From: Brucella sp. BE17
Lineage (GTDB): Bacteria > Pseudomonadota > Alphaproteobacteria > Rhizobiales > Rhizobiaceae
Length of the DNA: 64,000 nt
NCBI RefSeq assembly: GCF_039545455.1
Contig: NZ_CP154467.1
Span: 1,488,001 to 1,552,000 of the forward strand
Direction of reading: 5' to 3'
Of this stretch, positions 1 to 64,000 are shown one piece after another (within the stretch, counting starts at the first letter, position 1; each line of letters starts with the position of its first letter). The notes beneath the pieces were generated by a model that made no database searches, was not told the origin of the DNA, and saw only the letters and a program-made list of their open reading frames with translations. A program made the translations under genes and the position numbers.

Positions 1-1448
1 ACAATCGTTCCGGCCACTTGGCAGCGCAGATCAACCAGAACGTTTCCGGCATTCGCGATCTGCTCAACATGACAATCTCGTCGATTGCCCGCGACTTTAT
101 CTCGCTCGTCGGCCTTGTCGCGATGATGTTCTATATGGACCCGCTGCTTTCGACCGCGATCTTCCTGATCGGCCCGCCGCTCATACTGGCGGTCGCCTAT
201 ATTTCGCGTCGCATTCGCTCGGTGACACGCGATCTCGTGCATCTCAACTCGCACCTTCTGGGTGCCATGCAGGAAGCCGTGCAGGGCATCACCATCGTCA
301 AGGCTTTTACGATGGAAGAGCAGTTGCGCGCCAAGATTGGCAATCTGATCGACCAGTCGGAGGGCCGCAGCAACAAGATCGCCAAAGTCTCCGAACGCAC
401 CACACCGATTTCGGAAATCCTCGCCGGGTTTGCCGTCTCGGGCGTGCTTGCCTATAGTGGCTATCGCGCCATTCTCGAACAACAGCCACCCGGCGCGACA
501 TTCGCCTTCATCACTGCACTTTTGCTTGCCTATGATCCGGCTCGCCGCCTTGCCCGCCTTCAGGTCGGGCTTGAAAGGGCCTTGGTCAATGCGCGCATGA
601 TCTATGAAGTGCTGGATATCGTACCGCACCAAGGTGACGCTCCTGATGCCCCGGCCTTGAAGCCCGACAAAGGCGAAATCCGCTTCGAAGGATTACATTT
701 TTCCTATAGCGAATTATCGCCTGTCCTGCATGATGTGTCCTTTGTTGCCAAAGCGGGTGAGACGACCGCAATCATTGGCGCATCGGGTGCCGGAAAATCA
801 ACGCTGATCGGCCTGATCCAGCGTTTTTACGATCTGGACCAGGGCACCATCCTCTATGACGGGCAGGATATTTCAAAAGTCACCAAGGCGTCGCTGCGTC
901 ATTCGGTGGCCTATGTCTCCCAGCAGCCTTACCTGTTTGAAGGCACCATTGCAGATAACATCCGCTATGGTCGCCCCGATGCGAGTGATGAGGAAGTCAT
1001 CAGCGCAACCAGGCTTGCCAATGCGCATGATTTTATCCTGCAACAGCCACAGGGCTACGACACCCCGGTCGGCGAAAACGGTGCCACACTTTCGGGTGGC
1101 CAGCGCCAGCGCATTTCCATTGCGCGCGCCATCGTGCGCAACGCACCGGTTCTGCTCCTCGACGAAGCGACATCCGCGCTCGACAATGAATCGGAAAAGC
1201 GGGTGCAGCAGGCGCTTGAAACCATTATGAAGGGCCGCACGACCATCGTTATTGCGCATCGTCTTTCGACCATCGTCAATGCCGATCGTATCGTAGTCAT
1301 GGAAGCCGGCCGCGTAGTGGAAGAAGGTCGCCACGATACGCTGATCGACATTCCAAATGGTGTCTATGCCCGCTTTTATCGCCTGCAAAGCGGCGATGAC
1401 GCAAATATCAACGAAAGAATAGCCGCAGGAGACGCCAATGAGCGCTGA
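1..1448 (+). CDS. MsbA-like ABC exporter, fused membrane and ATPase domains (5' end outside window)
   Basis: The reading frame is open to base 1, so the N-terminus is missing. The visible part begins in the transmembrane region (hydrophobic stretches near visible residues 25-60 and 135-165) and runs into a full nucleotide-binding domain. It has Walker A (GASGAGKST), the signature LSGGQRQR, Walker B ([12 protein letters not shown]) and the H-loop histidine in IAHRLST. This is the half-transporter layout of MsbA and multidrug exporters, which work as homodimers in the inner membrane to move lipids or hydrophobic compounds outward. The substrate cannot be read from the sequence. Its last codons overlap the start of dapB, suggesting cotranscription. 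Confidence 0.9.
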
Positions 1449-2277
1449 AACGCATAATAGCCACAGCGACATGGGTCTTGTCGTGGTGGGTGCCGGCGGG
1501 CGCATGGGCCAGACCCTCATCCGTTGTGTTATAGAAATGGATGGCGCAAAACTTGTCGGTGCCATCGAACGCGCCGGTTCTCCGTTTTTGGGCAGGGATG
1601 CAGGCGAGATCGCAGGTCTTGGCACGCTTGGCGTGTCCATTACCGACGATCCTCTGCCGGTTTTTGCAAAAGCCGAAGGCATTCTCGATTTTACCACTCC
1701 AGCCGCAAGCGTTGCCTTTGCAGGTTATGCTGCGCAGGCCCGCATCGTTCATGTCATCGGCACTACGGGCTGTTCCACGCAAGATGATGAAAAAATCCTT
1801 GCCGCAGCCCGCCATGCGACAATCGTCAAGTCAGGCAATATGAGCCTTGGCGTTAATCTTCTTTCAGTGCTGATCGAAAAGGCGGCTGCAGCACTCGACC
1901 CGCAGGATTTCGACATCGAGGTGCTCGAAATGCATCACAGGCACAAGGTCGACGCGCCATCAGGTACCGCCCTTCTTTTGGGCGAGGCGGCAGCCGAAGG
2001 CCGTGCCATAAACCTTGCTGAAAAAAGCGTGCGCGTGCGTGACGGCTATACCGGGGCGCGCGAAGCAGGAACAATCGGTTTTGCCACTTTGCGCGGCGGC
2101 TCTGTCATCGGCGATCACTCTGTCATACTGGCTGGCCCCGGCGAACGTGTCGTTCTCTCGCATCATGCCGAAGACCGCACGGTTTTCGCACGTGGGGCCG
2201 TGAAGGCCGCCCTTTGGGCATACGGCAAAAAGCCCGGCCTTTACTCCATGCGCGATGTGCTGGGTCTGACCGAATAA
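1438..2277 (+). CDS. dapB: 4-hydroxy-tetrahydrodipicolinate reductase
   Basis: Cytoplasmic NAD(P)H-dependent enzyme of the diaminopimelate/lysine pathway, feeding peptidoglycan and lysine synthesis. The N-terminal Rossmann motif is [10 protein letters not shown], and the family signature with catalytic histidine and substrate-binding residues reads [15 protein letters not shown]. The 279-residue length is normal, with about ten extra N-terminal residues. The ATG at 1438 has a GGAG Shine-Dalgarno eight bases upstream and overlaps the preceding ABC gene by 11 bases. A second possible start is the ATG before GLVVVGAGG. The gene is intact and ordinary. Confidence 0.96.
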
Positions 2278-2319
2278 TTTCAATATCCCGTTTCCAACCC
2301 TCATAATGGAGCATCGCCT

Positions 2320-2940
2320 ATGTCCCGCACCCTCGTCCTGGTCCGTCACGGTCAAAGCGAATGGAACCTGAAAAACCTGTTCACCGGCTGGCGTGATCCG
2401 GGCCTGACCGAACAGGGGCACGCGGAAGCCAAGGCCGCAGGCCAGCGCCTCAAGGCTGCGGGTCTCAAATTCGATATTGCCTATACTTCCGTATTGTCAC
2501 GTGCGCAGACGACCTGCCAGCATATTCTGGATGAGCTTGGCCAATCCGATCTTGAAACCATTCGCGATCAGGCTTTGAACGAGCGCGATTACGGTGATCT
2601 TTCCGGTCTCAACAAGGACGATGCTCGCGCCAAATGGGGCGAGGAACAGGTGCACATCTGGCGTCGCTCCTACGACGTCCCGCCCCCGGGCGGCGAAAGC
2701 CTGAAAGATACGGGCGCGCGCGTCTGGCCCTATTATCTGCACACAATCCAGCCACATGTGCTGCGCGGTGAAACGGTTCTGGTCGCCGCCCATGGCAATT
2801 CGCTTCGTGCGCTCATCATGGCACTCGACGGACTGACACCCGAACAGATACTCAAGCAGGAACTCAATACCGGCGTTCCGATCATCTACAAGATCAATGC
2901 CGATTCAAGCGTCGAATCCAAGGAAATTCTGGAAGCTTGA
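2320..2940 (+). CDS. gpmA: 2,3-bisphosphoglycerate-dependent phosphoglycerate mutase
   Basis: Interconverts 3- and 2-phosphoglycerate in glycolysis and gluconeogenesis in the cytoplasm. It shows the histidine phosphatase signature [10 protein letters not shown] with the phospho-accepting His, the [14 protein letters not shown] substrate segment and the second catalytic His in AAHGNSLRA. At 206 residues it is the compact alphaproteobacterial form, about 40 residues shorter than the E. coli enzyme. The ATG follows a TGGAG ribosome site. It lies 42 bases after dapB on the same strand and is probably cotranscribed, ending before a GC-rich hairpin. Confidence 0.96.
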
Positions 2941-2952
2941 GCGATGTTGAAT

Positions 2953-2970
2953 GGGCGCAGTGATGCGCCC
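2953..2970 (+). terminator. Hairpin downstream of gpmA
   Basis: Perfect 6-bp stem GGGCGC/GCGCCC with a 6-base loop, 12 bases past the gpmA stop. The following bases start TTC but there is no strong T-run, so termination is likely but not certain. Confidence 0.5.
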
Positions 2971-3035
2971 TTCACCGTTTCAGAACGGCAAATGGCATAG
3001 TCTGAAAAAAAGCTGGCTGAATTTCCAAATCACGA

Positions 3036-3063
3036 TTGACACAGACAGGCCGACCCCTTAGAT
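3036..3063 (+). promoter_or_regulatory. Promoter of tRNA-Leu
   Basis: TTGACA at 3036-3041 and TTAGAT at 3058-3063, spaced 16 bases, place the transcription start a few bases before the mature tRNA 5' end at 3075. The -35 is a perfect housekeeping consensus. Confidence 0.75.
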
Positions 3064-3074
3064 GGGTCCTCGTC

Positions 3075-3161
3075 GCCCAGATGGCGGAATTGGTAGACGC
3101 ACCAGCTTCAGGTGCTGGCGCTCGCAAGGGCGTGGAGGTTCGAGTCCTCTTCTGGGCACCA
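3075..3161 (+). tRNA. tRNA-Leu (anticodon CAG), CCA encoded
   Basis: Class II tRNA: acceptor stem GCCCAGA pairs with TCTGGGC, the anticodon stem CCAGC/GCTGG holds loop TTCAGGT with anticodon CAG, there is a long variable arm, and the T-arm GGTTCGAGTCC is present. Discriminator A is at 3158 and genomic CCA at 3159-3161. It serves as the integration site of the island: the direct repeat starts in its T-arm and the gene is kept whole at this end. Confidence 0.97.
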
Positions 3162-3232
3162 TTTCCAAGTCTTCAGACCACTACCAAGGTCCAGAAGCAT
3201 CCCAAAAAGCCCGCGTAAGCGGGCTTTTTTGT
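3143..3232 (+). repeat. attL: left direct repeat (tRNA-Leu 3' end plus terminator)
   Basis: Ninety bases starting AGTCCTCTTCTGGGCACC in the tRNA T-arm and ending in the terminator T-run. The copy at 22520-22607 matches apart from a 2-base gap (GG of TGGGC) and three substitutions, with a long identical stretch around CAAGTCTTCAGACCACTACC. This is the classic target duplication left by a tRNA-specific tyrosine integrase. Confidence 0.9.
3204..3231 (+). terminator. Terminator of tRNA-Leu
   Basis: Stem AGCCCGC/GCGGGCT with a 4-base loop, an upstream A-run and a T6 tail: a textbook rho-independent terminator. It forms part of the duplicated att sequence. Confidence 0.9.
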
Positions 3233-3270
3233 ATCTTACAGTCTGACGTCGTCCGATTGCATCCGAGAAA

Positions 3271-3335
3271 TTTGTTGGTACATTTGTTGGTATCGAGCCC
3301 AATACCAACAAATTCTGGAAAAGTGATACCAACAA
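3271..3335. promoter_or_regulatory. Cluster of integrase arm-type/operator sites before the integrase gene
   Basis: TTTGTTGGTA occurs directly at 3271-3280 and 3283-3292 and inverted at 3303-3312 and 3327-3335. The middle pair makes a perfect 12-bp inverted repeat (3282-3293 and 3302-3313, 8-base spacer). The last site overlaps the integrase start codon. A further direct copy lies inside the gene at 3415-3424. Similar sites recur near the right end. I infer binding by the integrase or its regulator, giving both recombination-complex assembly and autorepression. Confidence 0.7.
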
Positions 3336-4546
3336 TGGCGCTGACCGACACGGCAATTAAGGCTTTAAAACAAGGTGTTAGCGCAAGAAAATACAGCGAC
3401 GCCAATGGCCTGTTTTTGTTGGTACAGCCTAACGGTTCAAAACTCTGGCGATACGCCTACCGATTCCAGGGGAAACAAAAGACGTTATCGCTCGGATCAT
3501 ACCCTTTGGTGAGTTTGCGCGATGCACGCACCAAACGTGATGAAGCCCGCGAATTGCTGACACAACAAATCGACCCTGGCGAGAAACTCAAATCAGATAA
3601 GTTGCAGCGCCTCATTCAGTCTGCAATCACCTTCACCCATGTCGCCGATGAATTCGTAGAAAAATTGGAATGTGAAGGTAAAGCTGCAGTCACGCTCACC
3701 AAGAAGAAATGGCTTCTGGATATGGCTAAGGCCGACTTTGGTCAAAAACCAATCCATGAAATTAAAGCGCCCGAAATTCTGCTAGCACTCAAGAAGGTTG
3801 AGGCGAAAGGTAATTACGAAACCGCCCGCCGACTTCGATCCACCATCAGTCAAGTCTTCCGCTATGCCATCGCTACTGCACGCGCGGACAATGACCCTAC
3901 ATTTGGACTGCGCGGCGCTCTGATTGCTCCCACTGTCACGCATAGAGCCGCAATCACTGAGAAAGATAAATTCACCGGCCTAATACGATCCATATGGGAA
4001 TATGAAGGAAACCCAGAGACGCGTATTGCCCTTAAATTGATGGCGCTGATGTTTCCGCGCCCAGGCGAACTACGACAAGCATGCTGGAAAGAATTCGATC
4101 TTGATAAGAATGTTTGGACAATCCCCGCATCGCGGATGAAAATGCGTCGCGAACACAAAAAATACCTGAGCCCGCTAGTCAGAGAATTATTGTCCGAGCT
4201 TAAACAATATTCCGGTTACACAGATCTTGCCTTTCCAGGCGTTCATTCCCGGCATCGCCCAATGAGCGAAAATACGCTGAACAGCGCATTACGACGCATG
4301 GGCTTTACAGCTGATGAGGCAACGTCCCATGGCTTCCGAGCCAGCGCATCAAGCTTGCTCAATGAAAGTAATCTCTGGTCTGCGGATGCCATTGAAGCAG
4401 AACTTGCACATGTTGGTGCTGACGAAGTGCGCCGAGCTTACCACCGCTCCCTCTACTGGGAAGAACGGATCAAGATGATGGAATGGTGGAGCGAAAAAAT
4501 TCAAGGTTTTGCTTTATCCTCCAAACAGGGAGTTACATCATTTTGA
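3335..4546 (+). CDS. Tyrosine-type integrase of P4 family (island integrase)
   Basis: Site-specific recombinase that would integrate and excise the island at tRNA-Leu. The N-terminal arm-binding domain (DUF4102 type) begins MALTDTAIKALK with ARKYSDANGLFLLVQPNGSK at about residues 16-35, and the C-terminal catalytic domain shows PRPGELRQACWKEF (first catalytic Arg), HGFRA (HxxR) and the nucleophile region RAYHRSLYWEERIKMM. Its 403 residues are typical. I chose ATG 3335 because the frame upstream runs back through the tRNA and is not coding. It is oriented away from the tRNA, as usual for this family. A TTG start of the next gene overlaps its stop. Confidence 0.93.
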   Translation: MALTDTAIKALKQGVSARKYSDANGLFLLVQPNGSKLWRYAYRFQGKQKTLSLGSYPLVSLRDARTKRDEARELLTQQIDPGEKLKSDKLQRLIQSAITFTHVADEFVEKLECEGKAAVTLTKKKWLLDMAKADFGQKPIHEIKAPEILLALKKVEAKGNYETARRLRSTISQVFRYAIATARADNDPTFGLRGALIAPTVTHRAAITEKDKFTGLIRSIWEYEGNPETRIALKLMALMFPRPGELRQACWKEFDLDKNVWTIPASRMKMRREHKKYLSPLVRELLSELKQYSGYTDLAFPGVHSRHRPMSENTLNSALRRMGFTADEATSHGFRASASSLLNESNLWSADAIEAELAHVGADEVRRAYHRSLYWEERIKMMEWWSEKIQGFALSSKQGVTSF

Positions 4547-5454
4547 GCTTATTTGACGACAACTACCGAGACAAAATGATTCAAGACATCTTAAACTGGG
4601 AATTCCCAGCCCGTGCCAGCCTAGGCCCCGGACTCGGTGCTTTTCTAGGAGCGGCAGACAAGAGGGACAGGGCGAATAGGCGGCTTGCGCTGCTAAACCT
4701 GTCTGAAGTTGAGCTTCATAAGACCCACGCTGCCGCTAAAAATCATTATGAGCAAGGCGACCGTGATCGCGACAGCGACGCATACGATGGCCTCGGCTTT
4801 CCCAATTTTTTCAGAGAGGTTGACCAACCTCAAGCCATACTCGAACAATGGAAACTTGCCAGCGATGACATAGCATTTTGGTGCAACTTAGAACATTGGA
4901 CCATCAATGAGTTTATTGCCCTTTCGTTTGATCTTTGTCCAACAAAAGCAACACCGGAAAACTTGCGGAAATTTCGCCACCGAATTCCAGGAGCTACTTA
5001 CCAAAATATAACGCAACGAACTGAGATTTGTCGCCGAGCACAGCAAGCTCGCCAAATAATGCCAAAAATGCCACCGGATCGTTTCGCCGCATGGGCGAAA
5101 ACAAAAAACATCTTATTGTCGGCAGAAATATCCACATTAATAAAAACCGCTGCTCCCTATTCATCGGCGGAAAGCAAACCGATTAGCGCGGAGATTGCGG
5201 ATAAACTTCAAGCCCAGACGTCCGGCAACCAACATAAGGCCGCCACTGCACGCGCAGACACATCATTATATAAAATTCTCTACGCTATCGCCGTATCACG
5301 ATATAAATTCGATCCTGATAAGCGCAACTCGTCATCTCCCTCCATGATCCTGACGGAGCTTGAACGAGTAGGTTTAAGCATGGATGTCGCTACGATAAAA
5401 AGCCACTTATCAAAAGCGGCAGAAATCGTAGATGAAATTAAATCAAATAGTTAG
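4543..5454 (+). CDS. Hypothetical protein in the integrase module
   Basis: About 303 residues if translation begins at TTG 4543, which overlaps the integrase stop and has AGGGAG ten bases upstream; ATG 4576 is the alternative. No signal peptide or membrane segment is visible. The middle is aromatic-rich (FWCNLEHWTINEFIALSFDL), a segment that resembles short motifs in mobile-element proteins that often sit beside P4-type integrases, and the C-terminus is helical and Lys/Ser-rich. I do not recognise a domain. Tight coupling to the integrase suggests a role in island maintenance or regulation, but that is inference only. Confidence 0.75.
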   Translation: MSLFDDNYRDKMIQDILNWEFPARASLGPGLGAFLGAADKRDRANRRLALLNLSEVELHKTHAAAKNHYEQGDRDRDSDAYDGLGFPNFFREVDQPQAILEQWKLASDDIAFWCNLEHWTINEFIALSFDLCPTKATPENLRKFRHRIPGATYQNITQRTEICRRAQQARQIMPKMPPDRFAAWAKTKNILLSAEISTLIKTAAPYSSAESKPISAEIADKLQAQTSGNQHKAATARADTSLYKILYAIAVSRYKFDPDKRNSSSPSMILTELERVGLSMDVATIKSHLSKAAEIVDEIKSNS

Positions 5455-5555
5455 GTCCTATTTTTTCCGAAATCGGAATTTTCTTTCTGAATTCGGACAA
5501 TAAATATTCTGCACAAATTAGGTCTCGTTCATCCTTCACCCTACGAGGCCAAACG

Positions 5556-5762
5556 ATGAACGAGATCCAGAGTTTCCCGACTACCGGCTTTGTCCGATTG
5601 AACCAAATTATCGCACCACGCGGCCTAATCCCTGTCAGCAAGTCTACTTGGTGGGCAGGCGTAAAAGATGGGCGCTTCCCTAAGCCCTTAAAACTCGGCC
5701 CCAAAATAACGGTCTGGCGTGCAGAAGACATTCACGCTCTCATTCAAAAGGGAGTCCGCTAA
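5556..5762 (+). CDS. AlpA-family excisionase/regulator-like protein
   Basis: A 68-residue small DNA-binding protein with the AlpA/MerR-like winged-helix pattern: GFVRLNQIIAP, then the conserved SKSTWWAGVKDGRFPKP and KLGPKITVWRAEDIHALI. Relatives regulate integrase genes or act as recombination directionality factors for P4-like islands. The stop overlaps the next start (TAATG), so the two genes are translationally coupled. The intergenic region before it is 101 bases and AT-rich. Confidence 0.85.
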   Translation: MNEIQSFPTTGFVRLNQIIAPRGLIPVSKSTWWAGVKDGRFPKPLKLGPKITVWRAEDIHALIQKGVR

Positions 5763-6178
5763 TGTCTCGCCGTTACAATCACCGCAGCCTCCGCATGCAT
5801 CGCAACTATACCTACGGCGAAATTAGCCGAAAGTTGCACGTGTCCAAAAAGACGATCCGTAATTGGATCGTCAAAGGCTTGCCTGTGTTGAACGACCAGC
5901 GCCCTTTCCTCATACAAGGAAAGCATCTGGTCGAATTCCTCAAAAACAAACGTATCCCCCAGCGGCCATGTGAACTTATCGAGCTCTACTGTTTCAAGTG
6001 CAAGAAACCACAGCCTGCAAGTCAGTTTGTTGCGGAATATCTGCCTATGACTTCTCTCAGCGGTCAGCTGAAAGCCCAATGCCCTACCTGTAAGACAACT
6101 ACTTACAAAAATATTTCATTGGCTCAAATCGATGAAATCGCGGGAAAAATCACGATCAATTTCCCCAAGGCCATTTAG
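5762..6178 (+). CDS. MerR-like helix-turn-helix plus zinc-ribbon protein
   Basis: 138 residues. The N-terminal half holds a helix-turn-helix: YTYGEISRKLHVSKKTIRNW followed by VKGLPVLNDQRPFLIQGKHL, like MerR/helix_turn_helix_17 proteins. The C-terminal half has two CxxC knuckles, CFKC (with KKPQPAS) and CPTC, about 30 residues apart, which suggests a zinc ribbon. It is probably a DNA-binding regulator of the element. It overlaps the AlpA-like gene by one base and lies 56 bases before the second recombinase, so the three may form one operon. Confidence 0.75.
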   Translation: MSRRYNHRSLRMHRNYTYGEISRKLHVSKKTIRNWIVKGLPVLNDQRPFLIQGKHLVEFLKNKRIPQRPCELIELYCFKCKKPQPASQFVAEYLPMTSLSGQLKAQCPTCKTTTYKNISLAQIDEIAGKITINFPKAI

Positions 6179-6234
6179 GCCTAATCCATAAACATTTCCC
6201 CTGTTGAAACTTCCGGTTCGTAAGGGCTCAAATT

Positions 6235-7341
6235 ATGAAGAAAACCAATCCGAAAAACGAGCGCGTAAAGCGCGATTATTTTCTCTATCTAGAGGAGTCA
6301 AAACGCATGCAATCAAGCAGCGTCGACAAAGCCGCTGCTGCTATCGCTGAGTTTGAACGATTTACCAATTACCGTGATTTTGTTTTGTTTCACATTGAGC
6401 GTGCGAAAGCCTTCAAACAGCATCTGAATGATAAAATTAACGCCACATCCAAACTGCCATTATCGAAGTCAACCATCCATTCGCGACTGATGGCATTACG
6501 GACGTTCTTCATTTGGCTCGCTGGTCAGCATGGCTACCGCGCAAAACTGAAATATTCTGATGCTGAGTATTTCAACCCATCCGCCAATGACAGCCGCATT
6601 GCAACTGCTCGTCGAGAAAAACGTACCCCCACCATAGAGCAGGTTTTGCACGTCATTGGCATGATGCCGACAACCACCGATGTAGAGCTTCGAGACAGAG
6701 CTCTTATCGCTTTCACGTTGCAAACGGGAGCACGAGATAGCGCCATCGCTTCAATGAAATTAAAGCACGTGAATTTAACTGACAGTTCAGTGTTCCAAGA
6801 TGCCCGTGAAGTCGCCACAAAAAATCGGAAAACTTTCACCAGCTATTTCTTTCCTGTCGGCGATGCTGTTAACACGGTTGTACGCGAATGGATTAAGCAC
6901 CTGCAAACCAATTACCATTTTGGTCCGGACGATCCCATTTTTCCCTCAACTGAGGTGACAACGAACTCAAATGGCCTCTTCGCGCCATCAGGTCTAACGC
7001 GCAACCATTGGCATTCTGCTGCTCCTATACGCAGAATATTCAAAGTCGCATTTGAAGCTGCCAAACTTCCATATGCCAATCCGCACAGTATAAGAAACAC
7101 ACTTGCCCAGCTGGGCGAGCGCGTCTGTCGGACGCCCGAAGAATTCAAAGCATGGAGCCAGAACTTGGGACACGAAGGCGTACTCACGACATTTACCAGC
7201 TACGGCACTGTTGCCAGCGGCCGGCAGTCCGAAATCATCCTTGGATTAAATCCTCAGAGTGTTCCAACAATAGAAAATCGAGAGGACAGGCTGGATAAGA
7301 TCGAAGCTATGTTGGCAAAACTGGCCCTAAAAACCGGCTGA
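6235..7341 (+). CDS. Second tyrosine recombinase
   Basis: 368 residues with an N-terminal SAM-like core-binding domain (about 1-110) and a C-terminal phage-integrase catalytic domain: LQTGARDSAIASMKLKHV (first Arg), NPHSIRNTLAQ (HxxR) and a late SYGTV tyrosine. It lacks the DUF4102 arm-binding domain of the first integrase, so it belongs to a different recombinase group. It ends with a coiled segment NREDRLDKIEAMLAKLAL. It sits behind the HTH/zinc-ribbon gene. It could act in excision, in resolving another site, or be the integrase of an older inserted module. Confidence 0.85.
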   Translation: MKKTNPKNERVKRDYFLYLEESKRMQSSSVDKAAAAIAEFERFTNYRDFVLFHIERAKAFKQHLNDKINATSKLPLSKSTIHSRLMALRTFFIWLAGQHGYRAKLKYSDAEYFNPSANDSRIATARREKRTPTIEQVLHVIGMMPTTTDVELRDRALIAFTLQTGARDSAIASMKLKHVNLTDSSVFQDAREVATKNRKTFTSYFFPVGDAVNTVVREWIKHLQTNYHFGPDDPIFPSTEVTTNSNGLFAPSGLTRNHWHSAAPIRRIFKVAFEAAKLPYANPHSIRNTLAQLGERVCRTPEEFKAWSQNLGHEGVLTTFTSYGTVASGRQSEIILGLNPQSVPTIENREDRLDKIEAMLAKLALKTG

Positions 7342-7458
7342 CACCGCCCGGTCATTTTAGAATTGTTGATAATTGCGTACATCTCGACCGATCGATACGA
7401 TGATATTAATATCTGAAAATGCCCCAAAAAATGCTGGTCTCTCACTATGAGCTAAAAA

Positions 7459-8049
7459 ATGTTCAAGCTTAAACAAATTACCACAGGTTCAATTGCGATT
7501 GAGGTCCACGATCAAGACGCCATATTTGAAACTATCATTGATGATTTCAACGACGACCTGCAAAAGCTTTCCGATTTCGTTACCTCATTAATTGCAGGCG
7601 GCTATCCGGCTGTTTATGTATCAGATCATAAAAATTGCTTATGGACATATGATGCAGATGAAACATTGAAGCTTCATTGTGAATTTGATTCAAATGCGCG
7701 AAATCTGCTTTCCATAATTTCAATAAAGATAAGCCGCTCTGCTTTAATCAGCTCCCTGCAAAAACTTGTTCATGACATTGCCTTTCACGAGAATTTCGCA
7801 CGAGGCTATTTGTTTTTCGCTAATGGTGGTGCAGAGGATGATAAGTTCTATTACGTCGTTGATCGCGAGTGGGAAGAAATAATTAAAGCTGGCCGCTTTC
7901 CTGATGATATTGATTTGAAAGATGCTTATGAAGATCGTCGGTTTATCGAAGAATTTCCGCTGACTGATCTTGAAATGGCAATTCTCAAGGAAAATCAGGA
8001 AATGCTGTTAAGTACATCTCCCGAAAGGACTAACATTATTACGGCATAA
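7459..8049 (+). CDS. Hypothetical acidic protein
   Basis: 196 residues, acidic and soluble, with no signal peptide. Patterns such as GGYPAVYVSDHKNCLWTYDA and FANGGAEDDKFYYVVDREWE look like a mixed alpha/beta fold, but I do not recognise a family. Base composition is AT-rich like the preceding island genes. It converges on the Mrr-like gene with only five bases between stops. A role in defence or as a partner of the recombinase is possible but unsupported. Confidence 0.65.
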   Translation: MFKLKQITTGSIAIEVHDQDAIFETIIDDFNDDLQKLSDFVTSLIAGGYPAVYVSDHKNCLWTYDADETLKLHCEFDSNARNLLSIISIKISRSALISSLQKLVHDIAFHENFARGYLFFANGGAEDDKFYYVVDREWEEIIKAGRFPDDIDLKDAYEDRRFIEEFPLTDLEMAILKENQEMLLSTSPERTNIITA

Positions 8050-8054
8050 AGCTA

Positions 8055-8990
8055 TTACAGTCCTTTAAACCAGTCTGCCGAAACGATGACTTTCTCTACT
8101 GTCTCCGTTTTTACGCCTAGCTCATATTGTTTGAGCAAATCGCAGAGACGCTCACCATCAATCAGGTCAATGGCAATGGCACCATCACGTGTTGCTTCAT
8201 CTGACGCCTGAAAGGTGAAATTACCAGTCGTGATAAATAGCCCCTTGTCAGCCCTACCCTGCAATGCACCGCGAAAATCGCGGATATCTTTCGCACCGAC
8301 ACTGCCTTTCCAGCGCTTGCACTGAAAATAGACTTGAAAGGAAACAAGGTTCACGCGAAGAACGCCGACTCCATCTATGCCGCCATCGCCGGTTTTACCT
8401 CTCACCTCAACTTTGACGAAACCAGCCTCACGCAATAATCTTTGCGACAGCCGTTCAAAAGCCTCCGGTTCGATCTTCAATAGTGCATTCAATAATTCCG
8501 CGCGCCAATCCGCATCGACAATTTCATCAATATCTGTGCTGATATCCATGGTAGCGGGTGCCGCCAACACCGCGCCATTCTTGTCCTTATCGGCCAGTCG
8601 TTTCAGTCGCGCACGTTCCCGCTCTTCAGCGTTGACCTGCTTATGAATTTGCTGGGTTTGCACAAGCGTGGTGATTTTTTCACCCAGTTCGGTCAGCGCC
8701 CAGACTCCACGCGATGAATTCTCCAACGCTTTGCCGCGTTTGAGATACGTGCGCGCCCATGCGAGATAATAATTCAACCTTCGATACTGGCCATTTGGCA
8801 TCATCAAAGACTGCTCATCTTCGGAAATTGCTTCTAACTCAACAACCTGCTCATCAAGTTCTTGAATGGACGCAGAGCCTCCGAGCGACTTAAGCGCTTC
8901 AACAACAACCAGCATCATTCCTGGCAAATCCGGGAATCCGTCAGCTTCGATAATGAATTTCCGCAATTTCGCTCTCCCGCAACTATCCAA
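8055..8990 (-). CDS. mrr: Mrr-type restriction endonuclease
   Basis: 311 residues. The N-terminal winged-helix Mrr_N domain (about 20-105) includes YYLAWARTYLKRGKAL and GVWALTELGEKI. The C-terminal PD-(D/E)xK nuclease domain has FERLSQRLLREAGF, the acidic motif GDGGIDG (Asp about 206) and the catalytic FQCKRWKG (Q-x-K about 223-225), then DIRDFRGALQGRADKGLFIT. Mrr proteins cut DNA bearing foreign methylation (type IV restriction). It is divergent from the methyltransferase operon, with about 100 bases between. It may act independently or form the cutting arm of a modification-linked system. The key residues are present. Confidence 0.9.
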   Translation of the reverse strand: MDSCGRAKLRKFIIEADGFPDLPGMMLVVVEALKSLGGSASIQELDEQVVELEAISEDEQSLMMPNGQYRRLNYYLAWARTYLKRGKALENSSRGVWALTELGEKITTLVQTQQIHKQVNAEERERARLKRLADKDKNGAVLAAPATMDISTDIDEIVDADWRAELLNALLKIEPEAFERLSQRLLREAGFVKVEVRGKTGDGGIDGVGVLRVNLVSFQVYFQCKRWKGSVGAKDIRDFRGALQGRADKGLFITTGNFTFQASDEATRDGAIAIDLIDGERLCDLLKQYELGVKTETVEKVIVSADWFKGL

Positions 8991-9095
8991 ACCCTTTGTT
9001 TCTGCTCTTATAATTTAATATCAGCTTTAAACAATAACTTGCTCAATAGTTGATTGTCGCAAACGGTTCAGCCATAAATTGGTGAAACACGGGGC

Positions 9096-11798
9096 ATGCG
9101 ACTTACTATGATGAATCCCACCGAAATTGCCGATGCGCTCGATCAAATTGCCAGTGCGCCATTTAATCCAGCAGAGTTCGGCTTTGCTTTTGCTGAAGCG
9201 ACGGACAATGCCAAAGCAACGATCTCAAAGCTGCGGACAACGACCAATAAATCGGATTTGCCGGGTGGTGTTCTTCTCAATCGCAAATTCCATTTTGCCC
9301 CGGCTGACCAAGGCAAGGTCAGCGAAGCGCTGGATGCCTTACGCGACAGCAAAAAGACCGTATCCGCAAAGCCAGCTATTTTAATTGCGACCGATGGCGA
9401 AACCATTGCCGCAGGGCACCCCAAAAGCGGTGACACACTGCATTGCCCATTTTCCGAGCTGGGGCTTCATTTTGGTTTCTTTCTGCCAGCTGCGGGCAAG
9501 GATCGCTATAAGCCTGCCGAAGAAAATCCAGTTGATGTCAAAGCGGCAGGAAAACTTGCCAAGCTCTACGACACATTAACGCGTGCTAACCCGGAATGGG
9601 CAGCAGATGAGCGCCGCCATGATATGAACCTATTCATGACGCGGCTGATCTTCTGCCTGTTTTCCGAAGATGTTGGCATATTCAGCGAAAACCAGTTTTC
9701 CCACGCTGTGTTTTCCTACAGTGGCAATAAGGGCGAACACGCGCATTCGACAATAATTAGCGCGTTCTCCGCGATGAACCTACCAAAAGACCAGCGCAAG
9801 GAATTGCCTGGCTGGGTAGCCGATTTTGAGTATGTGAACGGTGGACTCTTTGCTGGGCACATTGATGCACCACATTTTGATCCGCTCTCATTCCGCTACC
9901 TGCGCGATGCGTGCGATCTGGATTGGAAACTCATCAATCCAGATATTTTCGGCTCGATGATCCAGTCAATCGCCGATCCTTCTGCGCGATCCGAGTTGGG
10001 CATGCATTATACCTCGGTGCCAAACATCATGAAGGTACTGGGTCCGTTGTTTCTAGACGATCTGGATGATGCGATTGAAAAGGCCAATGACAAGTTGCCT
10101 GCCCTTCGTGCCTTATTGCAGCGGCTGGCGCATATAAAAGTGTTTGACCCTGCCTGTGGTTCAGGAAACTTTCTTGTTGTTGCATACCGCGAGTTGCGTG
10201 AGCGAGAGATACACATCCTGCAAAAAATTGAAAAGATCACTGGCAACAAGCAGAATGAATTGTGGTCGTCGGTCCCACTCTCAAATTTCTATGGCATTGA
10301 AATAACTGATTTTGCCGCTGAAACCGCAAAGTTGGCTCTGTTCATTGCAGAATATCAGGCTAATGCGCGGTTTAGAGATGTATTTGGCCGTATGCCCGCT
10401 CTACTGCCTCTTCGTGACGGCGGTAATATTGTGCAGGATAACGCACTACGCCGAGATTGGGATCAAGTTTGCCCACCACCACAAGACGGTGAAGAGGTCT
10501 ATATCGCTGGTAATCCTCCGTTTTTGGGTTCGACCTTTCAATCGAAAGAGCAAAAGGCCAATCTAGCTTCTGTTTTCGCCAAGCATATTAAAAACTTTGC
10601 CGCATTTGATTTTGTATCTGCGTGGTTTTTTAAGGCGTCTCGCTATATTCGCGGGCGCAATGCTAAAGCTGCTTTGGTATCAACTAATTCCATTTGCCAG
10701 GGGCAGTCTGTCCCCGCACTTTGGCCCCATATTCTCAAAACTGATCTTGAAATTGGCTTTGCTCATCGCAATTTCAAATGGCGCAACAATGCTTCAGCAA
10801 ATGCTGCCGTAATTTGTTCAATCATTGGGTTGCGTAACCGTTCCGCTGCCACAAAAATGCTGTTCGATGAAGAACTCTCAACTAAAGTAGTTAACATCAA
10901 TCCATACCTCCTCGAAGGCCCCACAATTTACGTCGAAAAATCGAGTAGAAACTATTTTGGGTTACCCCATATGAATTATGGGAATAAACCGGTTGATGGC
11001 GGAGAACTCATTCTTAATACCGAGCAAAGAAACCGTATTTTATTAGAGAACCCGACAGCAGAGCGGTTCATTCGCCGTTTCATGGGATCACAGGAAGTCG
11101 TAAGAGGTATTGAACGCTATTGCATTTGGATCAGCGACGAAGAGTTAGAATTGGCTCGTTCGTTACCTGCTGTTAATCAACGTATTAAAGCCACACGTAT
11201 TGCGCGACTGGCCATGAAAGACCCGGGGGGCGTTGAACTAGCCGAACGTCCTCATCAATTTAGGGAACACATGGCTCCAAGAAACCACGCCATTCTTGTT
11301 CCAAGCGTTACTTCTGAACGCCGGCCCTATCTGCCGGTTGTTCGCGTCGAAGCTGATGTGATTTCATCAAACCTAAACCAAGTCCTCTATGACGCGCCGG
11401 ATTGGTGTATTGCACTGATTGCTTCGCGCCTGCATCTGGTATGGATCGCAACCGTTTGCGGAAAACTGAAATCCGATTTCCGCTATTCCAACACTTTAGG
11501 CTGGAACACATTTCCAGTGCCCAAATTTTCCGCAGAACAGCTTGAGCAACTTACAGCCTCAGCGCGGCAGATATTAAGAACCCGCTATCAGCATCATCCC
11601 AAAACCATTGCCGATCTTTATGATCCCGACAAAATGCCAGACGATCTGCGTGCCGTTCACAAGACCAATGATGAGCTGCTGGAGACCATGTATATTGGGC
11701 GGCCATTCCGCAGCGATACCGAGCGGCTGGAAAAGCTGTTCAAGCTCTATTCAGCTCGAGTAGAGAAAAAGACCAAGGGGGGCGTAAATCATGGTTGA
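9096..11798 (+). CDS. MmeI-like class I SAM-dependent DNA adenine methyltransferase
   Basis: 900 residues. After an N-terminal region of about 140 residues and a helical segment comes the SAM motif VFDPACGSGNFLV (about 349-361) and the catalytic motif AGNPPFLGS (NPPF about 473-476), typical of N6-adenine methyltransferases of the MmeI/type IIG group. The C-terminal half resembles target-recognition and helical domains. I cannot see a clear MmeI nuclease D-Xn-ExK site in the N-terminus, so it may be methylation-only. ATG at 9096, 9108 or 9111 are all possible starts. Its end overlaps the helicase gene by eight bases, linking it to the helicase and GIY-YIG nuclease as one operon. Confidence 0.88.
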   Translation: MRLTMMNPTEIADALDQIASAPFNPAEFGFAFAEATDNAKATISKLRTTTNKSDLPGGVLLNRKFHFAPADQGKVSEALDALRDSKKTVSAKPAILIATDGETIAAGHPKSGDTLHCPFSELGLHFGFFLPAAGKDRYKPAEENPVDVKAAGKLAKLYDTLTRANPEWAADERRHDMNLFMTRLIFCLFSEDVGIFSENQFSHAVFSYSGNKGEHAHSTIISAFSAMNLPKDQRKELPGWVADFEYVNGGLFAGHIDAPHFDPLSFRYLRDACDLDWKLINPDIFGSMIQSIADPSARSELGMHYTSVPNIMKVLGPLFLDDLDDAIEKANDKLPALRALLQRLAHIKVFDPACGSGNFLVVAYRELREREIHILQKIEKITGNKQNELWSSVPLSNFYGIEITDFAAETAKLALFIAEYQANARFRDVFGRMPALLPLRDGGNIVQDNALRRDWDQVCPPPQDGEEVYIAGNPPFLGSTFQSKEQKANLASVFAKHIKNFAAFDFVSAWFFKASRYIRGRNAKAALVSTNSICQGQSVPALWPHILKTDLEIGFAHRNFKWRNNASANAAVICSIIGLRNRSAATKMLFDEELSTKVVNINPYLLEGPTIYVEKSSRNYFGLPHMNYGNKPVDGGELILNTEQRNRILLENPTAERFIRRFMGSQEVVRGIERYCIWISDEELELARSLPAVNQRIKATRIARLAMKDPGGVELAERPHQFREHMAPRNHAILVPSVTSERRPYLPVVRVEADVISSNLNQVLYDAPDWCIALIASRLHLVWIATVCGKLKSDFRYSNTLGWNTFPVPKFSAEQLEQLTASARQILRTRYQHHPKTIADLYDPDKMPDDLRAVHKTNDELLETMYIGRPFRSDTERLEKLFKLYSARVEKKTKGGVNHG

Positions 11799-13863
11799 AG
11801 TTGTAAGCATGGCCTATGGCCGCACGGGTGCATCGAAAACAACCAATGCGCTGGGACAGAGACCGATGCAGGAACGCGCCTACGCGGCGCGCGGCGCGCA
11901 GTTTCTGCTTTTGAAAGCGCCACCCGCCGCTGGCAAAAGTCGCGCCTTGATGTTTGTCGCACTTGATAAGATGAACCATCAGGGACTGGCAAAGACGATT
12001 GTCTGCGTACCGGAAACCTCTATTGGCAGCTCGTTTCGCTCAACCGATCTTACGTCTTACGGCTTCGATGCCGACTGGGAAGTCGAGCCGCGCTGGAACC
12101 TGTGTCTGAGTGGCACGGAAGACGGCAGCACCAGCCAGAAGGTAAAGGCATTTCAAGACTTTTTGGCATCCGATGCGAAAGTGCTGATCTGCACCCATGC
12201 GACCTTCCGCTTTGGTTTTGATGCCATTGACAAAGAACAAGGTATTGAAGCCTTCGACAATGTTTTCATCGCTATTGATGAATTCCATCATGTTTCTGCC
12301 GCTGACAATAACCGTCTTGGTGAAATTCTGCGCCGTTTGATCACGCGCGAGCAAGCGCATGTCATGGCCATGACTGGCTCTTACTTTCGTGGCGATGCGG
12401 TTCCGGTGTTGCGTCCAGAGGATGAAGACAAGTTCACCACCGTCACCTATTCCTATTATGAACAGTTGGACGGCTATGAGTTCCTAAAATCGCTCGGCAT
12501 TAATTATAGTTTCTATAAAGGAAACTATATCAATGGTTTGCCTGAAGTGCTCGATACTGATCTCAAAACCATTATTCATATTCCGCATCGCGGATCAGCT
12601 GAAGCTTTTGATGATAAGTATGGCGAGGTGGGGCGCATTCTCGATCTGATCGGCAAACATATTGGCCGTGAACCGGAGACGGGCTTTGATCTGGTTGAAA
12701 CAACAGACGGGCGCGTCCTGAAAATCGCCGATCTGGTCGATGACGGGCCAGAGCGCGATATCGTCAAAGCCGCACTATCGCGTGAAATAAAAGCAAAAGA
12801 CGGCAAACGTGACGATAAAGCCGACCGTGAAAAGGTGGATGTAATCATTGCGCTGGGCATGGCCAAAGAGGGCTTTGACTGGGTCTGGTGTGAGCATGCC
12901 CTGACCATTGGCTATCGTGCATCGCTGACCGAGATTATCCAGATTATCGGGCGCGCCACACGCGATGCGCCGGGCAAACTAACTGCGCGCTTCACCAATC
13001 TGGTTGCAGAACCCGGCGTTGAAACCGGCCTTGTTGCAGATGCCGTCAACGATATGCTCAAGGCCATATCAGGCGCTCTCTTAATGGAGCAAGTATTGGC
13101 TCCGAATTTCAAATTCTATCGTCGCGAAGATGGTGACATACGCGATCCGATCAGCGTTGATGGTCAGGGCACAGTTACCATCGGCATCAAGGGCTTGATG
13201 GAGCCACCTACAGATCGCGCACGCGATATTTGTGAAAAAGACATGCATGAGCTGGTTGCCAAAGCCTGTCAGGCGATGGATCGACGCACAGTTGCACCGG
13301 ATGTTGCGCCCGAAGTCGCCAACCAAATGGTGCTGACCGAAATCATCGAACACAGCTATCCCGACCTGAATGCAGATGAGACCGAAGCCATTCGCCAAGA
13401 TCTTGCAGCGCGCATGAATATTTTAACGCTGACACGCCGGGAAGCCGAACAGGGCTTTGCAGAAACATCGGTCGATTATGATAGCGCTGGTCGTGATAAT
13501 GACGACAACGACGCATCGCCGAACACGCTCTTGAGGCTGGTGAAGAAATTTATCAATGTGCAGGAACTTGACATTGATTTGATCGACAGTGTCAACACAT
13601 TCAAAGAACGCTTCGAGATTGCTTCTAAGGCGCTCGATGCGTCAATCTTGCAGCACATCCAGTCTGCAATGGTTGCCCAGCGCATTCAGATGACTGACGA
13701 CGAAGCGCGCACCTTATGGCCACGGATAAAGCGTTTTCGGGCGATTGAGGGCCGTGAACCAAACGTACATTCTGCTGATGCTCTCGAAAAGAGAATGGCT
13801 GAAGCGCTTGCCTGGTTAAAAGCCAAAAAAGCTGAAGCTTTACGCGCCCAAATGGTGAACTAA
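11791..13863 (+). CDS. SF2 DEAD/DEAH-type helicase of the methyltransferase operon
   Basis: 690 residues. Walker A is KAPPAAGKS (about 42-50), motif II is AIDEFHH (about 161-167), motif III is AMTGSYFRGDA, and motif VI is QIIGRATRDAPGK. This is the restriction-type SF2 helicase/translocase pattern, as in type I and III R subunits, but I see no attached nuclease domain. The C-terminal third is helical with no motif known to me. It starts inside the end of the methyltransferase gene and is followed after three bases by the GIY-YIG gene, so nuclease activity is probably supplied by that partner. Confidence 0.9.
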   Translation: MVEVVSMAYGRTGASKTTNALGQRPMQERAYAARGAQFLLLKAPPAAGKSRALMFVALDKMNHQGLAKTIVCVPETSIGSSFRSTDLTSYGFDADWEVEPRWNLCLSGTEDGSTSQKVKAFQDFLASDAKVLICTHATFRFGFDAIDKEQGIEAFDNVFIAIDEFHHVSAADNNRLGEILRRLITREQAHVMAMTGSYFRGDAVPVLRPEDEDKFTTVTYSYYEQLDGYEFLKSLGINYSFYKGNYINGLPEVLDTDLKTIIHIPHRGSAEAFDDKYGEVGRILDLIGKHIGREPETGFDLVETTDGRVLKIADLVDDGPERDIVKAALSREIKAKDGKRDDKADREKVDVIIALGMAKEGFDWVWCEHALTIGYRASLTEIIQIIGRATRDAPGKLTARFTNLVAEPGVETGLVADAVNDMLKAISGALLMEQVLAPNFKFYRREDGDIRDPISVDGQGTVTIGIKGLMEPPTDRARDICEKDMHELVAKACQAMDRRTVAPDVAPEVANQMVLTEIIEHSYPDLNADETEAIRQDLAARMNILTLTRREAEQGFAETSVDYDSAGRDNDDNDASPNTLLRLVKKFINVQELDIDLIDSVNTFKERFEIASKALDASILQHIQSAMVAQRIQMTDDEARTLWPRIKRFRAIEGREPNVHSADALEKRMAEALAWLKAKKAEALRAQMVN

Positions 13864-13866
13864 ACC

Positions 13867-15093
13867 ATGTCACCACGCCCTAGTCTTGATGACATTTTTA
13901 ATGAGCCTGATGAATTCGGTCTACTCGATGTCCGCTCTAAAGCACGCGCTGGTCAATCCACAGATGATGAGCGCAACGTCGCAATCGTCCATCAAACCAA
14001 CGCTTTCTTCGAAAGCCATCGCCGTCTTCCTGATGGCAATGCAGATGATCATTATGAAATGCGACTTGGCACGATCTGGGAAAAGATTTCAGCCAATCCG
14101 ACAGAGGCGATGCATGCAGCCGATACGCATGGCTTGCTGCAAAGTTTCAATCTAAGAAAAACGGAACGAACTCTTAGCTGGCGCGATGACGTAGCAGCCG
14201 ATGAAATTCCGGCTTCACTTGATGATATTTTCGGTGAGGATGGCATTGACGTGGATGCAGATCATCTCTCAATCCGCAATATAACCCCTGCGGCTATGCG
14301 CAATGTGCCTGACCACCGAGCCGAAAATCGCCCATGCCGGGATTTTGCCAGTTTTGCAGATCGTTTTGAAGAGATACAGGAAGCCCTCGACAGCGGAAAG
14401 CGCGTTGCCACTATTGTGGAAGACCGAGCAATCATCGAACCCTTTGAGGGCGATTTTTTCATTCGCAATGGGTTGCTCGCCTATATTGCTGAAAAGACAG
14501 AAATGACATCGCGAGGTGGATCACGCGATCATCGTCTGCGGATAATATTCTCTAATGGTACAGAAAGCGATCCGCTGATGTCTTCATTCCGCAAATCGCT
14601 AAATGAGGACAAGACTGCCCGTGTCATCCAACGCGAAGGCCTTGGGCCGCTCGATAAAAAGTGGCAATCAGACAGCCCTGACATTTCTGGCACAATCTAC
14701 GTTGCAAGGAGCCTTTCGAAAGATCCGGCAATAGCTGAAGTCAGCAACATTTTATACAAAATCGGGGTCACATCGCAGGATGTCAAAAGACGCCTAGCCG
14801 ATGCACGCAATGATCCGACATTCCTGATGGCACCGGTTGAGCTCGTTGCAACTTATGAACTTAAAAACCTTGCGCGTTCTAAAGTCGAGGAGTTGCTACA
14901 TCGCTTTTTCGAAGCTGCGAGGCCTGCTGATTTATTTGTTACAGACCGATTCGGCAAAAAAATCCGTCCACGCGAATGGTTTTACGTGTTGCCAGAACAT
15001 GTGAGCCAAGCAGCCAAACTCATTCAAAATGGAATGCTGCATGAGTGTTATTATGATGTGCAGTCGCAGCGAATAGTTAAAAAGTCCGCTTAA
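13867..15093 (+). CDS. GIY-YIG (T5orf172/MUG113-like) nuclease of the methyltransferase operon
   Basis: 408 residues. The N-terminal two-thirds are polar, with two repeats of the SLDDIF type (near 6-11 and 117-122). The C-terminal domain (about 270-390) is a GIY-YIG nuclease of the T5orf172 type: GTIYVARS, then ILYKIGVTSQDVKRRL with the catalytic Arg, then the SKVEELLHRFF glutamate segment and the closing PREWFYV. It begins three bases after the helicase stop, giving a methyltransferase-helicase-nuclease operon that I read as a restriction-modification-like defence system. It does not match the layout of classical type I, II or III systems. Confidence 0.87.
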   Translation: MSPRPSLDDIFNEPDEFGLLDVRSKARAGQSTDDERNVAIVHQTNAFFESHRRLPDGNADDHYEMRLGTIWEKISANPTEAMHAADTHGLLQSFNLRKTERTLSWRDDVAADEIPASLDDIFGEDGIDVDADHLSIRNITPAAMRNVPDHRAENRPCRDFASFADRFEEIQEALDSGKRVATIVEDRAIIEPFEGDFFIRNGLLAYIAEKTEMTSRGGSRDHRLRIIFSNGTESDPLMSSFRKSLNEDKTARVIQREGLGPLDKKWQSDSPDISGTIYVARSLSKDPAIAEVSNILYKIGVTSQDVKRRLADARNDPTFLMAPVELVATYELKNLARSKVEELLHRFFEAARPADLFVTDRFGKKIRPREWFYVLPEHVSQAAKLIQNGMLHECYYDVQSQRIVKKSA

Positions 15094-15468
15094 ACGACTC
15101 GCTCCAATTTGAATTGCTATATGAATGGTCGTCCCTCATGATTTATCCAAGACGCACCGTTTGTTAGAATATCTGCTTTGCGCCACGACCGACCAGCCCT
15201 CTGCGTTCATATTCGAGTTTGTCTACTTAGGGGGGGCGCAGGCAGACAGTCCGATGTCCGGTTATCGATAGGCAAAAGCAGACATCAAAAAATCTGGTGC
15301 CGCGCTCCGATTTCGGCCCAAGGCCGGCGATGCTGATCGCATGGAATATAAGAGTACCGACAGGTACTGGCATTAGACCGGTCGCAATCAATGCACAATA
15401 ATCGCTCATTTTGGCTCGCCGATTTTTTTGGAACAAGCTATGGTTACCTCGCGGAAGTGGGGTGAGCG
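15094..15468. other. Intergenic spacer between restriction-like operon and Gabija-like pair
   Basis: 375 bases without a supportable gene. It contains a run of seven G at 15230-15236 and degenerate sequence of the GCAGACA/CCGGTT type that looks like decayed intergenic DNA. The promoter of the following gene must lie here, but I cannot assign a convincing -35/-10 pair. Confidence 0.5.
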
Positions 15469-17097
15469 ATGTATATCGAAAAGGTCAAAATCAAGAATTT
15501 CAAATGCTTTGAAGGTTGGTTCGAGGTTGATTTCAATCAGGGTGTCAATATCATCGTTGGCAACAATGAGGCCGGAAAATCCACACTGCTCGAAGCGATC
15601 CATCTATGCCTGACGGGCATGCTGAATGGGAAATATCTTCGCAATGAACTATCTCCCTATCTCTTTAACAGGAATATCGAGCGGGCGTATCTGGAGAGCC
15701 TCACCACGAAAGCCCCACTACAACCGCCGGAGATACAGATTGAGCTATTTCTTGACGGTGATGGCGATGCACTGGAAGAACTTCGTGGAAACTGCAACTC
15801 CGAGAAGAACGACAAGGCGCGTGGCCTCCTTTTCTCAATCGAGTTCGATAAGAAATACGACGGCGCCTATACCGAGTTGCTGAAGGGCAAAGAGATCAAC
15901 TCGATACCCTTGGAATTCTATCAGGTACAATGGTCGGAATTCTCCCGCCAACCGGCAATGGCACGCACCATCCCTGTCAAGTCGGCCTTCATAGATTCAA
16001 CTAGCATGCGTGTGCAGAGCGGGTCGGATATGTACATCTCCCGCATCGTCAGAGAGTTTTTGGACGACAAGGAACGAGTTGCGATATCCCAAGCCCACCG
16101 CAAGCTGAAAGACGCTTTCAAGGCCGACGGCAATGTGAGCGCAATTAATGAAAGATTAGCGGAGGCGGCGAAGATCAGCCGAAAAAAGGTCAGCATCTCG
16201 GTCGATATGTCGTCTCATAACGCCTGGGAAAACAGCCTCATGACTTATATTGAGGATGTGCCCTTCCACTATATAGGCAAGGGTGAGCAGTGCATCATCA
16301 AAACGCGGCTCGCGCTGAGCAGCAAAAAGAATAGCGAAGCCACCGTTTTGCTGATCGAAGAACCGGAAAACCACCTCTCGCACTCGAAGCTCAACCAGCT
16401 CATCAGCGATATCAGTACCGACAATAGCGGCAAGCAGGTCATCATCACCACGCATAGCAGCTTCGTCGCGAACAAACTTGGACTGGACCATCTGATCCTG
16501 TTACGGGAAGCGAAGGTCACACGGATCAAAGATCTGGACGCGAGCGACTTTTTCCATAAGCTGCCTGGCTATGACACGCTGCGTCTCGTGTTGTCGCAGA
16601 AGTCGATCCTTGTAGAGGGCGATGCGGACGAGTTGGTTGTCCAACGGGCCTACATGGATACCTACGGGGGAAAATTGCCGATCGATGACGAGATTGACGT
16701 CATCTCGGTCGGCCTTTCGTTCCTGCGTTTTCTCGAACTGGCGAGGGCGCTGAAAATCCCCGTTGTGGTCGTAACCGACAACGACGGGGATACTGTTGCG
16801 CTTGAAAGGAAGTACGCCAAATACAAGGACGTCGATCATATCACAATCTGTTATGACCCTGTGGTGGATAAGGGCGACTTGGATCTCGGCGGCAAGCCTT
16901 TCAACTATAACACCCTTGAGCCGAAGCTGGTCAAATCCAATAGTGTTGAGACTTTCAACAGGCTGTTCGGTACCAAGCATGATCTCGATAACCTTCATCG
17001 TTATATGAAGAACAACAAGACCGAGTGCGCGCTGGCCATTTTCTCGGCGAAGGCGAAAATCAATTATCCGAAATATATTCTGGATGCGATCGCCTAA
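15469..17097 (+). CDS. gajA: Gabija-like GajA: OLD-family ATPase-TOPRIM nuclease
   Basis: 542 residues. An SMC/RecF-like ATPase starts IEKVKIKNFKCFEGW, with Walker A GNNEAGKST (31-39), ABC signature region GKGEQCIIKTRLAL (271-284), Walker B VLLIEEPENHLSH (293-305) and H-loop TTHS (327-330). The C-terminal TOPRIM has the glutamate in LVEGDADE (about 383) and the metal-binding DNDGD (about 437-441). GajA nicks DNA and works with the GajB helicase in anti-phage defence. It is slightly shorter than the prototype (about 578 from memory). The stop overlaps the next start (TAATG). Other OLD-family systems remain possible, but the coupled UvrD-like partner favours Gabija. Confidence 0.88.
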   Translation: MYIEKVKIKNFKCFEGWFEVDFNQGVNIIVGNNEAGKSTLLEAIHLCLTGMLNGKYLRNELSPYLFNRNIERAYLESLTTKAPLQPPEIQIELFLDGDGDALEELRGNCNSEKNDKARGLLFSIEFDKKYDGAYTELLKGKEINSIPLEFYQVQWSEFSRQPAMARTIPVKSAFIDSTSMRVQSGSDMYISRIVREFLDDKERVAISQAHRKLKDAFKADGNVSAINERLAEAAKISRKKVSISVDMSSHNAWENSLMTYIEDVPFHYIGKGEQCIIKTRLALSSKKNSEATVLLIEEPENHLSHSKLNQLISDISTDNSGKQVIITTHSSFVANKLGLDHLILLREAKVTRIKDLDASDFFHKLPGYDTLRLVLSQKSILVEGDADELVVQRAYMDTYGGKLPIDDEIDVISVGLSFLRFLELARALKIPVVVVTDNDGDTVALERKYAKYKDVDHITICYDPVVDKGDLDLGGKPFNYNTLEPKLVKSNSVETFNRLFGTKHDLDNLHRYMKNNKTECALAIFSAKAKINYPKYILDAIA

Positions 17098-18236
17098 TGA
17101 TGGGACCGAATAAGCTCGTCATTGCCGCCGCAGGCTCGGGGAAGACCACCTACCTCGTCAGGCAGGCGCTTGCGGTTGAACAAAAACGAGTCCTCATCAC
17201 CACCTACACGGAATCGAACGAAGAAGAGATCCGGCGCAAATTTTTCGAAATCAATGGCTCCGTTCCGCGTAACGTGCGTATCCAGACCTGGTTCAGTCTG
17301 CTGATCGAGCACGGCATCAAGCCCTTTCAAGGCAAGCTGTTCGATTGGGATGTCGCTGGCATGCTTCTGGTTTCGCAGAGATCCGGTTTTCGCGGGCGCG
17401 ACCGGCAAGGCCGTCCCATGTATTGGGGTGAGGAAGATTTCAGACGCTGCTACTTCGACGGTCGAAATCGCGTGTATTCAGACAAATTGTCGAGGCTGAT
17501 GATAAGGTGTAACGAGGCATCTGACGGTGCTGTCATCGAGCGGCTTTCCCGTATCTATCCCTTTATTTTCGTAGATGAGGTGCAAGATCTGGCAGGCCAC
17601 GACCTCGACATTTTGGTAGCGCTCTTCCAAAGCCGCGCCGACGTCGTCATGGTGGGTGATCCCCGTCAAGTCACCTATGTGACTCATCTGGAGGCTCGCC
17701 TTAAGAAGTACAGGGATGGCGGCATTGCCGACTTCATTCGGGCGGAGCTTCCCCGAAGGGTAACCTGCGATATTGATGTTACCAGCCTCATGACATCTCA
17801 CCGAAATAGCACCGCTATCTGCGAAGTGTCGTCGAAGCTCTATCCAAAATTAGCTGCTATGACCGCTTGCAAATGCCCCGACTGTAGGCAACCAACCCCT
17901 GTTGATGCAGGTCTTTTCATCGTCCGGCGAAAGGATTTGCCCCGTTATCTCGAGACAAGGCGACCTGTGCAGCTCCGATGGAGCTCGAACGTTAAGATCG
18001 CATCTCCCGATCTGCCGGTGCTAACGTTTGGACGGTCAAAGGGCCTAGGTTTCGACCGCGTCATTATTTATCCCACCAAAGAAATGATGGACTGGCTGAA
18101 GAATGGCCAATCGCAGTTGAAGGCCGAAACCCGCGCAAAACTCTATGTCGGTCTCACCCGTGCGAGGCATGCGGTGGCAGTGGTATACGACCCCGCCGAT
18201 GGGGAGGCCGTTGCAGGGTTTACTGTTTTCGAGTAG
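17097..18236 (+). CDS. gajB: Gabija-like GajB: UvrD/PcrA-type SF1 helicase, short form
   Basis: 379 residues from ATG 17097, one base overlapping the gajA stop; the frame open further upstream is antisense-free read-through within gajA. Walker A is AAAGSGKTTYL (10-20), motif Ia TTYTESNEEEIRRKF, motif II FVDEVQDL (158-165), motif III VGDPRQ, and motif VI KLYVGLTRARHAV near the C-terminus. A small cysteine cluster, CKCPDC, lies about residue 285 and may bind zinc. GajB prototypes are near 490 residues, so this is compact, yet all helicase motifs are present. It should sense nucleotide or DNA-end state and activate GajA cutting during phage infection. Confidence 0.87.
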   Translation: MMGPNKLVIAAAGSGKTTYLVRQALAVEQKRVLITTYTESNEEEIRRKFFEINGSVPRNVRIQTWFSLLIEHGIKPFQGKLFDWDVAGMLLVSQRSGFRGRDRQGRPMYWGEEDFRRCYFDGRNRVYSDKLSRLMIRCNEASDGAVIERLSRIYPFIFVDEVQDLAGHDLDILVALFQSRADVVMVGDPRQVTYVTHLEARLKKYRDGGIADFIRAELPRRVTCDIDVTSLMTSHRNSTAICEVSSKLYPKLAAMTACKCPDCRQPTPVDAGLFIVRRKDLPRYLETRRPVQLRWSSNVKIASPDLPVLTFGRSKGLGFDRVIIYPTKEMMDWLKNGQSQLKAETRAKLYVGLTRARHAVAVVYDPADGEAVAGFTVFE

Positions 18237-18427
18237 GGAAATCGCCGAAACATGTTTCCGGAGCCACCTCTATGCTAGAGGCACCAACCGCGAACTGCCC
18301 TAGTCAGTAGTAATTGTCCGCTTTCAGGAGATTCAAGTTAAGGGCTCAACGGCCACAGTAGACGCGAAGCCGTCCTTCGTTCCGTCCCGCTAGACGGCAA
18401 ATTGGGGCCTTTTCCAGCCCGTCCGCT

Positions 18428-19624
18428 CTATCGCACGTCGTGATCATCATAGTAGTCCTCGGGCTCAAACACTTCGACATCGCCAAGTTCAAGGTCGATG
18501 TTGTTCAGGTCGATTTCACATGACTCGAATTCGATCTCCTGATCCTCGCCTCCCAGATCGTGCAACCTGACCGTGACCGTAGCGCGAATATCATGCGTTT
18601 CGTCCACTTCGACCGTTCGTCCGCCCATGCTGATTGATTCCCGATCGATGCTGTCCCAAACAGAGAAATTCAGATCGACATGAATGCGCAAGTCGATCTG
18701 GAGAGGCAGACTCAGGACAGCGGTTACAACACCTTGCCCATCGGGCTCGCTGGTCTCGATGATGTCGACATCGGCATTGTCTGCCCACTCGACATTTCGT
18801 AACTCAGGGCCATAGGGAATGGCCTCCATTTCACCTGACGTTGCATATCCGTTCACATCGACATCAAGATTGGTGACCACGCCTTCTAGTTCGTTCCGGA
18901 TTTCAGCACGACCATCGCTATCTGCTGCAAGCCAGCCCAAAATCGACTGCCTGACTACGAGCGGTGGATCATTGAGGAGCGCCAGCGCTGTTTCGATTTC
19001 CGGAACGAGATAGAGGCGCTGCGATTGTTCACAGAATTTTCGCCAGTCACCGTCTTTGGACACGACCAAGAATGATGTTTCGCGTACACTGGCAGTCGCC
19101 TCCAAAGCATGAAGCGCCAAAGCGTCGGGGAATTCGTCTTTCTTCTTGCCCGTACCAAACGGCGCTTGCCCACTGAAGTAGCCGTCAAATATTTCCTTGG
19201 TCGTGACTAGGTCCTCATCCGAAAGAATTTCACATCCGGTGTCCTGAACGTATTGCGCCAACCGCGCCTGAGCTGCTGCATTAGCGGTCTGCGTCCCAGT
19301 GATTTGATCCAGCAACTGATCTCTGGTGGGCTGGGCCGTTTCAAATGCAAAGAGAGCCTCTCCGATCGCCTTGCGAGCAGTACGGAGGGCATCTTCGGCT
19401 CTTTTCTCCAGATGGCCAAGAATCTCTTTGGCCACGGTTCCAGACAGTAGGAAATCGAACGGCCTGCTGTTGAGGATCGCGACAGTTGCAAGCGGGGCGG
19501 CGCTAAGCTGGAGGCCTTTCTCGTCGAAAATATTGGTGTCAATCGTCAGCGCTGAGATTGTTTGATTCCGCAACAAGTCGAGTAACTCATTTTCTGGCGG
19601 GATAGGCATTAGGTCCGCTTTCAA
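18428..19624 (-). CDS. PIN-domain protein (putative ribonuclease)
   Basis: 398 residues. The N-terminal half is a PIN-like nuclease fold: the first acidic motif TIDTNIFDEKG (Asp about 28), then KKKDEFPDALALHAL with two acidic residues, then VVSKDGDWRKFC (about 195-206). This pattern matches the DUF4935 kind of PIN domain. The C-terminal half (about 220-398) is acidic and beta-rich with no motif I recognise, and could sense or hold substrate. It stands alone between the Gabija-like pair and the retron-like gene, facing the Gabija genes. No antitoxin-sized partner is visible beside it. It may be a stand-alone defence RNase. Confidence 0.78.
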   Translation of the reverse strand: MKADLMPIPPENELLDLLRNQTISALTIDTNIFDEKGLQLSAAPLATVAILNSRPFDFLLSGTVAKEILGHLEKRAEDALRTARKAIGEALFAFETAQPTRDQLLDQITGTQTANAAAQARLAQYVQDTGCEILSDEDLVTTKEIFDGYFSGQAPFGTGKKKDEFPDALALHALEATASVRETSFLVVSKDGDWRKFCEQSQRLYLVPEIETALALLNDPPLVVRQSILGWLAADSDGRAEIRNELEGVVTNLDVDVNGYATSGEMEAIPYGPELRNVEWADNADVDIIETSEPDGQGVVTAVLSLPLQIDLRIHVDLNFSVWDSIDRESISMGGRTVEVDETHDIRATVTVRLHDLGGEDQEIEFESCEIDLNNIDLELGDVEVFEPEDYYDDHDVR

Positions 19625-20110
19625 ACTGGGTGAGCGTCGGATAAGTCATCAGCGTAACAACAAGCGTCTGGGGTGTCTACAGAACTCCCAGGCATTCGCT
19701 TCTTTCCTGAATGATACCTCGGCCTGATGCTAGTGCTTCGCTACGTGAGCCGCCCTAGCCTGAGCTTCATGTAGCTATGTCAGATCACAGTTACGTCAGA
19801 CCGCTTTCGGCATACGCCTTCCCGTTTCGGTCATTCGGCTAGTTCCACGCGACGCCCGAAAACTGTCGTTCTTTAATTCGCGAGGAAGACCTGGACCGAG
19901 GTCCAGAAAGCAATGGCTGCCATCCGCCCTGCTGAAGTCTTTCGAAGAATACGACGACCCTTTGACCGTGCGAATCTACTTTTTCCAAAGGATTCGGTAC
20001 CGCTGACATCTTCGTGACGCGCCGCGCCCTATAGCCGATAGAGAGAAACTTACCGTAGATCAGTGCTGAAACCGCTTGTGTTATCCTTGCTATTCTGTCT
20101 ACTGAAGGGC
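19625..20110. other. Intergenic region upstream of the retron-like locus
   Basis: 486 bases with no supportable gene on either strand. It must carry the divergent promoter of the PIN gene and the promoter of the retron-like transcript, but no clear consensus promoter was found. Confidence 0.5.
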
Positions 20111-20247
20111 GGCTTGCGGATAGATTTTACTGTGGGGGTTCTTCACAGGTGAAAGCAATACGGCCTCAACGCTACCTACAGAGAGCCGGCAAGAATATGA
20201 TGATATCGTCAACAATACGCTAAATCGCGTAGGAGTATCCGCAAGCC
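20111..20247 (+). ncRNA. Candidate retron msr-msd RNA
   Basis: The 137-base region is closed by an exact 12-bp inverted repeat, GGCTTGCGGATA (20111-20122) and TATCCGCAAGCC (20236-20247), placed like the a1/a2 repeats of retrons. The right arm ends five bases before the reverse-transcriptase start codon. Directly after the left arm comes GATTTT, which recalls the sequence after a1 in the E. coli Ec67 retron, so G20123 is a candidate branch guanosine. Inside are a CTGTG/CACAG hairpin (msr-like), a CGGCCTC/GAG-A-GCCG hairpin, a GATG/CGTC hairpin and a CCTAC/GTAGG pairing (20175-20179 with 20229-20233). The last overlaps the AGGAG ribosome site, so folding could affect translation. Confidence 0.75.
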
Positions 20248-20252
20248 ACACT

Positions 20253-22013
20253 ATGACAGTCCTTTCCGAAAAGCTGGAGAAGTATAAGAAGGCGGAAGAT
20301 ATTACCGACCTTGCGAAGCTTCTTGAGTTGAAACCATCTCACATCTCATACGCGCTATATAAGCTTGATAAAGCTCCCCAGCCTCCAAAGTACACTGAAT
20401 TTACTGTGCCTAAACGGAATGGAGGCGTTCGCACGATCAAAGCGCCGCATCCGGCGCTCAAGGCTATTCAGACACGTCTTGCAACGGACTTGCTCGAAAT
20501 CGAGCAAATTCTCGAAAAGAGCCGGACGAAGCAACGGGATTGCATACTCGCGCATGGCTTTAAGAAGAAGCTCTCCATTATGACAAATGGGGAAAACCAC
20601 CGTGGGAGAAGATTCGTCTTCAACGTGGATTTAAAGGATTTTTTTCCGACAATAAACTTCGGCCGCGTACGGGGCTTCTTCATCAAACACAAGGATTTCG
20701 AGCTAAAGCCTTACATGGCCACCCTCCTTGCGCAGGCTGCCTGCCATGACAACCAGTTGCCTCAAGGGAGTCCGTGTTCACCAGTCATCTCCAACCTCAT
20801 TGCCAACGTTCTGGACATCCGGCTCAACGAACTCGCCCACCGTTATAATTGCACCTATACCCGGTATGCCGACGATATAACCTTCTCGACCTCCGAGAAA
20901 ACTTTCCCGGCGGCCATAGGGTTGCGCAAGGCCGGAAGTGTCAACTCATGGGAAGCTGGTGCGAAACTTGTAAAGGCAATCAAACGAGCTGGTTTCGAAC
21001 TGAACAGTGTCAAAACCCGCATGCAATTCGACTACTCACGGCAAGAAGTAACGGGTGTTATTGTCAACCAAAAAGTGAATATCCCTTCCGACTATTACGC
21101 CACCGTTGCGGCCATGTGCCACCATCTGTTTATGGATGGAGAATGCTTCATAATGGCCAACGGCGTGAAACAGCCTTTGGCACGTAATAAGCTTCGTGGC
21201 CGCCTCGCGTACATCTATCAGGTCCGTGGAAGAGGTCCTGCTGGCAAACCGTCATCAGAAGATGTCGAAGAAAAACCGAAGGGTGGCAAGCTGTGGGCCA
21301 GCTCAAAGCTTTTCGAGAAGTTTGCGGACTACGTAGACCTCTATGGAAATGAGCGCCCGGTACTTTTATGCGAGGGAGTGACAGACAATATCTATATCAA
21401 GTCTGCACTCCAAGCTCTCGCACCAAAATACCCGACCCTCACAAACCCTACCGGAAACCTGAAGGTTAAACTTTTCAAGTACACCAAAACCTCAGCGGCG
21501 CTGCAGCAATTGAGTGGAGGTACCGGCGAGTTGTTGAAACTTGTAAACACGTACGCCGGCCGTGTCAGAAAATTCAAAAGCGGCGGGAAACAGCCGCTCA
21601 TCATCATCGCAGACTCTGATGTGGGATCTAAGGATCTCTTCAAAGCAGTTGAAAGCAAGAGCAAGAAGGCAATGGGCTCTCAGTCTTGGTATCACCTTGG
21701 ATTAAATCTTTATGTGGTGCCCATTCCAAAGAAAGGTATGGATGAGACCCCTATTGAGAGGCTTTTCGACGAGGCGCTTCTCAAGACAATTTACGATGGC
21801 AAACAATTCAACGATACCAATGCCGACAAGGACGGCAGCAAATTCTATGGCAAGAAGGTCTTCGCGACAAAGGTAGTCGCCGCGAACAAAGCAACCGTCA
21901 ATTTCGGCGGGTTTGAACCACTGCTAGATGCGATTGCCGAGGTGATTGAGCACCACAATGCAAAGGTGCACTCCGTTCCCGTACCTACGCCTGTCGCCGC
22001 CATAGTCTCCTGA
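20253..22013 (+). CDS. Retron-type reverse transcriptase fused to a TOPRIM domain
   Basis: 586 residues. The reverse transcriptase part (about 40-330) has DLKDFFPTI (126-134), QGSPCSPVISN (171-181), the catalytic YADD (205-208) and the retron-typical VTG (266-268). The C-terminal part (about 365-460 onward) is a TOPRIM-like domain with LLCEGVTDNIY (Glu about 374) and LIIIADSDVGS (Asp about 454 and 456). RT-TOPRIM fusions are known from retron Ec67/Eco2, grouped as type I-C from memory; they make msDNA and act against phage. The ribosome site AGGAG lies inside the proposed msd region. All catalytic residues are present. Confidence 0.9.
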   Translation: MTVLSEKLEKYKKAEDITDLAKLLELKPSHISYALYKLDKAPQPPKYTEFTVPKRNGGVRTIKAPHPALKAIQTRLATDLLEIEQILEKSRTKQRDCILAHGFKKKLSIMTNGENHRGRRFVFNVDLKDFFPTINFGRVRGFFIKHKDFELKPYMATLLAQAACHDNQLPQGSPCSPVISNLIANVLDIRLNELAHRYNCTYTRYADDITFSTSEKTFPAAIGLRKAGSVNSWEAGAKLVKAIKRAGFELNSVKTRMQFDYSRQEVTGVIVNQKVNIPSDYYATVAAMCHHLFMDGECFIMANGVKQPLARNKLRGRLAYIYQVRGRGPAGKPSSEDVEEKPKGGKLWASSKLFEKFADYVDLYGNERPVLLCEGVTDNIYIKSALQALAPKYPTLTNPTGNLKVKLFKYTKTSAALQQLSGGTGELLKLVNTYAGRVRKFKSGGKQPLIIIADSDVGSKDLFKAVESKSKKAMGSQSWYHLGLNLYVVPIPKKGMDETPIERLFDEALLKTIYDGKQFNDTNADKDGSKFYGKKVFATKVVAANKATVNFGGFEPLLDAIAEVIEHHNAKVHSVPVPTPVAAIVS

Positions 22014-22519
22014 CCTCAGTCTTTTGTTGTGTTGTTAGGTACGTGATCGGCTTGTAAGTCTGGAATGCAGGCGCGTTGCTGTCGAAGTGTTACGCCCCAC
22101 CTGAAATGGCTACTATTACAATTCGTCGACCCAGAAGCGGACTGTCGGCTACCCGCCCCGAGTTGGACATTCTGCCTCAGAAGGCGAAGGGCTGCTTTCA
22201 GAAAACGCCACACTGGTTTGCTTGGCGGAAATTGCGCAGAGCCGACACACGTCGCGAATTGAGTGGAACCATCTCGCTACACCGTTATAATCAGTATGTG
22301 GCAAGCTTTACGTTCAAGGTGCAACGCCCTCCAGACGCACTTCGCCGATATTGTTTATAACATCTTGTACATAATGCCGCAGCTTTACATAAAGCGGACG
22401 TTCAATTTTATTTCAGGCAAATATCTGGCACATTTCAAAATGTTGGTATATTTGTTGGTACAATGGAAAAATCAAAACATAATAATGCTTTTTAAACAAT
22501 TATTTAGCAGACAATGAAT
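22014..22519. other. Non-coding right end of the island
   Basis: 506 bases after the retron-like gene. Short frames here have no family resemblance or convincing ribosome site. The sequence becomes strongly AT-rich toward the right repeat and holds the arm-type sites listed separately. Confidence 0.55.
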
Positions 22520-22607
22520 AGTCCTCTTCTGCACCATTTACAAGTCTTCAGACCACTACCAAGGTCCAGAAGCACCCCAAAAAGCCCGCGCAAGCGGGCT
22601 TTTTTGT
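22520..22607 (+). repeat. attR: right direct repeat
   Basis: 88-base partner of 3143-3232, from AGTCCTCTTCTGCACC to the terminator T-run. It lacks two of the G bases of the tRNA acceptor strand and differs at three other positions, so this end could not restore a functional tRNA 3' end as it stands. Confidence 0.9.
22579..22606 (+). terminator. Duplicated tRNA terminator at attR
   Basis: Copy of the tRNA-Leu terminator: AGCCCGC/GCGGGCT with loop GCAA and a T-run. It may now insulate the island from the chromosome. Confidence 0.85.
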
Positions 22608-22666
22608 TGTCACGGTTGTTGGTATGACGTGCTTTCTGACCGTTTTTGCAGAAAGCGTTGCTAGCA

Positions 22667-22780
22667 ATGGCGCTTATCTATCCACAGTCCGCCGTCAACG
22701 CTTCGCAGCCGTATCTCGCGGGCGAAGTAAACGGCAGCTTTAATCGACAACGAGTTCCTCTCCACCGCTCTTCATCTTAG
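22667..22780 (+). pseudogene. Possible 5' relic of another integrase gene
   Basis: A 37-codon frame starting MALIYPQSAVNAS, then YLAGEVNGSF, placed 59 bases after attR as the active integrase is placed after attL. The MAL start and the YLAG/NG pattern loosely resemble the N-terminus of P4-type integrases (MALTDTAIKA, KYSDANGLFL). An arm-like site TTGTTGGTA lies between attR and this start. The likeness is weak and could be chance. Confidence 0.25.
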
Positions 22781-22931
22781 ATCCCCTGCCGAGTACCCGA
22801 AGGGTGACACGTAGAATTTTGCCGGATTTATTCTGAAATCCAAGCGCAGCGATGTTTTGCTACTCGCTGAAGCGCTTTTCCCTGCCCGACCACATCAAGC
22901 AATAAAAATGCAGAGCTTCGAGTGCAAAGCT

Positions 22932-22956
22932 GGAACATCCGGCAACGTTCCGGGTT
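22932..22956 (+). promoter_or_regulatory. EcfG-type general stress promoter before the SDR gene
   Basis: GGAAC at 22932-22936, a 16-base spacer and GGTT at 22953-22956, close to the alphaproteobacterial EcfG consensus GGAAC-N16/17-CGTT. It lies about 50 bases before the start codon. Confidence 0.6.
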
Positions 22957-23005
22957 AGGTCTTCATCAAAGCGAACACCCCAATCTAACGAAAGAGGAGA
23001 CGAAG

Positions 23006-23866
23006 ATGGACAAGACCTTTCCCACCCCACCTTTCGACACGCCCCATCAGCCCAGGCCAGGACTGACGGAAAAAATGGACCCACGGCCTGATCATGGCGA
23101 ACAAACCTATAAGGGCTCGGGCAGGCTTGAAGGGCGAAAGGCCATCATTACTGGCGGCGATAGTGGCATCGGTCGCGCGGTCGCCATCGCCTATGCGCGC
23201 GAAGGGGCGGATATCCTCATCGTTTATCTCGAAGAAGATAGCGACGCGATAGAGACCAAGGCACTTATTGAGGCTGAAGGACGCAAGGCCGTGCTCATGA
23301 AGTGCGACATACAACACCCAGCCACTTGTCGCGAGATAGCTGAACGTGCGGTGAGCGAACTGGGCGGCATTGATATTCTGGTTAACAATGCCGCGCATCA
23401 GGCGAGTTTCGCCGAGCTGGAAGACATTTCAGACGAAGAGTGGGATCTCACCTTCCGCGTTAATATCCACGCCATGTTCTATCTTACCAAGGCGGCGCTT
23501 CCGCACCTCAAACCTGGTGCCTCCATTATCAATACGGCGTCGATCAACTCAGACATGCCTAATCCGAGCCTTCTGGCCTATGCGACCACCAAGGGCGCTA
23601 TCCAGAATTTCACTGCCGGGCTTGCGCAAATGCTCGCCGAAAAGGGCATCCGTGCCAATTCAGTGGCGCCGGGACCGATTTGGACGCCGCTGATACCTTC
23701 CACGCTTCCGGAGGATGCGGTGGAAAGTTTCGGCACACAGACCCCGATGAATAGACCCGGCCAGCCTGCCGAACTTGCCTCCGCCTATGTGATGCTTGCC
23801 GACCCGATTTCGAGTTATACTTCGGGTGCCACGATTGCCGTCACGGGCGGTAAGCCCATTCTCTGA
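23006..23866 (+). CDS. SDR-family oxidoreductase (YghA/general-stress type)
   Basis: 286 residues of the classical short-chain dehydrogenase fold, with about 45 extra N-terminal residues rich in Pro and charged residues, as in YghA/YdaD-like stress reductases. It shows the nucleotide motif TGGDSGIGRA, NNAA, the catalytic Ser-Tyr-Lys set (NTASINS and YATTKGA) and the PGPIWTPL segment. ATG 23006 has an AAAGAGGAG ribosome site seven bases before it. The substrate is unknown; NAD(P)-dependent alcohol or aldehyde turnover is likely. An EcfG-like promoter upstream suggests stress control. Confidence 0.9.
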   Translation: MDKTFPTPPFDTPHQPRPGLTEKMDPRPDHGEQTYKGSGRLEGRKAIITGGDSGIGRAVAIAYAREGADILIVYLEEDSDAIETKALIEAEGRKAVLMKCDIQHPATCREIAERAVSELGGIDILVNNAAHQASFAELEDISDEEWDLTFRVNIHAMFYLTKAALPHLKPGASIINTASINSDMPNPSLLAYATTKGAIQNFTAGLAQMLAEKGIRANSVAPGPIWTPLIPSTLPEDAVESFGTQTPMNRPGQPAELASAYVMLADPISSYTSGATIAVTGGKPIL

Positions 23867-24366
23867 TACCGTCTGAAAATGGGAATAGAGCGTCGGCTCA
23901 CCGCCGTGGATCTCTTTCAAGCGCGTATTGGCGTTTTGAGGATAGCGAAACGTGTGGAGTCGGTGGCCGGTGACAGTTCGTCCCAAACAAGCGGGATGGA
24001 AATGGCAGCGGCAATTTCCTCGTGGTCAAAGCTCACACTTCCCCGATGAGAGTTCATAGGCTTTCATTCGCCTGTTCTTCACGCGGCACGGACGGACGCG
24101 CCTTGCTATCGACTGGTTCATGGCTAAGAGCGTTTCCGGTCTTGCGATTGAGAAGATGAAGAAACACGTTCTAATGTAGAGGCGGCCATATAAAGGGGAA
24201 TAGGGCACAGAATCTGACCGATTTTCAACGGGCCTTTCCAGTTTGCGCGTGGTGCCATTGAGCGCTGCTCCGTATCATCGCTGACATGAATTGTTGAAAT
24301 TTCGCGTATCAGGAAAACTCCGGCTCAAGCGATATGTTCGCGCGGTATCAACCCGTTTACGGCCAA
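23867..24366. other. Intergenic region between SDR and PPC-domain genes
   Basis: 500 bases. I see no gene with a credible start, ribosome site or family motif. A stretch near 24105-24180 reads like a protein tail in one frame, but has no beginning. Confidence 0.45.
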
Positions 24367-24810
24367 TTATTGGCCAGGATCGATCAAGGCGATGCCGAAT
24401 TCAGGCCGAAGTGTCCGCCGCATGGTATTTACATTCTCTCGAATAATGACTTCAAGCGTCGGGGTTACGGTCGCTTCAATCAGATGCCCGCCTCGCGTCT
24501 CACCATTGCGCAAGCCCAGAACCGCATGAAGATGCAGGCCCGGAATACCCTTTTCATCAAGTGCGCAATCACCAAGCAGGCTTAAAACCTCGCTCTGTTC
24601 CTCGACCGGAATATGCTCGTATTCTTGACTTTCCAGATCGAAGAACCCGAGCGTTGCCCGACGGAAGGCACCGATGGCACTGACGGAGGCGGCAGTGAGT
24701 TGTTGCGCACGCACAAAGCCTGTCAGGGTCGAAGCCACTTCCTCGCCGGGATCCAGCACAACGACATAGGTGCGCTGCGCGTCGGTTTCGCTGAGAAGCT
24801 TGGATTTCAT
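24367..24810 (-). CDS. PPC/DUF296-domain protein
   Basis: 147 residues forming one PPC domain (plants and prokaryotes conserved, DUF296). It shows TYVVVLDPGEEVASTLTGF, SAIGAFRRATLGFFD, the metal-coordinating LHLHAVLG and the glycine-rich GGHLIEATV. Bacterial members are small trimeric proteins with a metal site; in plants the domain is joined to AT-hooks. No AT-hook is visible here, so DNA binding is uncertain. ATTTCTCCTG on the plus strand gives a minus-strand AGGAG ribosome site. It stands alone among stress-related genes. Confidence 0.88.
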   Translation of the reverse strand: MKSKLLSETDAQRTYVVVLDPGEEVASTLTGFVRAQQLTAASVSAIGAFRRATLGFFDLESQEYEHIPVEEQSEVLSLLGDCALDEKGIPGLHLHAVLGLRNGETRGGHLIEATVTPTLEVIIRENVNTMRRTLRPEFGIALIDPGQ

Positions 24811-25038
24811 TGCATTTCTCCTGTCTTTTGATCTCTATATGGAACCGGCGGCAGGCTAAAAGCTTTCACAAGTATACAAACCATCTGCTCCTCGCAAAGT
24901 TCGGCGAGTTTGGAGACAGGAAGCTGCGGGATGACCAAGAACACCCCAAAGCCTGGGGCCGACCGGCCAGAAGCCGAAATGGGAAGGCCTGCCGAAAAAC
25001 CGCTCAAGCAGTTATCCTAGCCCAACATAGGATCGGCG

Positions 25039-25281
25039 TTACATCGCAGGCCGATCAGGATCGGAGGGCCCGGGCGATGGATGTTCCGGGATCGGTAGTG
25101 GCGGAAGTTGCTCGGGTTCGTCCGGACTGAATGGTTCTTTCTCCGGAACCGGAATATTAGTAGGCTCTTCCGGCGGCTTTTCGGGCTCGATATCGGGACG
25201 CTCCTGTGGCTCTTCTGGATCGCCGTTCAGGAGGAAGCCTGCGGCTCTATTCAAAGAATATTTCGAAACCAGTTCTGGCAT
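25039..25281 (-). CDS. Small proline- and glutamate-rich protein
   Basis: 80 residues. The first 20 residues are ordinary and the rest is low-complexity, with repeated Pro-Glu pairs (PEEPQERP, PEKPPEEP, PLPIPEHPSP). It has no signal peptide or membrane segment. The ATG has AAGGAC about eight bases upstream on the minus strand, which supports translation. The sequence suggests a disordered, extended tail. Function unknown; a role in binding or as a stress-induced disordered protein is possible. Confidence 0.6.
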   Translation of the reverse strand: MPELVSKYSLNRAAGFLLNGDPEEPQERPDIEPEKPPEEPTNIPVPEKEPFSPDEPEQLPPLPIPEHPSPGPSDPDRPAM

Positions 25282-25488
25282 GAATCTTGTCCTTTTAAAT
25301 GGCTTGGAAGGTGCAATGGTTTCGGCCGCGCAAATGTTCCGGTTATCGAAATTATTCTCTGACAGTTGCCTTGCCGTGTGCGTTATGTCCGCATTTTCTA
25401 CGGCCTGCCATCTTATGTGGCATGGACATCGCTAATATTAATGCGCGTCATGGCGCGCATTAATATGTCCGTATCCATATAAGGCACA

Positions 25489-25953
25489 TTACATTCCGGT
25501 TTCCCGATTTTCGCCCATATCTGGACGATTACCGGTCACGGCAGCAAAAAGCATTTTCGCTGTGGCGGTTATCTTTCCAGGTCCATCCCAGAATTCGGCA
25601 TGCGCGGGTGAAACGACGATCAGACGGATGTTGGGATCAGTTTCTGAATCCCACCAGGCTTTAGCGAATGGCGTCCAGAGTTCTTTAATTTTCGCTCTGT
25701 CGTTCGATATCTGTGCGTTGCCCACAACCAGCAGATAGTCATTTGCGGGTTGGTCGGAAAATGTCAGCTGCACCTCTGCGGGACTGCTCAGATCGGTGAC
25801 CTTATCGCTGCTTGCGTCGGCCAGAAAATAGATAACCCCTTCATCCTTTCGCACGATGGGGGACATCGGGACTTGATTTCCATTCCATCCATAAAAGCAA
25901 ACGCGGTTTGCTTCTGCAATCTTCCAGGCTTTTTGCGGGTCTGTGTCGGTCAT
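25489..25953 (-). CDS. Pyridoxamine 5'-phosphate oxidase-like general stress protein
   Basis: 154 residues of the split-barrel FMN-binding fold (general stress protein 26 type). It shows AWKIAEANRVCFYGWNG, then VPMSPIVRKDEGVIYFLAD, LTFSDQPANDYLLVVGNAQI and the C-terminal LIVVSPAHAEFWDGP, which fits this family. I chose the ATG at 25953 because AGGAG lies seven bases upstream; the frame is open further but without a better site. An EcfG-type promoter matching the consensus exactly lies just upstream, so it should belong to the general stress regulon. Confidence 0.9.
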   Translation of the reverse strand: MTDTDPQKAWKIAEANRVCFYGWNGNQVPMSPIVRKDEGVIYFLADASSDKVTDLSSPAEVQLTFSDQPANDYLLVVGNAQISNDRAKIKELWTPFAKAWWDSETDPNIRLIVVSPAHAEFWDGPGKITATAKMLFAAVTGNRPDMGENRETGM

Positions 25954-25977
25954 AGATTTTCTCCTGTTCCAATCATT

Positions 25978-26002
25978 AACGACACGCTTTTGCTTATGTT
26001 CC
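25978..26002 (-). promoter_or_regulatory. EcfG-type promoter of the general stress protein gene
   Basis: On the minus strand GGAAC (26002-25998), exactly 16 bases, then CGTT (25981-25978). This is a perfect match to the EcfG consensus, 25 bases before the start codon. Confidence 0.75.
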
Positions 26003-26161
26003 AATCAAGCCGATATCGGTCAAAGAAAAGCGGCATATGCCCACCGAGTTCGTTTCGTTCGATACATTGCGAAGCCGGCCAAGTATGGGTGCTTCTCCGG
26101 TTTAGGTAATCTCACTGCGAAAAAAGTACTTTCTGACCGGCACTGATGTGTGAGTAAGCAA

Positions 26162-26187
26162 GGAACAAAACTTCCTTGTTCAGGGTT
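26162..26187 (+). promoter_or_regulatory. Weak EcfG-like promoter upstream of BA14K gene
   Basis: GGAAC at 26162-26166 and GGTT at 26184-26187 with a 17-base spacer. It is 228 bases from the start codon, so it would give a long leader. Assignment is tentative. Confidence 0.35.
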
Positions 26188-26414
26188 AAGGCTATGAGGT
26201 GGCGCGTCGTGTCAACCGGACATGACAGGGATGGTGAACGCAGGAATTTTTCCGGTTTCTTCTTGCGGCCAACGAAACGGCAGACGAGCGCCCTACCTGT
26301 CCGGCACGTCCCTCAACTTAGCCTCACGCGAGGTTACTAACGACAGCACGAGGCTGCATAGCAGCTTCGTGCCATTTAGAATTTCACTTTACGGAATGAC
26401 ACCAGGAGGAACCG

Positions 26415-26870
26415 ATGTCTTTTAAACGATCTTGGGTAGCAGCTGTTAGCTTTGCAATAGCTTCGGTCTCGATATCACCCGTTGCTGCCATGCCCGGCAA
26501 CCAATCAGTTTCGGCGATGACCGATATGACGCAAGTCCAGCAGGTACAGCATAGAAGAAAAAACTTCGATAATCGGCGCGGCCACTATAAACGCTCACGT
26601 CATGATGGCTGGCACAATGGCCATCGCGGTTATAGGAATCATCGTCGGGGCTACAAGCGCCATTCAGACGGATGGTGGTATCCATTGGCAGCATTTGGAG
26701 CTGGTGCTGTGATTGGTGGCGCGATGAGCAATCAAGGACCGGCAGCCCGCGGTATGGATAACCGCCACTATCAATGGTGTTCATCCCGATATCGAACTTA
26801 CCGCGCTTCGGATAACACTTATGTCCCCCGTGTCGGTCAGCGTGCAATATGCAATTCACCATACAGCTAA
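26415..26870 (+). CDS. BA14K family protein
   Basis: 151 residues with a cleavable-looking signal peptide (KRSWVAAVSFAIASVS, then SPVAAMP), a basic His/Arg/Lys-rich linker (RRKNFDNRRGHYKRSRHDGW), a short hydrophobic glycine-rich segment (FGAGAVIGGAM) and the C-terminal BA14K motif HYQWCSSRYRTYRASDNTYV. The family was first known as a 14 kDa lectin-like immunoreactive Brucella antigen located in the envelope. The ATG has AGGAGGA upstream. The gene ends before a strong terminator shared with the converging membrane-protein gene. Confidence 0.9.
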   Translation: MSFKRSWVAAVSFAIASVSISPVAAMPGNQSVSAMTDMTQVQQVQHRRKNFDNRRGHYKRSRHDGWHNGHRGYRNHRRGYKRHSDGWWYPLAAFGAGAVIGGAMSNQGPAARGMDNRHYQWCSSRYRTYRASDNTYVPRVGQRAICNSPYS

Positions 26871-26895
26871 GCAATATTTTGCTTATTAAAGACAA

Positions 26896-26923
26896 AAGAA
26901 GCCCGGTTCTCGCCGGGCTTCTT
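26896..26923. terminator. Bidirectional terminator between converging genes
   Basis: An 11-bp stem AAGAAGCCCGG/CCGGGCTTCTT with a 6-base loop, flanked by A-rich and T-rich runs, so it can work for both the BA14K gene and the minus-strand membrane-protein gene. Confidence 0.85.
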
Positions 26924-26944
26924 CATTCTTGACTGATGGGGGTC

Positions 26945-28024
26945 TTACTTTCGATAGGCCAAACCACCCCAGATACGCCCTTCATCACGGTGGCGTCCAC
27001 CATGAACGGCACCGATATAGGCGGCGACTGCAGCAACAAGAGCCGAAGCTGCAAGCAGAAATGCCGTCAGAATTCCGGCAATACGTGTTTTTTCCGCAAT
27101 GTCAGCAGCTTTTTCCTTGGCTTCTTTTGCCGTATTCTCCGCCTGTGTCTTCAGGTCTGCGATCGCTTTCTCCGCTTCGTCGACTTTCTTTTGAGCCTCT
27201 TCTCGCGTTGCCTGAACACGTTGGACCGCCTCATCGGTACGCGTCCGTGCCTCTTCAGGGCTTAAGCCGGTGCGAACCGAAACCTCGTTGCTGATCCAGG
27301 TTCGGTCTGAGTCAGAAATTTCTCCCGTGCGCAAAAGGTTGGCTAAGATGCCTGTAACCTGGCGCTGAGAAGAAGCAACATCAGATGCATTCGGCGTTTG
27401 ATTATCAGCTCTAAACAGGGTGTCCGTAAAATAGTCCAAAGGATTGTTTTTCAGACCCTCAGGCAGCATCTGCTCAACGGAAGGAGCTGCTGCCTGACCG
27501 GCACCTTGTGCGACGCCTCCTACAGCCGAACCCGCGCCAGATATCACCCCACCTGCGAGCTGCCCTGCACCCTGCGCGGTCGCACCAATAACAGTGCCAG
27601 TAGCTTCGACGGCGGTCTGAGCTGCATTACCGACTGCTTTCGCGCCACCCGAAAGCAAGCTCGCGGCCATAAGCCCAGAAGCAAGCGTACCCAAACCCCA
27701 AACCACCAGACCGTTCAAACCATCACGCACAGTGGTTTCGTCTCTTGTGGCAGTTCCTGCAGGGCGGCGCATGCGACCGGTAATGTAACCGCCCAACATA
27801 TAAGAAGCGACCATCGATATGATCACGAACAGCGCCGTAACGACCATCCACACGACACTGATTTCACCGCCCTCATCGATAGAGACCGAGTTGAGGCCTA
27901 GGCCACCAGCAAAGGTCGTCAAGACAATAGCCACGCCTGCTGCCACGGTTGCACCAGCAAAAATGGCTGCCCAGTCAACATAGCCACGGTCGGGGGTGCT
28001 TTGTACAATATCTTGCTCAACCAT
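26945..28024 (-). CDS. Multi-pass membrane protein with coiled-coil region
   Basis: 359 residues. Two N-terminal membrane helices (VDWAAIFAGATVAAGVAIVL and VVWMVVTALFVIISMVASY), then a glycine/alanine-rich hydrophobic segment (GLGTLASGLMAASLLSGGAK and following), an acidic helical coiled coil with repeated Glu/Lys/Ala (about 265-310), and a last membrane helix (ILTAFLLAASALVAAVAAYI). Similar proteins in rhizobia are annotated only as PhnA-like or hypothetical. Its start codon overlaps the stop of a tiny membrane-protein gene, so the two are coupled. Function unknown; an inner-membrane stress protein is likely. Confidence 0.8.
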   Translation of the reverse strand: MVEQDIVQSTPDRGYVDWAAIFAGATVAAGVAIVLTTFAGGLGLNSVSIDEGGEISVVWMVVTALFVIISMVASYMLGGYITGRMRRPAGTATRDETTVRDGLNGLVVWGLGTLASGLMAASLLSGGAKAVGNAAQTAVEATGTVIGATAQGAGQLAGGVISGAGSAVGGVAQGAGQAAAPSVEQMLPEGLKNNPLDYFTDTLFRADNQTPNASDVASSQRQVTGILANLLRTGEISDSDRTWISNEVSVRTGLSPEEARTRTDEAVQRVQATREEAQKKVDEAEKAIADLKTQAENTAKEAKEKAADIAEKTRIAGILTAFLLAASALVAAVAAYIGAVHGGRHRDEGRIWGGLAYRK

Positions 28025-28098
28025 TAGCGCAATCCCAGAAAAGAGAGGATAAAGAGGACGATTACGACAAGTCCGACCAAGTAAATAATTGAGTTCAT
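28024..28098 (-). CDS. 24-residue single-helix membrane protein
   Basis: A short frame starting MNSIIYLVGLVVIVLFI and ending SFLGLR: almost entirely one hydrophobic helix with a basic C-terminus. A strong GGAGGG ribosome site lies nine bases upstream of the ATG, and the stop overlaps the start of the 359-residue membrane protein (TAATG). Good initiation signals and coupling argue for real expression. It may be a small subunit or regulator of the partner protein. It is below usual annotation length limits. Confidence 0.75.
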   Translation of the reverse strand: MNSIIYLVGLVVIVLFILSFLGLR

Positions 28099-28260
28099 GC
28101 TGGAAAACCCTCCGTTGGAACAGCTATCGTATATTTTTCCGCGCGATGGATATCGCTGCATATCAACTCGCCGGGACCCAAAAGGTTTCATTGGTGTTCA
28201 ATCTGTCGAGAAATGTCTGATATTCCTTTCTGATCACGATCAGCCTGAGATTCGACTTTC

Positions 28261-28286
28261 GGAACCAAGCCTAGCGCTGTGCCGTT
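28261..28286 (+). promoter_or_regulatory. EcfG-type promoter
   Basis: GGAAC at 28261-28265, 17 bases, CGTT at 28283-28286, matching the EcfG consensus. It lies 30 bases before the GTG start of the following gene. Confidence 0.7.
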
Positions 28287-28316
28287 GTGTGAATGAATTG
28301 TAATTGGAGTTAGGCA

Positions 28317-28751
28317 GTGACTAGGCAGAACTCGACCGGACCCACCAGTATTGTCTACGATAGAGATCGCCGCTTTTTACAGTCCACGAAAGCAGCGAAC
28401 AAGCACCGTCCGTCCATGACGGTAAAATCCGGCACTGGTGGTCGCAGGCCACGACTAACGCCAATCGAAGCAAGAACCGATCATTGGACGATGCTGCGAT
28501 ATATCGCTCTTCATGCGCTCGGCGGGATGATTATTGGTACCGCTATCGGCACTGCATTGATATCATGCGATATAGGTGATCTTGGCACCAGAATTGCACG
28601 TGCTGCCAATCCGGTTTTGCCAGTTTTTTTAATCCTCGCGCCTCTTGCGACGCTTTTTGGAGGCGCGGCCACTGCATCCGCCATCATCATCATGGCCTAC
28701 GAGAAAAAGTACGATGATACAGATGATAACCAAGTTGACGGTCGTCGCTGA
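28317..28751 (+). CDS. Small membrane protein under stress promoter
   Basis: 144 residues from GTG 28317, with TTGGAG eight bases upstream. The first 58 residues are polar and basic, followed by two membrane helices (LRYIALHALGGMIIGTAIGT and NPVLPVFLILAPLATLFGGA, continuing through ATASAIIIMAY) and an acidic tail. No family recognised. The promoter directly upstream suggests it is made in the general stress response. Confidence 0.7.
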   Translation: MTRQNSTGPTSIVYDRDRRFLQSTKAANKHRPSMTVKSGTGGRRPRLTPIEARTDHWTMLRYIALHALGGMIIGTAIGTALISCDIGDLGTRIARAANPVLPVFLILAPLATLFGGAATASAIIIMAYEKKYDDTDDNQVDGRR

Positions 28752-28971
28752 AGTCCTTGCTGATTTTTGACTTGGCGGCTTAATGGCGCGGCTTTGCTCG
28801 CAAATGACTCTAAGACAGTAGTGGAACGAGACCCGTTTTCTTCAAATATCCCGGACACTATTCTGTTTGGCTTGGAGAGGTTGGCGCAGCCTAAATTAAG
28901 GGCATGGATAATGGTCGGTTGCTTGCCGCAACGCATCCACCTCAGCTAAAAGCCTTACTACAATAGCAATC

Positions 28972-29976
28972 CTAGGCCATTAAACCCTGAATACGTTCTA
29001 ATAGTTCTTTCGAAACAGCTATGCCGTCGCGCGCACTTTGCTCCCGGATTTTATAGCGTCTCTCACCTGGAACGCGCGCTGATTGAGCGGCAAAGCCAGC
29101 AAATAGTTTTTCTGCCTGCGCATCACCGTTTGCTCCGCCTAAAATCTCCGGCGAGAAAGCCAAAAACAGTTCCCCATGGCAAGGAGCGGCATCAGCCCCC
29201 TGGTCAAACTCCTTAGACATTTGGCTCGTTCTATCCCCAATCATGGGACCGGCGAGCAGTTCAATCATGGTCGCGATTGCCGAGCCTTTGTATCCACCGA
29301 ACGGAAGCATTGCTCCGGCCAACACCTCTGCCGGATCGGTTGTGGGTTGACCGTTGCTATTCACGCCCCAACTGTCCGGTATTTCCTTGCCGGCAGAGCG
29401 ATACATCGCAATATCCGCCCGAGCGGCCTCCGTCGTTGCAAAGTCAAATACATAAGGATTTTTGTCATGTCGGGGCCATGCGAACGCGATTGGATTGGTC
29501 CCCAACAATCCTTTCGTTCCGCCCGCCGGCGCGACCCACGAATGGGTGGGATTCATCGAAAGGCCTACAAGTCCGGCTTGCGCTATACGTTCAACAAGTG
29601 GCCACAGCGCGGTCGAGTGGAAACCGTTATTGACAGCAAGCAAAGCTATACCGAGATGCCGGGCTTTCTCGATCAATGCCACAATGCCTCTTTCAGCGGC
29701 CAGGCACGAAAAACCGAACTGAGCGTCAATGCGCACAAAGGCTGGCGAGATGCTTTCGGGACGGGGATCGGCATTCTTGTTGAACTGCGGATGCGCCATC
29801 GTATCAAGTGTTCCCGGTAACCGCTGCAACCCGTGAGACCGGCTACCATCGCGCTGAGTATCTATCAGTATTCCAACCAAGGAATGGACCTGTGGTTCGT
29901 TCAATCCCCTTGATGACAAAAAATCGACAGCCAGCGTGACAAGCTTTTTTTCAGGCAACCTGACATCGACGACCAT
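28972..29976 (-). CDS. Ldh-family (malate/L-lactate dehydrogenase type) oxidoreductase
   Basis: 334 residues of the Ldh_2 fold, NAD(P)H-dependent and cytoplasmic. It shows SRSHGLQRLPGTL (catalytic His region), AVNNGFHSTALWPLVERIA, the glycine-rich GGTKGLLGTNPIAFAWP and LPFGGYKGSAIATMIELLAG. The family includes delta-1-pyrroline/piperideine-2-carboxylate reductases, ureidoglycolate and malate dehydrogenases. The HSTALWP segment favours the imino-acid reductase branch (as in DpkA/LhpI types), acting in D-amino-acid or hydroxyproline catabolism, but the substrate is not certain. It is isolated, not in an obvious operon. Confidence 0.88.
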   Translation of the reverse strand: MVVDVRLPEKKLVTLAVDFLSSRGLNEPQVHSLVGILIDTQRDGSRSHGLQRLPGTLDTMAHPQFNKNADPRPESISPAFVRIDAQFGFSCLAAERGIVALIEKARHLGIALLAVNNGFHSTALWPLVERIAQAGLVGLSMNPTHSWVAPAGGTKGLLGTNPIAFAWPRHDKNPYVFDFATTEAARADIAMYRSAGKEIPDSWGVNSNGQPTTDPAEVLAGAMLPFGGYKGSAIATMIELLAGPMIGDRTSQMSKEFDQGADAAPCHGELFLAFSPEILGGANGDAQAEKLFAGFAAQSARVPGERRYKIREQSARDGIAVSKELLERIQGLMA

Positions 29977-30159
29977 TTATCTCATTCCTGTATATCACGT
30001 GTAAGAAATACGACGCCAATCTTCCACGGCACTATATATCCATTGCCCGCGCGATTGCGAGCAAGCTTCATCGGACAAAGTCGTGCGTGTGATTGACAAT
30101 ACCCATGCAGAAGGGTGGCAGGACGACATCAAAACGATGATCGCGCTTTAGCAAGCGAT

Positions 30160-32061
30160 TTAGCGGTCCGAAGACAGCAGAACGGAGTGGGGAATTTCGA
30201 GGCGTATCGCCAATCCGTCAGGTAAAAAATCCTGCGCTATTCGGCCCCGCAACTGGCTTTTAATGATCGTCTTGAGCAGGCGAGAACCGAACCCCTCTTC
30301 ACTCGCAGCGATCACCTGTTGATTGACCTTCTCCACCCATTCGATGATCTGATGCTCCTCATCTTTTTCCAAGTTGACGAACAAACCTCCATCGGATCGT
30401 GACAGGGCTCCGTATTTCGCCGCATTGGTTATGAGTTCATGGAATATCAGTGCAATGGATGTGGTAGAGCCTGCATCTAGCTCGAAGTCTTCTCCAGTGA
30501 TCGTTATGGGCCCGTTCTCGTCATTATGATAAGGCGCGAGCAGTTGCCTAAGGAGGTCCTTAAGCGCAATTGTTTTTCTTTCAGAGTTGCTGCGGATCAA
30601 TCCGTGAGCACGGTGCAAGGCATCAAGACGGCTGCGTATCGTGTCCGCAAGCGGCATATGTTCAGGGAGGTCCCGAGCCGACAGGCTGACGAGCCCGTTA
30701 ACAAGTGCAAACAGGTTCTTGATCCGATGATCAAGTTCATGGGACACCAGTTCTCGCTGTTCTTCCAATTGCTTGGGCTCGTCGATATCCGACGATGTGC
30801 CATACCAACGAACAATTTTCCCCTCCCGGTCTTTCAGGGGAAGTGCCACAACCCAGAGCCAGCGATAAGAGCCGTCTTTATAGCGGAAACGATAATCAAT
30901 ATCGTAGTTCTTCCCAGTCGCCAGACACTCTTGCCAAGCTTCAGCAACCCGAGCCCGATCATCGGGATGAACAAGTTCATGCCACATGGTCAGATCAATA
31001 TCTTCCGGCTTCAGGTTCGTAAATTCGCTCCACCTCTTGTTGAAATAATCATGCTTACCTGACGCATCTGTGCTCCAGATTATCTGAGGGATAGACTCTG
31101 CAAGAATATCGAACCGCAAATTGCTTTGCTCGAGGGCCGTAGCCGTTTCCACCTGCTCGGTAATATCAGAAACAATACCTGCATATTGGATTATCCGCCC
31201 CTGTTCATTTCTGACCGGACGACCCGAAATGACAAGCCAACGCATCCCCCCATCAGGTGTCACTGCGCGGTAGCGACACCGATATTCTGTCCCTGTCCCG
31301 ATTGCATGATTAAGATCACTGAGTAAACGATTATGATCTTCTGGATGAACCGACGCGGCAAGATTATTTGTGCTGTTAAAGCGCTCTTCATTCGCTTGAG
31401 AAAATCCTGACATTCCTTGAAATACGCTCTGCAGGTTCTTTAGGCGGGCGTTACGTCCATCCAGCTTCCAGGTCGCCACAATTCCCCCCGCATCCAGTGC
31501 GAGTTCCATGCGCTGATGTGAGCGCTCAATCGCGTTGTGAGCGCGCATGCGTTCTGTGGTGTCGCTTGCAACCACCAGCACGCCATATATGTCGCCGGCG
31601 ATATTGGCGATGGGGGTAAGCCCGATACTGAACCATGCAGTATCCAGAAGACCGTTGCGCTTTAATTTGACGGGCTGGTCACGGAAGCTTACGCCTTTGC
31701 CCTCATAGCATTCAGCAATCGCATTACGAAAGAAATCGCCTGCTACAGGCAAAACGTTCGCGACAGGTTGACCAAGCGCCAAACTGAAGCGCTCACCCAG
31801 CATACCGACGACGGCATCATTCTGGATAACAATCCCCTCTCGACCCGCCAAGACTGCCATCGCTGAGCTCGAAAGAAGGATTAACCGAACGGCCGATTTC
31901 AGCTCATCAGGCCAACTTTCAATTGGCCCGAGCGGAGATTGCATCCAGTCATATGCACGGATACGCTGCAGCATCGCATTTTTATCAGTTGCGTCCTGTC
32001 CTTCACCACCAAACCGCACAAATAAATGTTCCGGCATTTTCCCTCCACTGCCGTATCCCAT
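30160..32061 (-). CDS. PAS-domain sensor histidine kinase, HWE family
   Basis: Up to 633 residues. Several PAS/PAC modules (about 35-170, 185-305 and 310-430) are followed by an HWE-type kinase core: phospho-acceptor box ELDHRIKNLFALVNGLV (His about 445), HRAHGLIR, HELITNAAKYGAL (N-box) and the diagnostic IIEWVEKV. HWE kinases are largely alphaproteobacterial and often feed the PhyR/EcfG general stress response. No membrane helix is seen, so it is probably a cytoplasmic sensor; LOV-type cysteine was not identified. ATG 32037 (codon 9) with an adjacent GGAGGG is a possible alternative start. No response regulator lies next to it. Confidence 0.88.
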   Translation of the reverse strand: MGYGSGGKMPEHLFVRFGGEGQDATDKNAMLQRIRAYDWMQSPLGPIESWPDELKSAVRLILLSSSAMAVLAGREGIVIQNDAVVGMLGERFSLALGQPVANVLPVAGDFFRNAIAECYEGKGVSFRDQPVKLKRNGLLDTAWFSIGLTPIANIAGDIYGVLVVASDTTERMRAHNAIERSHQRMELALDAGGIVATWKLDGRNARLKNLQSVFQGMSGFSQANEERFNSTNNLAASVHPEDHNRLLSDLNHAIGTGTEYRCRYRAVTPDGGMRWLVISGRPVRNEQGRIIQYAGIVSDITEQVETATALEQSNLRFDILAESIPQIIWSTDASGKHDYFNKRWSEFTNLKPEDIDLTMWHELVHPDDRARVAEAWQECLATGKNYDIDYRFRYKDGSYRWLWVVALPLKDREGKIVRWYGTSSDIDEPKQLEEQRELVSHELDHRIKNLFALVNGLVSLSARDLPEHMPLADTIRSRLDALHRAHGLIRSNSERKTIALKDLLRQLLAPYHNDENGPITITGEDFELDAGSTTSIALIFHELITNAAKYGALSRSDGGLFVNLEKDEEHQIIEWVEKVNQQVIAASEEGFGSRLLKTIIKSQLRGRIAQDFLPDGLAIRLEIPHSVLLSSDR

Positions 32062-32595
32062 CGGTTATTCCAAGTTTTCTCCAAGTCAATCTGCAGCAAA
32101 TGTACTTGTCTGGAGGAACTGGAGCAGAATGGCGTTGGCTGCCCACATGGAATTGCGAGATAGAAAACAACTATTTATCGCATTTGTCCAAGTTTATTTC
32201 CTTGGGCGAGATAACGCACCAACCGCAACGCTGACTGCGGTGTCAGGAACAACCGCGATCATCATGCATTAATTGGAAGACCGGGGAAAATCGAATTTCA
32301 GGGTCGTCACTCCTGTTCCATGATCGGCGTCAAAGACATCTGTTGCCAACCGCAAAATTCTGAAGGCTTGCCTACGATGAAACGGGCAGCACAATCGGAA
32401 AAGCTGAAGGCTGTTTTCGAAAAGCGCAACTCCGGCTCTCGGTTCGGGAAGATGCGGCCAAGTTCTGACGCAATGGCATCAAACTGATACGATGAGACGC
32501 TACGCTTTGCGCCTCGATCCGGAATATGGCGGCCTGGTAATGTCTGAGATCAACTTAGCCTTGCCAAGGTGAGCGGCTTAAAACGTCTATAATAT
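32062..32595. other. Intergenic region between the kinase and the next stress gene
   Basis: 534 bases, no credible gene seen. It contains the divergent upstream regions of the kinase and of the EcfG-driven small gene. Confidence 0.5.
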
Positions 32596-32620
32596 GGAAC
32601 AATCAACGAAACCTGGCGTT
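32596..32620 (+). promoter_or_regulatory. EcfG-type promoter of a small gene
   Basis: GGAAC at 32596-32600, exactly 16 bases, CGTT at 32617-32620: perfect consensus. It sits 30 bases before the proposed GTG start. Confidence 0.75.
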
Positions 32621-32649
32621 TATCGGTGGAGCATCTGAAGGGAGTCGTT

Positions 32650-32859
32650 GTGCCATATAAGAAAATAATTTCTCATTCCGTCAAACAAGCACTTAATAAA
32701 CCAGTGCACGGAAATGATAACACGACACTCTATCCACTTGGCACCACGCTTCGACACTTGCTTGACTCGTCGCTACCCAAGAGCAATCTCAGCTTCGAAG
32801 AGCATCTTAATCGTCTGGCTGAAGCAGAAAATACGCTTGCTTCTAAGCATAACGGATAA
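32650..32859 (+). CDS. Small hypothetical stress protein
   Basis: 69 residues from GTG 32650, with GAAGGGAG five bases upstream; the frame also opens at GTG 32626, but that lacks a ribosome site and would sit too close to the promoter. Begins MPYKKIISHSVKQAL, with an amphipathic C-terminal helix FEEHLNRLAEAENTLASKH. No signal peptide, no known family. The consensus EcfG promoter makes it a likely general-stress product. Confidence 0.6.
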   Translation: MPYKKIISHSVKQALNKPVHGNDNTTLYPLGTTLRHLLDSSLPKSNLSFEEHLNRLAEAENTLASKHNG

Positions 32860-33028
32860 GCTCATTTAACAGAGCGATAGAATACCAGCACCTTCAATTA
32901 AGTTTAGTCGTTGGTTTGTGTGCCATTGCTTCCTTAGCAACTTGTCATTGATTGTCGGCCGAAATCAAGACCGGTGCCTGTGGCTCAAGTTAATTTGCGC
33001 ATTCCCTTAAATTAAAAGGAGACCTTTT

Positions 33029-33253
33029 ATGTCTTCCAATGTTCATACCGTCGACTTTCATGACAACAATCAAGTTTTGCAGCTTATGATGTCACAAGCG
33101 GGTTACGTAACTTCACGCATGAAGCCGCTATCGGGTTCCCTTGAGCATCAATCTCGAGTGGTTTTAAAGAATTTCATGTCAGGGGTGATAGCCGGTGGGC
33201 ACTCATCCGTGTCTCCCTTCCCGTCAGCCACTTCGCCGTTTGGCGCGCCATAA
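33029..33253 (+). CDS. Small hypothetical protein
   Basis: 74 residues. ATG 33029 follows AAAAGGAGA by seven bases, a strong ribosome site. Sequence begins MSSNVHTVDFHDNNQVLQL and ends in a Ser/Pro/Gly-rich tail. No membrane segment or recognised domain. It lies in a run of short genes ahead of the cold-shock gene. Confidence 0.6.
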   Translation: MSSNVHTVDFHDNNQVLQLMMSQAGYVTSRMKPLSGSLEHQSRVVLKNFMSGVIAGGHSSVSPFPSATSPFGAP

Positions 33254-33541
33254 ATTCACGGCTGAGCAGGCTCATGCGGCACCCTACTGAAATTTATTTA
33301 TAAAACTGAAGAAATGATACTGTTATAATATGGATTTATTGCCTTAAATAATATTATTTCACATAATCCTTGACAAGGACGGTATAATTATATAAATATT
33401 ACCTATCGATATTTTCTTGCTGAGCTTTGCTTATTGTACATTTGGCACCGTACGCTGAACGAACACTCCCTTTAAAAAATCGTTTTACACATCCGTATGC
33501 TTTCGCATTCGGTTATCTTTATTGCTATGAAAGGGTTTGTT
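33254..33541. other. AT-rich leader region of the cold-shock gene
   Basis: 288 bases, very AT-rich, with no gene. Cold-shock mRNAs commonly have long structured 5' leaders that respond to temperature; the composition here fits, but no specific element was identified. Confidence 0.5.
33370..33396 (+). promoter_or_regulatory. Candidate promoter of the cold-shock gene
   Basis: TTGACA at 33370-33375 and TATAAA at 33391-33396 with a 15-base spacer, slightly short. It would give a leader of roughly 140 bases. Confidence 0.4.
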
Positions 33542-33751
33542 ATGACCACAGGCATAGTTAAATGGTTTAATTCCACCAAGGGCTTCGGCTTCATCCAGCC
33601 GGACAATGGCGGCGCTGACGCTTTCGTCCACATTTCTGCCGTCGAACGTGCTGGAATGCGTGAAATCGTTGAAGGTCAGAAGATTGGTTACGATCTTGAG
33701 CGTGACATGAAGTCTGGCAAGATGTCGGCCTGCAATCTGCAAGCTGCTTAA
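33542..33751 (+). CDS. cspA: Cold-shock protein
   Basis: 69-residue single cold-shock domain, an RNA/ssDNA-binding beta barrel acting as RNA chaperone. RNP1 is KGFGFIQP and RNP2 is DAFVHISAV; the start MTTGIVKWFNSTKGF is typical. I chose ATG 33542, as the frame upstream (15 codons) lacks homology to the family. GAAAGGG lies upstream as ribosome site. It is followed by a strong terminator. The symbol is generic because alphaproteobacteria carry several paralogues. Confidence 0.93.
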   Translation: MTTGIVKWFNSTKGFGFIQPDNGGADAFVHISAVERAGMREIVEGQKIGYDLERDMKSGKMSACNLQAA

Positions 33752-33810
33752 TGGAATTGTCTCTGATCTTTGACCACGGATGTACTGGCACTGATTGTTG
33801 AGACGGTTGA

Positions 33811-33836
33811 AAGGTCGGGTATGCCCGACCTTTTTT
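33811..33836 (+). terminator. Terminator of the cold-shock gene
   Basis: A 9-bp stem AAGGTCGGG/CCCGACCTT with a 4-base loop, followed by a T-run. Confidence 0.9.
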
Positions 33837-33882
33837 AATTAAAACGCTCAATATAGGGAGCGGTAACAACATAGAGGCTCAT

Positions 33883-34086
33883 ATGACAACCCCTAGAGAT
33901 CATTCTTCGCATATCATCAGCATTATACGACAGAAAGACGCCTTGGAGGTGAAGCAGCCCGATGTTCCCGATGCTCATGGCGTTTCGATAATGCTCTCAA
34001 GCGAGTGGTCCAAGCTATCAAATGTACTGATACGGTCAGCAGGTGGCTTATCTAAAATCCGCAGGCGGACACGAAGACCCTCTTAA
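33883..34086 (+). CDS. Small hypothetical protein
   Basis: 67 residues, starting MTTPRDHSSHIISIIRQKD and ending in a strongly basic tail (KIRRRTRRPS). ATAGAGG lies a few bases upstream as ribosome site. No known domain; the basic end suggests nucleic-acid or ribosome contact. It lies between the cold-shock and S21 genes, on the same strand. Confidence 0.5.
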   Translation: MTTPRDHSSHIISIIRQKDALEVKQPDVPDAHGVSIMLSSEWSKLSNVLIRSAGGLSKIRRRTRRPS

Positions 34087-34108
34087 ATACTAAAAAGGAG
34101 AGTTCATT

Positions 34109-34288
34109 ATGAATTTGATACTCACCAAAGATACGCTTTTCAAACCAAACCTGTCACGCATGGAAGCCAAAAAAGCTGCCACGGACAAGACAGCGAAAGC
34201 CATTCTAATCCAAGAGAAAACAGCGATTGACGCCAAGACCGAACGCTTGAAGGCGGCCAGGATTGCGCGCGATCAAGTCGCTAACTGA
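34109..34288 (+). CDS. 59-residue Ala/Lys-rich small protein upstream of rpsU
   Basis: Begins [20 protein letters not shown] and continues as a charged Ala/Lys/Glu-rich helix to [10 protein letters not shown] strong AAAAAGGAGA ribosome site precedes the ATG by seven bases. It ends 16 bases before the S21 start, whose AGGAGGAG lies directly after this stop, so the two are likely cotranslated. No known family. The helical, basic nature fits a small ribosome- or RNA-associated protein. Confidence 0.7.
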
Positions 34289-34304
34289 ACCAGGAGGAGA
34301 TCAA

Positions 34305-34577
34305 TTGCAGGTACTTGTCCGAGATAACAATGTTGATCAGGCGCTTCGCGTCCTAAAGAAGAAATTGCAGCGGGAAGGCGTCTTCCGTGAGATGAAAGCA
34401 CGTCGTGCTTACGAGAAGCCGTCGGAAAAACGCAATCGTGAAAAAGAAGCGGCGATTAGTCGAGCGCGCAAGGAAGCTAAAAAGAAGGCTCAGCGCGAGG
34501 GACTTCTGCCAAAGCCAAGGCGAAAAGCTCTTTCGGTCAGAGCTGGAAATGCTACGAAGGCATCGCAAACGGTCTGA
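34305..34577 (+). CDS. rpsU: 30S ribosomal protein S21
   Basis: 90 residues from a TTG start at 34305, six bases after a perfect AGGAGGAG. The sequence [20 protein letters not shown], then [20 protein letters not shown], is classic S21; it is a small basic subunit protein that helps initiation near the mRNA/16S anti-Shine-Dalgarno. The C-terminus after LLPKPRRK is about 15 residues longer than usual. The rare TTG start and the linkage to a cold-shock gene suggest a stress-linked second S21 copy, as seen in other rhizobiales; a main copy would be elsewhere. Confidence 0.9.
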
Positions 34578-35178
34578 TACCTGGTAAGGTTCACGCTTTA
34601 GCCGAAGACGATATTGCGCCGGGTATGCCTATTCGCTTGAATGTGAGCACCCAACCTCCTCTGGTATAAGTATGTTCATTCGCGCAAATACACCAGAACA
34701 CGCCCCGGCTCTCTATCCCTATTCTTATCAGCTCAATTTGAACCTACCAAAAGCCCTTCTCGATCCAATCTCTCCCGCCGCTTAAAACCAGCTCTGAACA
34801 AAAACTCAAACAGTATAATTGCTGGTTAAAATCATCCTCCGAGCTTTTACAAGCAACTGTCTCTCACGCAAAGCGTGTTTTTCGCGTTGAGAACACCAGA
34901 AAACACAGACGATCAGAGGACTTCCAAAAGGGCTGAGACAGGGTTAAAACGCCTCGCAACGGCAATTTAGAGGTATTGGCCCTCCCCTTTGGGGGTACGA
35001 GCCCCCTCGCATTATTTCCAGATTTAATTTTAGTCACTTCAGAGGCCGCGTTTTGGGAGACATGCCGTAATATCGCTCGGACTGCACCTTCGCCTGAATA
35101 TCAGCGCGACGGGGCCTCCAATCTCTTGCCGCCGCGCGAATGTATGCTTTCAGTCTGGTTAACAGCACATAGCCGTCT
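34578..35178. other. Intergenic region after S21
   Basis: 601 bases with no gene I can support. The first 90 bases remain open in another frame (ending TQPPLV) but have no start, so I do not call it. Confidence 0.5.
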
Positions 35179-36849
35179 CTAGCCTCCAATTTGGCTAGCC
35201 GTGTTAATGAGTTGAAGGAGTTCAGCGCGACGTCCGCTCAAATCCTCTCCGCGTGCTGATTGGGCCAATGTTTTGATAGCCCGCCAGTCCATTTTCTCCA
35301 GATAAGTAGACTTGCGCAATTTCTGCCCAAAGGCGGCGACAGCGACGGCAAAGCGGGTATCCTCTGAAGCTGCCTCAAGAGAAGGAAGTTGAGCCGCGGC
35401 CTCTATCGGCGTCTCAATCAGTGAACTGACATCTCCATCAGGTGCTTTGTAACGGATTTTGACGAAACCAAGCTCCTTGTCGTTGCGCGCGGAAGCAGAA
35501 GGAGACGGCTGTTCATATCGAAGCGGATCCATACCTCCGGGTGCACCTTTGGGCGTGATTTCATAGAGCGCTGTGACGCTGTGGCCTGCACCGATATCCC
35601 CGGCATCTACCGCGTCGTTGTTAAAATCCTCCCGATCCAGCAAACGCGTTTCATAGCCGATCAGCCGGTATTCCGACACGGCTTGCGGGTTGAATTCGAC
35701 CTGTACCTTGACATCCTTGGCGATGGTCAGCAGCGTGGAGCCAATCTCCTCTACCAACACCTTTCGTGCCTCGGAAAAGGAATCGATATAAGCTGCGTTT
35801 CCATTACCTGCCTGAGCCAGCGCCTGCATTCCCGCGTCATTGTAATTGCCTCGACCAAATCCAAGGATCGACAGGAAAACACCGGCACGGCGTTTTCCCT
35901 CGACAAGACGTTCTAATCCGCCCGGTTCCGATATTCCTACGTTAAAATCGCCGTCGGTTGCCAGGAGGATGCGATTTGTTCCGCCCTTTATGAAAGCCTG
36001 TTCCGCCAATCGGTATGCTGTCATTATGCCTTCTGCGCCTGCCGTTGATCCACCAGGCGTCAAGGCATCGAGAGCCGCAAGGATCTTTGCTTTTTCAGCG
36101 GCTGAGGTAGGTTCAAGCGCAACACCCGCCGAACCTGCATAGGTAACGATGGAGATCTTGTCTTGCGGTCGCATTTCGTTAATGAGCAGGCCAAAGGCAC
36201 GCTTTAAAAGCGGCAGTTTGTTCGGCGCATTCATGGATCCTGACGTATCGATGAGAAATACCAGATTGGCCGGTGCTACGTTTGCCATTTCCATCCGCTG
36301 GCTCTTGATGCCAATATGGACAAGACGGTTATTCAGATTCCACGGTGACGGCGTGACTGTGACATTGGACGAGAACGGAGCGCCGCCTTCAGGTGGTACG
36401 CCGTAATCGTAATCGAAATAATTGATTAATTCTTCCACGCGCACGGCTTCCGGTGCGGGGGTCTCGCCCATCATCAAAGCCTGGCGGACATAGGAATAGG
36501 ATGCGGTATCGACATCGATCGAAAATGTGGAAACCGGGTTCTCCGCGACACGGTAAATACCGTTGGCATCGAAATGTGCGAACTTGTCACCTGCCGGAGA
36601 CTGAAATGAACTGCGCTCACGAAACGATCCGTCGCTTATTCTCGCGGTCCCGGTTGGTGCCGGAGGCAGCACTGAGGTTGCTGCGGCGTCAACAGTCGGC
36701 TCAGACGGAAGCAGCGCGTTTTTGTTTGTTCGTTGGCTCTCAATGAAAATGGGGGCCCGCGTCAGCGCTGTATAGCCAAGAAAACCTAATCCGAGCGGCA
36801 GTATGACAAGTGTACCAACCACGATTTTACGAGACAGTTGACGTTTCAT
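35179..36849 (-). CDS. VWA-domain protein, YfbK-like, membrane anchored
   Basis: 556 residues from ATG 36849 (AAGGA upstream); the frame opens 50 codons earlier but lacks a ribosome site. An N-terminal anchor VVGTLVILPLGLGFLGYTAL is followed by a von Willebrand N-terminal region (FSIDVDTASYSYVRQALM, then VRVEELINYFDYDY), the VWA domain with the MIDAS motif FLIDTSGSMN and LLATDGDFNVG, and a C-terminal DUF3520-like part. The domain sits in the periplasm and binds protein partners through a metal ion. YfbK-type genes are often beside ECF sigma/anti-sigma genes, and such a pair lies 4 kb downstream here. Confidence 0.9.
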   Translation of the reverse strand: MKRQLSRKIVVGTLVILPLGLGFLGYTALTRAPIFIESQRTNKNALLPSEPTVDAAATSVLPPAPTGTARISDGSFRERSSFQSPAGDKFAHFDANGIYRVAENPVSTFSIDVDTASYSYVRQALMMGETPAPEAVRVEELINYFDYDYGVPPEGGAPFSSNVTVTPSPWNLNNRLVHIGIKSQRMEMANVAPANLVFLIDTSGSMNAPNKLPLLKRAFGLLINEMRPQDKISIVTYAGSAGVALEPTSAAEKAKILAALDALTPGGSTAGAEGIMTAYRLAEQAFIKGGTNRILLATDGDFNVGISEPGGLERLVEGKRRAGVFLSILGFGRGNYNDAGMQALAQAGNGNAAYIDSFSEARKVLVEEIGSTLLTIAKDVKVQVEFNPQAVSEYRLIGYETRLLDREDFNNDAVDAGDIGAGHSVTALYEITPKGAPGGMDPLRYEQPSPSASARNDKELGFVKIRYKAPDGDVSSLIETPIEAAAQLPSLEAASEDTRFAVAVAAFGQKLRKSTYLEKMDWRAIKTLAQSARGEDLSGRRAELLQLINTASQIGG

Positions 36850-37110
36850 CTTCCGGTCCTTTCCTTGAAAGCGATACCCGTAAGACGTGAGCCGGATTGG
36901 CATTCCTTGGCAAAAATTATGGAATATATCTTGGTGTCGATCGCCAAGGTCAATGCTGTAACGGACGTACAGCGTATCCATTCCATGTCTGCGCTCCAAT
37001 TTGACACAGATTGAAATCCCGGCGGGAATGCTGCCCTATGACATAAGCAAAAACAGGGTTTTGGTCTCCCCCCCCCGGCACTGATATTCGATACCAGAGG
37101 CATCAAAGCC

Positions 37111-37698
37111 TCATTTAACTCCTCTTTCCGCTTTGAAGCGTTCCAGCAGGCCTGTAAGGGGACTGTAGAGAAGGTCGCCATTGATCCGGGGGGGAGGATC
37201 ATAAGCGAAGACAAAATCATATCGTCCATCACGCTCGATCGTGATATCGACAATCGTCCAGGGCTCCTTATCTTTGTTCTGCATTGCTTCCTGTAAGGCA
37301 CGGAATTTTTGCTTTGTCGCCATGCTCAGGCGAAAGCTGAGGTCTTCTAGCAACCCACCCGGTTTTTGTGCCAATATGGCCGTCTGCGTGCTCGATCGTG
37401 CCCCCGAGTCCACGAGCAATTCGTGATTGACCGCGATGTAAATCCAGTCGCGATCCTCCCAATCAAAATCATGAAGATCTGTCCGATCAGCAACGATGGC
37501 GCGGACAATGTCTGTCTGTAATTTGGTAAGCGAAGGTTCAGCTTTTTCAGCGCCGTGAGCCTGCTTGCGAAATCCCGTAAATATGCGCTTGAACATGATG
37601 TCAGTTCCCTCCGAACCGGTTTGCGCGGCAGCATAACCAGTGAGCAGGACATATGTGCCAAAAACGCAGATAAAAAACTGGCAGGCAAGACTTCGCAT
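37111..37698 (-). CDS. Secreted YezG/DUF600-like protein
   Basis: 195 residues from ATG 37698 (GGGAAG upstream), giving a signal peptide LACQFFICVFGTYVLLTGYA with a likely cut after AAAQ. The mature part has the DUF600/YezG pattern: DWIYIAVNHELLVDSG, then EPWTIVDITIERDGRYDFVF and YDPPPRINGD. YezG proteins are usually cytoplasmic immunity proteins to polymorphic toxins, so an exported form is unusual. Longer starts up to 37887 exist but would overlap the divergent gene. No toxin gene is adjacent. Confidence 0.7.
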   Translation of the reverse strand: MRSLACQFFICVFGTYVLLTGYAAAQTGSEGTDIMFKRIFTGFRKQAHGAEKAEPSLTKLQTDIVRAIVADRTDLHDFDWEDRDWIYIAVNHELLVDSGARSSTQTAILAQKPGGLLEDLSFRLSMATKQKFRALQEAMQNKDKEPWTIVDITIERDGRYDFVFAYDPPPRINGDLLYSPLTGLLERFKAERGVK

Positions 37699-37852
37699 GA
37701 TAGACTTCCCACAATGAATATTCATTCGACGCCTCGCGGTTACGATACCTTGGTCATCATCATTTGAAGGGACATTCATCTTTTTTGTCTCTTGCCAAGG
37801 ATCGTCGCCTGTCGACCGTCTCATTGATAGATCATTCGGGAGGTTAAGTTTC

Positions 37853-38383
37853 ATGAAACGTTTGACGCTGGCTTCGTCGATTATCATCGGCCTGTATTTT
37901 TCTCAATCCGGCGGGGCTCAAACGTCTGACTTGAACAAACTCAGCAATCAGCAGATCGTCACGCGCGCACCGGAAATCCACCCGGCCGCACTTTACGTTC
38001 TGGCCGCAAGACTGCTTGCCGAAGGCAAAGGGCAGGAAGCAGCCAACTGGATGTATGCGGGACAGCTTCGTTATCGCGTTTTCATCACGGCAACAAAGCA
38101 AAGCGCTGGCAACAGTGAAATGCCCCTGTTCGGCGCCCTGACAGAACAGGTCGGCCGCCCGGTCAATGAATATGTCGCTGGCGACCCCGATGAATGGATC
38201 GCTGCAATCGATTGGGCTCTGGACTGGGACGAAAGCAATCCCAACACCCTTGTCGATAAACGCACACACGCCACAACCATTAAAGAGGTCCGTGCGGGTC
38301 TCGTTAAACTGCGCACGCATGTGGATTCCAATCGTGAAGAGATCCGTCGCCAGAGAACAGAAAATGGTCTGGAAAATCGTTGA
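37853..38383 (+). CDS. Secreted hypothetical protein
   Basis: 176 residues with a signal peptide (MKRLTLASSIIIGLYFSQS, cut near GGAQT). The mature part is helical, with HPAALYVLAARLLAEGKGQE resembling a TPR/SEL1-like repeat start, and a charged end. An AGG-rich ribosome site lies upstream. First of a three-gene run (37853-40342) of exported proteins with short or overlapping spacings. Function unknown. Confidence 0.7.
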   Translation: MKRLTLASSIIIGLYFSQSGGAQTSDLNKLSNQQIVTRAPEIHPAALYVLAARLLAEGKGQEAANWMYAGQLRYRVFITATKQSAGNSEMPLFGALTEQVGRPVNEYVAGDPDEWIAAIDWALDWDESNPNTLVDKRTHATTIKEVRAGLVKLRTHVDSNREEIRRQRTENGLENR

Positions 38384-38396
38384 GGGAGCCTTGAAC

Positions 38397-38747
38397 ATGC
38401 TGCGCCCTACTCGCATCCTATCTGTCACCCTATGCTTGCTGTTTCATGGACCGGTGTTTGCCGCGGATAAAAGCGACCCTGGTGCGATGCACCTTGCTGT
38501 TGGGAAAACAAATATTCATTGCATGAAACAGCCCTGCCCCTGGCGCGGCATCGTCGATCTTGATGACACCGCGCGCGAACCCCGGAGGCTGCTATGGAGC
38601 GGTAGCGATTTGCCCGCACTTGTTGCATCTGAGACAGACGCCAAACGGTTGCGCGATGTCTGGTCGGAGCATGGATGTCTGGCCGTGGCGGGATGGTTCA
38701 ACGGTCAAACCCTGCGTATCGACAAAATTCTGGGTAACTGTCCATGA
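38397..38747 (+). CDS. Secreted hypothetical protein with conserved cysteines
   Basis: 116 residues from ATG 38397 (GAGGGAG upstream). Signal peptide LSVTLCLLFHGPVFAAD. The mature part has four cysteines (CMKQPC, HGC and NCP) that could form two disulfides in the periplasm, and a small beta-rich look (RGIVDLDD, LWSGSDLPALV). Longer in-frame starts within the previous gene are unlikely. Its stop overlaps the start of the next gene (ATGA). Function unknown. Confidence 0.7.
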   Translation: MLRPTRILSVTLCLLFHGPVFAADKSDPGAMHLAVGKTNIHCMKQPCPWRGIVDLDDTAREPRRLLWSGSDLPALVASETDAKRLRDVWSEHGCLAVAGWFNGQTLRIDKILGNCP

Positions 38748-40342
38748 AATGGCGCTCTTTTGCTTTTGGACTTATGCTGTTTATTGCTTTTCCAGCTCAA
38801 GCCGATCAGCTGACTGATTTTAACGCCGACCTCGGTAAAGTTGTCGGCGCATTCAACGCCGCGCAGCTTTATGCCGAACAGTGCGATATGAAATATCCCT
38901 CGAGCAAATCAGAGCGTCGCGATGTTCTCGCCGGTTGGTCTTATGCCAATTCCAAATCGAACTATGACCGGCTTATGAAAGGAATTCAGGCGCGTATTCC
39001 CGACATCGCTGTGCAGATCAGCCGCGAGAGGGACAAACTGGCGGGTGTTATCGCAAAGGAAATCGCGAAAAGCCCCCAGCAATGCGACGATCTCATGAAA
39101 GTGTTCAAAGAGGACAGCCAGTTTTCGGTCGAGAGGCCAGTGCGCCGACTTATCGTTAGTGCATCGAAACTTGGCATTGATATTGCTGACGCACCGGAAA
39201 TTGTACCGAAACAGAAGTCAGCGGATGAGATCAGCATCCTTCGCATTGCAGCGTTATCTGCGCGACTGGAAGCAAAAATGGCTGAGATCGGCAGCAAGGA
39301 AGGTGCGAGGCGTTATCGTGAGCTCAGCAGTGCACGCGAAAGTCATGCACGCGATTGGCTTATCGCGGATGGAATGCAGCTTTTGTATGGTCGGGTCACG
39401 AAGGATGATGAGTTGCGTGAATGGCGCGATGATCAGCAATCATCTTTCAAGGTGGAGTGCGATACATTCGTCAGCGACGAGCATAAGGCAAAAATGGTAC
39501 AGGCCGTCGGCCAAGAGCGCGTAGTACTCGGTACGCCAAGGTCCATTCACGACACGCGCAAAGGCGGAAAACTGACGCTGCGCAAATGCAGTGTGTTCAC
39601 GATTGAGGAAACGGGTCGACCTTTTCTGGACGAAAATGACGTTGCCGGGTTGATGCCCCGCCCTATGGAGGAGAGTGAAGCTTATGCCGGGCCGAACCAG
39701 GGTATTAATCTGAATTCTGTCGACCGTGTCCTGTACGAAGCCAGCTTCGACAATCGCCTGGACGGCTTCGGCAACGGCTATATCGATCGTCAGGAGGCGA
39801 TCTATATTCTTCTTTCCGATGGCAGTGCCTATCATCACGAATGGAGCTTCCCCTTTACCGATCTTGCCGTAAACCGTTCAAAAGAGCGCGAGCCTGAGCG
39901 CTGGTTCACATGGGAAGAAACCGATGGCGCGATCACGCTTACTCACACCGGCGGCGAGGCTAAGGGGTCGACGTTTCAGCTCAAAAAGCCACAAAAACTG
40001 CGTCCCATGTCCATGCAGAACCTGAAAGCTCGTTATTATTATCTCCAGGTGGGCATGGGCGGACACAGACAGGATCGCAGTTATGTCTTTTCTGACGACG
40101 GAAGGCTCACCTATCATCGTAGCGGTTTCGTGGCTGGCAATGTTGCGACGAGTTACATTATCGTCAACGGTAGTAACGACAAGAATGTTAAAGCGAATTA
40201 CCGTTTTGAGGATTTTGCCTTGATGCTTGAACGCGATGGTGAAATCGAAAGGCACTTTCTCGCGGTTCCTGACAGCGCAGACGAGGCGTTACCCGATACC
40301 CTCATCATCCGTGGCACAGCGTATTGGCTCGACAAGAAATGA
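38744..40342 (+). CDS. Secreted hypothetical protein, 532 residues
   Basis: Signal peptide MKWRSFAFGLMLFIAFPAQA. The N-terminal half is helical (CDMKYPSSKSERRDVLAGWS, then LMKGIQARIPDIA). The C-terminal half is beta-rich and acidic (GNGYIDRQEAIYILLSDGSA, YSHH-like YHHEWSF). The DNRLDGFGNGYIDRQE stretch loosely resembles a calcium-binding loop, but this is weak. It overlaps the previous gene by four bases. I do not recognise a family; likely periplasmic. Confidence 0.7.
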   Translation: MKWRSFAFGLMLFIAFPAQADQLTDFNADLGKVVGAFNAAQLYAEQCDMKYPSSKSERRDVLAGWSYANSKSNYDRLMKGIQARIPDIAVQISRERDKLAGVIAKEIAKSPQQCDDLMKVFKEDSQFSVERPVRRLIVSASKLGIDIADAPEIVPKQKSADEISILRIAALSARLEAKMAEIGSKEGARRYRELSSARESHARDWLIADGMQLLYGRVTKDDELREWRDDQQSSFKVECDTFVSDEHKAKMVQAVGQERVVLGTPRSIHDTRKGGKLTLRKCSVFTIEETGRPFLDENDVAGLMPRPMEESEAYAGPNQGINLNSVDRVLYEASFDNRLDGFGNGYIDRQEAIYILLSDGSAYHHEWSFPFTDLAVNRSKEREPERWFTWEETDGAITLTHTGGEAKGSTFQLKKPQKLRPMSMQNLKARYYYLQVGMGGHRQDRSYVFSDDGRLTYHRSGFVAGNVATSYIIVNGSNDKNVKANYRFEDFALMLERDGEIERHFLAVPDSADEALPDTLIIRGTAYWLDKK

Positions 40343-40453
40343 TATTCACTTTTGAACGCTCGACATTCAAGACCGCCGGGCAAGTGGACGCTTAAATAGC
40401 ACTCTGGACGAGGCAATTGATATTATATACCAATTGTTCGCGCTATTGGTTGC

Positions 40454-41062
40454 GTGGTCATCGTTCACGGAAGGGGAGTGAGCATTCATAATATAGATGC
40501 TCCAAGCAGTAATAACTCGGTGGCAAGCGGCGCTGTTGCACAGCGACGGGAGAATGACGCGCTCGTGAAGCAAGCCAAGACAGGTGATGTCGCAGCGTTC
40601 GAGCAATTGGTGCGTTCCTATTACCCTTTTATTCTCAAGACGGCGTTTCGCTGGCTCGGGAATAAAAGCGATGCCGAAGATGTGACGCAATCTATCTGTA
40701 TGCGGCTGGCGACAATAATCGAGAGTTTTGATGGCCGGGCGAGTTTTTCAAGCTGGCTCTACCGTGTCACATTGAATGCGGTTCGCGATTTTCAACGCAG
40801 CCACCAACGTCGCCAAAGGCTTGTTACAAGAGCGGCGATCATATCACCTGATATCATGGAGCCGGATCAGGAGGATTTGTTACAGTTAAATGATATATGG
40901 CGAAAAGTACGTGAATTGCCGGAAAAACAACGAGACGCCATACTTCTGGTCTATGCGGAAGAATTGAGCCACGCAGAAGCGGCAAAAATCATGCAATGCA
41001 AAGAGGTGACCGTTTCTTGGCATATCCATAAGGCGCGTAAACTGCTGAAAGAACTGCTATGA
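40454..41062 (+). CDS. ECF-type RNA polymerase sigma factor
   Basis: Up to 202 residues. Region 2 contains ALVKQAKTGDVAAFEQLVRS, the helix FRWLGNKSDAEDVTQSI and FSSWLYRVTLNAVRDFQRS; region 4 contains LPEKQRDAILLVYAEELSHA and a helix-turn-helix EAAKIMQCKEVTVSWHIHKA. These are sigma-70 regions 2 and 4 without region 3, as in ECF sigma factors. The first codon is uncertain: GTG 40454 lacks a ribosome site, while GGAAGGGGA sits directly at GTG 40478. The next gene overlaps by four bases and is a likely membrane anti-sigma. The target promoters are unknown. Confidence 0.88.
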   Translation: MVIVHGRGVSIHNIDAPSSNNSVASGAVAQRRENDALVKQAKTGDVAAFEQLVRSYYPFILKTAFRWLGNKSDAEDVTQSICMRLATIIESFDGRASFSSWLYRVTLNAVRDFQRSHQRRQRLVTRAAIISPDIMEPDQEDLLQLNDIWRKVRELPEKQRDAILLVYAEELSHAEAAKIMQCKEVTVSWHIHKARKLLKELL

Positions 41063-41823
41063 TCCGCACGGAACAGAATCCCTTCCAGAGACTGTCCAGA
41101 ATTCCTGATCCGACGCCGGATACTCGGAAGATGGAAGACGACGTGCGCCAAAGCGTGGAGGCATTTTCCGAGCACAGATTGCGCGAGAAAGCGTCATCAC
41201 ATTCAAACCCATGGCGAAAAATCGGGCTGTGGTTTGCCCATCATACCAATCGCATCATTCCGGCAACTGCGGGTGTTTGTGCGGTGGCTGTTGCGCTGAT
41301 CGTTGCCTTGCCGGCATTACGCGATCCAGCCGTCCCTCCTGCTCCTTCCATGGAACAATCATCAACGAGTGTCGCGCGCCAAAAATCTGAGCCGCTTGCC
41401 GATCAGCACACCGCTCACTCTGAATCACGTATGGGGGTACGACCCTCACCAGTTCCACGAACGGCTGAACCTGATGCACAGCCGGTACTCGCCCGCTACG
41501 ATTTCGGAGACCTTCACCTCGGTGTCATTAACACGGAGGACACAACAGCGATTTATCTCATCGAGGGAAACATTCAGCGACAGTTGGAAATTTCCAGAAA
41601 GGAAGCCGACGTCGCAGGAGTGATTACAGACGCCTTCACGTATCAACGCGATACGGGGTCGCCTCAACTGCTTCTCATTCAATTTCGCCTTGGAGAAACG
41701 GAAGGATGGAGAGTTTTTGTCAAGAGAGGCGCGGGATTTGCTTTCTCTAAAGAACTGACCGCAATTGCCGCTCAGTCCGACACACGAGACGCTGCCGTGC
41801 ACAGTATAGACAGTGCTCAATAA
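41059..41823 (+). CDS. Single-helix membrane protein coupled to the ECF sigma gene (putative anti-sigma factor)
   Basis: 254 residues overlapping the sigma gene by four bases (ATGATC). A cytoplasmic N-terminus of about 75 residues is followed by one membrane helix (TAGVCAVAVALIVALPAL) and a Pro/Ser-rich periplasmic linker leading to a small beta-rich domain (LARYDFGDLHLGVINTEDTT). This one-pass layout right after a sigma gene fits an anti-sigma factor. No ZAS zinc motif is visible in the N-terminus, so the assignment rests on context. Confidence 0.7.
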   Translation: MIRTEQNPFQRLSRIPDPTPDTRKMEDDVRQSVEAFSEHRLREKASSHSNPWRKIGLWFAHHTNRIIPATAGVCAVAVALIVALPALRDPAVPPAPSMEQSSTSVARQKSEPLADQHTAHSESRMGVRPSPVPRTAEPDAQPVLARYDFGDLHLGVINTEDTTAIYLIEGNIQRQLEISRKEADVAGVITDAFTYQRDTGSPQLLLIQFRLGETEGWRVFVKRGAGFAFSKELTAIAAQSDTRDAAVHSIDSAQ

Positions 41824-41984
41824 AGCTTTTTTTGGGGAATTAAAAAATTTGACCAAGCTTGGCGCAACGGGAGGCGTCCAAATTTCATAAACCTCGACTG
41901 GCCTGATCATAAGACTATACGGATGATGTACCTAGGTTTTACGAAGGCCAACACTTCGTATTCTGCTATTGGAGGAATTCGACA

Positions 41985-42347
41985 ATGAGATTTACGAATT
42001 TGAGCGTAACTGTATTGACGGTCTTAACCTTGTTAATGCCCGCTACGAATGTTTGGGCTTACGACACAAATACCCTTGATCGCCATCTAGACTCCCAGCG
42101 CTGGAACCGTTTGCAGGACCATCAAAACAGGAAAAGGATGGGACCTAAAAGAAAAACTCACAAGCGCCAGCAAGCAGCTCAGCCCAGATGCTCAGCCGAT
42201 TCCATGCCGCGTTCTGAGCGCCAGCGCATAGAGGCCAGAGCCACGCGCATCATGAAGAGGGAAGGAAGAGAAGCTGCCGTTGCTTATGCACGCAAAGAGG
42301 GCATGGCTTACCGTAAACGACTGCAGAGACAGGGTATCTGCCCGTAA
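41985..42347 (+). CDS. Small secreted basic protein
   Basis: 120 residues. ATG follows GGAGGAA. A signal peptide (VTVLTVLTLLMPATNVWA) precedes a very basic mature part (NRKRMGPKRKTHKRQQ) and a helical end (RIEARATRIMKREGREAAVA). Two cysteines. Similar small Arg/Lys-rich periplasmic proteins occur in Brucellaceae without known function. Confidence 0.65.
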   Translation: MRFTNLSVTVLTVLTLLMPATNVWAYDTNTLDRHLDSQRWNRLQDHQNRKRMGPKRKTHKRQQAAQPRCSADSMPRSERQRIEARATRIMKREGREAAVAYARKEGMAYRKRLQRQGICP

Positions 42348-42470
42348 ATTAATCTCCCGTTTCTACATACAGCATCGCGCGCATGAATAGTGATTTGCCC
42401 TTATCTCATCTCACTGCTCCACAGCCAGCTTCACTGACCGCACGATCATTATCCTTGCAAAGAAAACCGT

Positions 42471-43175
42471 ATGCGCCATCTGAAAAAGCCTATCCTCGCT
42501 ATCATTCTCGCCATCATTCCGTTTTTTGTTTTCCTAGGCTCGCAGAAAACAGTTCAAATCAACGGCGCACTCACCACAGACAGCCGTTTTAATATTCTCG
42601 GCGTTATTTTGGGTGTGATTGCAATCGGAATGGCAATTTCCGTTCTGAGATCATCCAGTTCTGACAACACAATGCGCATGGGGCTGGGGGCAGCTGCGGG
42701 AATATTAGGCGTGGTCCAGATCGCAGCCGCATTCGATTTGGTGCGCATAGATCCTTGGGAATGGATCAATCCCGACCGAAATCTTCCTGTATTGAAGTAT
42801 GCCGGTCCCGGCGTGAATATGGATGGAAAGGTCTTTGTTACAACCCAGACTGCAGAAGGCTATAAAAATGCGGTTTGGTCAAAAAAGGTCGACCTGATCC
42901 GTCTAACGCAATTCCATATGGGATACGCTGATCACTGCCACGCAGGACGCTATCGGGTGAATACGGAAGTAGCCCTGGCAATTCCCGATTATTTTACAAA
43001 AGAAGAAAGCGGCGAAATTCTTGCGGAAGCCGAAAAGCGCAAACTTTCAACTGCGCAAGAGTGCAATCCTAAAAATGCGAGCGTTGCAATGGGTAGAACG
43101 GTCGACGAAATCAACAGCAATATCGATGCGATGGATGCCTTTGAACGAAAGTACAAGCAACTTGCAGGCATTTAG
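42471..43175 (+). CDS. Membrane-anchored hypothetical protein
   Basis: 234 residues with three N-terminal hydrophobic segments (PILAIILAIIPFFVFLG, FNILGVILGVIAIGMAISVL and MGLGAAAGILGVVQIAAAFD), then a soluble part (WEWINPDRNLPVLKYAG onward) with two cysteines and a helical end. No family recognised. Placed on the same strand between two small exported proteins. Confidence 0.65.
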   Translation: MRHLKKPILAIILAIIPFFVFLGSQKTVQINGALTTDSRFNILGVILGVIAIGMAISVLRSSSSDNTMRMGLGAAAGILGVVQIAAAFDLVRIDPWEWINPDRNLPVLKYAGPGVNMDGKVFVTTQTAEGYKNAVWSKKVDLIRLTQFHMGYADHCHAGRYRVNTEVALAIPDYFTKEESGEILAEAEKRKLSTAQECNPKNASVAMGRTVDEINSNIDAMDAFERKYKQLAGI

Positions 43176-43232
43176 CCAGAAGCTTTTTAAGGATCAGGAC
43201 CTATTGATTTGACAAGAGGACACGGTGCCGAA

Positions 43233-43700
43233 ATGAGAGCAAAAATGATTGCCGCGTTGGCTTCGCTTGTTGCGATTTGCGGGGCAACTAATGCCCATGC
43301 CGCATGGGAAAAGACACGATGGGGCATGTCCCCGAAAGAGGTCTTGTCTGTCGTGCCCAATGCAAAACCTTATAAGCCACGTGCCAACGAGATTTATACG
43401 GATCATGGCGCAGACTATGCGCCACTGGTCAAAGCGAATTATGGTCTGGGTGGTATCGAGACTTCCGTTTCACTTCTGTTCGATAAACAAAAACGACTGG
43501 CATTTGCTCTCATCAATCCCGTAGCTGCGTCTGATTGCAAGGATTTAAAACAGCATGTGGTATCAACACATGGAGCGGGCAAAACGACGGCCGTCGGGGG
43601 GACGATCGAAATTACGGATTGGTCCGATGGCAACGATCAGATCAAATTGACAGCCTCATCCTCTGCTGGAATTTGCAATCTTTCCTGGCGCTCCAAATGA
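43233..43700 (+). CDS. Small exported hypothetical protein
   Basis: 155 residues from ATG 43233 (AGAGGA eleven bases upstream); an earlier TTG at 43209 is less likely. Signal peptide AALASLVAICGATNAHA, then a motif AWEKTRWGMSPKEVLSVVPN common in periplasmic repeat proteins that start with W-G-M-S-x-x-x-V. Beta-rich mature part, two cysteines. Function unknown. Confidence 0.7.
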   Translation: MRAKMIAALASLVAICGATNAHAAWEKTRWGMSPKEVLSVVPNAKPYKPRANEIYTDHGADYAPLVKANYGLGGIETSVSLLFDKQKRLAFALINPVAASDCKDLKQHVVSTHGAGKTTAVGGTIEITDWSDGNDQIKLTASSSAGICNLSWRSK

Positions 43701-43749
43701 TTGAAGCTGTTTGGTCTCCGTGAGGCAACGTCCATCTGAAAGAGCTGCA

Positions 43750-44760
43750 ATGATCCCGCGTCTCTTTTATAGCGTGCTCTTGCTGCTGGGTTTGCTGCTT
43801 CTGGCCGGCTGTGGCAATGGACGCGCGGAAGCGGAAAAGGCGGCCGTGGAACTGGCTGAGGCGATTTATCCCGGTCAGCTCGAGCTCTATGCCACGTATC
43901 TGCAGAAAGCCCATTACGATGTGATATTTTCAGTCAAGGGCGACCCTGTCACCCGAATCCGGCTGGCGATGGATCGTAACCCCGCCGATTGCAGGCTAGA
44001 CGCGCCATGCGAGAAACGGCTGCGGATGGCCTATGTGAGCGGTATAGACCTCGGCGCCGAACTCAAGGCGCTTGATAGGACTTTTACAGCCTGCGGCATT
44101 CCAGTTCTGGCCGTCAATTGGTTCGGTGGAAAGGCACATCTCGTTCCCATTGTACAGGAGCCGCTAAACAACGAAAACCAGAATAGGGTTTTCGACAAGC
44201 TGAACCAATGTGTCGCGCAATTCCGTACGGATAATTATAAAACACAGTGGTGGAACGAACGCTCCAATATCAGGATCATCATAGCGAGCAATGACACCCA
44301 ACAGAAACCTACAAAACCAATTCCCTTGACGTTTGAGAATTCGGTACCTGGTTTTTTGCAAAACAGGCCAGCCTATTCCATGGTCTTCAGGCTGGATGGC
44401 GAGAATGTTGAGAACGGCGCTTTACGGTTCGAGCCTTTCCATAAATTTGAACAAAAGATTATGGAAACAATCAAAAATGAAGCCACCGGCTTTTTACAAA
44501 AGCAGGCAGATAAGCCAATGCTTGAAACATCGGCAATACTCTGGGATACGCAGCTCGACCCTCAACGGGTCGATATGATACGCACCTATTTACTGGCATG
44601 CACTGTGGAGGTTCGCGATGGCAAGCGGTGTCTGAAAGGCAATGTGGCAATTGGGATAAAATATGACATCAACAAGCACAAAGTGCTTGAGATGCGTAGA
44701 ATTCCTATTGAACGCGACAGATCTGGATCCGCTATCTTTCCGCCGCTGCCCAGTCGCTAA
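43750..44760 (+). CDS. Putative lipoprotein
   Basis: 336 residues from ATG 43750; the frame opens 13 codons earlier without support. An N-terminal lipoprotein signal LLLLGLLLLAGC gives a lipobox LAGC with cysteine at about residue 21. The mature part starts with a helix and then mixed structure, including VLAVNWFGGKAHLVPIV. Two further cysteines (CRLDAPC) lie close together. Function unknown; inner or outer membrane leaflet anchoring is expected from the residue after Cys (Gly). Confidence 0.75.
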   Translation: MIPRLFYSVLLLLGLLLLAGCGNGRAEAEKAAVELAEAIYPGQLELYATYLQKAHYDVIFSVKGDPVTRIRLAMDRNPADCRLDAPCEKRLRMAYVSGIDLGAELKALDRTFTACGIPVLAVNWFGGKAHLVPIVQEPLNNENQNRVFDKLNQCVAQFRTDNYKTQWWNERSNIRIIIASNDTQQKPTKPIPLTFENSVPGFLQNRPAYSMVFRLDGENVENGALRFEPFHKFEQKIMETIKNEATGFLQKQADKPMLETSAILWDTQLDPQRVDMIRTYLLACTVEVRDGKRCLKGNVAIGIKYDINKHKVLEMRRIPIERDRSGSAIFPPLPSR

Positions 44761-44784
44761 AGCCCGTTTCAAAGGGAGAAGGTC

Positions 44785-44841
44785 ATGCGAAAAACGAAAA
44801 GTTTAAAGCAATCCGCTTTAAAAACTGTCCTCGCAATTTGA
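44785..44841 (+). CDS. Possible 18-residue peptide ahead of bluB
   Basis: Frame MRKTKSLKQSALKTVLAI, with AAGGGAGAAGG a few bases upstream, ending 14 bases before the bluB ATG. Good ribosome site, but so short that it may be a leader peptide, a decayed gene start or chance. No regulatory function is evident. Confidence 0.3.
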   Translation: MRKTKSLKQSALKTVLAI

Positions 44842-44855
44842 TTACCACCGGTCTT

Positions 44856-45482
44856 ATGATGCATTTTTCCTCCGCTGAACGTGAAACATTTTTCGAATTA
44901 CTACGCTGGCGGCGCGACGTGCGTCACTTCCGGGATAAGGCGGTCCCAGAAGACATGGTCCGTGCTTTGCGAAAAGCGATGGATTATGCCCCCTCGGTCG
45001 GAAATGCGAGGCCATGGCGGGTATTTTGTGCTGAAAGCACAGAAAAGCGCCACGCCGTGCATGATATTTTCCGCAACGCCAATCTTGAAGCCGCCGCGAT
45101 CTATCAGGAGGCGCGCGCCGAACAATATCGCTCCTTGAAGCTCGAAGGCATTGCAAAAGCGCCTTTGCAGCTTGCGATCTTCACCGAGATGGAGCCGCTC
45201 GAAGGTCATGGGCTCGGGCGCCAGTCGATGGCCGCCACGCTCGAACACAGTACAGCCATGGCAGTGCAGAATCTCAACCTTGCGGCGAGAATATTCGGAC
45301 TTGGCGTCGGCATGGTTTCCATTCTCGACCCCGATGCCATGAAAGAATTATTCAACGTACCGACAAGCTGGCGTTTCAGCCTTTATCTTTGTATCGGCTG
45401 GCCGGAATTTGAAGGCGACATGCCCTTGCTGCACAAGCAGGGATGGCAGGAAAACCGCGATACCCTCTGGCAACCGGCCTGA
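44856..45482 (+). CDS. bluB: 5,6-dimethylbenzimidazole synthase
   Basis: 208 residues. BluB cleaves reduced flavin mononucleotide with oxygen to form the lower ligand of vitamin B12. It has the nitroreductase fold with ELLRWRRDVRHF, PEDMVRALRKAMDYAPSVGN, QPRWRV-like ARPWRVFCAES, EHSTAMAVQNLNLAAR and the C-terminal WRFSLYLCIGWPEF. Length fits the family. ATG 44856 or 44859 are both possible; neither has a strong ribosome site. No cobalamin riboswitch is visible upstream and no other B12 gene is beside it. Confidence 0.9.
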   Translation: MMHFSSAERETFFELLRWRRDVRHFRDKAVPEDMVRALRKAMDYAPSVGNARPWRVFCAESTEKRHAVHDIFRNANLEAAAIYQEARAEQYRSLKLEGIAKAPLQLAIFTEMEPLEGHGLGRQSMAATLEHSTAMAVQNLNLAARIFGLGVGMVSILDPDAMKELFNVPTSWRFSLYLCIGWPEFEGDMPLLHKQGWQENRDTLWQPA

Positions 45483-45564
45483 GAGTGACTTTATAGGCGG
45501 TCTTTACTCCATTCGTGCTGCATTATATCCGAGGTTACCCAAATCCCTCGCTGGAGCAGATATC

Positions 45565-47259
45565 ATGTACAGTCCTGCTATCGCTTTTCTTAACCGCAAG
45601 GCGTCATTCTGCGCCACAGGACTGGCATTTGGCACCTTGTTCTTCGCCATGGCGCTTACACCGAGCCTCATTCCAAGAACGCCGCTGGTACAAGGTCTAC
45701 TCTGCGGACTGCTCTTTGCTATCGGCTACGGTATTGGCGTTCTGTGCACTGCATTATGGCGCTATCTTGAACTGCCGACATTGCCACACCGCCAAAAAAT
45801 TGCCCTGAAAACCGTAACAGGCGGCATCTGTCTTGCAATCGCCATTGCAGCTCTTGCATCTTCCGCCGACTGGCAAAATGCCGTGCGTGCTGCCATGCAG
45901 ATGCCGCCGGTCGCCTCCGCTTATCCGGTCACCCTGACCGCCATAGCGACAGCACTTTTCTTGGCGCTGCTGATCCTCGCCCGCCTGTTGCTCAGCCTGG
46001 CCCGATATCTGTCATCGAAGTTGCATATCCTCGTACCACGGCGGGTCGCCACCGTTTTTGGCGCATTGATAACGCTCTTCATCGTCTGGAATATCGCCAA
46101 CGGATTGCTTGTCAAAACGGCGTTTCAATCGCTTGATGCCTCTTTCAAGCGCTATGATGCACTGATTGAAGCTGACCGTATGAAACCATCGGCACCGGAA
46201 AAAACCGGCAGCACCGCATCGCTCATCGACTGGCAGGATCTGGGCCGGGCTGGCCGCGAGTTCATTGCCTCCGCGCCAGAAAGAGGTGAGATTTCCGCCT
46301 TCACAAGCCGGAATGCAATCGATCCTGTCCGCGTTTATGTCGGGCTCAATGTCAGCGACGATCCCAGAGAAAGAGCAAAACACGCGCTAGCGGAACTGGA
46401 ACGACAGAGAGGTTTCGAGCGCGCAGTTCTGGTCATCATCGTGCCGACCGGCACCGGATGGGTCGACCCCTCCGCCATGACCGGGCTCGAATTCCTCCAT
46501 GACGGGGATGTCGCCAGCATCGCCATGCAGTATTCCTATCTCAACAGTCCGTTGTCGCTACTGTTTCAGCCCGAATATGGCGCGGATTCAGCACGTGCCC
46601 TGTTTGAAACCGTCTATGAGCGCTGGAAGGAGCTACCCGCCGAAAAAAGGCCGAAAATCTATTTACACGGCTTGAGCCTCGGCGCATTCAATTCACAGAA
46701 TTCCGTATCGCTTTTCGAGATACTGGATGCGCCGCTCAACGGCGCCTTGTGGAGCGGTCCACCTTTTCCAAGCCCGTTATGGCGCTCGCTGAGCGCAAGC
46801 CGCAAGCCAAGCTCACCACAATGGCTGCCGGTGGTGCGCGACGGGTCCTTCGTTCGCTTCATGAACCAGAACGGCGAAGCACCGGGAAATGGGACGCATT
46901 GGGGCACCATGCGTACCATCTATCTTCAATATGCCAGTGATGCGATTACCTTCTTCGACAGCAGTATTTTCTACCGTGAACCCGACTGGATGAAAGCCCC
47001 GCGTGGACCGGACGTCGCTGGGGAACTGCGCTGGTATCCCATCGTGACGGGGCTGCAACTCACCATCGACATGGCGCTGGCCGACACAGCCCCCATGGGC
47101 TATGGCCATGTCTACGCACCGGAGCATTATCTGGAAGCCTGGCAAAAGATCACCGAACCTGCGGGCTGGACGGACAGCGAAATAACCCGGCTGAAGCGCT
47201 ATCTGCGAGCCAAGGTGGACGAAGGCAATGCCGACGGGTTCGAACAGCGCGGCGGTTAG
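45565..47259 (+). CDS. Membrane alpha/beta-hydrolase-like protein (Abhydrolase_9 type)
   Basis: 564 residues from ATG 45565 (GGAG upstream). Five or so N-terminal membrane helices (including FGTLFFAMALTPSLIPRTP, GLLCGLLFAIGYGIGVLCTA and VTLTAIATALFLALLILARL) are followed by a large hydrolase-like domain from about 200: DPVRVYVGLNVSDDPRERA, LVIIVPTGTGWVDPSAM, IYLHGLSLGAFNSQ (GLSLG like a nucleophile elbow) and GLQLTIDMALADTAPMGYGH. This matches the paired Abhydrolase_9_N/Abhydrolase_9 layout. Substrate unknown. The serine in GLSLG would be the nucleophile. Confidence 0.85.
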   Translation: MYSPAIAFLNRKASFCATGLAFGTLFFAMALTPSLIPRTPLVQGLLCGLLFAIGYGIGVLCTALWRYLELPTLPHRQKIALKTVTGGICLAIAIAALASSADWQNAVRAAMQMPPVASAYPVTLTAIATALFLALLILARLLLSLARYLSSKLHILVPRRVATVFGALITLFIVWNIANGLLVKTAFQSLDASFKRYDALIEADRMKPSAPEKTGSTASLIDWQDLGRAGREFIASAPERGEISAFTSRNAIDPVRVYVGLNVSDDPRERAKHALAELERQRGFERAVLVIIVPTGTGWVDPSAMTGLEFLHDGDVASIAMQYSYLNSPLSLLFQPEYGADSARALFETVYERWKELPAEKRPKIYLHGLSLGAFNSQNSVSLFEILDAPLNGALWSGPPFPSPLWRSLSASRKPSSPQWLPVVRDGSFVRFMNQNGEAPGNGTHWGTMRTIYLQYASDAITFFDSSIFYREPDWMKAPRGPDVAGELRWYPIVTGLQLTIDMALADTAPMGYGHVYAPEHYLEAWQKITEPAGWTDSEITRLKRYLRAKVDEGNADGFEQRGG

Positions 47260-47487
47260 AGCGCCTTATTTGGCCGCACCTTTCACGCTGAGCACGATGA
47301 ACTGCGTCACGACAAACAATATTTGGGTGGAACCTCGAAACCGCGTGAGACGTTTTATCAATCAAGGAATATTTCCCAGGTTATACACCGACCTTTCTCT
47401 ATAATAATTGCGATGTAGATTTGGGATATTCTGCGGTTTCCGTTCGCAGCGGATGCCTGTAATCTGTATGAACGATGATGCAACGGG

Positions 47488-48357
47488 ATGACCAGAGTGC
47501 TCAAGAAAAAGGAACCCAACCGGCTTTCGCGATCGATTCTGACAGCGATCCGCAACAGACCGGGGTTCAGGCCGCTCGATACCGATACTTCGGGCGGCGA
47601 TATTGTGATCGCTTCCTATAATGTCCATAAATGCGTCGGCATCGACAAGCAGTTCGACCCGCAGCGCATCGCCGACGTAATCAGCGAACTAGACGCCGAT
47701 GTCGTGGCTCTTCAGGAGGCCGACAAACGCTTTGGCGAGCGCACCGGTCTTCTCGACCTCGGCCTTCTGGAACGCCGTCACGGCCTCCTCCCCGTCCCGA
47801 TTACCGCAACCACGCCCAAGGGCCATGGCTGGCACGGCAATGTGTTGCTGTTTCGCGAAGGAATGGTGCGCTCGGTCCGGCAACTCAAACTGCCCGGCGT
47901 CGAGCCGCGCGGTGCACTGGTGGCAGACTTGCAATTTCCCGCCGGACCCCTGCGTATTATCGCCGCCCATCTCGGCTTATTGAAGCGCTCGCGCGAGCAA
48001 CAGGCCGAAACAATTCTTTCCGCCTTGCAGGAAGCAGACACCCTGCCAACATTGCTGATCGGCGATCTCAACGAATGGCGCATCGGCAAACGGTCTTCAC
48101 TCGCAGCTCTCAAGCCAACATTCGATCACGTTGCGACTGCAGTGCCGAGCTTTCCCTCACGCTTTCCGGTCTTCGCGCTGGATCGGGTTTTGGGCGCGCC
48201 AAACAATTTGGTTACCGCAGTCGAGGTGCATAATACACCACTGGCGCGCGTAGCTTCCGACCATCTGCCGCTTAAAGCGCACCTGGATCTGAAATCTGCA
48301 ACGGACCTTCTCGAAAGCCTGCATATGCAGGAGGCTGAGAGCAAGACCGGATCCTAA
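47488..48357 (+). CDS. Endonuclease/exonuclease/phosphatase (EEP) family protein
   Basis: 289 residues. The EEP fold shows IASYNVHKCVGID (Asn and His), ADVVALQEADKRF (metal-binding Glu), RIIAAHLGLLKRSR, IGDLNEWRIG and the final catalytic SDHLPLKAHL. EEP proteins hydrolyse phosphodiesters in nucleic acids, lipids or inositol phosphates. It lies convergent to and only ten bases from cardiolipin synthase, a layout that is common in rhizobiales, hinting at phospholipid work. The ATG lies in GGGATGACC, ribosome site weak. Confidence 0.87.
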   Translation: MTRVLKKKEPNRLSRSILTAIRNRPGFRPLDTDTSGGDIVIASYNVHKCVGIDKQFDPQRIADVISELDADVVALQEADKRFGERTGLLDLGLLERRHGLLPVPITATTPKGHGWHGNVLLFREGMVRSVRQLKLPGVEPRGALVADLQFPAGPLRIIAAHLGLLKRSREQQAETILSALQEADTLPTLLIGDLNEWRIGKRSSLAALKPTFDHVATAVPSFPSRFPVFALDRVLGAPNNLVTAVEVHNTPLARVASDHLPLKAHLDLKSATDLLESLHMQEAESKTGS

Positions 48358-48366
48358 ATTTCGGCT

Positions 48367-49830
48367 TCAGAGATAGGGCGAGCCGAGCCAGATGATGCGG
48401 TCGATGAGGCGCACCAGAAAGGAGCGCTTCTTCAGGCGCGCGAGGTTGACCTCGCGGCTACCTTCGATCACCTTGCCAATCCGCTCTTCCACCTGCCGCG
48501 CCACGTCGCGGTCGAGGATTTCCAGATCGACCTCGAAATTCAGCCTGAGCGAACGCGGGTCGATATTGGATGAGCCAACATAAGACCAGGCGCCGTCGAT
48601 GGTCATGAGCTTGGAATGATTGAAGGCACCGCCCGCCCGCCAGATACGGCAGCCGTCCTTCAAGAGCTGATCGAACTGCGCGCGCATTGCGCGATCCACA
48701 AGCTTGAGATTATTGACGCCCGGCACGACGATATCCACCGACACGCCACGGCGCGCAGCTGTCACCAGCGCGCTGATCAGTTCGCGGTCGGGCAAAAGAT
48801 AAGGCGTCATGATCAGGATATGCTGCTCGGCAATCGAAAATGCCCCCATCATCATACGCTGGTTGGTCTCGATATTCTTGTCCGGCCCCGATCCGATGAC
48901 GCGCACCAGCGTGCCGGTGCCGGGCGGGTTTTCCGGCGGCGCGATGCTCCAGGCCTCCCCTCCCAGCAATTCACCGGTCGCAAAGCGCCAATCCTCGGAG
49001 GCGAGATGAAAAAGATCGGCGATAGCCGGGCCCTCCAACATGAAATGTGTGTCGAAGGCGACCGCATCACCAGCAATCTCCCGGACAAAACCACCGCGAA
49101 TATTCATGCCACCCGTAAAGCCATGGCGACCATCAACCACGAGTATCTTGCGGTGCGTGCGCAGATTGGCATAGGGAAGCTTGAGACCTATGATGATGTT
49201 GCCGTTGAAGACATCAACGATCACGCCTTTTTCCCTGAGCAGGCTGACAATGCTCGGATAGGAATAACGCGCACCAACGGCATCGACCAGAACACGCACC
49301 TCTACGCCGCGTTTCACCGCCTCACCCAGCGCTTCCGCAAACTTCTCGCCGATTACGTCGCGGTCGAAAATATAGGTTTCGAGCAGAATGCTCCGTTCAG
49401 CCTTGCCGATGGCATCCAGCATCGCCGCATAGGCTTCGTCTCCGCTCTCCAGCATTTCGATGCGATTACCGCTGGTGAAATCATACAAGCTGACGGCATC
49501 GCCTAAAATCTTCATCGCGCCAAACTGCCGCCCGAAGGCAGCGCGTACGAGATCATTGGTCGTATCGAAATGCGACAGGTGATAGAGCGCGATATGACCC
49601 ATGGCGCGCTGCTCGCTAAGCGATGAGCGGCGGATGCGGTTGACGCCAGCAATGGCATAGACCACGGCCCCGATGATCGGCGACAGAACGATCACACCAA
49701 CCCAGCCGAGCGCCGTTCTGACTTCATCCTTCGTCATCGTCGCATGAATAGCCGCCAGCGCACCCAGAACGATCGACAGGGCGGCCAGAATATGCGGCCA
49801 ATAATGGGATACCAGATCGAACATCGACAC
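48367..49830 (-). CDS. cls: Cardiolipin synthase
   Basis: 487 residues, inner membrane. Two N-terminal helices (IVLGALAAIHATM region and VGVIVLSPIIGAVVYAIAGV) precede two phospholipase D HKD motifs, HRKILVVDGRHGFTGGMN and HSKLMTIDGAWSYVGSSN. It joins two phosphatidylglycerols to cardiolipin. Length matches bacterial Cls. The conserved NFEVDLEILD end segment is present. It converges with the EEP gene. Confidence 0.93.
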   Translation of the reverse strand: MSMFDLVSHYWPHILAALSIVLGALAAIHATMTKDEVRTALGWVGVIVLSPIIGAVVYAIAGVNRIRRSSLSEQRAMGHIALYHLSHFDTTNDLVRAAFGRQFGAMKILGDAVSLYDFTSGNRIEMLESGDEAYAAMLDAIGKAERSILLETYIFDRDVIGEKFAEALGEAVKRGVEVRVLVDAVGARYSYPSIVSLLREKGVIVDVFNGNIIIGLKLPYANLRTHRKILVVDGRHGFTGGMNIRGGFVREIAGDAVAFDTHFMLEGPAIADLFHLASEDWRFATGELLGGEAWSIAPPENPPGTGTLVRVIGSGPDKNIETNQRMMMGAFSIAEQHILIMTPYLLPDRELISALVTAARRGVSVDIVVPGVNNLKLVDRAMRAQFDQLLKDGCRIWRAGGAFNHSKLMTIDGAWSYVGSSNIDPRSLRLNFEVDLEILDRDVARQVEERIGKVIEGSREVNLARLKKRSFLVRLIDRIIWLGSPYL

Positions 49831-50136
49831 TTTTCCAACAATGCGGCTAGGCGACTAAAAGCGTTGTAGCCGTGAGATCATTCAAATCACCGGCAAACTT
49901 ATGCTTCCGGCGGTTTTTTTTGATTTGACATTTGAACGGTTTGTCGTGGCATGTGGGGTTCAAATCTCAAACGCAATCCACTAAAAATAAAAACAGCGTG
50001 ACGCCAAGATATGGGATCACGAAGAAGCGTATTGCAAGTCAAATAATGCGTGCATTGCCCGCGCGCTCAAGCTCTGGTCAAATGCGTGTTATGGCTTATA
50101 GTGTACCAAGATTTGGAACATCTGAGGAACACTCAC
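49831..50136. other. Intergenic region between cls and hdeD-like gene
   Basis: 306 bases. It holds the divergent upstream regions of both genes. I see no gene; a T8 run occurs at about 49913-49920. Confidence 0.5.
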
Positions 50137-50700
50137 ATGGCAACCGTGAACAAAGCTCTTGAAAATTCTGTCATACCGGCTGAACTCTCCAGGAAATGGG
50201 GATGGTTCGTTGCGCTCGGTGTAGCCCTTCTCATTCTCGGTGGAATCGCTTTCGGCAATCTTGTTCTTGCCACCGTAGTTTCGGTTTATTATGTCGGCAT
50301 CATGATGCTGATTGCTGGCGTCATCGAGATCATCCACTCTTTTGGCGTAAAAAGCTGGGGCAGCTTTTTCTTCTGGCTGTTGAGTGGCCTGCTTTATACG
50401 GCAGCGGGCATCGTTGCCTTCGTCAACCCTATTCTTACGGCGGGCGTCCTCACCTTCCTTCTGGCCGCAGCCCTGCTTGGCTCCGGCGCATTTCGCATCT
50501 GGCTCGGCTTCAAATCGAAACCCGCCTCAGGCTGGGGCTGGATCGTTGCCACAGGTGTGATTACCGTCCTTGCAGGTTTGCTGATTGCCGCACAATGGCC
50601 GGTCAACAGCCTGTTCATTCTTGGAATCTTCCTCGCCGTCGACCTGATTTTCCAGGGCTGGGCGTTTATAGCTGTCGGCCTTGGTATCAAGGGCCGCTAA
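50137..50700 (+). CDS. HdeD-family membrane protein
   Basis: 187 residues with about six membrane helices, starting WGWFVALGVALLILGGIAFG, then VGIMMLIAGVIEIIHSFGVK and WLLSGLLYTAAGIVAFVNP. This is the DUF308/HdeD layout of acid-resistance membrane proteins; HdeD has a role in acid survival in E. coli at high density. I chose ATG 50137 (TGAGGAA upstream), not the 29-codon extension. The gene has a short hairpin-rich downstream region. Confidence 0.88.
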   Translation: MATVNKALENSVIPAELSRKWGWFVALGVALLILGGIAFGNLVLATVVSVYYVGIMMLIAGVIEIIHSFGVKSWGSFFFWLLSGLLYTAAGIVAFVNPILTAGVLTFLLAAALLGSGAFRIWLGFKSKPASGWGWIVATGVITVLAGLLIAAQWPVNSLFILGIFLAVDLIFQGWAFIAVGLGIKGR

Positions 50701-50842
50701 TCAATTTTAAAAAAGCGAAGCGGCGCATCACGTGCCGCGTTTGCATTTAAACTCGACCTTTTGGCCAAGTGCTGCTAGATCGTGCGCAAATCTCGGTGCA
50801 CGCAACCGTGCCACCTGTCCCTTCGCCAATACGAGTTTCTTC

Positions 50843-52420
50843 ATGCCCGCTGACAATCCCGTTTCCAAGCGCCGAACCTTCGCGATCATCGCGCACCCGG
50901 ACGCCGGTAAGACGACCTTGACCGAAAAGCTGCTGCTATTCGGCGGTGCCATTCAGCTGGCCGGCGAAGTGAAAGCTAAAAAGGACCGCATCCAGACCCG
51001 CTCGGACTGGATGAACATCGAGCGTGATCGCGGCATTTCCGTCGTCACCTCGGTGATGACGTTTGAATACAAGGACTGCATCTTCAATCTGCTCGACACA
51101 CCGGGCCACGAAGATTTTGCCGACGATACCTACCGCACGCTGACGGCAGTCGACAGCGCCGTTATGGTCATCGACGCTGCCAAGGGTATCGAGCCGCGTA
51201 CGCTGAAGCTCTTTGAAGTCTGCCGCATGCGCGACATTCCTATTGTTACCTTCATCAACAAGATGGACCGCGAAGCACGCGACCCGCTGGAAATTCTCGA
51301 CGAGATTGAGGAAAAACTGGCGCTCGATACGGCCCCCATCACATGGCCCATCGGTTCTGGCAAAAGCTTTGCCGGCACCTTTGATCTGCATAACAGCTCT
51401 ATGCGCCAGAAGGATGCGGAAGAGCAACCGACCAAGGTCAGTGGACCTGAAGAGGCTGCAAAACTCCTGCCCGAAAACGAACGCTCGGCATGGCTTGAAA
51501 GCACGGAGCTCGCACAGGGCGTCTGCCGTACTTTTGATCTGGAGGCCTTTCGCGAAGGTCATATGACGCCAGTTTATTTCGGCTCGGCGCTCAAGAATTT
51601 CGGTGTGCGAGACCTGATCGAGGCGTTCTGCGATTTTGGCCCAGCACCACGCGAACAGCAGGCCGATATTCGCATGGTGACCCCGGACGAAGACAAGATG
51701 ACAGGCTTCGTTTTCAAGATTCAGGCCAATATGGACCCGAACCATCGCGACCGTATCGCCTTTCTGCGCGTCTGTTCAGGAAAATTATCGCGCGGCATGA
51801 AAGCCAAGTTGGTGCGCACGGGAAAGCCGATGAGCTTGTCGGCACCGCAATTCTTCTTTGCCCGCTCGCGCCAGATCGCCGATGAAGCCTTTGCTGGTGA
51901 CGTGGTCGGCATCCCCAACCATGGCACGCTGCGCATAGGCGACACGCTAACCGAGGGCGAGGAGATCCTGTTCCGTGGTGTGCCAAATTTTGCGCCTGAA
52001 ATCCTGCGCCGTGTGCGTCTGGACGACGCCATGAAAGCCAAGAAGCTGCGCGAGGCGCTGCAACAGATGGCGGAAGAAGGCGTGGTGCAGCTTTTTGTGC
52101 CCGATGATGGCTCACCGTCCATTGTCGGCGTGGTCGGAGCACTTCAGATCGACGTTCTGACCGAGCGTCTCAAAATCGAATATTCTCTCCCTGTCGGCTT
52201 TGAATTGTCGCGCTTTTCCGTATGTCGCTGGATTTCAGCCGACGATCCGGTCGAACTCGACCGCTTCATGGCCTCTCATCGCGCCGACATCGCCCATGAT
52301 CTCGACAATGACCCGGTGTTTCTGGCCCAGAACGGTTTCTCATTGAACTATGAGGCCGAGCGCTGGCCGGATATCCGCTTTGCCGCGATCAAGGACTATC
52401 AGGTTCGCGACAAAGCCTGA
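50843..52420 (+). CDS. prfC: Peptide chain release factor 3
   Basis: 525 residues. The GTPase removes RF1/RF2 from the ribosome after termination. It has G1 AHPDAGKTTL, G2 DRGISVVTS, G3 LDTPGHEDF and G4 FINKMD, then domain II (TGFVFKIQANMDPNHRDRIA) and RF3-typical C-terminal VQLFVPDDG and PVGFELSRFS segments. I chose ATG 50843, as the upstream 37 codons do not belong to the family. The last 22 bases overlap the convergent coaBC gene. Confidence 0.95.
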   Translation: MPADNPVSKRRTFAIIAHPDAGKTTLTEKLLLFGGAIQLAGEVKAKKDRIQTRSDWMNIERDRGISVVTSVMTFEYKDCIFNLLDTPGHEDFADDTYRTLTAVDSAVMVIDAAKGIEPRTLKLFEVCRMRDIPIVTFINKMDREARDPLEILDEIEEKLALDTAPITWPIGSGKSFAGTFDLHNSSMRQKDAEEQPTKVSGPEEAAKLLPENERSAWLESTELAQGVCRTFDLEAFREGHMTPVYFGSALKNFGVRDLIEAFCDFGPAPREQQADIRMVTPDEDKMTGFVFKIQANMDPNHRDRIAFLRVCSGKLSRGMKAKLVRTGKPMSLSAPQFFFARSRQIADEAFAGDVVGIPNHGTLRIGDTLTEGEEILFRGVPNFAPEILRRVRLDDAMKAKKLREALQQMAEEGVVQLFVPDDGSPSIVGVVGALQIDVLTERLKIEYSLPVGFELSRFSVCRWISADDPVELDRFMASHRADIAHDLDNDPVFLAQNGFSLNYEAERWPDIRFAAIKDYQVRDKA

Positions 52421-53781
52421 CCTCCCAGCAAGCTTGCGGCGATTTTCTCCGCCAGCCTTTGTGCAACATCTGCCTTGTTCATTTCAGGCCATTCTTCGGT
52501 TCCAGAGTGGCTGAGAATGCGTACCCGGTTTTTGTCGCCACCCATGACGTCGCCCGATACATCATTGGCGACAATCCAGTCGGCGCCTTTCTTCTCAAGC
52601 TTGCGCGCAGCATTTGCCAGCAGATCCTGCGTTTCGGCGGCAAAGCCCACCACGAGACGGGGACGCTTGTCACTGTGGCCGACGCCTGCGAGAATATCCG
52701 GGTTCTCGACCATGGAAAGTGTGGGCGCATCCTCGCCTGGCTTTTTCTTGATCTTGTGATCTGCCGCATTGGACGTGCGCCAGTCGGCAACGGCTGCGAC
52801 CATAACCGCCGCATCAGCCGGAAGATGCTTTTCCACCGCCGCCTGCATGTCTCGCGCCGTCTCGACGTGGATGACGTTAACGCCTTCAGGATCAGGAATT
52901 GCAACCGGCCCTGATACAAGATGTACCGTGGCACCCAGCCGAGCAAGGGCGTTTGCAATGGCATGCCCCTGCTTGCCCGACGACCGATTGGCAATGTAGC
53001 GCACCGGATCGATTGGCTCATGGGTCGGCCCCGATGTCATAACGATGGTCTTACCTGAAAGCGGACGAGCCTGCGGTGCAAGCAGGTTTTCGATTGCTGC
53101 AACAATTGTTAGCGGTTCACTCATGCGCCCCGTGCCTGCCTCACCACTTTCGGCCATTTCCCCCTTCTCCGGTCCAGTAAAGAGCACGGCATCTCTTTCA
53201 AGCGTCAGGCGATTGCGTCTGGTGGCCGGATTGTCCCACATTGCCGGGTTCATGGCAGGCACAAGCAGTACGGGCACCTTGCGGGCGAGCAACACAGCAC
53301 TTGCAAGATCACCGGCCAGACCATGCGCCATCTTGGCCATCAGATCGGCGGTAGCGGGCGCGACGACGATGAGATCAGCATCGCGGGCAAGCCTGATATG
53401 CCCAACATCCTGCTCGTCCTCGCGCGAGAAAAGATCGGTATAAACATGACTTGCCGAAACAGCCCCAATTGTCAGCGGCGTCACAAACTGCTGTGCCGCA
53501 GCCGTCATAACCGGGAGCACATGTGCGCCACGCTCGCGCAAGCGGCGAATAAGATCGGGCACCTTGTAGGCGGCAATCCCGCCGCCGATGATCAAGAGAA
53601 TGCGCTTACCGTTTAGCGTCCCCGCCGACGCTGTAGTAACTGCAACCCGCTTCGGTGTATGGTCCAGACCAGCCAGAAGAAGCCGCGCCTCTTCTTCCAT
53701 GGAGCGCCCGTTTTGCGCGGCGCGAATACGCAGCCGTTCTTTCGCGGCATCATCGAGATTGCGGATGGTAAGACTGGCCAT
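52399..53781 (-). CDS. coaBC: CoaBC with N-terminal ribbon-helix-helix domain
   Basis: 460 residues. Bifunctional enzyme of coenzyme A synthesis: the CoaC part decarboxylates and CoaB ligates cysteine to 4'-phosphopantothenate. CoaC motifs are GGGIAAYKVPDLIRRL and the signature PAMNPAMWDNPATRRN; CoaB has SGPTHEPIDPVRYIANRSSG. Before them, residues 1-45 read MASLTIRNLDDAAKERLRIR, then AAQNGRSMEEEARLLL, which is a FitA-like ribbon-helix-helix DNA-binding domain normally seen as an antitoxin. I chose ATG 53781. A 9-bp palindrome lies two bases upstream, suggesting the enzyme may regulate its own gene. It overlaps prfC by 22 bases at the 3' end. Confidence 0.93.
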   Translation of the reverse strand: MASLTIRNLDDAAKERLRIRAAQNGRSMEEEARLLLAGLDHTPKRVAVTTASAGTLNGKRILLIIGGGIAAYKVPDLIRRLRERGAHVLPVMTAAAQQFVTPLTIGAVSASHVYTDLFSREDEQDVGHIRLARDADLIVVAPATADLMAKMAHGLAGDLASAVLLARKVPVLLVPAMNPAMWDNPATRRNRLTLERDAVLFTGPEKGEMAESGEAGTGRMSEPLTIVAAIENLLAPQARPLSGKTIVMTSGPTHEPIDPVRYIANRSSGKQGHAIANALARLGATVHLVSGPVAIPDPEGVNVIHVETARDMQAAVEKHLPADAAVMVAAVADWRTSNAADHKIKKKPGEDAPTLSMVENPDILAGVGHSDKRPRLVVGFAAETQDLLANAARKLEKKGADWIVANDVSGDVMGGDKNRVRILSHSGTEEWPEMNKADVAQRLAEKIAASLLGGQALSRT

Positions 53782-53782
53782 T

Positions 53783-53812
53783 TGATTGCACCTAATATTT
53801 AAAGTGCAATCA
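53783..53812. promoter_or_regulatory. Palindromic operator candidate upstream of coaBC
   Basis: TGATTGCAC (53783-53791) and GTGCAATCA (53804-53812), a perfect 9-bp inverted repeat with a 12-base A/T-rich spacer, one base from the coaBC start region. The architecture resembles FitA-type operator repeats (TGMTATCA-like arms around an A/T-rich centre, from memory). Probable target of the N-terminal ribbon-helix-helix domain of CoaBC. Confidence 0.55.
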
Positions 53813-53865
53813 TTGAAATCACCTTTAACGTGAATTGTCACTCTTTTGTTGAAAATCGAGTAAAT

Positions 53866-55449
53866 TCAAAGCTCGATATAAAGCTTTATCGCTATTGCCG
53901 CGAGCGAAATTGCAATCACAATCTGCGCAATGCGACCCCAACGCGAATGCCGCGCTTCCGCACGCCCAATTGCTTCGGCAGTCGCCGCATCGAAACGCAA
54001 CCCCTTATCAGCCATTTCGTCGAGCGCCGCAGAAGCGCGATCCACCCGCGCCACCAGTTCCGGCGTCTTGCGGGTAAAATGCAACAGCGCATAGGCGCTG
54101 TCTTTCGCATCGAGCAGCATGCCCTGCGGACCGAGATTTTTGGCGATCCAGTCACCAACCACGGGTTCCGCCGCTTTCCACATATTGAAATGCGGATCGA
54201 GCGTTCGTGAAACCCCTTCAACCACCACCATGGTTTTCTGAAGCATCAAGAGTTCCGGACGCGTCTGCATATCGAAAAGCTCCGTCACCTCGAAAAGCAA
54301 CGTCAGAAGCTTGGCCATGGAGATGGTTTCGGCAGGCTGGCCGTGAATGGGTTCGCCAATGGCGCGGATTGCCTGCGCAAAACTTGCCACATCATGGGTA
54401 TGCGGCACATAACCCGCCTCGAAATGTACCTCTGCCACCCGCCTGTAATCGCGTGTGATGAAGCCATAGAGGATTTCAGCCAGAAACCGCCGCTGCTGCT
54501 TGTTGAGCCGACCGGTAATACCGAAATCAACCGCAACGATCATACCCTGATGATCGACGAAGAGATTACCCGGATGCATATCGGCATGGAAAAAACCATC
54601 GCGCAATGTATGGCGCAGGAAAGACTGGATCAGCGTTTCGGCTAGTTTCTTCAGATCGAAACCGGCAGCCGCAAGCCCCGCAATATCCGACATCTTGACG
54701 CCGTCAATCCACTCAAGCGTAAGCACATCGCGACCCGTCCGCTCCCAGTCAACCGTTGGAACGCGGAAGCCCGTATCATCCTTGATGTTCTCGGCGATTT
54801 CCGACAAGGCGGCGGCTTCAAGCCGCAAGTCCATTTCAATACGCGTGCTCTGCGCGAGAGTATCAACCATCTCGACCGGACGTAGCCTGCGTGCAAAAGG
54901 CACATAATGCTCCTGCATCCGCGCGACCATATAAAAACTTTCCAGATCACGCGCAAAACGCTGACGCACACCGGGCCGGATTACCTTGACCGCCACTTTG
55001 CGTGGTACGCCATCCTTGATCACGTCAGCCGGATGCACTTGCGCCATCGAGGCGGCGGCAATGGGTGTGCCGAAATGTGCGAACAGATCATCGATTGTCC
55101 GACCAAGCGACCCCTCGACCGTCTGCACGGCATCAGCCTGCGGGAAAAAATCAAGACGGTCCTGCAGGAGTTCCAGATCGGCGGCAACATCACGACCGAC
55201 GATATCGGGACGGGTTGCCAGAAACTGGCCGAGCTTGACATAAGACGGACCAAGCTTGTTCATCGCCCGCGACATACGCTCCGAACGCTGCATATGCTTT
55301 GCACGCGGACGCGCCAAAAGGCCAGCCATTTTATGGCCCAGCTCAGCAGGACCGGAAAGCCCCTCAGCCGGAAGCGCGCTTATCACGCCTTCGCGGGTCA
55401 AAATCCATCCGGCCCGCATCAGCCGGAACGTGGCAAAAATATTGCTCAT
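53866..55449 (-). CDS. ubiB: Ubiquinone biosynthesis kinase-like protein UbiB
   Basis: 527 residues; an atypical ABC1/ADCK kinase-like ATPase needed for ubiquinone synthesis at the inner membrane. It shows the KxGQ motif LGPSYVKLGQFLATRPD, the alanine-rich loop PIAAASMAQVHPA, invariant Lys in VAVKVIRPG, HADMHPGNLFV, VDFGITGRLN and a C-terminal membrane helix (IVIAISLAAIAIKLYI). Normal length. It follows ubiE on the same strand 37 bases apart. Confidence 0.95.
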   Translation of the reverse strand: MSNIFATFRLMRAGWILTREGVISALPAEGLSGPAELGHKMAGLLARPRAKHMQRSERMSRAMNKLGPSYVKLGQFLATRPDIVGRDVAADLELLQDRLDFFPQADAVQTVEGSLGRTIDDLFAHFGTPIAAASMAQVHPADVIKDGVPRKVAVKVIRPGVRQRFARDLESFYMVARMQEHYVPFARRLRPVEMVDTLAQSTRIEMDLRLEAAALSEIAENIKDDTGFRVPTVDWERTGRDVLTLEWIDGVKMSDIAGLAAAGFDLKKLAETLIQSFLRHTLRDGFFHADMHPGNLFVDHQGMIVAVDFGITGRLNKQQRRFLAEILYGFITRDYRRVAEVHFEAGYVPHTHDVASFAQAIRAIGEPIHGQPAETISMAKLLTLLFEVTELFDMQTRPELLMLQKTMVVVEGVSRTLDPHFNMWKAAEPVVGDWIAKNLGPQGMLLDAKDSAYALLHFTRKTPELVARVDRASAALDEMADKGLRFDAATAEAIGRAEARHSRWGRIAQIVIAISLAAIAIKLYIEL

Positions 55450-55486
55450 TCAGGCGCGCTTTCACTCACAATCAACATAGCTATGC

Positions 55487-56278
55487 TCAAAGCTTCCAAC
55501 CCGAATGAAGTGCTGCAATACCGCCCGTAAAATTACGATAGCTTACGCGATCAAATCCCGCCGTCTCGATCATTCTGGCAAAATCCTGCTGTTTAGGAAA
55601 TTTGCGAATGGATTCGACCAGATAACTGTAGGAATCGGCATCCCCCGTAATCATCTTGCCGATGCGCGGAATGGCATGAAACGACCATTGATCATAAACC
55701 TTGTCGAGGATCGGCAGTTCGACCTCGGAGAACTCGAGGCACAAAAAGCGCCCGCCGGGTTTCAAAACTCGCCAGGCTTCAGATAGAGCCTTGTCGATAT
55801 GCGGCACGTTGCGGATACCGAAAGCAATCGTATAGGCGTCGAAGCTGTTATCCTCGAATGGCAGACTTTCGGCATTAGCCTCGACAAATTCGAGATTATC
55901 GAGGAGGCCCTTCTTGACGGCTCTCTCGCGTCCCACACCAAGCATCGAGCCATTAATATCGAGAACCGTCACATGCGCCTGCTGCCCGGAGGCTTCGACG
56001 ATGCGAAACGCAATATCGCCCGTGCCGCCCGCAACATCAAGCGATGTCCAGCCCGCCCGTTTGGAGGGCGCAAGCCAGGCAATCATCGCATCTTTCCAGA
56101 CGCGGTGCATGCCCGCCGACATCAGATCGTTCATCACGTCGTAACGCTTGGCGACCTTATGGAAAACATCATTGACCAGGTTTTGCTTTTCAGTCTCGTT
56201 CACCGCTCGAAAGCCGAATGAGTGCTCCATGCCGCCTTCTGCGCCCACCCGGTCCGCATTGCCTTTTTGCTGGCTCAT
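55487..56278 (-). CDS. ubiE: Ubiquinone/menaquinone methyltransferase UbiE
   Basis: 263 residues. SAM-dependent C-methylation step of ubiquinone synthesis. SAM motif [62 protein letters not shown] and the family end [13 protein letters not shown]. It is first of the ubiE-ubiB pair, as in many rhizobiales. No defect is seen. Confidence 0.96.
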
Positions 56279-56611
56279 AGCTCATCCTGCTTTTAATTTT
56301 TACGACGATGATTTCAGTCATCCATATAAAGCTTGTACCCTATGATACAAGCCTGCTCTCTAATTGGCACACTCTATATTGACGAAGACGATAATGGCAC
56401 AAAGCTGTTACCACTACCCCTTTTGTGTATATCGACGCATTTATGACGGCGTGCCGTGATGCACCGGCTTGCGTTTGGCATAAAAATGATCGAAGAAACA
56501 TAAAAATACGCGTGCGCCTGCCACGCTTTTTCCGATGCGTTTCCTTATCCGTTTTCGGGGGGCGCACTCTGCCGCCAAGGCTAAAGCGATAAAAAGAAAA
56601 GTGGAAAGATC
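56279..56611. other. Intergenic region between ubiE and upp
   Basis: 333 bases with divergent promoters. No gene or clear regulatory RNA seen. Confidence 0.5.
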
Positions 56612-57238
56612 ATGGGCGTTACAGTCGTCAGCCATCCCCTTGTCCAGCACAAGCTCACAATTATGCGCAAGCGCGAAACCTCGACCGGCAGCTTTCGCCG
56701 GCTATTGAAGGAAATATCGCTGCTGCTCTGCTATGAAGTAACACGTGATCTCGAACTCACCACAACCACCATCCAAACGCCGCTGGTAGAAATGGAAGCC
56801 CCCATTCTCGAAGGCAAGAAACTTGTTTTCGCCTCCATCCTGCGTGCAGGCAACGGTCTGCTGGAAGGCATGCTCGATCTGGTGCCCGCGGCTCGCGTTG
56901 CCCATATCGGCCTTTATCGTGATCATGACACGCTTCAGCCCATCGAATATTATTTCAAAGCGCCCGAAGACATCGTCAATCGCCTCATCATCGTGGTCGA
57001 CCCGATGTTGGCTACCGCTAATTCGGCCATTGCGGCAATCGACAAGCTAAAAGAGCGCGGCGCAACCAATATCCGTTTCCTCTGCCTGCTGGCTTCACCT
57101 GAAGGCGTAGAGCGCTTCACGAAGGCCCATCCCGATGTCGATATATTTACCGCTTCAATCGATGATCGTCTCGACGAGAAAGGCTATATCGTACCGGGCC
57201 TTGGGGATGCGGGCGACCGTATGTACGGCACGAAGTAA
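56612..57238 (+). CDS. upp: Uracil phosphoribosyltransferase
   Basis: 208 residues. Salvage enzyme converting uracil and PRPP to UMP. It has the N-terminal [20 protein letters not shown], the [16 protein letters not shown] segment, the PRPP-binding site [11 protein letters not shown] and the uracil-binding [17 protein letters not shown]. Full length and conventional. AAAGTGGAAAG precedes the start. Confidence 0.97.
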
Positions 57239-57285
57239 CAGCCGCCTTTTTCTGTTCCAACCCTCGCACGAACGGACCTGACACC

Positions 57286-57492
57286 ATGAACAAGGAAGAA
57301 CGTCTTACCGAGCTTGAAATCCGGATCGTCGAACAGGAAAAAACCATCGATGAATTGTCTTCCGTGCTCGCGCAGCAATGGAAAACAATCGACCAGCTTT
57401 CCAAGAAGCTGAACGCCCTCACTGACCAATTTTTGCTTCTTGAAGAACAGGCCGCACCGGACGTGCCTGTCACCAAGCCACCTCACTGGTGA
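57286..57492 (+). CDS. slyX: SlyX-family protein
   Basis: 68 residues, a single coiled coil starting MNKEERLTELEIRIVEQEKT, then ELSSVLAQQWKTIDQLSKKL and ending with the family's Pro-rich PVTKPPHW. Function of the family is unknown. It lies four bases before the GNAT gene, so likely cotranslated with it. Confidence 0.88.
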   Translation: MNKEERLTELEIRIVEQEKTIDELSSVLAQQWKTIDQLSKKLNALTDQFLLLEEQAAPDVPVTKPPHW

Positions 57493-57496
57493 TCCG

Positions 57497-57958
57497 ATGC
57501 TCAAAATTATTGATCTGGCCACCCGGCCTGATCTCATCCCGATCTGTGCTAACTGGAACCATGGCGAATGGGGTGCATCGAGCGGCATGGACCGGGATAC
57601 AGTCCTGCTGGCTTTTGAAAAACTCATTCAATCCGCTGATCGGCAAGCTGCACGCATAGCGCTCTGGAACGGGGAAGCAGCCGGACTTGCACTGCTCATT
57701 GACAATGATCTGGAAACCCATCCTCATCTGACACCATGGATAGCAAGCGTCTTCGTCAGCCCCGCGCATCGCGGCAAAGGCATTGCCAAAAAGCTGGTTG
57801 GCGAAATCGAGGCCGCGGCCGCAGCCTTGGGCTACAAGGAAGCCTATCTCTACACCGAAAAACCGGATCTTTACCGACAAGTCGGCTGGCATGATTTTGA
57901 GGAACTCAACGATGAGAATGCCGGAATGCTGATCCTAAGAAAGCAGATCGCACGATAA
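57497..57958 (+). CDS. GNAT-family N-acetyltransferase
   Basis: 153 residues from ATG 57497. Acetyl-CoA binding segment [20 protein letters not shown] (the R/Q-x-x-G-x-G/A pattern as RGKGIA) and [21 protein letters not shown]. The substrate is unknown. The gene starts four bases after slyX. A longer frame reading through slyX is not preferred. Confidence 0.87.
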
Positions 57959-58022
57959 AACAATGAAACGCGCGCTAAGCGCGCGATCATGGCCCTCAAT
58001 CGCTTAAAATGATTCAGATTAC

Positions 58023-58679
58023 TCATTGCGCACGCGGCATGGGGCAACTCACTCCTGTGCCCCGCAATCCGCAATAACCGTTCGGGTTTTTTGCAAGATA
58101 TTGCTGATGATAATCCTCGGCGTAATAAAACTCCGGCGCATCGGCAATTTCGGTGGTGATCGGTCCAAGCCCCTTTGCAGCTAGGGCCTTGGCGTAGACT
58201 TCATGACTTTTTTCGACCACGCCACGATCTGCATCGTTAAAAGTATAAATGACCGAACGATAGGTCGTACCGATATCGTTGCCCTGACGCATACCCTGAG
58301 TGGGATCGTGTTCTTCCCAGAAAAGCATCAGCAATTCATTGAGATCGACCCGCTTGGGATCATAAACCACGAGCACGACTTCGGCGTGCCCCGTCAACCC
58401 CGTGCACGTTTCTTCATAGGTCGGGTTGGGTGTTATACCGCCAGCATAACCGACCGCGGTTACATAGACGCCAGGCATCTCCCAAAACATCCGTTCAGCA
58501 CCCCAGAAACACCCCATACCGAACAGGATTGTTTTAAAGCCATCCGGCCATGGACCTTCGAGTGGGTGACCGGTGACGAAATGGCCAGCCGGGATCGCAA
58601 CAGGCTTCGCACGTCCCGGTAATGCATCGTCAGCCGTCGGCATTTCGATCTTTTTGCGATAGGTGTCGAAAAAAGGCAT
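58023..58679 (-). CDS. msrA: Peptide methionine sulfoxide reductase A
   Basis: 218 residues. Repairs S-methionine sulfoxide in proteins with thioredoxin as donor. The catalytic motif is GMGCFWGAE (Cys about 57), with [22 protein letters not shown], the [20 protein letters not shown] segment and YHQQYL at the C-terminal part. The ending [13 protein letters not shown] supplies resolving cysteines. Typical of the long alphaproteobacterial form. Confidence 0.95.
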
Positions 58680-58705
58680 GGGCGATAACTCCTGAGGCTG
58701 GATTG

Positions 58706-59026
58706 TCAGGCGGTAAAGCGTCCCAGAGGCCGCTTACGCCGATATCCCGCTATATAGAACAATAATGCAAGCACCCCGAAAACGAACCAGCCGGGCTGCG
58801 CCAGCACCGGGACGAGGATCTTTTCCCAAGCACCCTCTCCTATATAGTGCGCTGTCAACGTTTGTGCATCGGCAACGGATTCAGGATTATAGTTCGACCA
58901 GATGAACAGCAGAGACCGACTGACGGGCTGCGCCGCACCGATCGAACGTGCACCGTCGAGTACGGCAAACACGACAGACAGCATCAGAAAAATAATCGCG
59001 CAAACCCGCAAAATAATTTGGATCAT
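58706..59026 (-). CDS. Small two-helix membrane protein
   Basis: 106 residues with an N-terminal helix ([20 protein letters not shown]), a polar loop ([14 protein letters not shown]) and a second helix ([15 protein letters not shown]), ending in a basic tail ([10 protein letters not shown]). Common near msrA in rhizobiales but without known function. Start ATG 59026. Confidence 0.75.
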
Positions 59027-59387
59027 GATTCTCTGCTCAAGCCTCGCTTCTCCTAGCCATTCTTGCCTATTCCGCTCTACTCGCCTGCCGGTACCGGCAG
59101 ATTGACATCATATCACAAGACGAGCGTGCCCTTCAAAATCGCAAAAAGAAAAAGTTCCGCATTAAAAGTGTTTAAAAACAAACAATTGGCCAGACTTTCA
59201 TCCAAAAGAAACTCAAGAAAGATATTTGATTGAAAAACTTGCAAATATCGGTTGATCCGGAGTGTATTCTGGCTATATTGCGCGCCGCGACCATTGATTG
59301 GCGACCAACCAGCGCCTGTTAGAAAATGGTATCTCGTTTGCAGATAGAAATCACCGCCGGATGCGGTCTCCCTGCAAAATATAAAAC
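59027..59387. other. Intergenic region between small membrane protein gene and tRNA-Ser
   Basis: 361 bases with no gene I support. The apparent frame on the minus strand spanning into the tRNA is a shadow of the tRNA. Confidence 0.55.
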
Positions 59388-59477
59388 GGAGAGGTGGCCG
59401 AGTGGTTGAAGGCGCACGCCTGGAAAGTGTGTATACGGGGAACCGTATCGCGGGTTCGAATCCCGCTCTCTCCGCCA
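59388..59477 (+). tRNA. tRNA-Ser (anticodon GGA), CCA encoded
   Basis: Class II tRNA: acceptor GGAGAGG pairs with TCTCTCC (last pair G-T), anticodon stem CACGC/GTGTG with loop CTGGAAA and anticodon GGA, long variable arm (TACGGGGAACCGTA), T-arm GCGGGTTCGAATCCCGC. Discriminator G59474 and genomic CCA 59475-59477. Confidence 0.97.
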
Positions 59478-59498
59478 TTTGATGTTCGCTCAGAATAT

Positions 59499-60629
59499 TT
59501 AGAAAAGCGATGCAATGCGCGCAGAGTTTTGCGCAGGCATGTGCGGCACCACGACAAGCTGCTTCACGTCACCGCGTTTGAAGGCACGCAGGAAGCGGGC
59601 ATAATCGCGAAACACTACGCAGCCGTTGGAATCGCCACGCCGTCGCAGCATATAAGTGTGCGCTAGCAACCCATCACGATTATAGCGGTTGTTGCCGTCG
59701 ATCGGTGTCAGGCGAATAGCCTCCACGCCATGAAAGAGCGCCTCACGCATGCGCAGATTATAGGTATGGGGCGGTGTCGGTCCACGGTTTTTCTGCTTCG
59801 TATAATTCGGGTTGTCGCGCATGGCGCCAAGCCCGGAATGCGCTTCCAGCCGTTCACCGTTCGGCATATAAACGGTTGCTGCGGCAATATCGTAAACAGC
59901 CACACGATTCCCATACGCATGCGCATGGGAAGTTCCAAACAGGCGGCGACCGGGGCTATCCGTTTCAGCCGTTTGCGGCGCATAGGCAAATCTGGACGGA
60001 GCCTGTTTGCGCGGGACGGCGATAACAGGCTTTCTTGCGGGCAGCGGAACGTCTTCAGGCAAAAATTCTTCGTCACGGGAGAAATCGGCGACGGTAGCTT
60101 TCGTTTCCCGTTCGGGCGCCAATTCCGGAAGCGGCACTGAATGTTCGGCTGATGCAAGACGGACTGGTTCAGCATCTTGTAGAATGGTTACGTAAGCCAG
60201 AGCCGTCGCTTTGAGTGCAGCCAGTTTTTCACCCAAAATATCAGCGATTGGCGTGACTTCGATCACCGATTGAGGGCCAATATCTGTGATAATCGGCCTG
60301 TCCTCTGCCGCGAACCTGCGGCGCCAGTCGAGATTGGAATAGGCGGATTGCGCCGTATATGCATTGATAAAACTCTGCCGTATCGATTGTGACGGCGCGT
60401 GTTTCTGTTGACCTAGCGCTAGCGGCAGGCGACGCATAACCGGGACAATAGGCGCATAGGCCGGAATGATCGCTTCCAGTGTTCCGAGCGCTGCCATGAT
60501 CCAGCTCGCCGTAAGGATTGCCGCCAGAAGCAAAGCTAAAAACCGCGCAAAACCTTGCCATCCAAATGGAAGCCCGATGCTCTTGCTGCGTGGAGCCGCA
60601 TAATCATACATATCTGTTGCAAACGCCAT
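59499..60629 (-). CDS. DUF2778-domain membrane-anchored protein
   Basis: 376 residues from ATG 60629; an upstream TTG at 60683 is also in frame. One membrane helix near the N-terminus ([19 protein letters not shown]), a long periplasmic region, and a C-terminal DUF2778 domain with [20 protein letters not shown] and the L,D-transpeptidase-like motif [15 protein letters not shown] containing His/Ser/Gly/Cys-like residues. Related domains resemble cell-wall L,D-transpeptidases, so a cell-envelope role is likely but not proven. Confidence 0.82.
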
Positions 60630-60873
60630 GATACCAACCGTACTGGAACGCGGTTCTGTTTCTTCTGCAAAAGCCGATAGCAAGGAAGAGGCTCAAAACC
60701 TTGACATCAGAATGACGAATTATGGTAACCAAATCCTTACAAACCAAGACCCGGTGCAAAATTGCACTGATCCTGTTTCACTGCATTACCTGTTACTAAT
60801 GCGAATGAACGCTTGGTCTCAAACAGGCTAAATGTCATCCTGTCTTGGTACAGCCCCCATCTGGAGAAGTTTG

Positions 60874-61884
60874 ATGCGCCAGCAGTTCGACCTTTTTGCC
60901 CCTCCCGCCGAGGAGAGGGAAGGACGAGCAAGCGTGCATCGCCCGCGCCAGAAACCACGCTCCGAACAAGGCAGAGTGGTCGTTCCCGATGAAGCGGAGA
61001 TGGTCAGGCGCCTTAAAGATAGCGGATGTTATCGTATCTTGCAGCGTCTTGATCCGCCGCCAACTGTTGCTGATCCCGACCGAGTGGCCTTTCCGCGTCT
61101 TGGCATAGTGATCGACACGGAAACCACCGGGCTTAATCCCTCGCAGGAAGAAATTATCGAAATTGGCGCTGTTGTCTTTTGCTATGCCGATGACGGCAGC
61201 ATTGGCGATGTTTGTGCGACCTTTGGCGCTTTACAGCAACCATCAAAACCCATTCCCGCAGAAATCACCCGCATCACCGGCATTACCGATGACATGGTAA
61301 AGGGACAAACGATCCCAAGAGAAGAACTGGAAAGGCTGATCGGTGAAGCCGATATCATCATTGCGCATAATGCCGGCTTCGACAGGCCTTTTCTGGAGCG
61401 TTTTTCACCCGTCTTTGCCAACAAGCCATGGGCTTGCTCAGTCAAGGAAGTGGACTGGACCGCGCGTGGTTTTGAAGGTGCCAAACTTGGCTATCTGATC
61501 GGGCAGAGCGGCTATTTCCATAATGGCCATCGCGCCGAAGATGATTGCCAAGCCTTGCTGGCGGTTTTGAAAGAACAATCGGGTAAGACAACGCCTTTTG
61601 CCGAATTGCTGAAAGCCAGCCAGAAATCGCGCCTGCGCATCTATGCCGAAAACAGCCCGTTCGAGATGAAAGATCATCTCAAAGCCCGCGGCTATCGCTG
61701 GTCGGACGGTAATGACGGACGCCCCAAATCATGGTGGACCGAAGTAGGTGAAGACGAACTTGAGGCCGAGCTTGAATATCTTCGCACCGAGATTTACGGC
61801 TGGCGCGATGCGGAACCGCTGATCCAGAAACTGACCGCCATGGAACGCTACAAGGAACGTGCTCCCGTTCGTCCGCGCACCTAA
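60874..61884 (+). CDS. DnaQ-like 3'-5' exonuclease (DEDDh)
   Basis: 336 residues from ATG 60874 (GGAGAAG upstream). The exonuclease domain begins at about residue 70: GIVIDTETTGLNPSQEEIIE (DE), IIAHNAGFDRPF (D) and NGHRAEDDCQALLAV (h and D). The C-terminal 60 residues carry a conserved ENSPFEMKDHLKARGYRWS module found in some DnaQ homologues annotated as polymerase III epsilon-like. The N-terminal 60 residues are low complexity. Role in repair or RNA/DNA trimming; it is not the main epsilon subunit by layout. Confidence 0.87.
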   Translation: MRQQFDLFAPPAEEREGRASVHRPRQKPRSEQGRVVVPDEAEMVRRLKDSGCYRILQRLDPPPTVADPDRVAFPRLGIVIDTETTGLNPSQEEIIEIGAVVFCYADDGSIGDVCATFGALQQPSKPIPAEITRITGITDDMVKGQTIPREELERLIGEADIIIAHNAGFDRPFLERFSPVFANKPWACSVKEVDWTARGFEGAKLGYLIGQSGYFHNGHRAEDDCQALLAVLKEQSGKTTPFAELLKASQKSRLRIYAENSPFEMKDHLKARGYRWSDGNDGRPKSWWTEVGEDELEAELEYLRTEIYGWRDAEPLIQKLTAMERYKERAPVRPRT

Positions 61885-63455
61885 ACGGGCTTCAGTACCG
61901 CATTTATTAATGCCTTTGTATAGGCATGTTGCGGATGGTCGAAAACCTGTGCCGTCGGCCCTTCCTCGACAATAAGGCCTTGATATAGGACGGCTACACG
62001 GTCGGTGACAGTGTGCACGACGCCAAGATCATGGCTGATGAAAAGATAGCTGAGGCCGAATTTCTTGCGCAGTTCCAGCATCAGTTCGAGAACCTGCGCC
62101 TGAATGGATGCATCAAGCGCCGAGACGGGTTCATCGGCAATAATCAGTGCGGGACGGGTGATGAGCGCACGCGCAATTGCAATGCGCTGGCGTTGCCCGC
62201 CGGAAAACTCATGCGGGTATTTTTGCGCGGCTTCTTTTGGCAACCCCACCGCTTCAAGCACCTCGTAAATCCGGGCACCGCGTTCCAAAGCGCTTGTTTG
62301 CGGTTCTAATGAGACGACCGGCTCAGCAAGGATACGACCGACCTTGTGACGCGGATCGAGCGAACCGTAAGGGTCCTGAAAGATCGCCTGAAAGCCTTTA
62401 CGGGCCGTGCGCAATCCTTCACGGCTCAAGGTATAAATGTCCTGTCCGGCAATCAGAACCTGTCCCGCTTGCGGCTTTTCAAGCCCCATGATGGCACGCG
62501 CCAGCGTCGATTTGCCAGAACCGCTTTCGCCCACAATGCCAACACTCTCGCCTTGGGCGATCTCCAGATTGATGCCATGCAATGCCCTGACTTTCTGCTG
62601 TCGGGCAAACAGCGATGTGCGCGGCAATGGATAATCGCGCACAAGGTTTTTTACTTGCAAAATGGGCTTGGTTGCAAAATGTTCTGACGGCGGCAAGTCA
62701 TGTGTTTGAGGCTGCGCCAGTTCGCGCATGACGGTCTTTGTTTCACCCGCCTTGACGATACGTCCTTGCTCCATGACGGCGACACGCTCCGTCATGCGCG
62801 ACACAACACCAAGATCATGGCTGATCAGCATCAGCGCCATGCCCGTCTCCTCGATCAATTCATCGAGAAGCGTCAGAATTTGTGCCTGCACCGTCACATC
62901 AAGCGCTGTAGTCGGTTCGTCGGCAATCAACAGATCGGGCGCACAGGCAATGGCCATGGCAATCATCACGCGCTGGCGCTGCCCGCCGGACAGTTGATGC
63001 GGATAAAGATCAAGATCAAAGCGCGGCGCGGGCAGCCCGACACGGTCCAGCAGACGTCGCGCCTCGCGCTCGGCATTGGCACGGCTTTCGCCAAGATGCA
63101 GACGGCGTCCTTCTGTAATCTGGGCACCGATGCTTTTGACCGGATTAAGCGCCGTCATCGGCTCCTGAAAGATCATCGCCATGCGCCGTCCACGTAAGGT
63201 ACAAAGCTTGGTCTCCGGCAGGGTGATGAGGTTTTCGCCCTCAAAGCAAAGATTTCCGCTTGCGCGCATTGTTTCAGGCAACAGCCCCATCACGGCCAGT
63301 GCCGCCATGGATTTGCCGCTGCCGGACGGACCCACGATGCCGAGACGCTCGCCGCGATCAAGCGTCAGCGTGATGCCCGACAGGATATCGACGGAGCGAG
63401 CCGCGGAATGAAGTGCTACCGACAGATCTGCCAATTCAAGAAGAGGTGCGCTCAT
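61881..63455 (-). CDS. Dual ATP-binding subunit of a peptide-type ABC importer
   Basis: 524 residues from ATG 63455. Two ATPase halves: first with [12 protein letters not shown], signature [10 protein letters not shown] and [12 protein letters not shown]; second with [28 protein letters not shown] and [14 protein letters not shown]. Half two shows the oligopeptide-type C-terminal extension ([12 protein letters not shown]). This is the YejF-type fused OppD/OppF layout, so it would import oligopeptides or nickel. The start overlaps the preceding permease gene by four bases. Converges with the DnaQ-like gene, four bases overlapping. Confidence 0.9.
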
Positions 63456-64000
63456 CCTTGCCTCCGCAATCGCGGGTCGAGAATGTCGCGCAAACCATCG
63501 CCCAGCATGTTGAGGCCCAAAACGGCAAAGGTGATGGCAAGACCGGGGAAGAGCGCAAGCCACGGCGCATCGTAAATAAAGGTCTGGGCATCGTTGAGCA
63601 TCTTGCCCCAGCTTGGAGCGGGCGGCTGTGTTCCCAGTCCGACATAGGAGAGCCCCGCTTCGGCAACAATTGCCAGTGCAAACTGGATCGTCATCTGCAC
63701 AATCAGCACGTGATTGATATTGGGCAGGACATGCGACACCGTTATGGCAGCGTCGCTGCGCCCGGCACAGCGTGCCGCCAGCACATAATCACGCTGCCAT
63801 ATGCCAAGGGCTGCGCCACGCGTGACACGCGCGAAGACCGGAATGTTGAAAATACCAATGGCAATCATCGCATTGATCGCACCGGGGCCGAAAATCGCCG
63901 TGATGATGACGGCGGTCAAAAGGGCCGGAAAGGCAAAGGCCAGATCTGTCATGCGCATGACAAACCCATCCACATAACCGCCACGTGCCGCCGCAATCGC
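63452..64000 (-). CDS. ABC importer permease, DppC/YejE type (5' end outside window)
   Basis: The frame is open to base 64000; only the C-terminal 182 residues are visible. It has at least three membrane helices (LAFAFPALLTAVIITAIFGP onward) and the EAA loop AGRSDAAITVSHVLPNINH, then LGLNMLGDGLRDILDPRLRR, all typical of the second permease of dipeptide/oligopeptide importers. It is upstream of and overlaps the ATPase gene, so they form one operon. Confidence 0.92.
   Translation of the reverse strand, partial: AIAAARGGYVDGFVMRMTDLAFAFPALLTAVIITAIFGPGAINAMIAIGIFNIPVFARVTRGAALGIWQRDYVLAARCAGRSDAAITVSHVLPNINHVLIVQMTIQFALAIVAEAGLSYVGLGTQPPAPSWGKMLNDAQTFIYDAPWLALFPGLAITFAVLGLNMLGDGLRDILDPRLRRQG

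What the first reader, a model, noticed from the sequence alone, without database searches (positions are those of the whole stretch)
20111..20247. Candidate msr-msd RNA of a retron, closed by an exact 12-bp repeat
GGCTTGCGGATA (20111-20122) and its exact reverse complement TATCCGCAAGCC (20236-20247) enclose 137 bases and end five bases before the reverse-transcriptase ATG. This is where retron a1/a2 repeats are found. The left arm is followed by GATTTT, which resembles, from memory, the Ec67 junction after a1. Several internal hairpins are present, and one pairing covers the AGGAG ribosome site. No msDNA is annotated in a short list of Brucellaceae that I know of.
Basis: partly seen in the sequence, partly recalled or inferred. 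Interest (0 to 1): 0.85.

Follow-up and report, generated by a model that had tools for sequence, protein, structure and literature searches.

The report
Ec67-type retron in a defence island
The stretch is the RNA gene of a retron, a bacterial reverse-transcriptase element of the known Ec67 (Eco2) type whose enzyme would copy the RNA into a short branched DNA and likely guards the cell against phages; the type is already known, and this is a well-supported new member from a relative of Brucella and Ochrobactrum, sitting on a likely mobile island of defence genes.

Summary
Window 20111-20247 is the msr-msd RNA gene of a type I-C (Ec67/Eco2-family) retron; the gene at 20253-22013 is its RT-Toprim fusion. 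A covariance model from 68 relatives, built without the window or its same-arm relatives, hits exactly 20110-20248 (63.5 bits, E 3e-14) and nothing else in the 64 kb. In those relatives 12 of 13 arm pairs and 5 of 7 msr-hairpin pairs change on both sides. Landmarks of the solved Eco2 msDNA reproduce on an Ec67 locus and, transferred, predict branch G 20123 and an RT-DNA of about 75 nt copied from 20160-20234. Corrections: AGGAG (20231-20235) is the conserved end of the msd, not a masked ribosome site; and an Ec67-family RT is already named in another Brucellaceae genus. The retron is the last gene of a 19-kb island at tRNA-Leu(CAG) with Gabija and restriction genes; one congener has the same island with this cassette replaced. 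msDNA and phage defence are untested. New member of a known kind.

The parts
20111..20122 (+). a1 arm of the retron RNA (GGCTTGCGGATA)
   Evidence: exact complement of a2; homologous helix covaries in 68 relatives
20123..20123 (+). predicted branching guanosine (equivalent of rG15 of Eco2)
   Evidence: same place as G15 on Ec67 locus L103, where the published landmarks reproduce (PMC12405507); inferred for the window
20130..20148 (+). msr stem-loop (CTGTGGGG-GTT-CTTCACAG)
   Evidence: MFE fold; homologous helix covaries
20149..20159 (+). 3' tail of msr (GTGAAAGCAAT), equivalent of ssRb
   Evidence: alignment to the model and Eco2 landmarks; inferred
20160..20234 (-). msd: the + strand RNA is the predicted template of a ~75-nt reverse-transcribed DNA whose first base is opposite A20234
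   Evidence: transfer of Eco2 landmarks; the 3' end is a prediction and may be off by a few bases
20216..20231 (+). TACGC-TAAATC-GCGTA hairpin in the msd (5' end of the predicted RT-DNA)
   Evidence: MFE folds of the RNA and of the predicted DNA; TATGC/GCATA in L012
20236..20247 (+). a2 arm (TATCCGCAAGCC)
20253..22013 (+). RT-Toprim fusion protein, 586 aa (RT about residues 1-330, YADD at 205-208; Toprim about 365-575)
   Evidence: PADLOC RT-Toprim_I-C E 1.3e-210; NCBIfam NF038237 655.5 bits, cut-off 450; Ec67 protein 9i2f E 1.6e-114 over residues 5-574
3143..3230 (+). left attachment-site repeat: 3' end of tRNA-Leu(CAG) and downstream terminator
22520..22607 (+). right attachment-site repeat, end of the island (94% to the left copy)
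3062..4546 (+). tyrosine recombinase of the island (ORF as called; overlaps the tRNA, true start lies downstream)
   Evidence: PF13356, PF22022, PF00589
15469..18236 (+). Gabija pair: GajA 15469-17097, GajB 17025-18236 (neighbouring defence system, not part of the retron)
   Evidence: PADLOC E 3.4e-230 and 7.1e-140
18428..19624 (-). PIN-domain protein between Gabija and the retron
   Evidence: PF16289 E 1.1e-21

Best explanation
The window holds a type I-C (Ec67/Eco2-family) retron: a 137-base msr-msd RNA gene closed by the a1/a2 repeats and, five bases downstream, an RT-Toprim fusion gene that likely uses the branching G predicted at 20123 to prime a predicted ~75-nt branched DNA, and that would release its Toprim nuclease when a phage attacks that DNA. 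Shown by sequence here: the RNA gene, its two covarying helices, the full-length RT-Toprim gene with YADD and five Toprim metal residues, and their order. Inferred from solved and tested Eco2 (PMC12405507): 2',5' priming, RT-DNA ends, a self-inhibited RT-msDNA complex, RNase activity of freed Toprim, phage defence. The retron lies in a likely integrative island at tRNA-Leu(CAG), next to Gabija.
For: Protein: PADLOC RT-Toprim_I-C 698.7 bits over residues 3-575; NCBIfam 'retron Ec67 family RNA-directed DNA polymerase/endonuclease' 655.5 bits against a cut-off of 450; phmmer to solved Ec67 over residues 5-574. Eco2 residues named in the paper and kept in the window: F46>F50, Y199-D202>205-208, H281>H290, E374, D378, D460/D462>D454/D456, E515>E502. 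RNA: held-out model hit at 20110-20248, E 3e-14, the only match at E <= 10 in 64 kb and the only match at E <= 0.001 in its genome (150 of 337 first-look candidates scored). Pairs: 96.8% of 1360 cells paired, against 26-43% when slid by 1-3 columns; 326 cells changed on both sides, shuffles mean 92.8, 0 of 500 as high; covariation score 0 of 500 as high. In 18 distinct close sequences including the window: 97.2% paired, 9 of 20 pairs with two-sided changes, 0 of 500 shuffles as high (alignment fitted to the model). R1 also finds the RNA in 23 of 26 loci outside the model at E <= 2.4e-9 (one of these, L130, is a near copy of a model row). Fold z -4.42.
Against: No msDNA, RNA or phage data exist for this locus in what I searched. 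The rows of A3 were picked by a script that required arm pairing, so the covariation of helix 1 is partly selected (helix 2 was not selected on, and the window was held out). One measure, the number of pairs with any two-sided change (17 of 20), was reached by 97 of 500 shuffles and proves nothing by itself. RNAalifold on A3 gives 11 of the 13 arm pairs and all 7 hairpin pairs, but also two pairs that compete with the arm. The window scores second lowest of 20 close sequences with R1. Several Eco2 contact residues differ: R332 (trimer loop; aligned to E340 in a gappy stretch), S513 (P500), R70, T249, R264, H387, K418, R555, K557, so the Eco2 trimer may not carry over. The paper's catalytic K562 could not be placed: L103 has Asp at 562. 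Rfam has no match to 19800-20500 even at E <= 10. No Shine-Dalgarno at a usual distance was seen.
Confidence: 0.95

Rival explanations
1. The RNA and protein are a retron by descent, but the locus no longer makes msDNA or defends (a decaying cargo gene).
For: R1 scores the window second lowest of 20 close sequences; no ribosome site at a normal distance; 2 of 35 genomes of the genus have such an RT, own included, the other being a 41% relative.
Against: The frame is open over 586 aa with no stops; YADD and the five placed metal residues are kept; both helices are intact; the 27 homologues at 62-88% identity aligned in A2 run 581-607 aa, though one search also lists shorter ones that were left out of A2.
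Confidence: 0.08
2. The inverted repeat is only a leader structure or attenuator of the downstream gene, not a reverse-transcribed RNA.
For: It lies directly before an ORF, and leaders can fold similarly.
Against: The whole 139-position pattern, with invariant A-G-A at the a1 junction and GAG-T at the a2 junction, is shared with the Ec67 locus whose msDNA structure is solved; in that locus the RNA ends 37 bases before the RT start (a2 end 2954, ATG 2992), unlike a translational leader.
Confidence: 0.02
3. The RT belongs to another class (DRT, group II-like, or a TIR/protease retron) and the repeat is incidental.
For: The RT domain also matches TIR and protease retron models and weakly Drt2 and group II models.
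Against: Those matches stop at about residue 328 or fall far below cut-offs (TIR retron 292.1 of 600 bits, group II 47.6 of 300, Drt2 35.7 of 390), whereas the I-C model covers 3-575.
Confidence: 0.01

Closest known systems
Retron-Eco2 (Ec67), type I-C, E. coli (PMC12405507; PDB 9i2f, 9lm3)
   Same: RT-Toprim fusion of 586 aa; order a1 - G-ATTT - one msr stem-loop - tail - msd - GAG - a2; YADD and five placed Toprim metal residues
   Different: Arms of another sequence (GGCTTGCGGATA against ACGCATGTAGGCA); predicted RT-DNA ~75 nt with a hairpin at its 5' end, against 67 nt; RNA 5 bases from the ATG, against 37 in L103; trimer-loop Arg332 and several RNA-contact residues not kept
Ec67-family retrons of rhizobia (L011 Mesorhizobium sp. 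STM 4661, L013 Aliihoeflea sp. 2WW, L012 Mesorhizobium MAG; P0003 Paenochrobactrum pullorum)
   Same: 66-85% identical proteins; identical 11-nt arm core in L011-L013
   Different: msd sequence and length; P0003 known here only as a protein
   Same: type I-C RT with its own RNA found by R1 (55.9 bits), arms GCTCGCGGATA/TATCCGCGAGC
   Different: 41% protein identity, so likely a separate acquisition, with a compensated arm pair

Membership tests
Retron (general) | reverse transcriptase of the retron class with YADD | tested here: met
Retron (general) | ncRNA beside the RT with a1/a2 arms, junction G, msr stem-loop and msd | tested here: met
   branch G by position only
Retron (general) | branched msDNA with a 2',5' bond made in cells | not testable with these tools
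   needs a bench test
Type I-C / Ec67 (Eco2) family | RT fused to a C-terminal Toprim domain over full length | tested here: met
   RT-Toprim_I-C over 3-575, NF038237 655.5 bits over cut-off 450, Ec67 chain over 5-574; Pfam itself lists no Toprim domain
Type I-C / Ec67 (Eco2) family | Toprim metal residues E374, D378, D460, D462, E515 | tested here: met
   E374, D378, D454, D456, E502; each the same in 41 of 41 rows
Type I-C / Ec67 (Eco2) family | further active-site residues S513 and K562 of the paper | tested here: inconclusive
   S513 aligns to P500; K562 could not be placed since L103 has Asp at 562
Type I-C / Ec67 (Eco2) family | 3:3 trimer held by msrRNA, with loop Arg332 | tested here: inconclusive
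   Arg332 aligns to E340 in a gappy loop; oligomer state not testable; a trait of Eco2, not known to be one of the whole family
Type I-C / Ec67 (Eco2) family | defence against phage | not testable with these tools
   inferred from Eco2 and from the neighbouring defence genes
DRT2 / group II intron RT | NCBIfam cut-off score | tested here: not met
   Drt2 35.7 of 390 bits; group_II_RT_mat 47.6 of 300
TIR retron (NF042941) | NCBIfam cut-off score | tested here: not met
   292.1 of 600 bits, RT part only

The most novel reading that the evidence does not exclude
The alphaproteobacterial branch of type I-C retrons has rebuilt its DNA sensor: the arm core is fixed (GCTTGCGGATA in 16 of the 102 RTs on the tree, down to 40-45% RT identity) while the msd has been replaced, giving an RT-DNA that begins with its own hairpin and an RT-Toprim lacking the Eco2 trimer arginine, so that the arm sequence itself is read by the protein and the complex senses phage in a way different from the Eco2 trimer.
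Probability: 0.2. Interest if true: 0.5.

Novelty: new member of a known kind. Interest (0 to 1): 0.3.

Why it matters
It shows a complete, well-bounded Ec67-type retron, RNA included, in a relative of Brucella and Ochrobactrum, and gives a covariance model that recognises type I-C retron RNAs from several phyla, where Rfam release 15 has no match to this locus. It also places the retron in an exchangeable cassette of a tRNA-Leu defence island, beside Gabija, another system with a Toprim nuclease.

Tried and rejected
Ribosome-site masking: rejected. Rfam scans gave no retron RNA here. A recurrent Gabija-retron pairing was tested: in a tblastn of the window's GajA, GajB, helicase and T5orf172 proteins against the 132 loci then held (two of them the window's own), none matched at E <= 1e-8, so the neighbourhood is not seen in the flanks held (mostly 1.5-5 kb, some shorter). 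Of four congeners with a second island repeat, one (G605) has a 43% relative of the window's GajA, on another contig than its island. Promoter and terminator scans were no better than shuffles. An empty attachment site was looked for in 29 congener loci; none shows the window's right flank beside tRNA-Leu within about 1.5 kb, so the empty site was not shown and the right border rests on the repeat and on G605. A search of plasmid records to name the organism gave only rhizobia at 60-80% identity.

Rows dropped: of loci L001-L131, L001 is the window's own copy; L002, L004, L005 (match on the other strand of the locus) and L131 (no match) were not scanned for arms and L120 had too little upstream DNA; 119 of the remaining 125 relatives passed the arm score. 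Five of the six failures (L027, L028, L029, L032, L127) were later found by R1; L128 was not. L129 passed the arm score by chance (R1 E 0.15). From 84 de-replicated rows, A3 left out the window, 12 same-arm relatives, L059 and L080 (unusual length) and L129. The first arm scan picked a wrong repeat in some loci and was replaced. The first residue map to Ec67 used a wrong start and was redone. The arm table groups sequences by the very feature it measures and is used only as a description. L147-L149 were fetched and not analysed.

Full report
WHAT IS THERE. GGCTTGCGGATA (20111-20122) and TATCCGCAAGCC (20236-20247) are exact reverse complements spanning 137 bases, and the ATG of a 586-codon gene follows five bases later at 20253. 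Whole-window shuffles show that a 12-bp pair somewhere in 64 kb is ordinary (mean 1.12 in 50), but one in the 320 bases before this gene is rare (21 of 20,000 shuffles). The region folds better than shuffles (z -4.42).

THE PROTEIN. The gene encodes an RT-Toprim fusion: PADLOC RT-Toprim_I-C over residues 3-575 (E 1.3e-210), NCBIfam 'retron Ec67 family' 655.5 bits against a cut-off of 450, and the solved Ec67 protein over residues 5-574 (E 1.6e-114). Pfam sees only the RT part. A protein search reports 3413 relatives at E <= 1e-60 among 7994 scored (best 120 listed); the nearest named ones are from Paenochrobactrum pullorum (85%) and Mesorhizobium sp. M0854 (80%). Among plasmid records 18 of 284 matching records, and among phage records 1 of 51, hold a match over at least 80% of the protein. 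Mapped through an alignment of the 41 rows of A1 to Ec67 (L103), the window keeps F46, the YADD, H281, E374, D378, D460, D462 and E515, and does not keep R332, S513, R70, T249, R264, H387, K418, R555 or K557; K562 of the paper could not be placed (residue roles from PMC12405507).

THE RNA. Loci L001-L131 were collected. A script looked for a1/G/.../GAG/a2 before each RT; 119 of 125 relatives scanned passed. 68 sequences, leaving out the window and the relatives with its arm core, were aligned (A3). With the a1/a2 helix (13 pairs) and the msr hairpin (7 pairs), 96.8% of cells pair, against 26-43% when partners are slid; 12 of 13 and 5 of 7 pairs have two-sided changes; 326 cells change on both sides, against 92.8 in shuffles (0 of 500 as high). 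The bare count of 17 pairs with a two-sided change was reached by 97 of 500 shuffles and carries no weight. RNAalifold, not told the structure, predicts 11 of the 13 arm pairs, all 7 hairpin pairs and two competing pairs at the a2 junction. Because rows were chosen for pairing arms, the clean tests are helix 2 and the held-out window. The model R1 finds the window at exactly 20110-20248 with E 3e-14, alone in 64 kb at E <= 10, and alone in the 3.9-Mb genome at E <= 0.001 (150 of 337 candidates scored). It finds 23 of 26 other loci outside the model at E <= 2.4e-9 (L130 is a near copy of a model row); the misses, L128, L129 (E 0.15) and L131, are distant RTs of 25-30% identity. In 18 distinct close sequences including the window, 9 of 20 pairs show two-sided changes, 0 of 500 shuffles as high, though that alignment is fitted to the model; L133 and L136 each have a compensated arm pair.

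READING THE PARTS. The published Eco2 landmarks (G15 branch, ssRa A16-U19, stem-loop G20-U42, tail G43-U51, 67-nt msd starting opposite an A; PMC12405507: abstract and outline, Results, Discussion) fall into place on L103. Transferred to the window they give branch G 20123, stem-loop 20130-20148, msr tail to 20159, and an msd of 75 bases, 20160-20234. This is a prediction. The predicted RT-DNA begins with a TACGC/GCGTA hairpin; L012 has TATGC/GCATA there, a single compensated pair, so modest support; the minimum-energy DNA folds of L011-L013 differ from one another, and that of L012 does not contain this hairpin.

CORRECTION. AGGAG at 20231-20235 is the end of the msd: GAG before a2 is invariant in 68 of 68 aligned relatives, 17 bases lie between it and the ATG, and GGAG is unpaired in the minimum-energy fold. 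How the RT gene is translated remains open.

MECHANISM (inferred from Eco2). The RT would bind the msr, prime from the branch G and stop near 20160, leaving a branched RNA-DNA that keeps the Toprim domain idle; for Eco2 the isolated Toprim is an RNase, and four sequenced phage escapers carry denB mutations (PMC12405507). RT-DNA length of Eco2 does not depend on RNase H1 (PMC8989520, passages). The missing trimer arginine warns against copying the trimer model unchanged.

CONTEXT. tRNA-Leu(CAG) lies at 3075-3161, a tyrosine recombinase follows, and the tRNA's 3' end with the downstream terminator (3143-3230) is repeated at 22520-22607 (94%). Between them lie a second recombinase, an Mrr-type nuclease, an MmeI-type restriction-methylation protein, a helicase, a T5orf172 protein, Gabija, a PIN protein and, last, the retron. 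In the congener G605 the island matches window 2713-10534 (94%), 11239-15233 (90%) and again 22235-22611 (85%), but the Gabija-PIN-retron stretch is replaced by another Gabija pair and an HNH effector-like protein. Four congeners have a second copy of the repeat about 14-21 kb from the first (G605, G608, G596, G601). Type I-C RTs occur in 2 of 35 genomes of the genus (own and G594, 41% identical), 5 of 199 family genomes and 6 of 397 order genomes, the own genome counted each time; R1 finds 8 of 394 family genomes, own included. The retron is therefore likely a mobile cargo gene.

ARM SEQUENCE. On a tree of 102 RTs, 16 share the arm core GCTTGCGGATA, with two changes of the label (0 of 500 shuffles as low); 14 of them form one supported group. 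Other pairs at 45-50% RT identity differ at 3.8 of 11 arm positions on average. The group was defined by its arms, so this only describes; L136 and L133 show that the stem can change when compensated.

SETTING OF THE GENOME. A metabolic protein of the window is 90% identical to one of Brucella tritici, of the Brucella/Ochrobactrum group, so no bench test with this locus is proposed.

LITERATURE. Searches, seen as listings only: 'retron Brucella' (10 papers), 'retron Mesorhizobium' (9), 'Ochrobactrum msDNA' (0), 'retron Rhizobium reverse transcriptase msr' (15 of 87 listed), 'retron Ec67 msDNA' (11). None of these listings shows a description of an msr-msd in this group; the papers were not opened for that, subscription papers are not held, and a 2020 retron classification paper was not held. 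PMC12548924 and PMC12407980 were seen as passages only and add nothing on type I-C retrons. PADLOC holds msr-msd covariance models (PMC9252829, passages), so the class of RNA is known and this one may already be detected there.

Noticed in passing
window 3075-22607: A 19-kb likely integrative island at tRNA-Leu(CAG) with direct repeats of about 88 bp at both ends.
   Followed up: yes
L180 (G605:C112) 12534-18946: Same island in a congener with the 7-kb Gabija-PIN-retron cassette replaced by a different Gabija pair and an HNH effector-like protein.
   Followed up: partly
window 9096-11798 and 8055-8990: MmeI-type IIG restriction-methyltransferase and Mrr-type nuclease; next to them a helicase (11791-13863) and a T5orf172/MUG113 protein (13867-15093) of unclear role.
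   Followed up: partly
L133 (G594:C1) 1325-1459: A second, distant type I-C retron in the same genus, with a compensated change in its arms.
   Followed up: partly
window 20231-20253: No Shine-Dalgarno at a usual distance before the RT start, and a2 ends five bases before it; how the RT is translated when a2 is paired is unexplained.
   Followed up: no
window 26200-26307 and 33735-33839: Rfam sRNAs Atu_At1 (RF02496) and ar35 (RF02346).
   Followed up: no
L103, protein residue 562: The Eco2 paper names a catalytic K562; the Ec67-like protein read from L103 has Asp there, so numbering or strain may differ.
   Followed up: no
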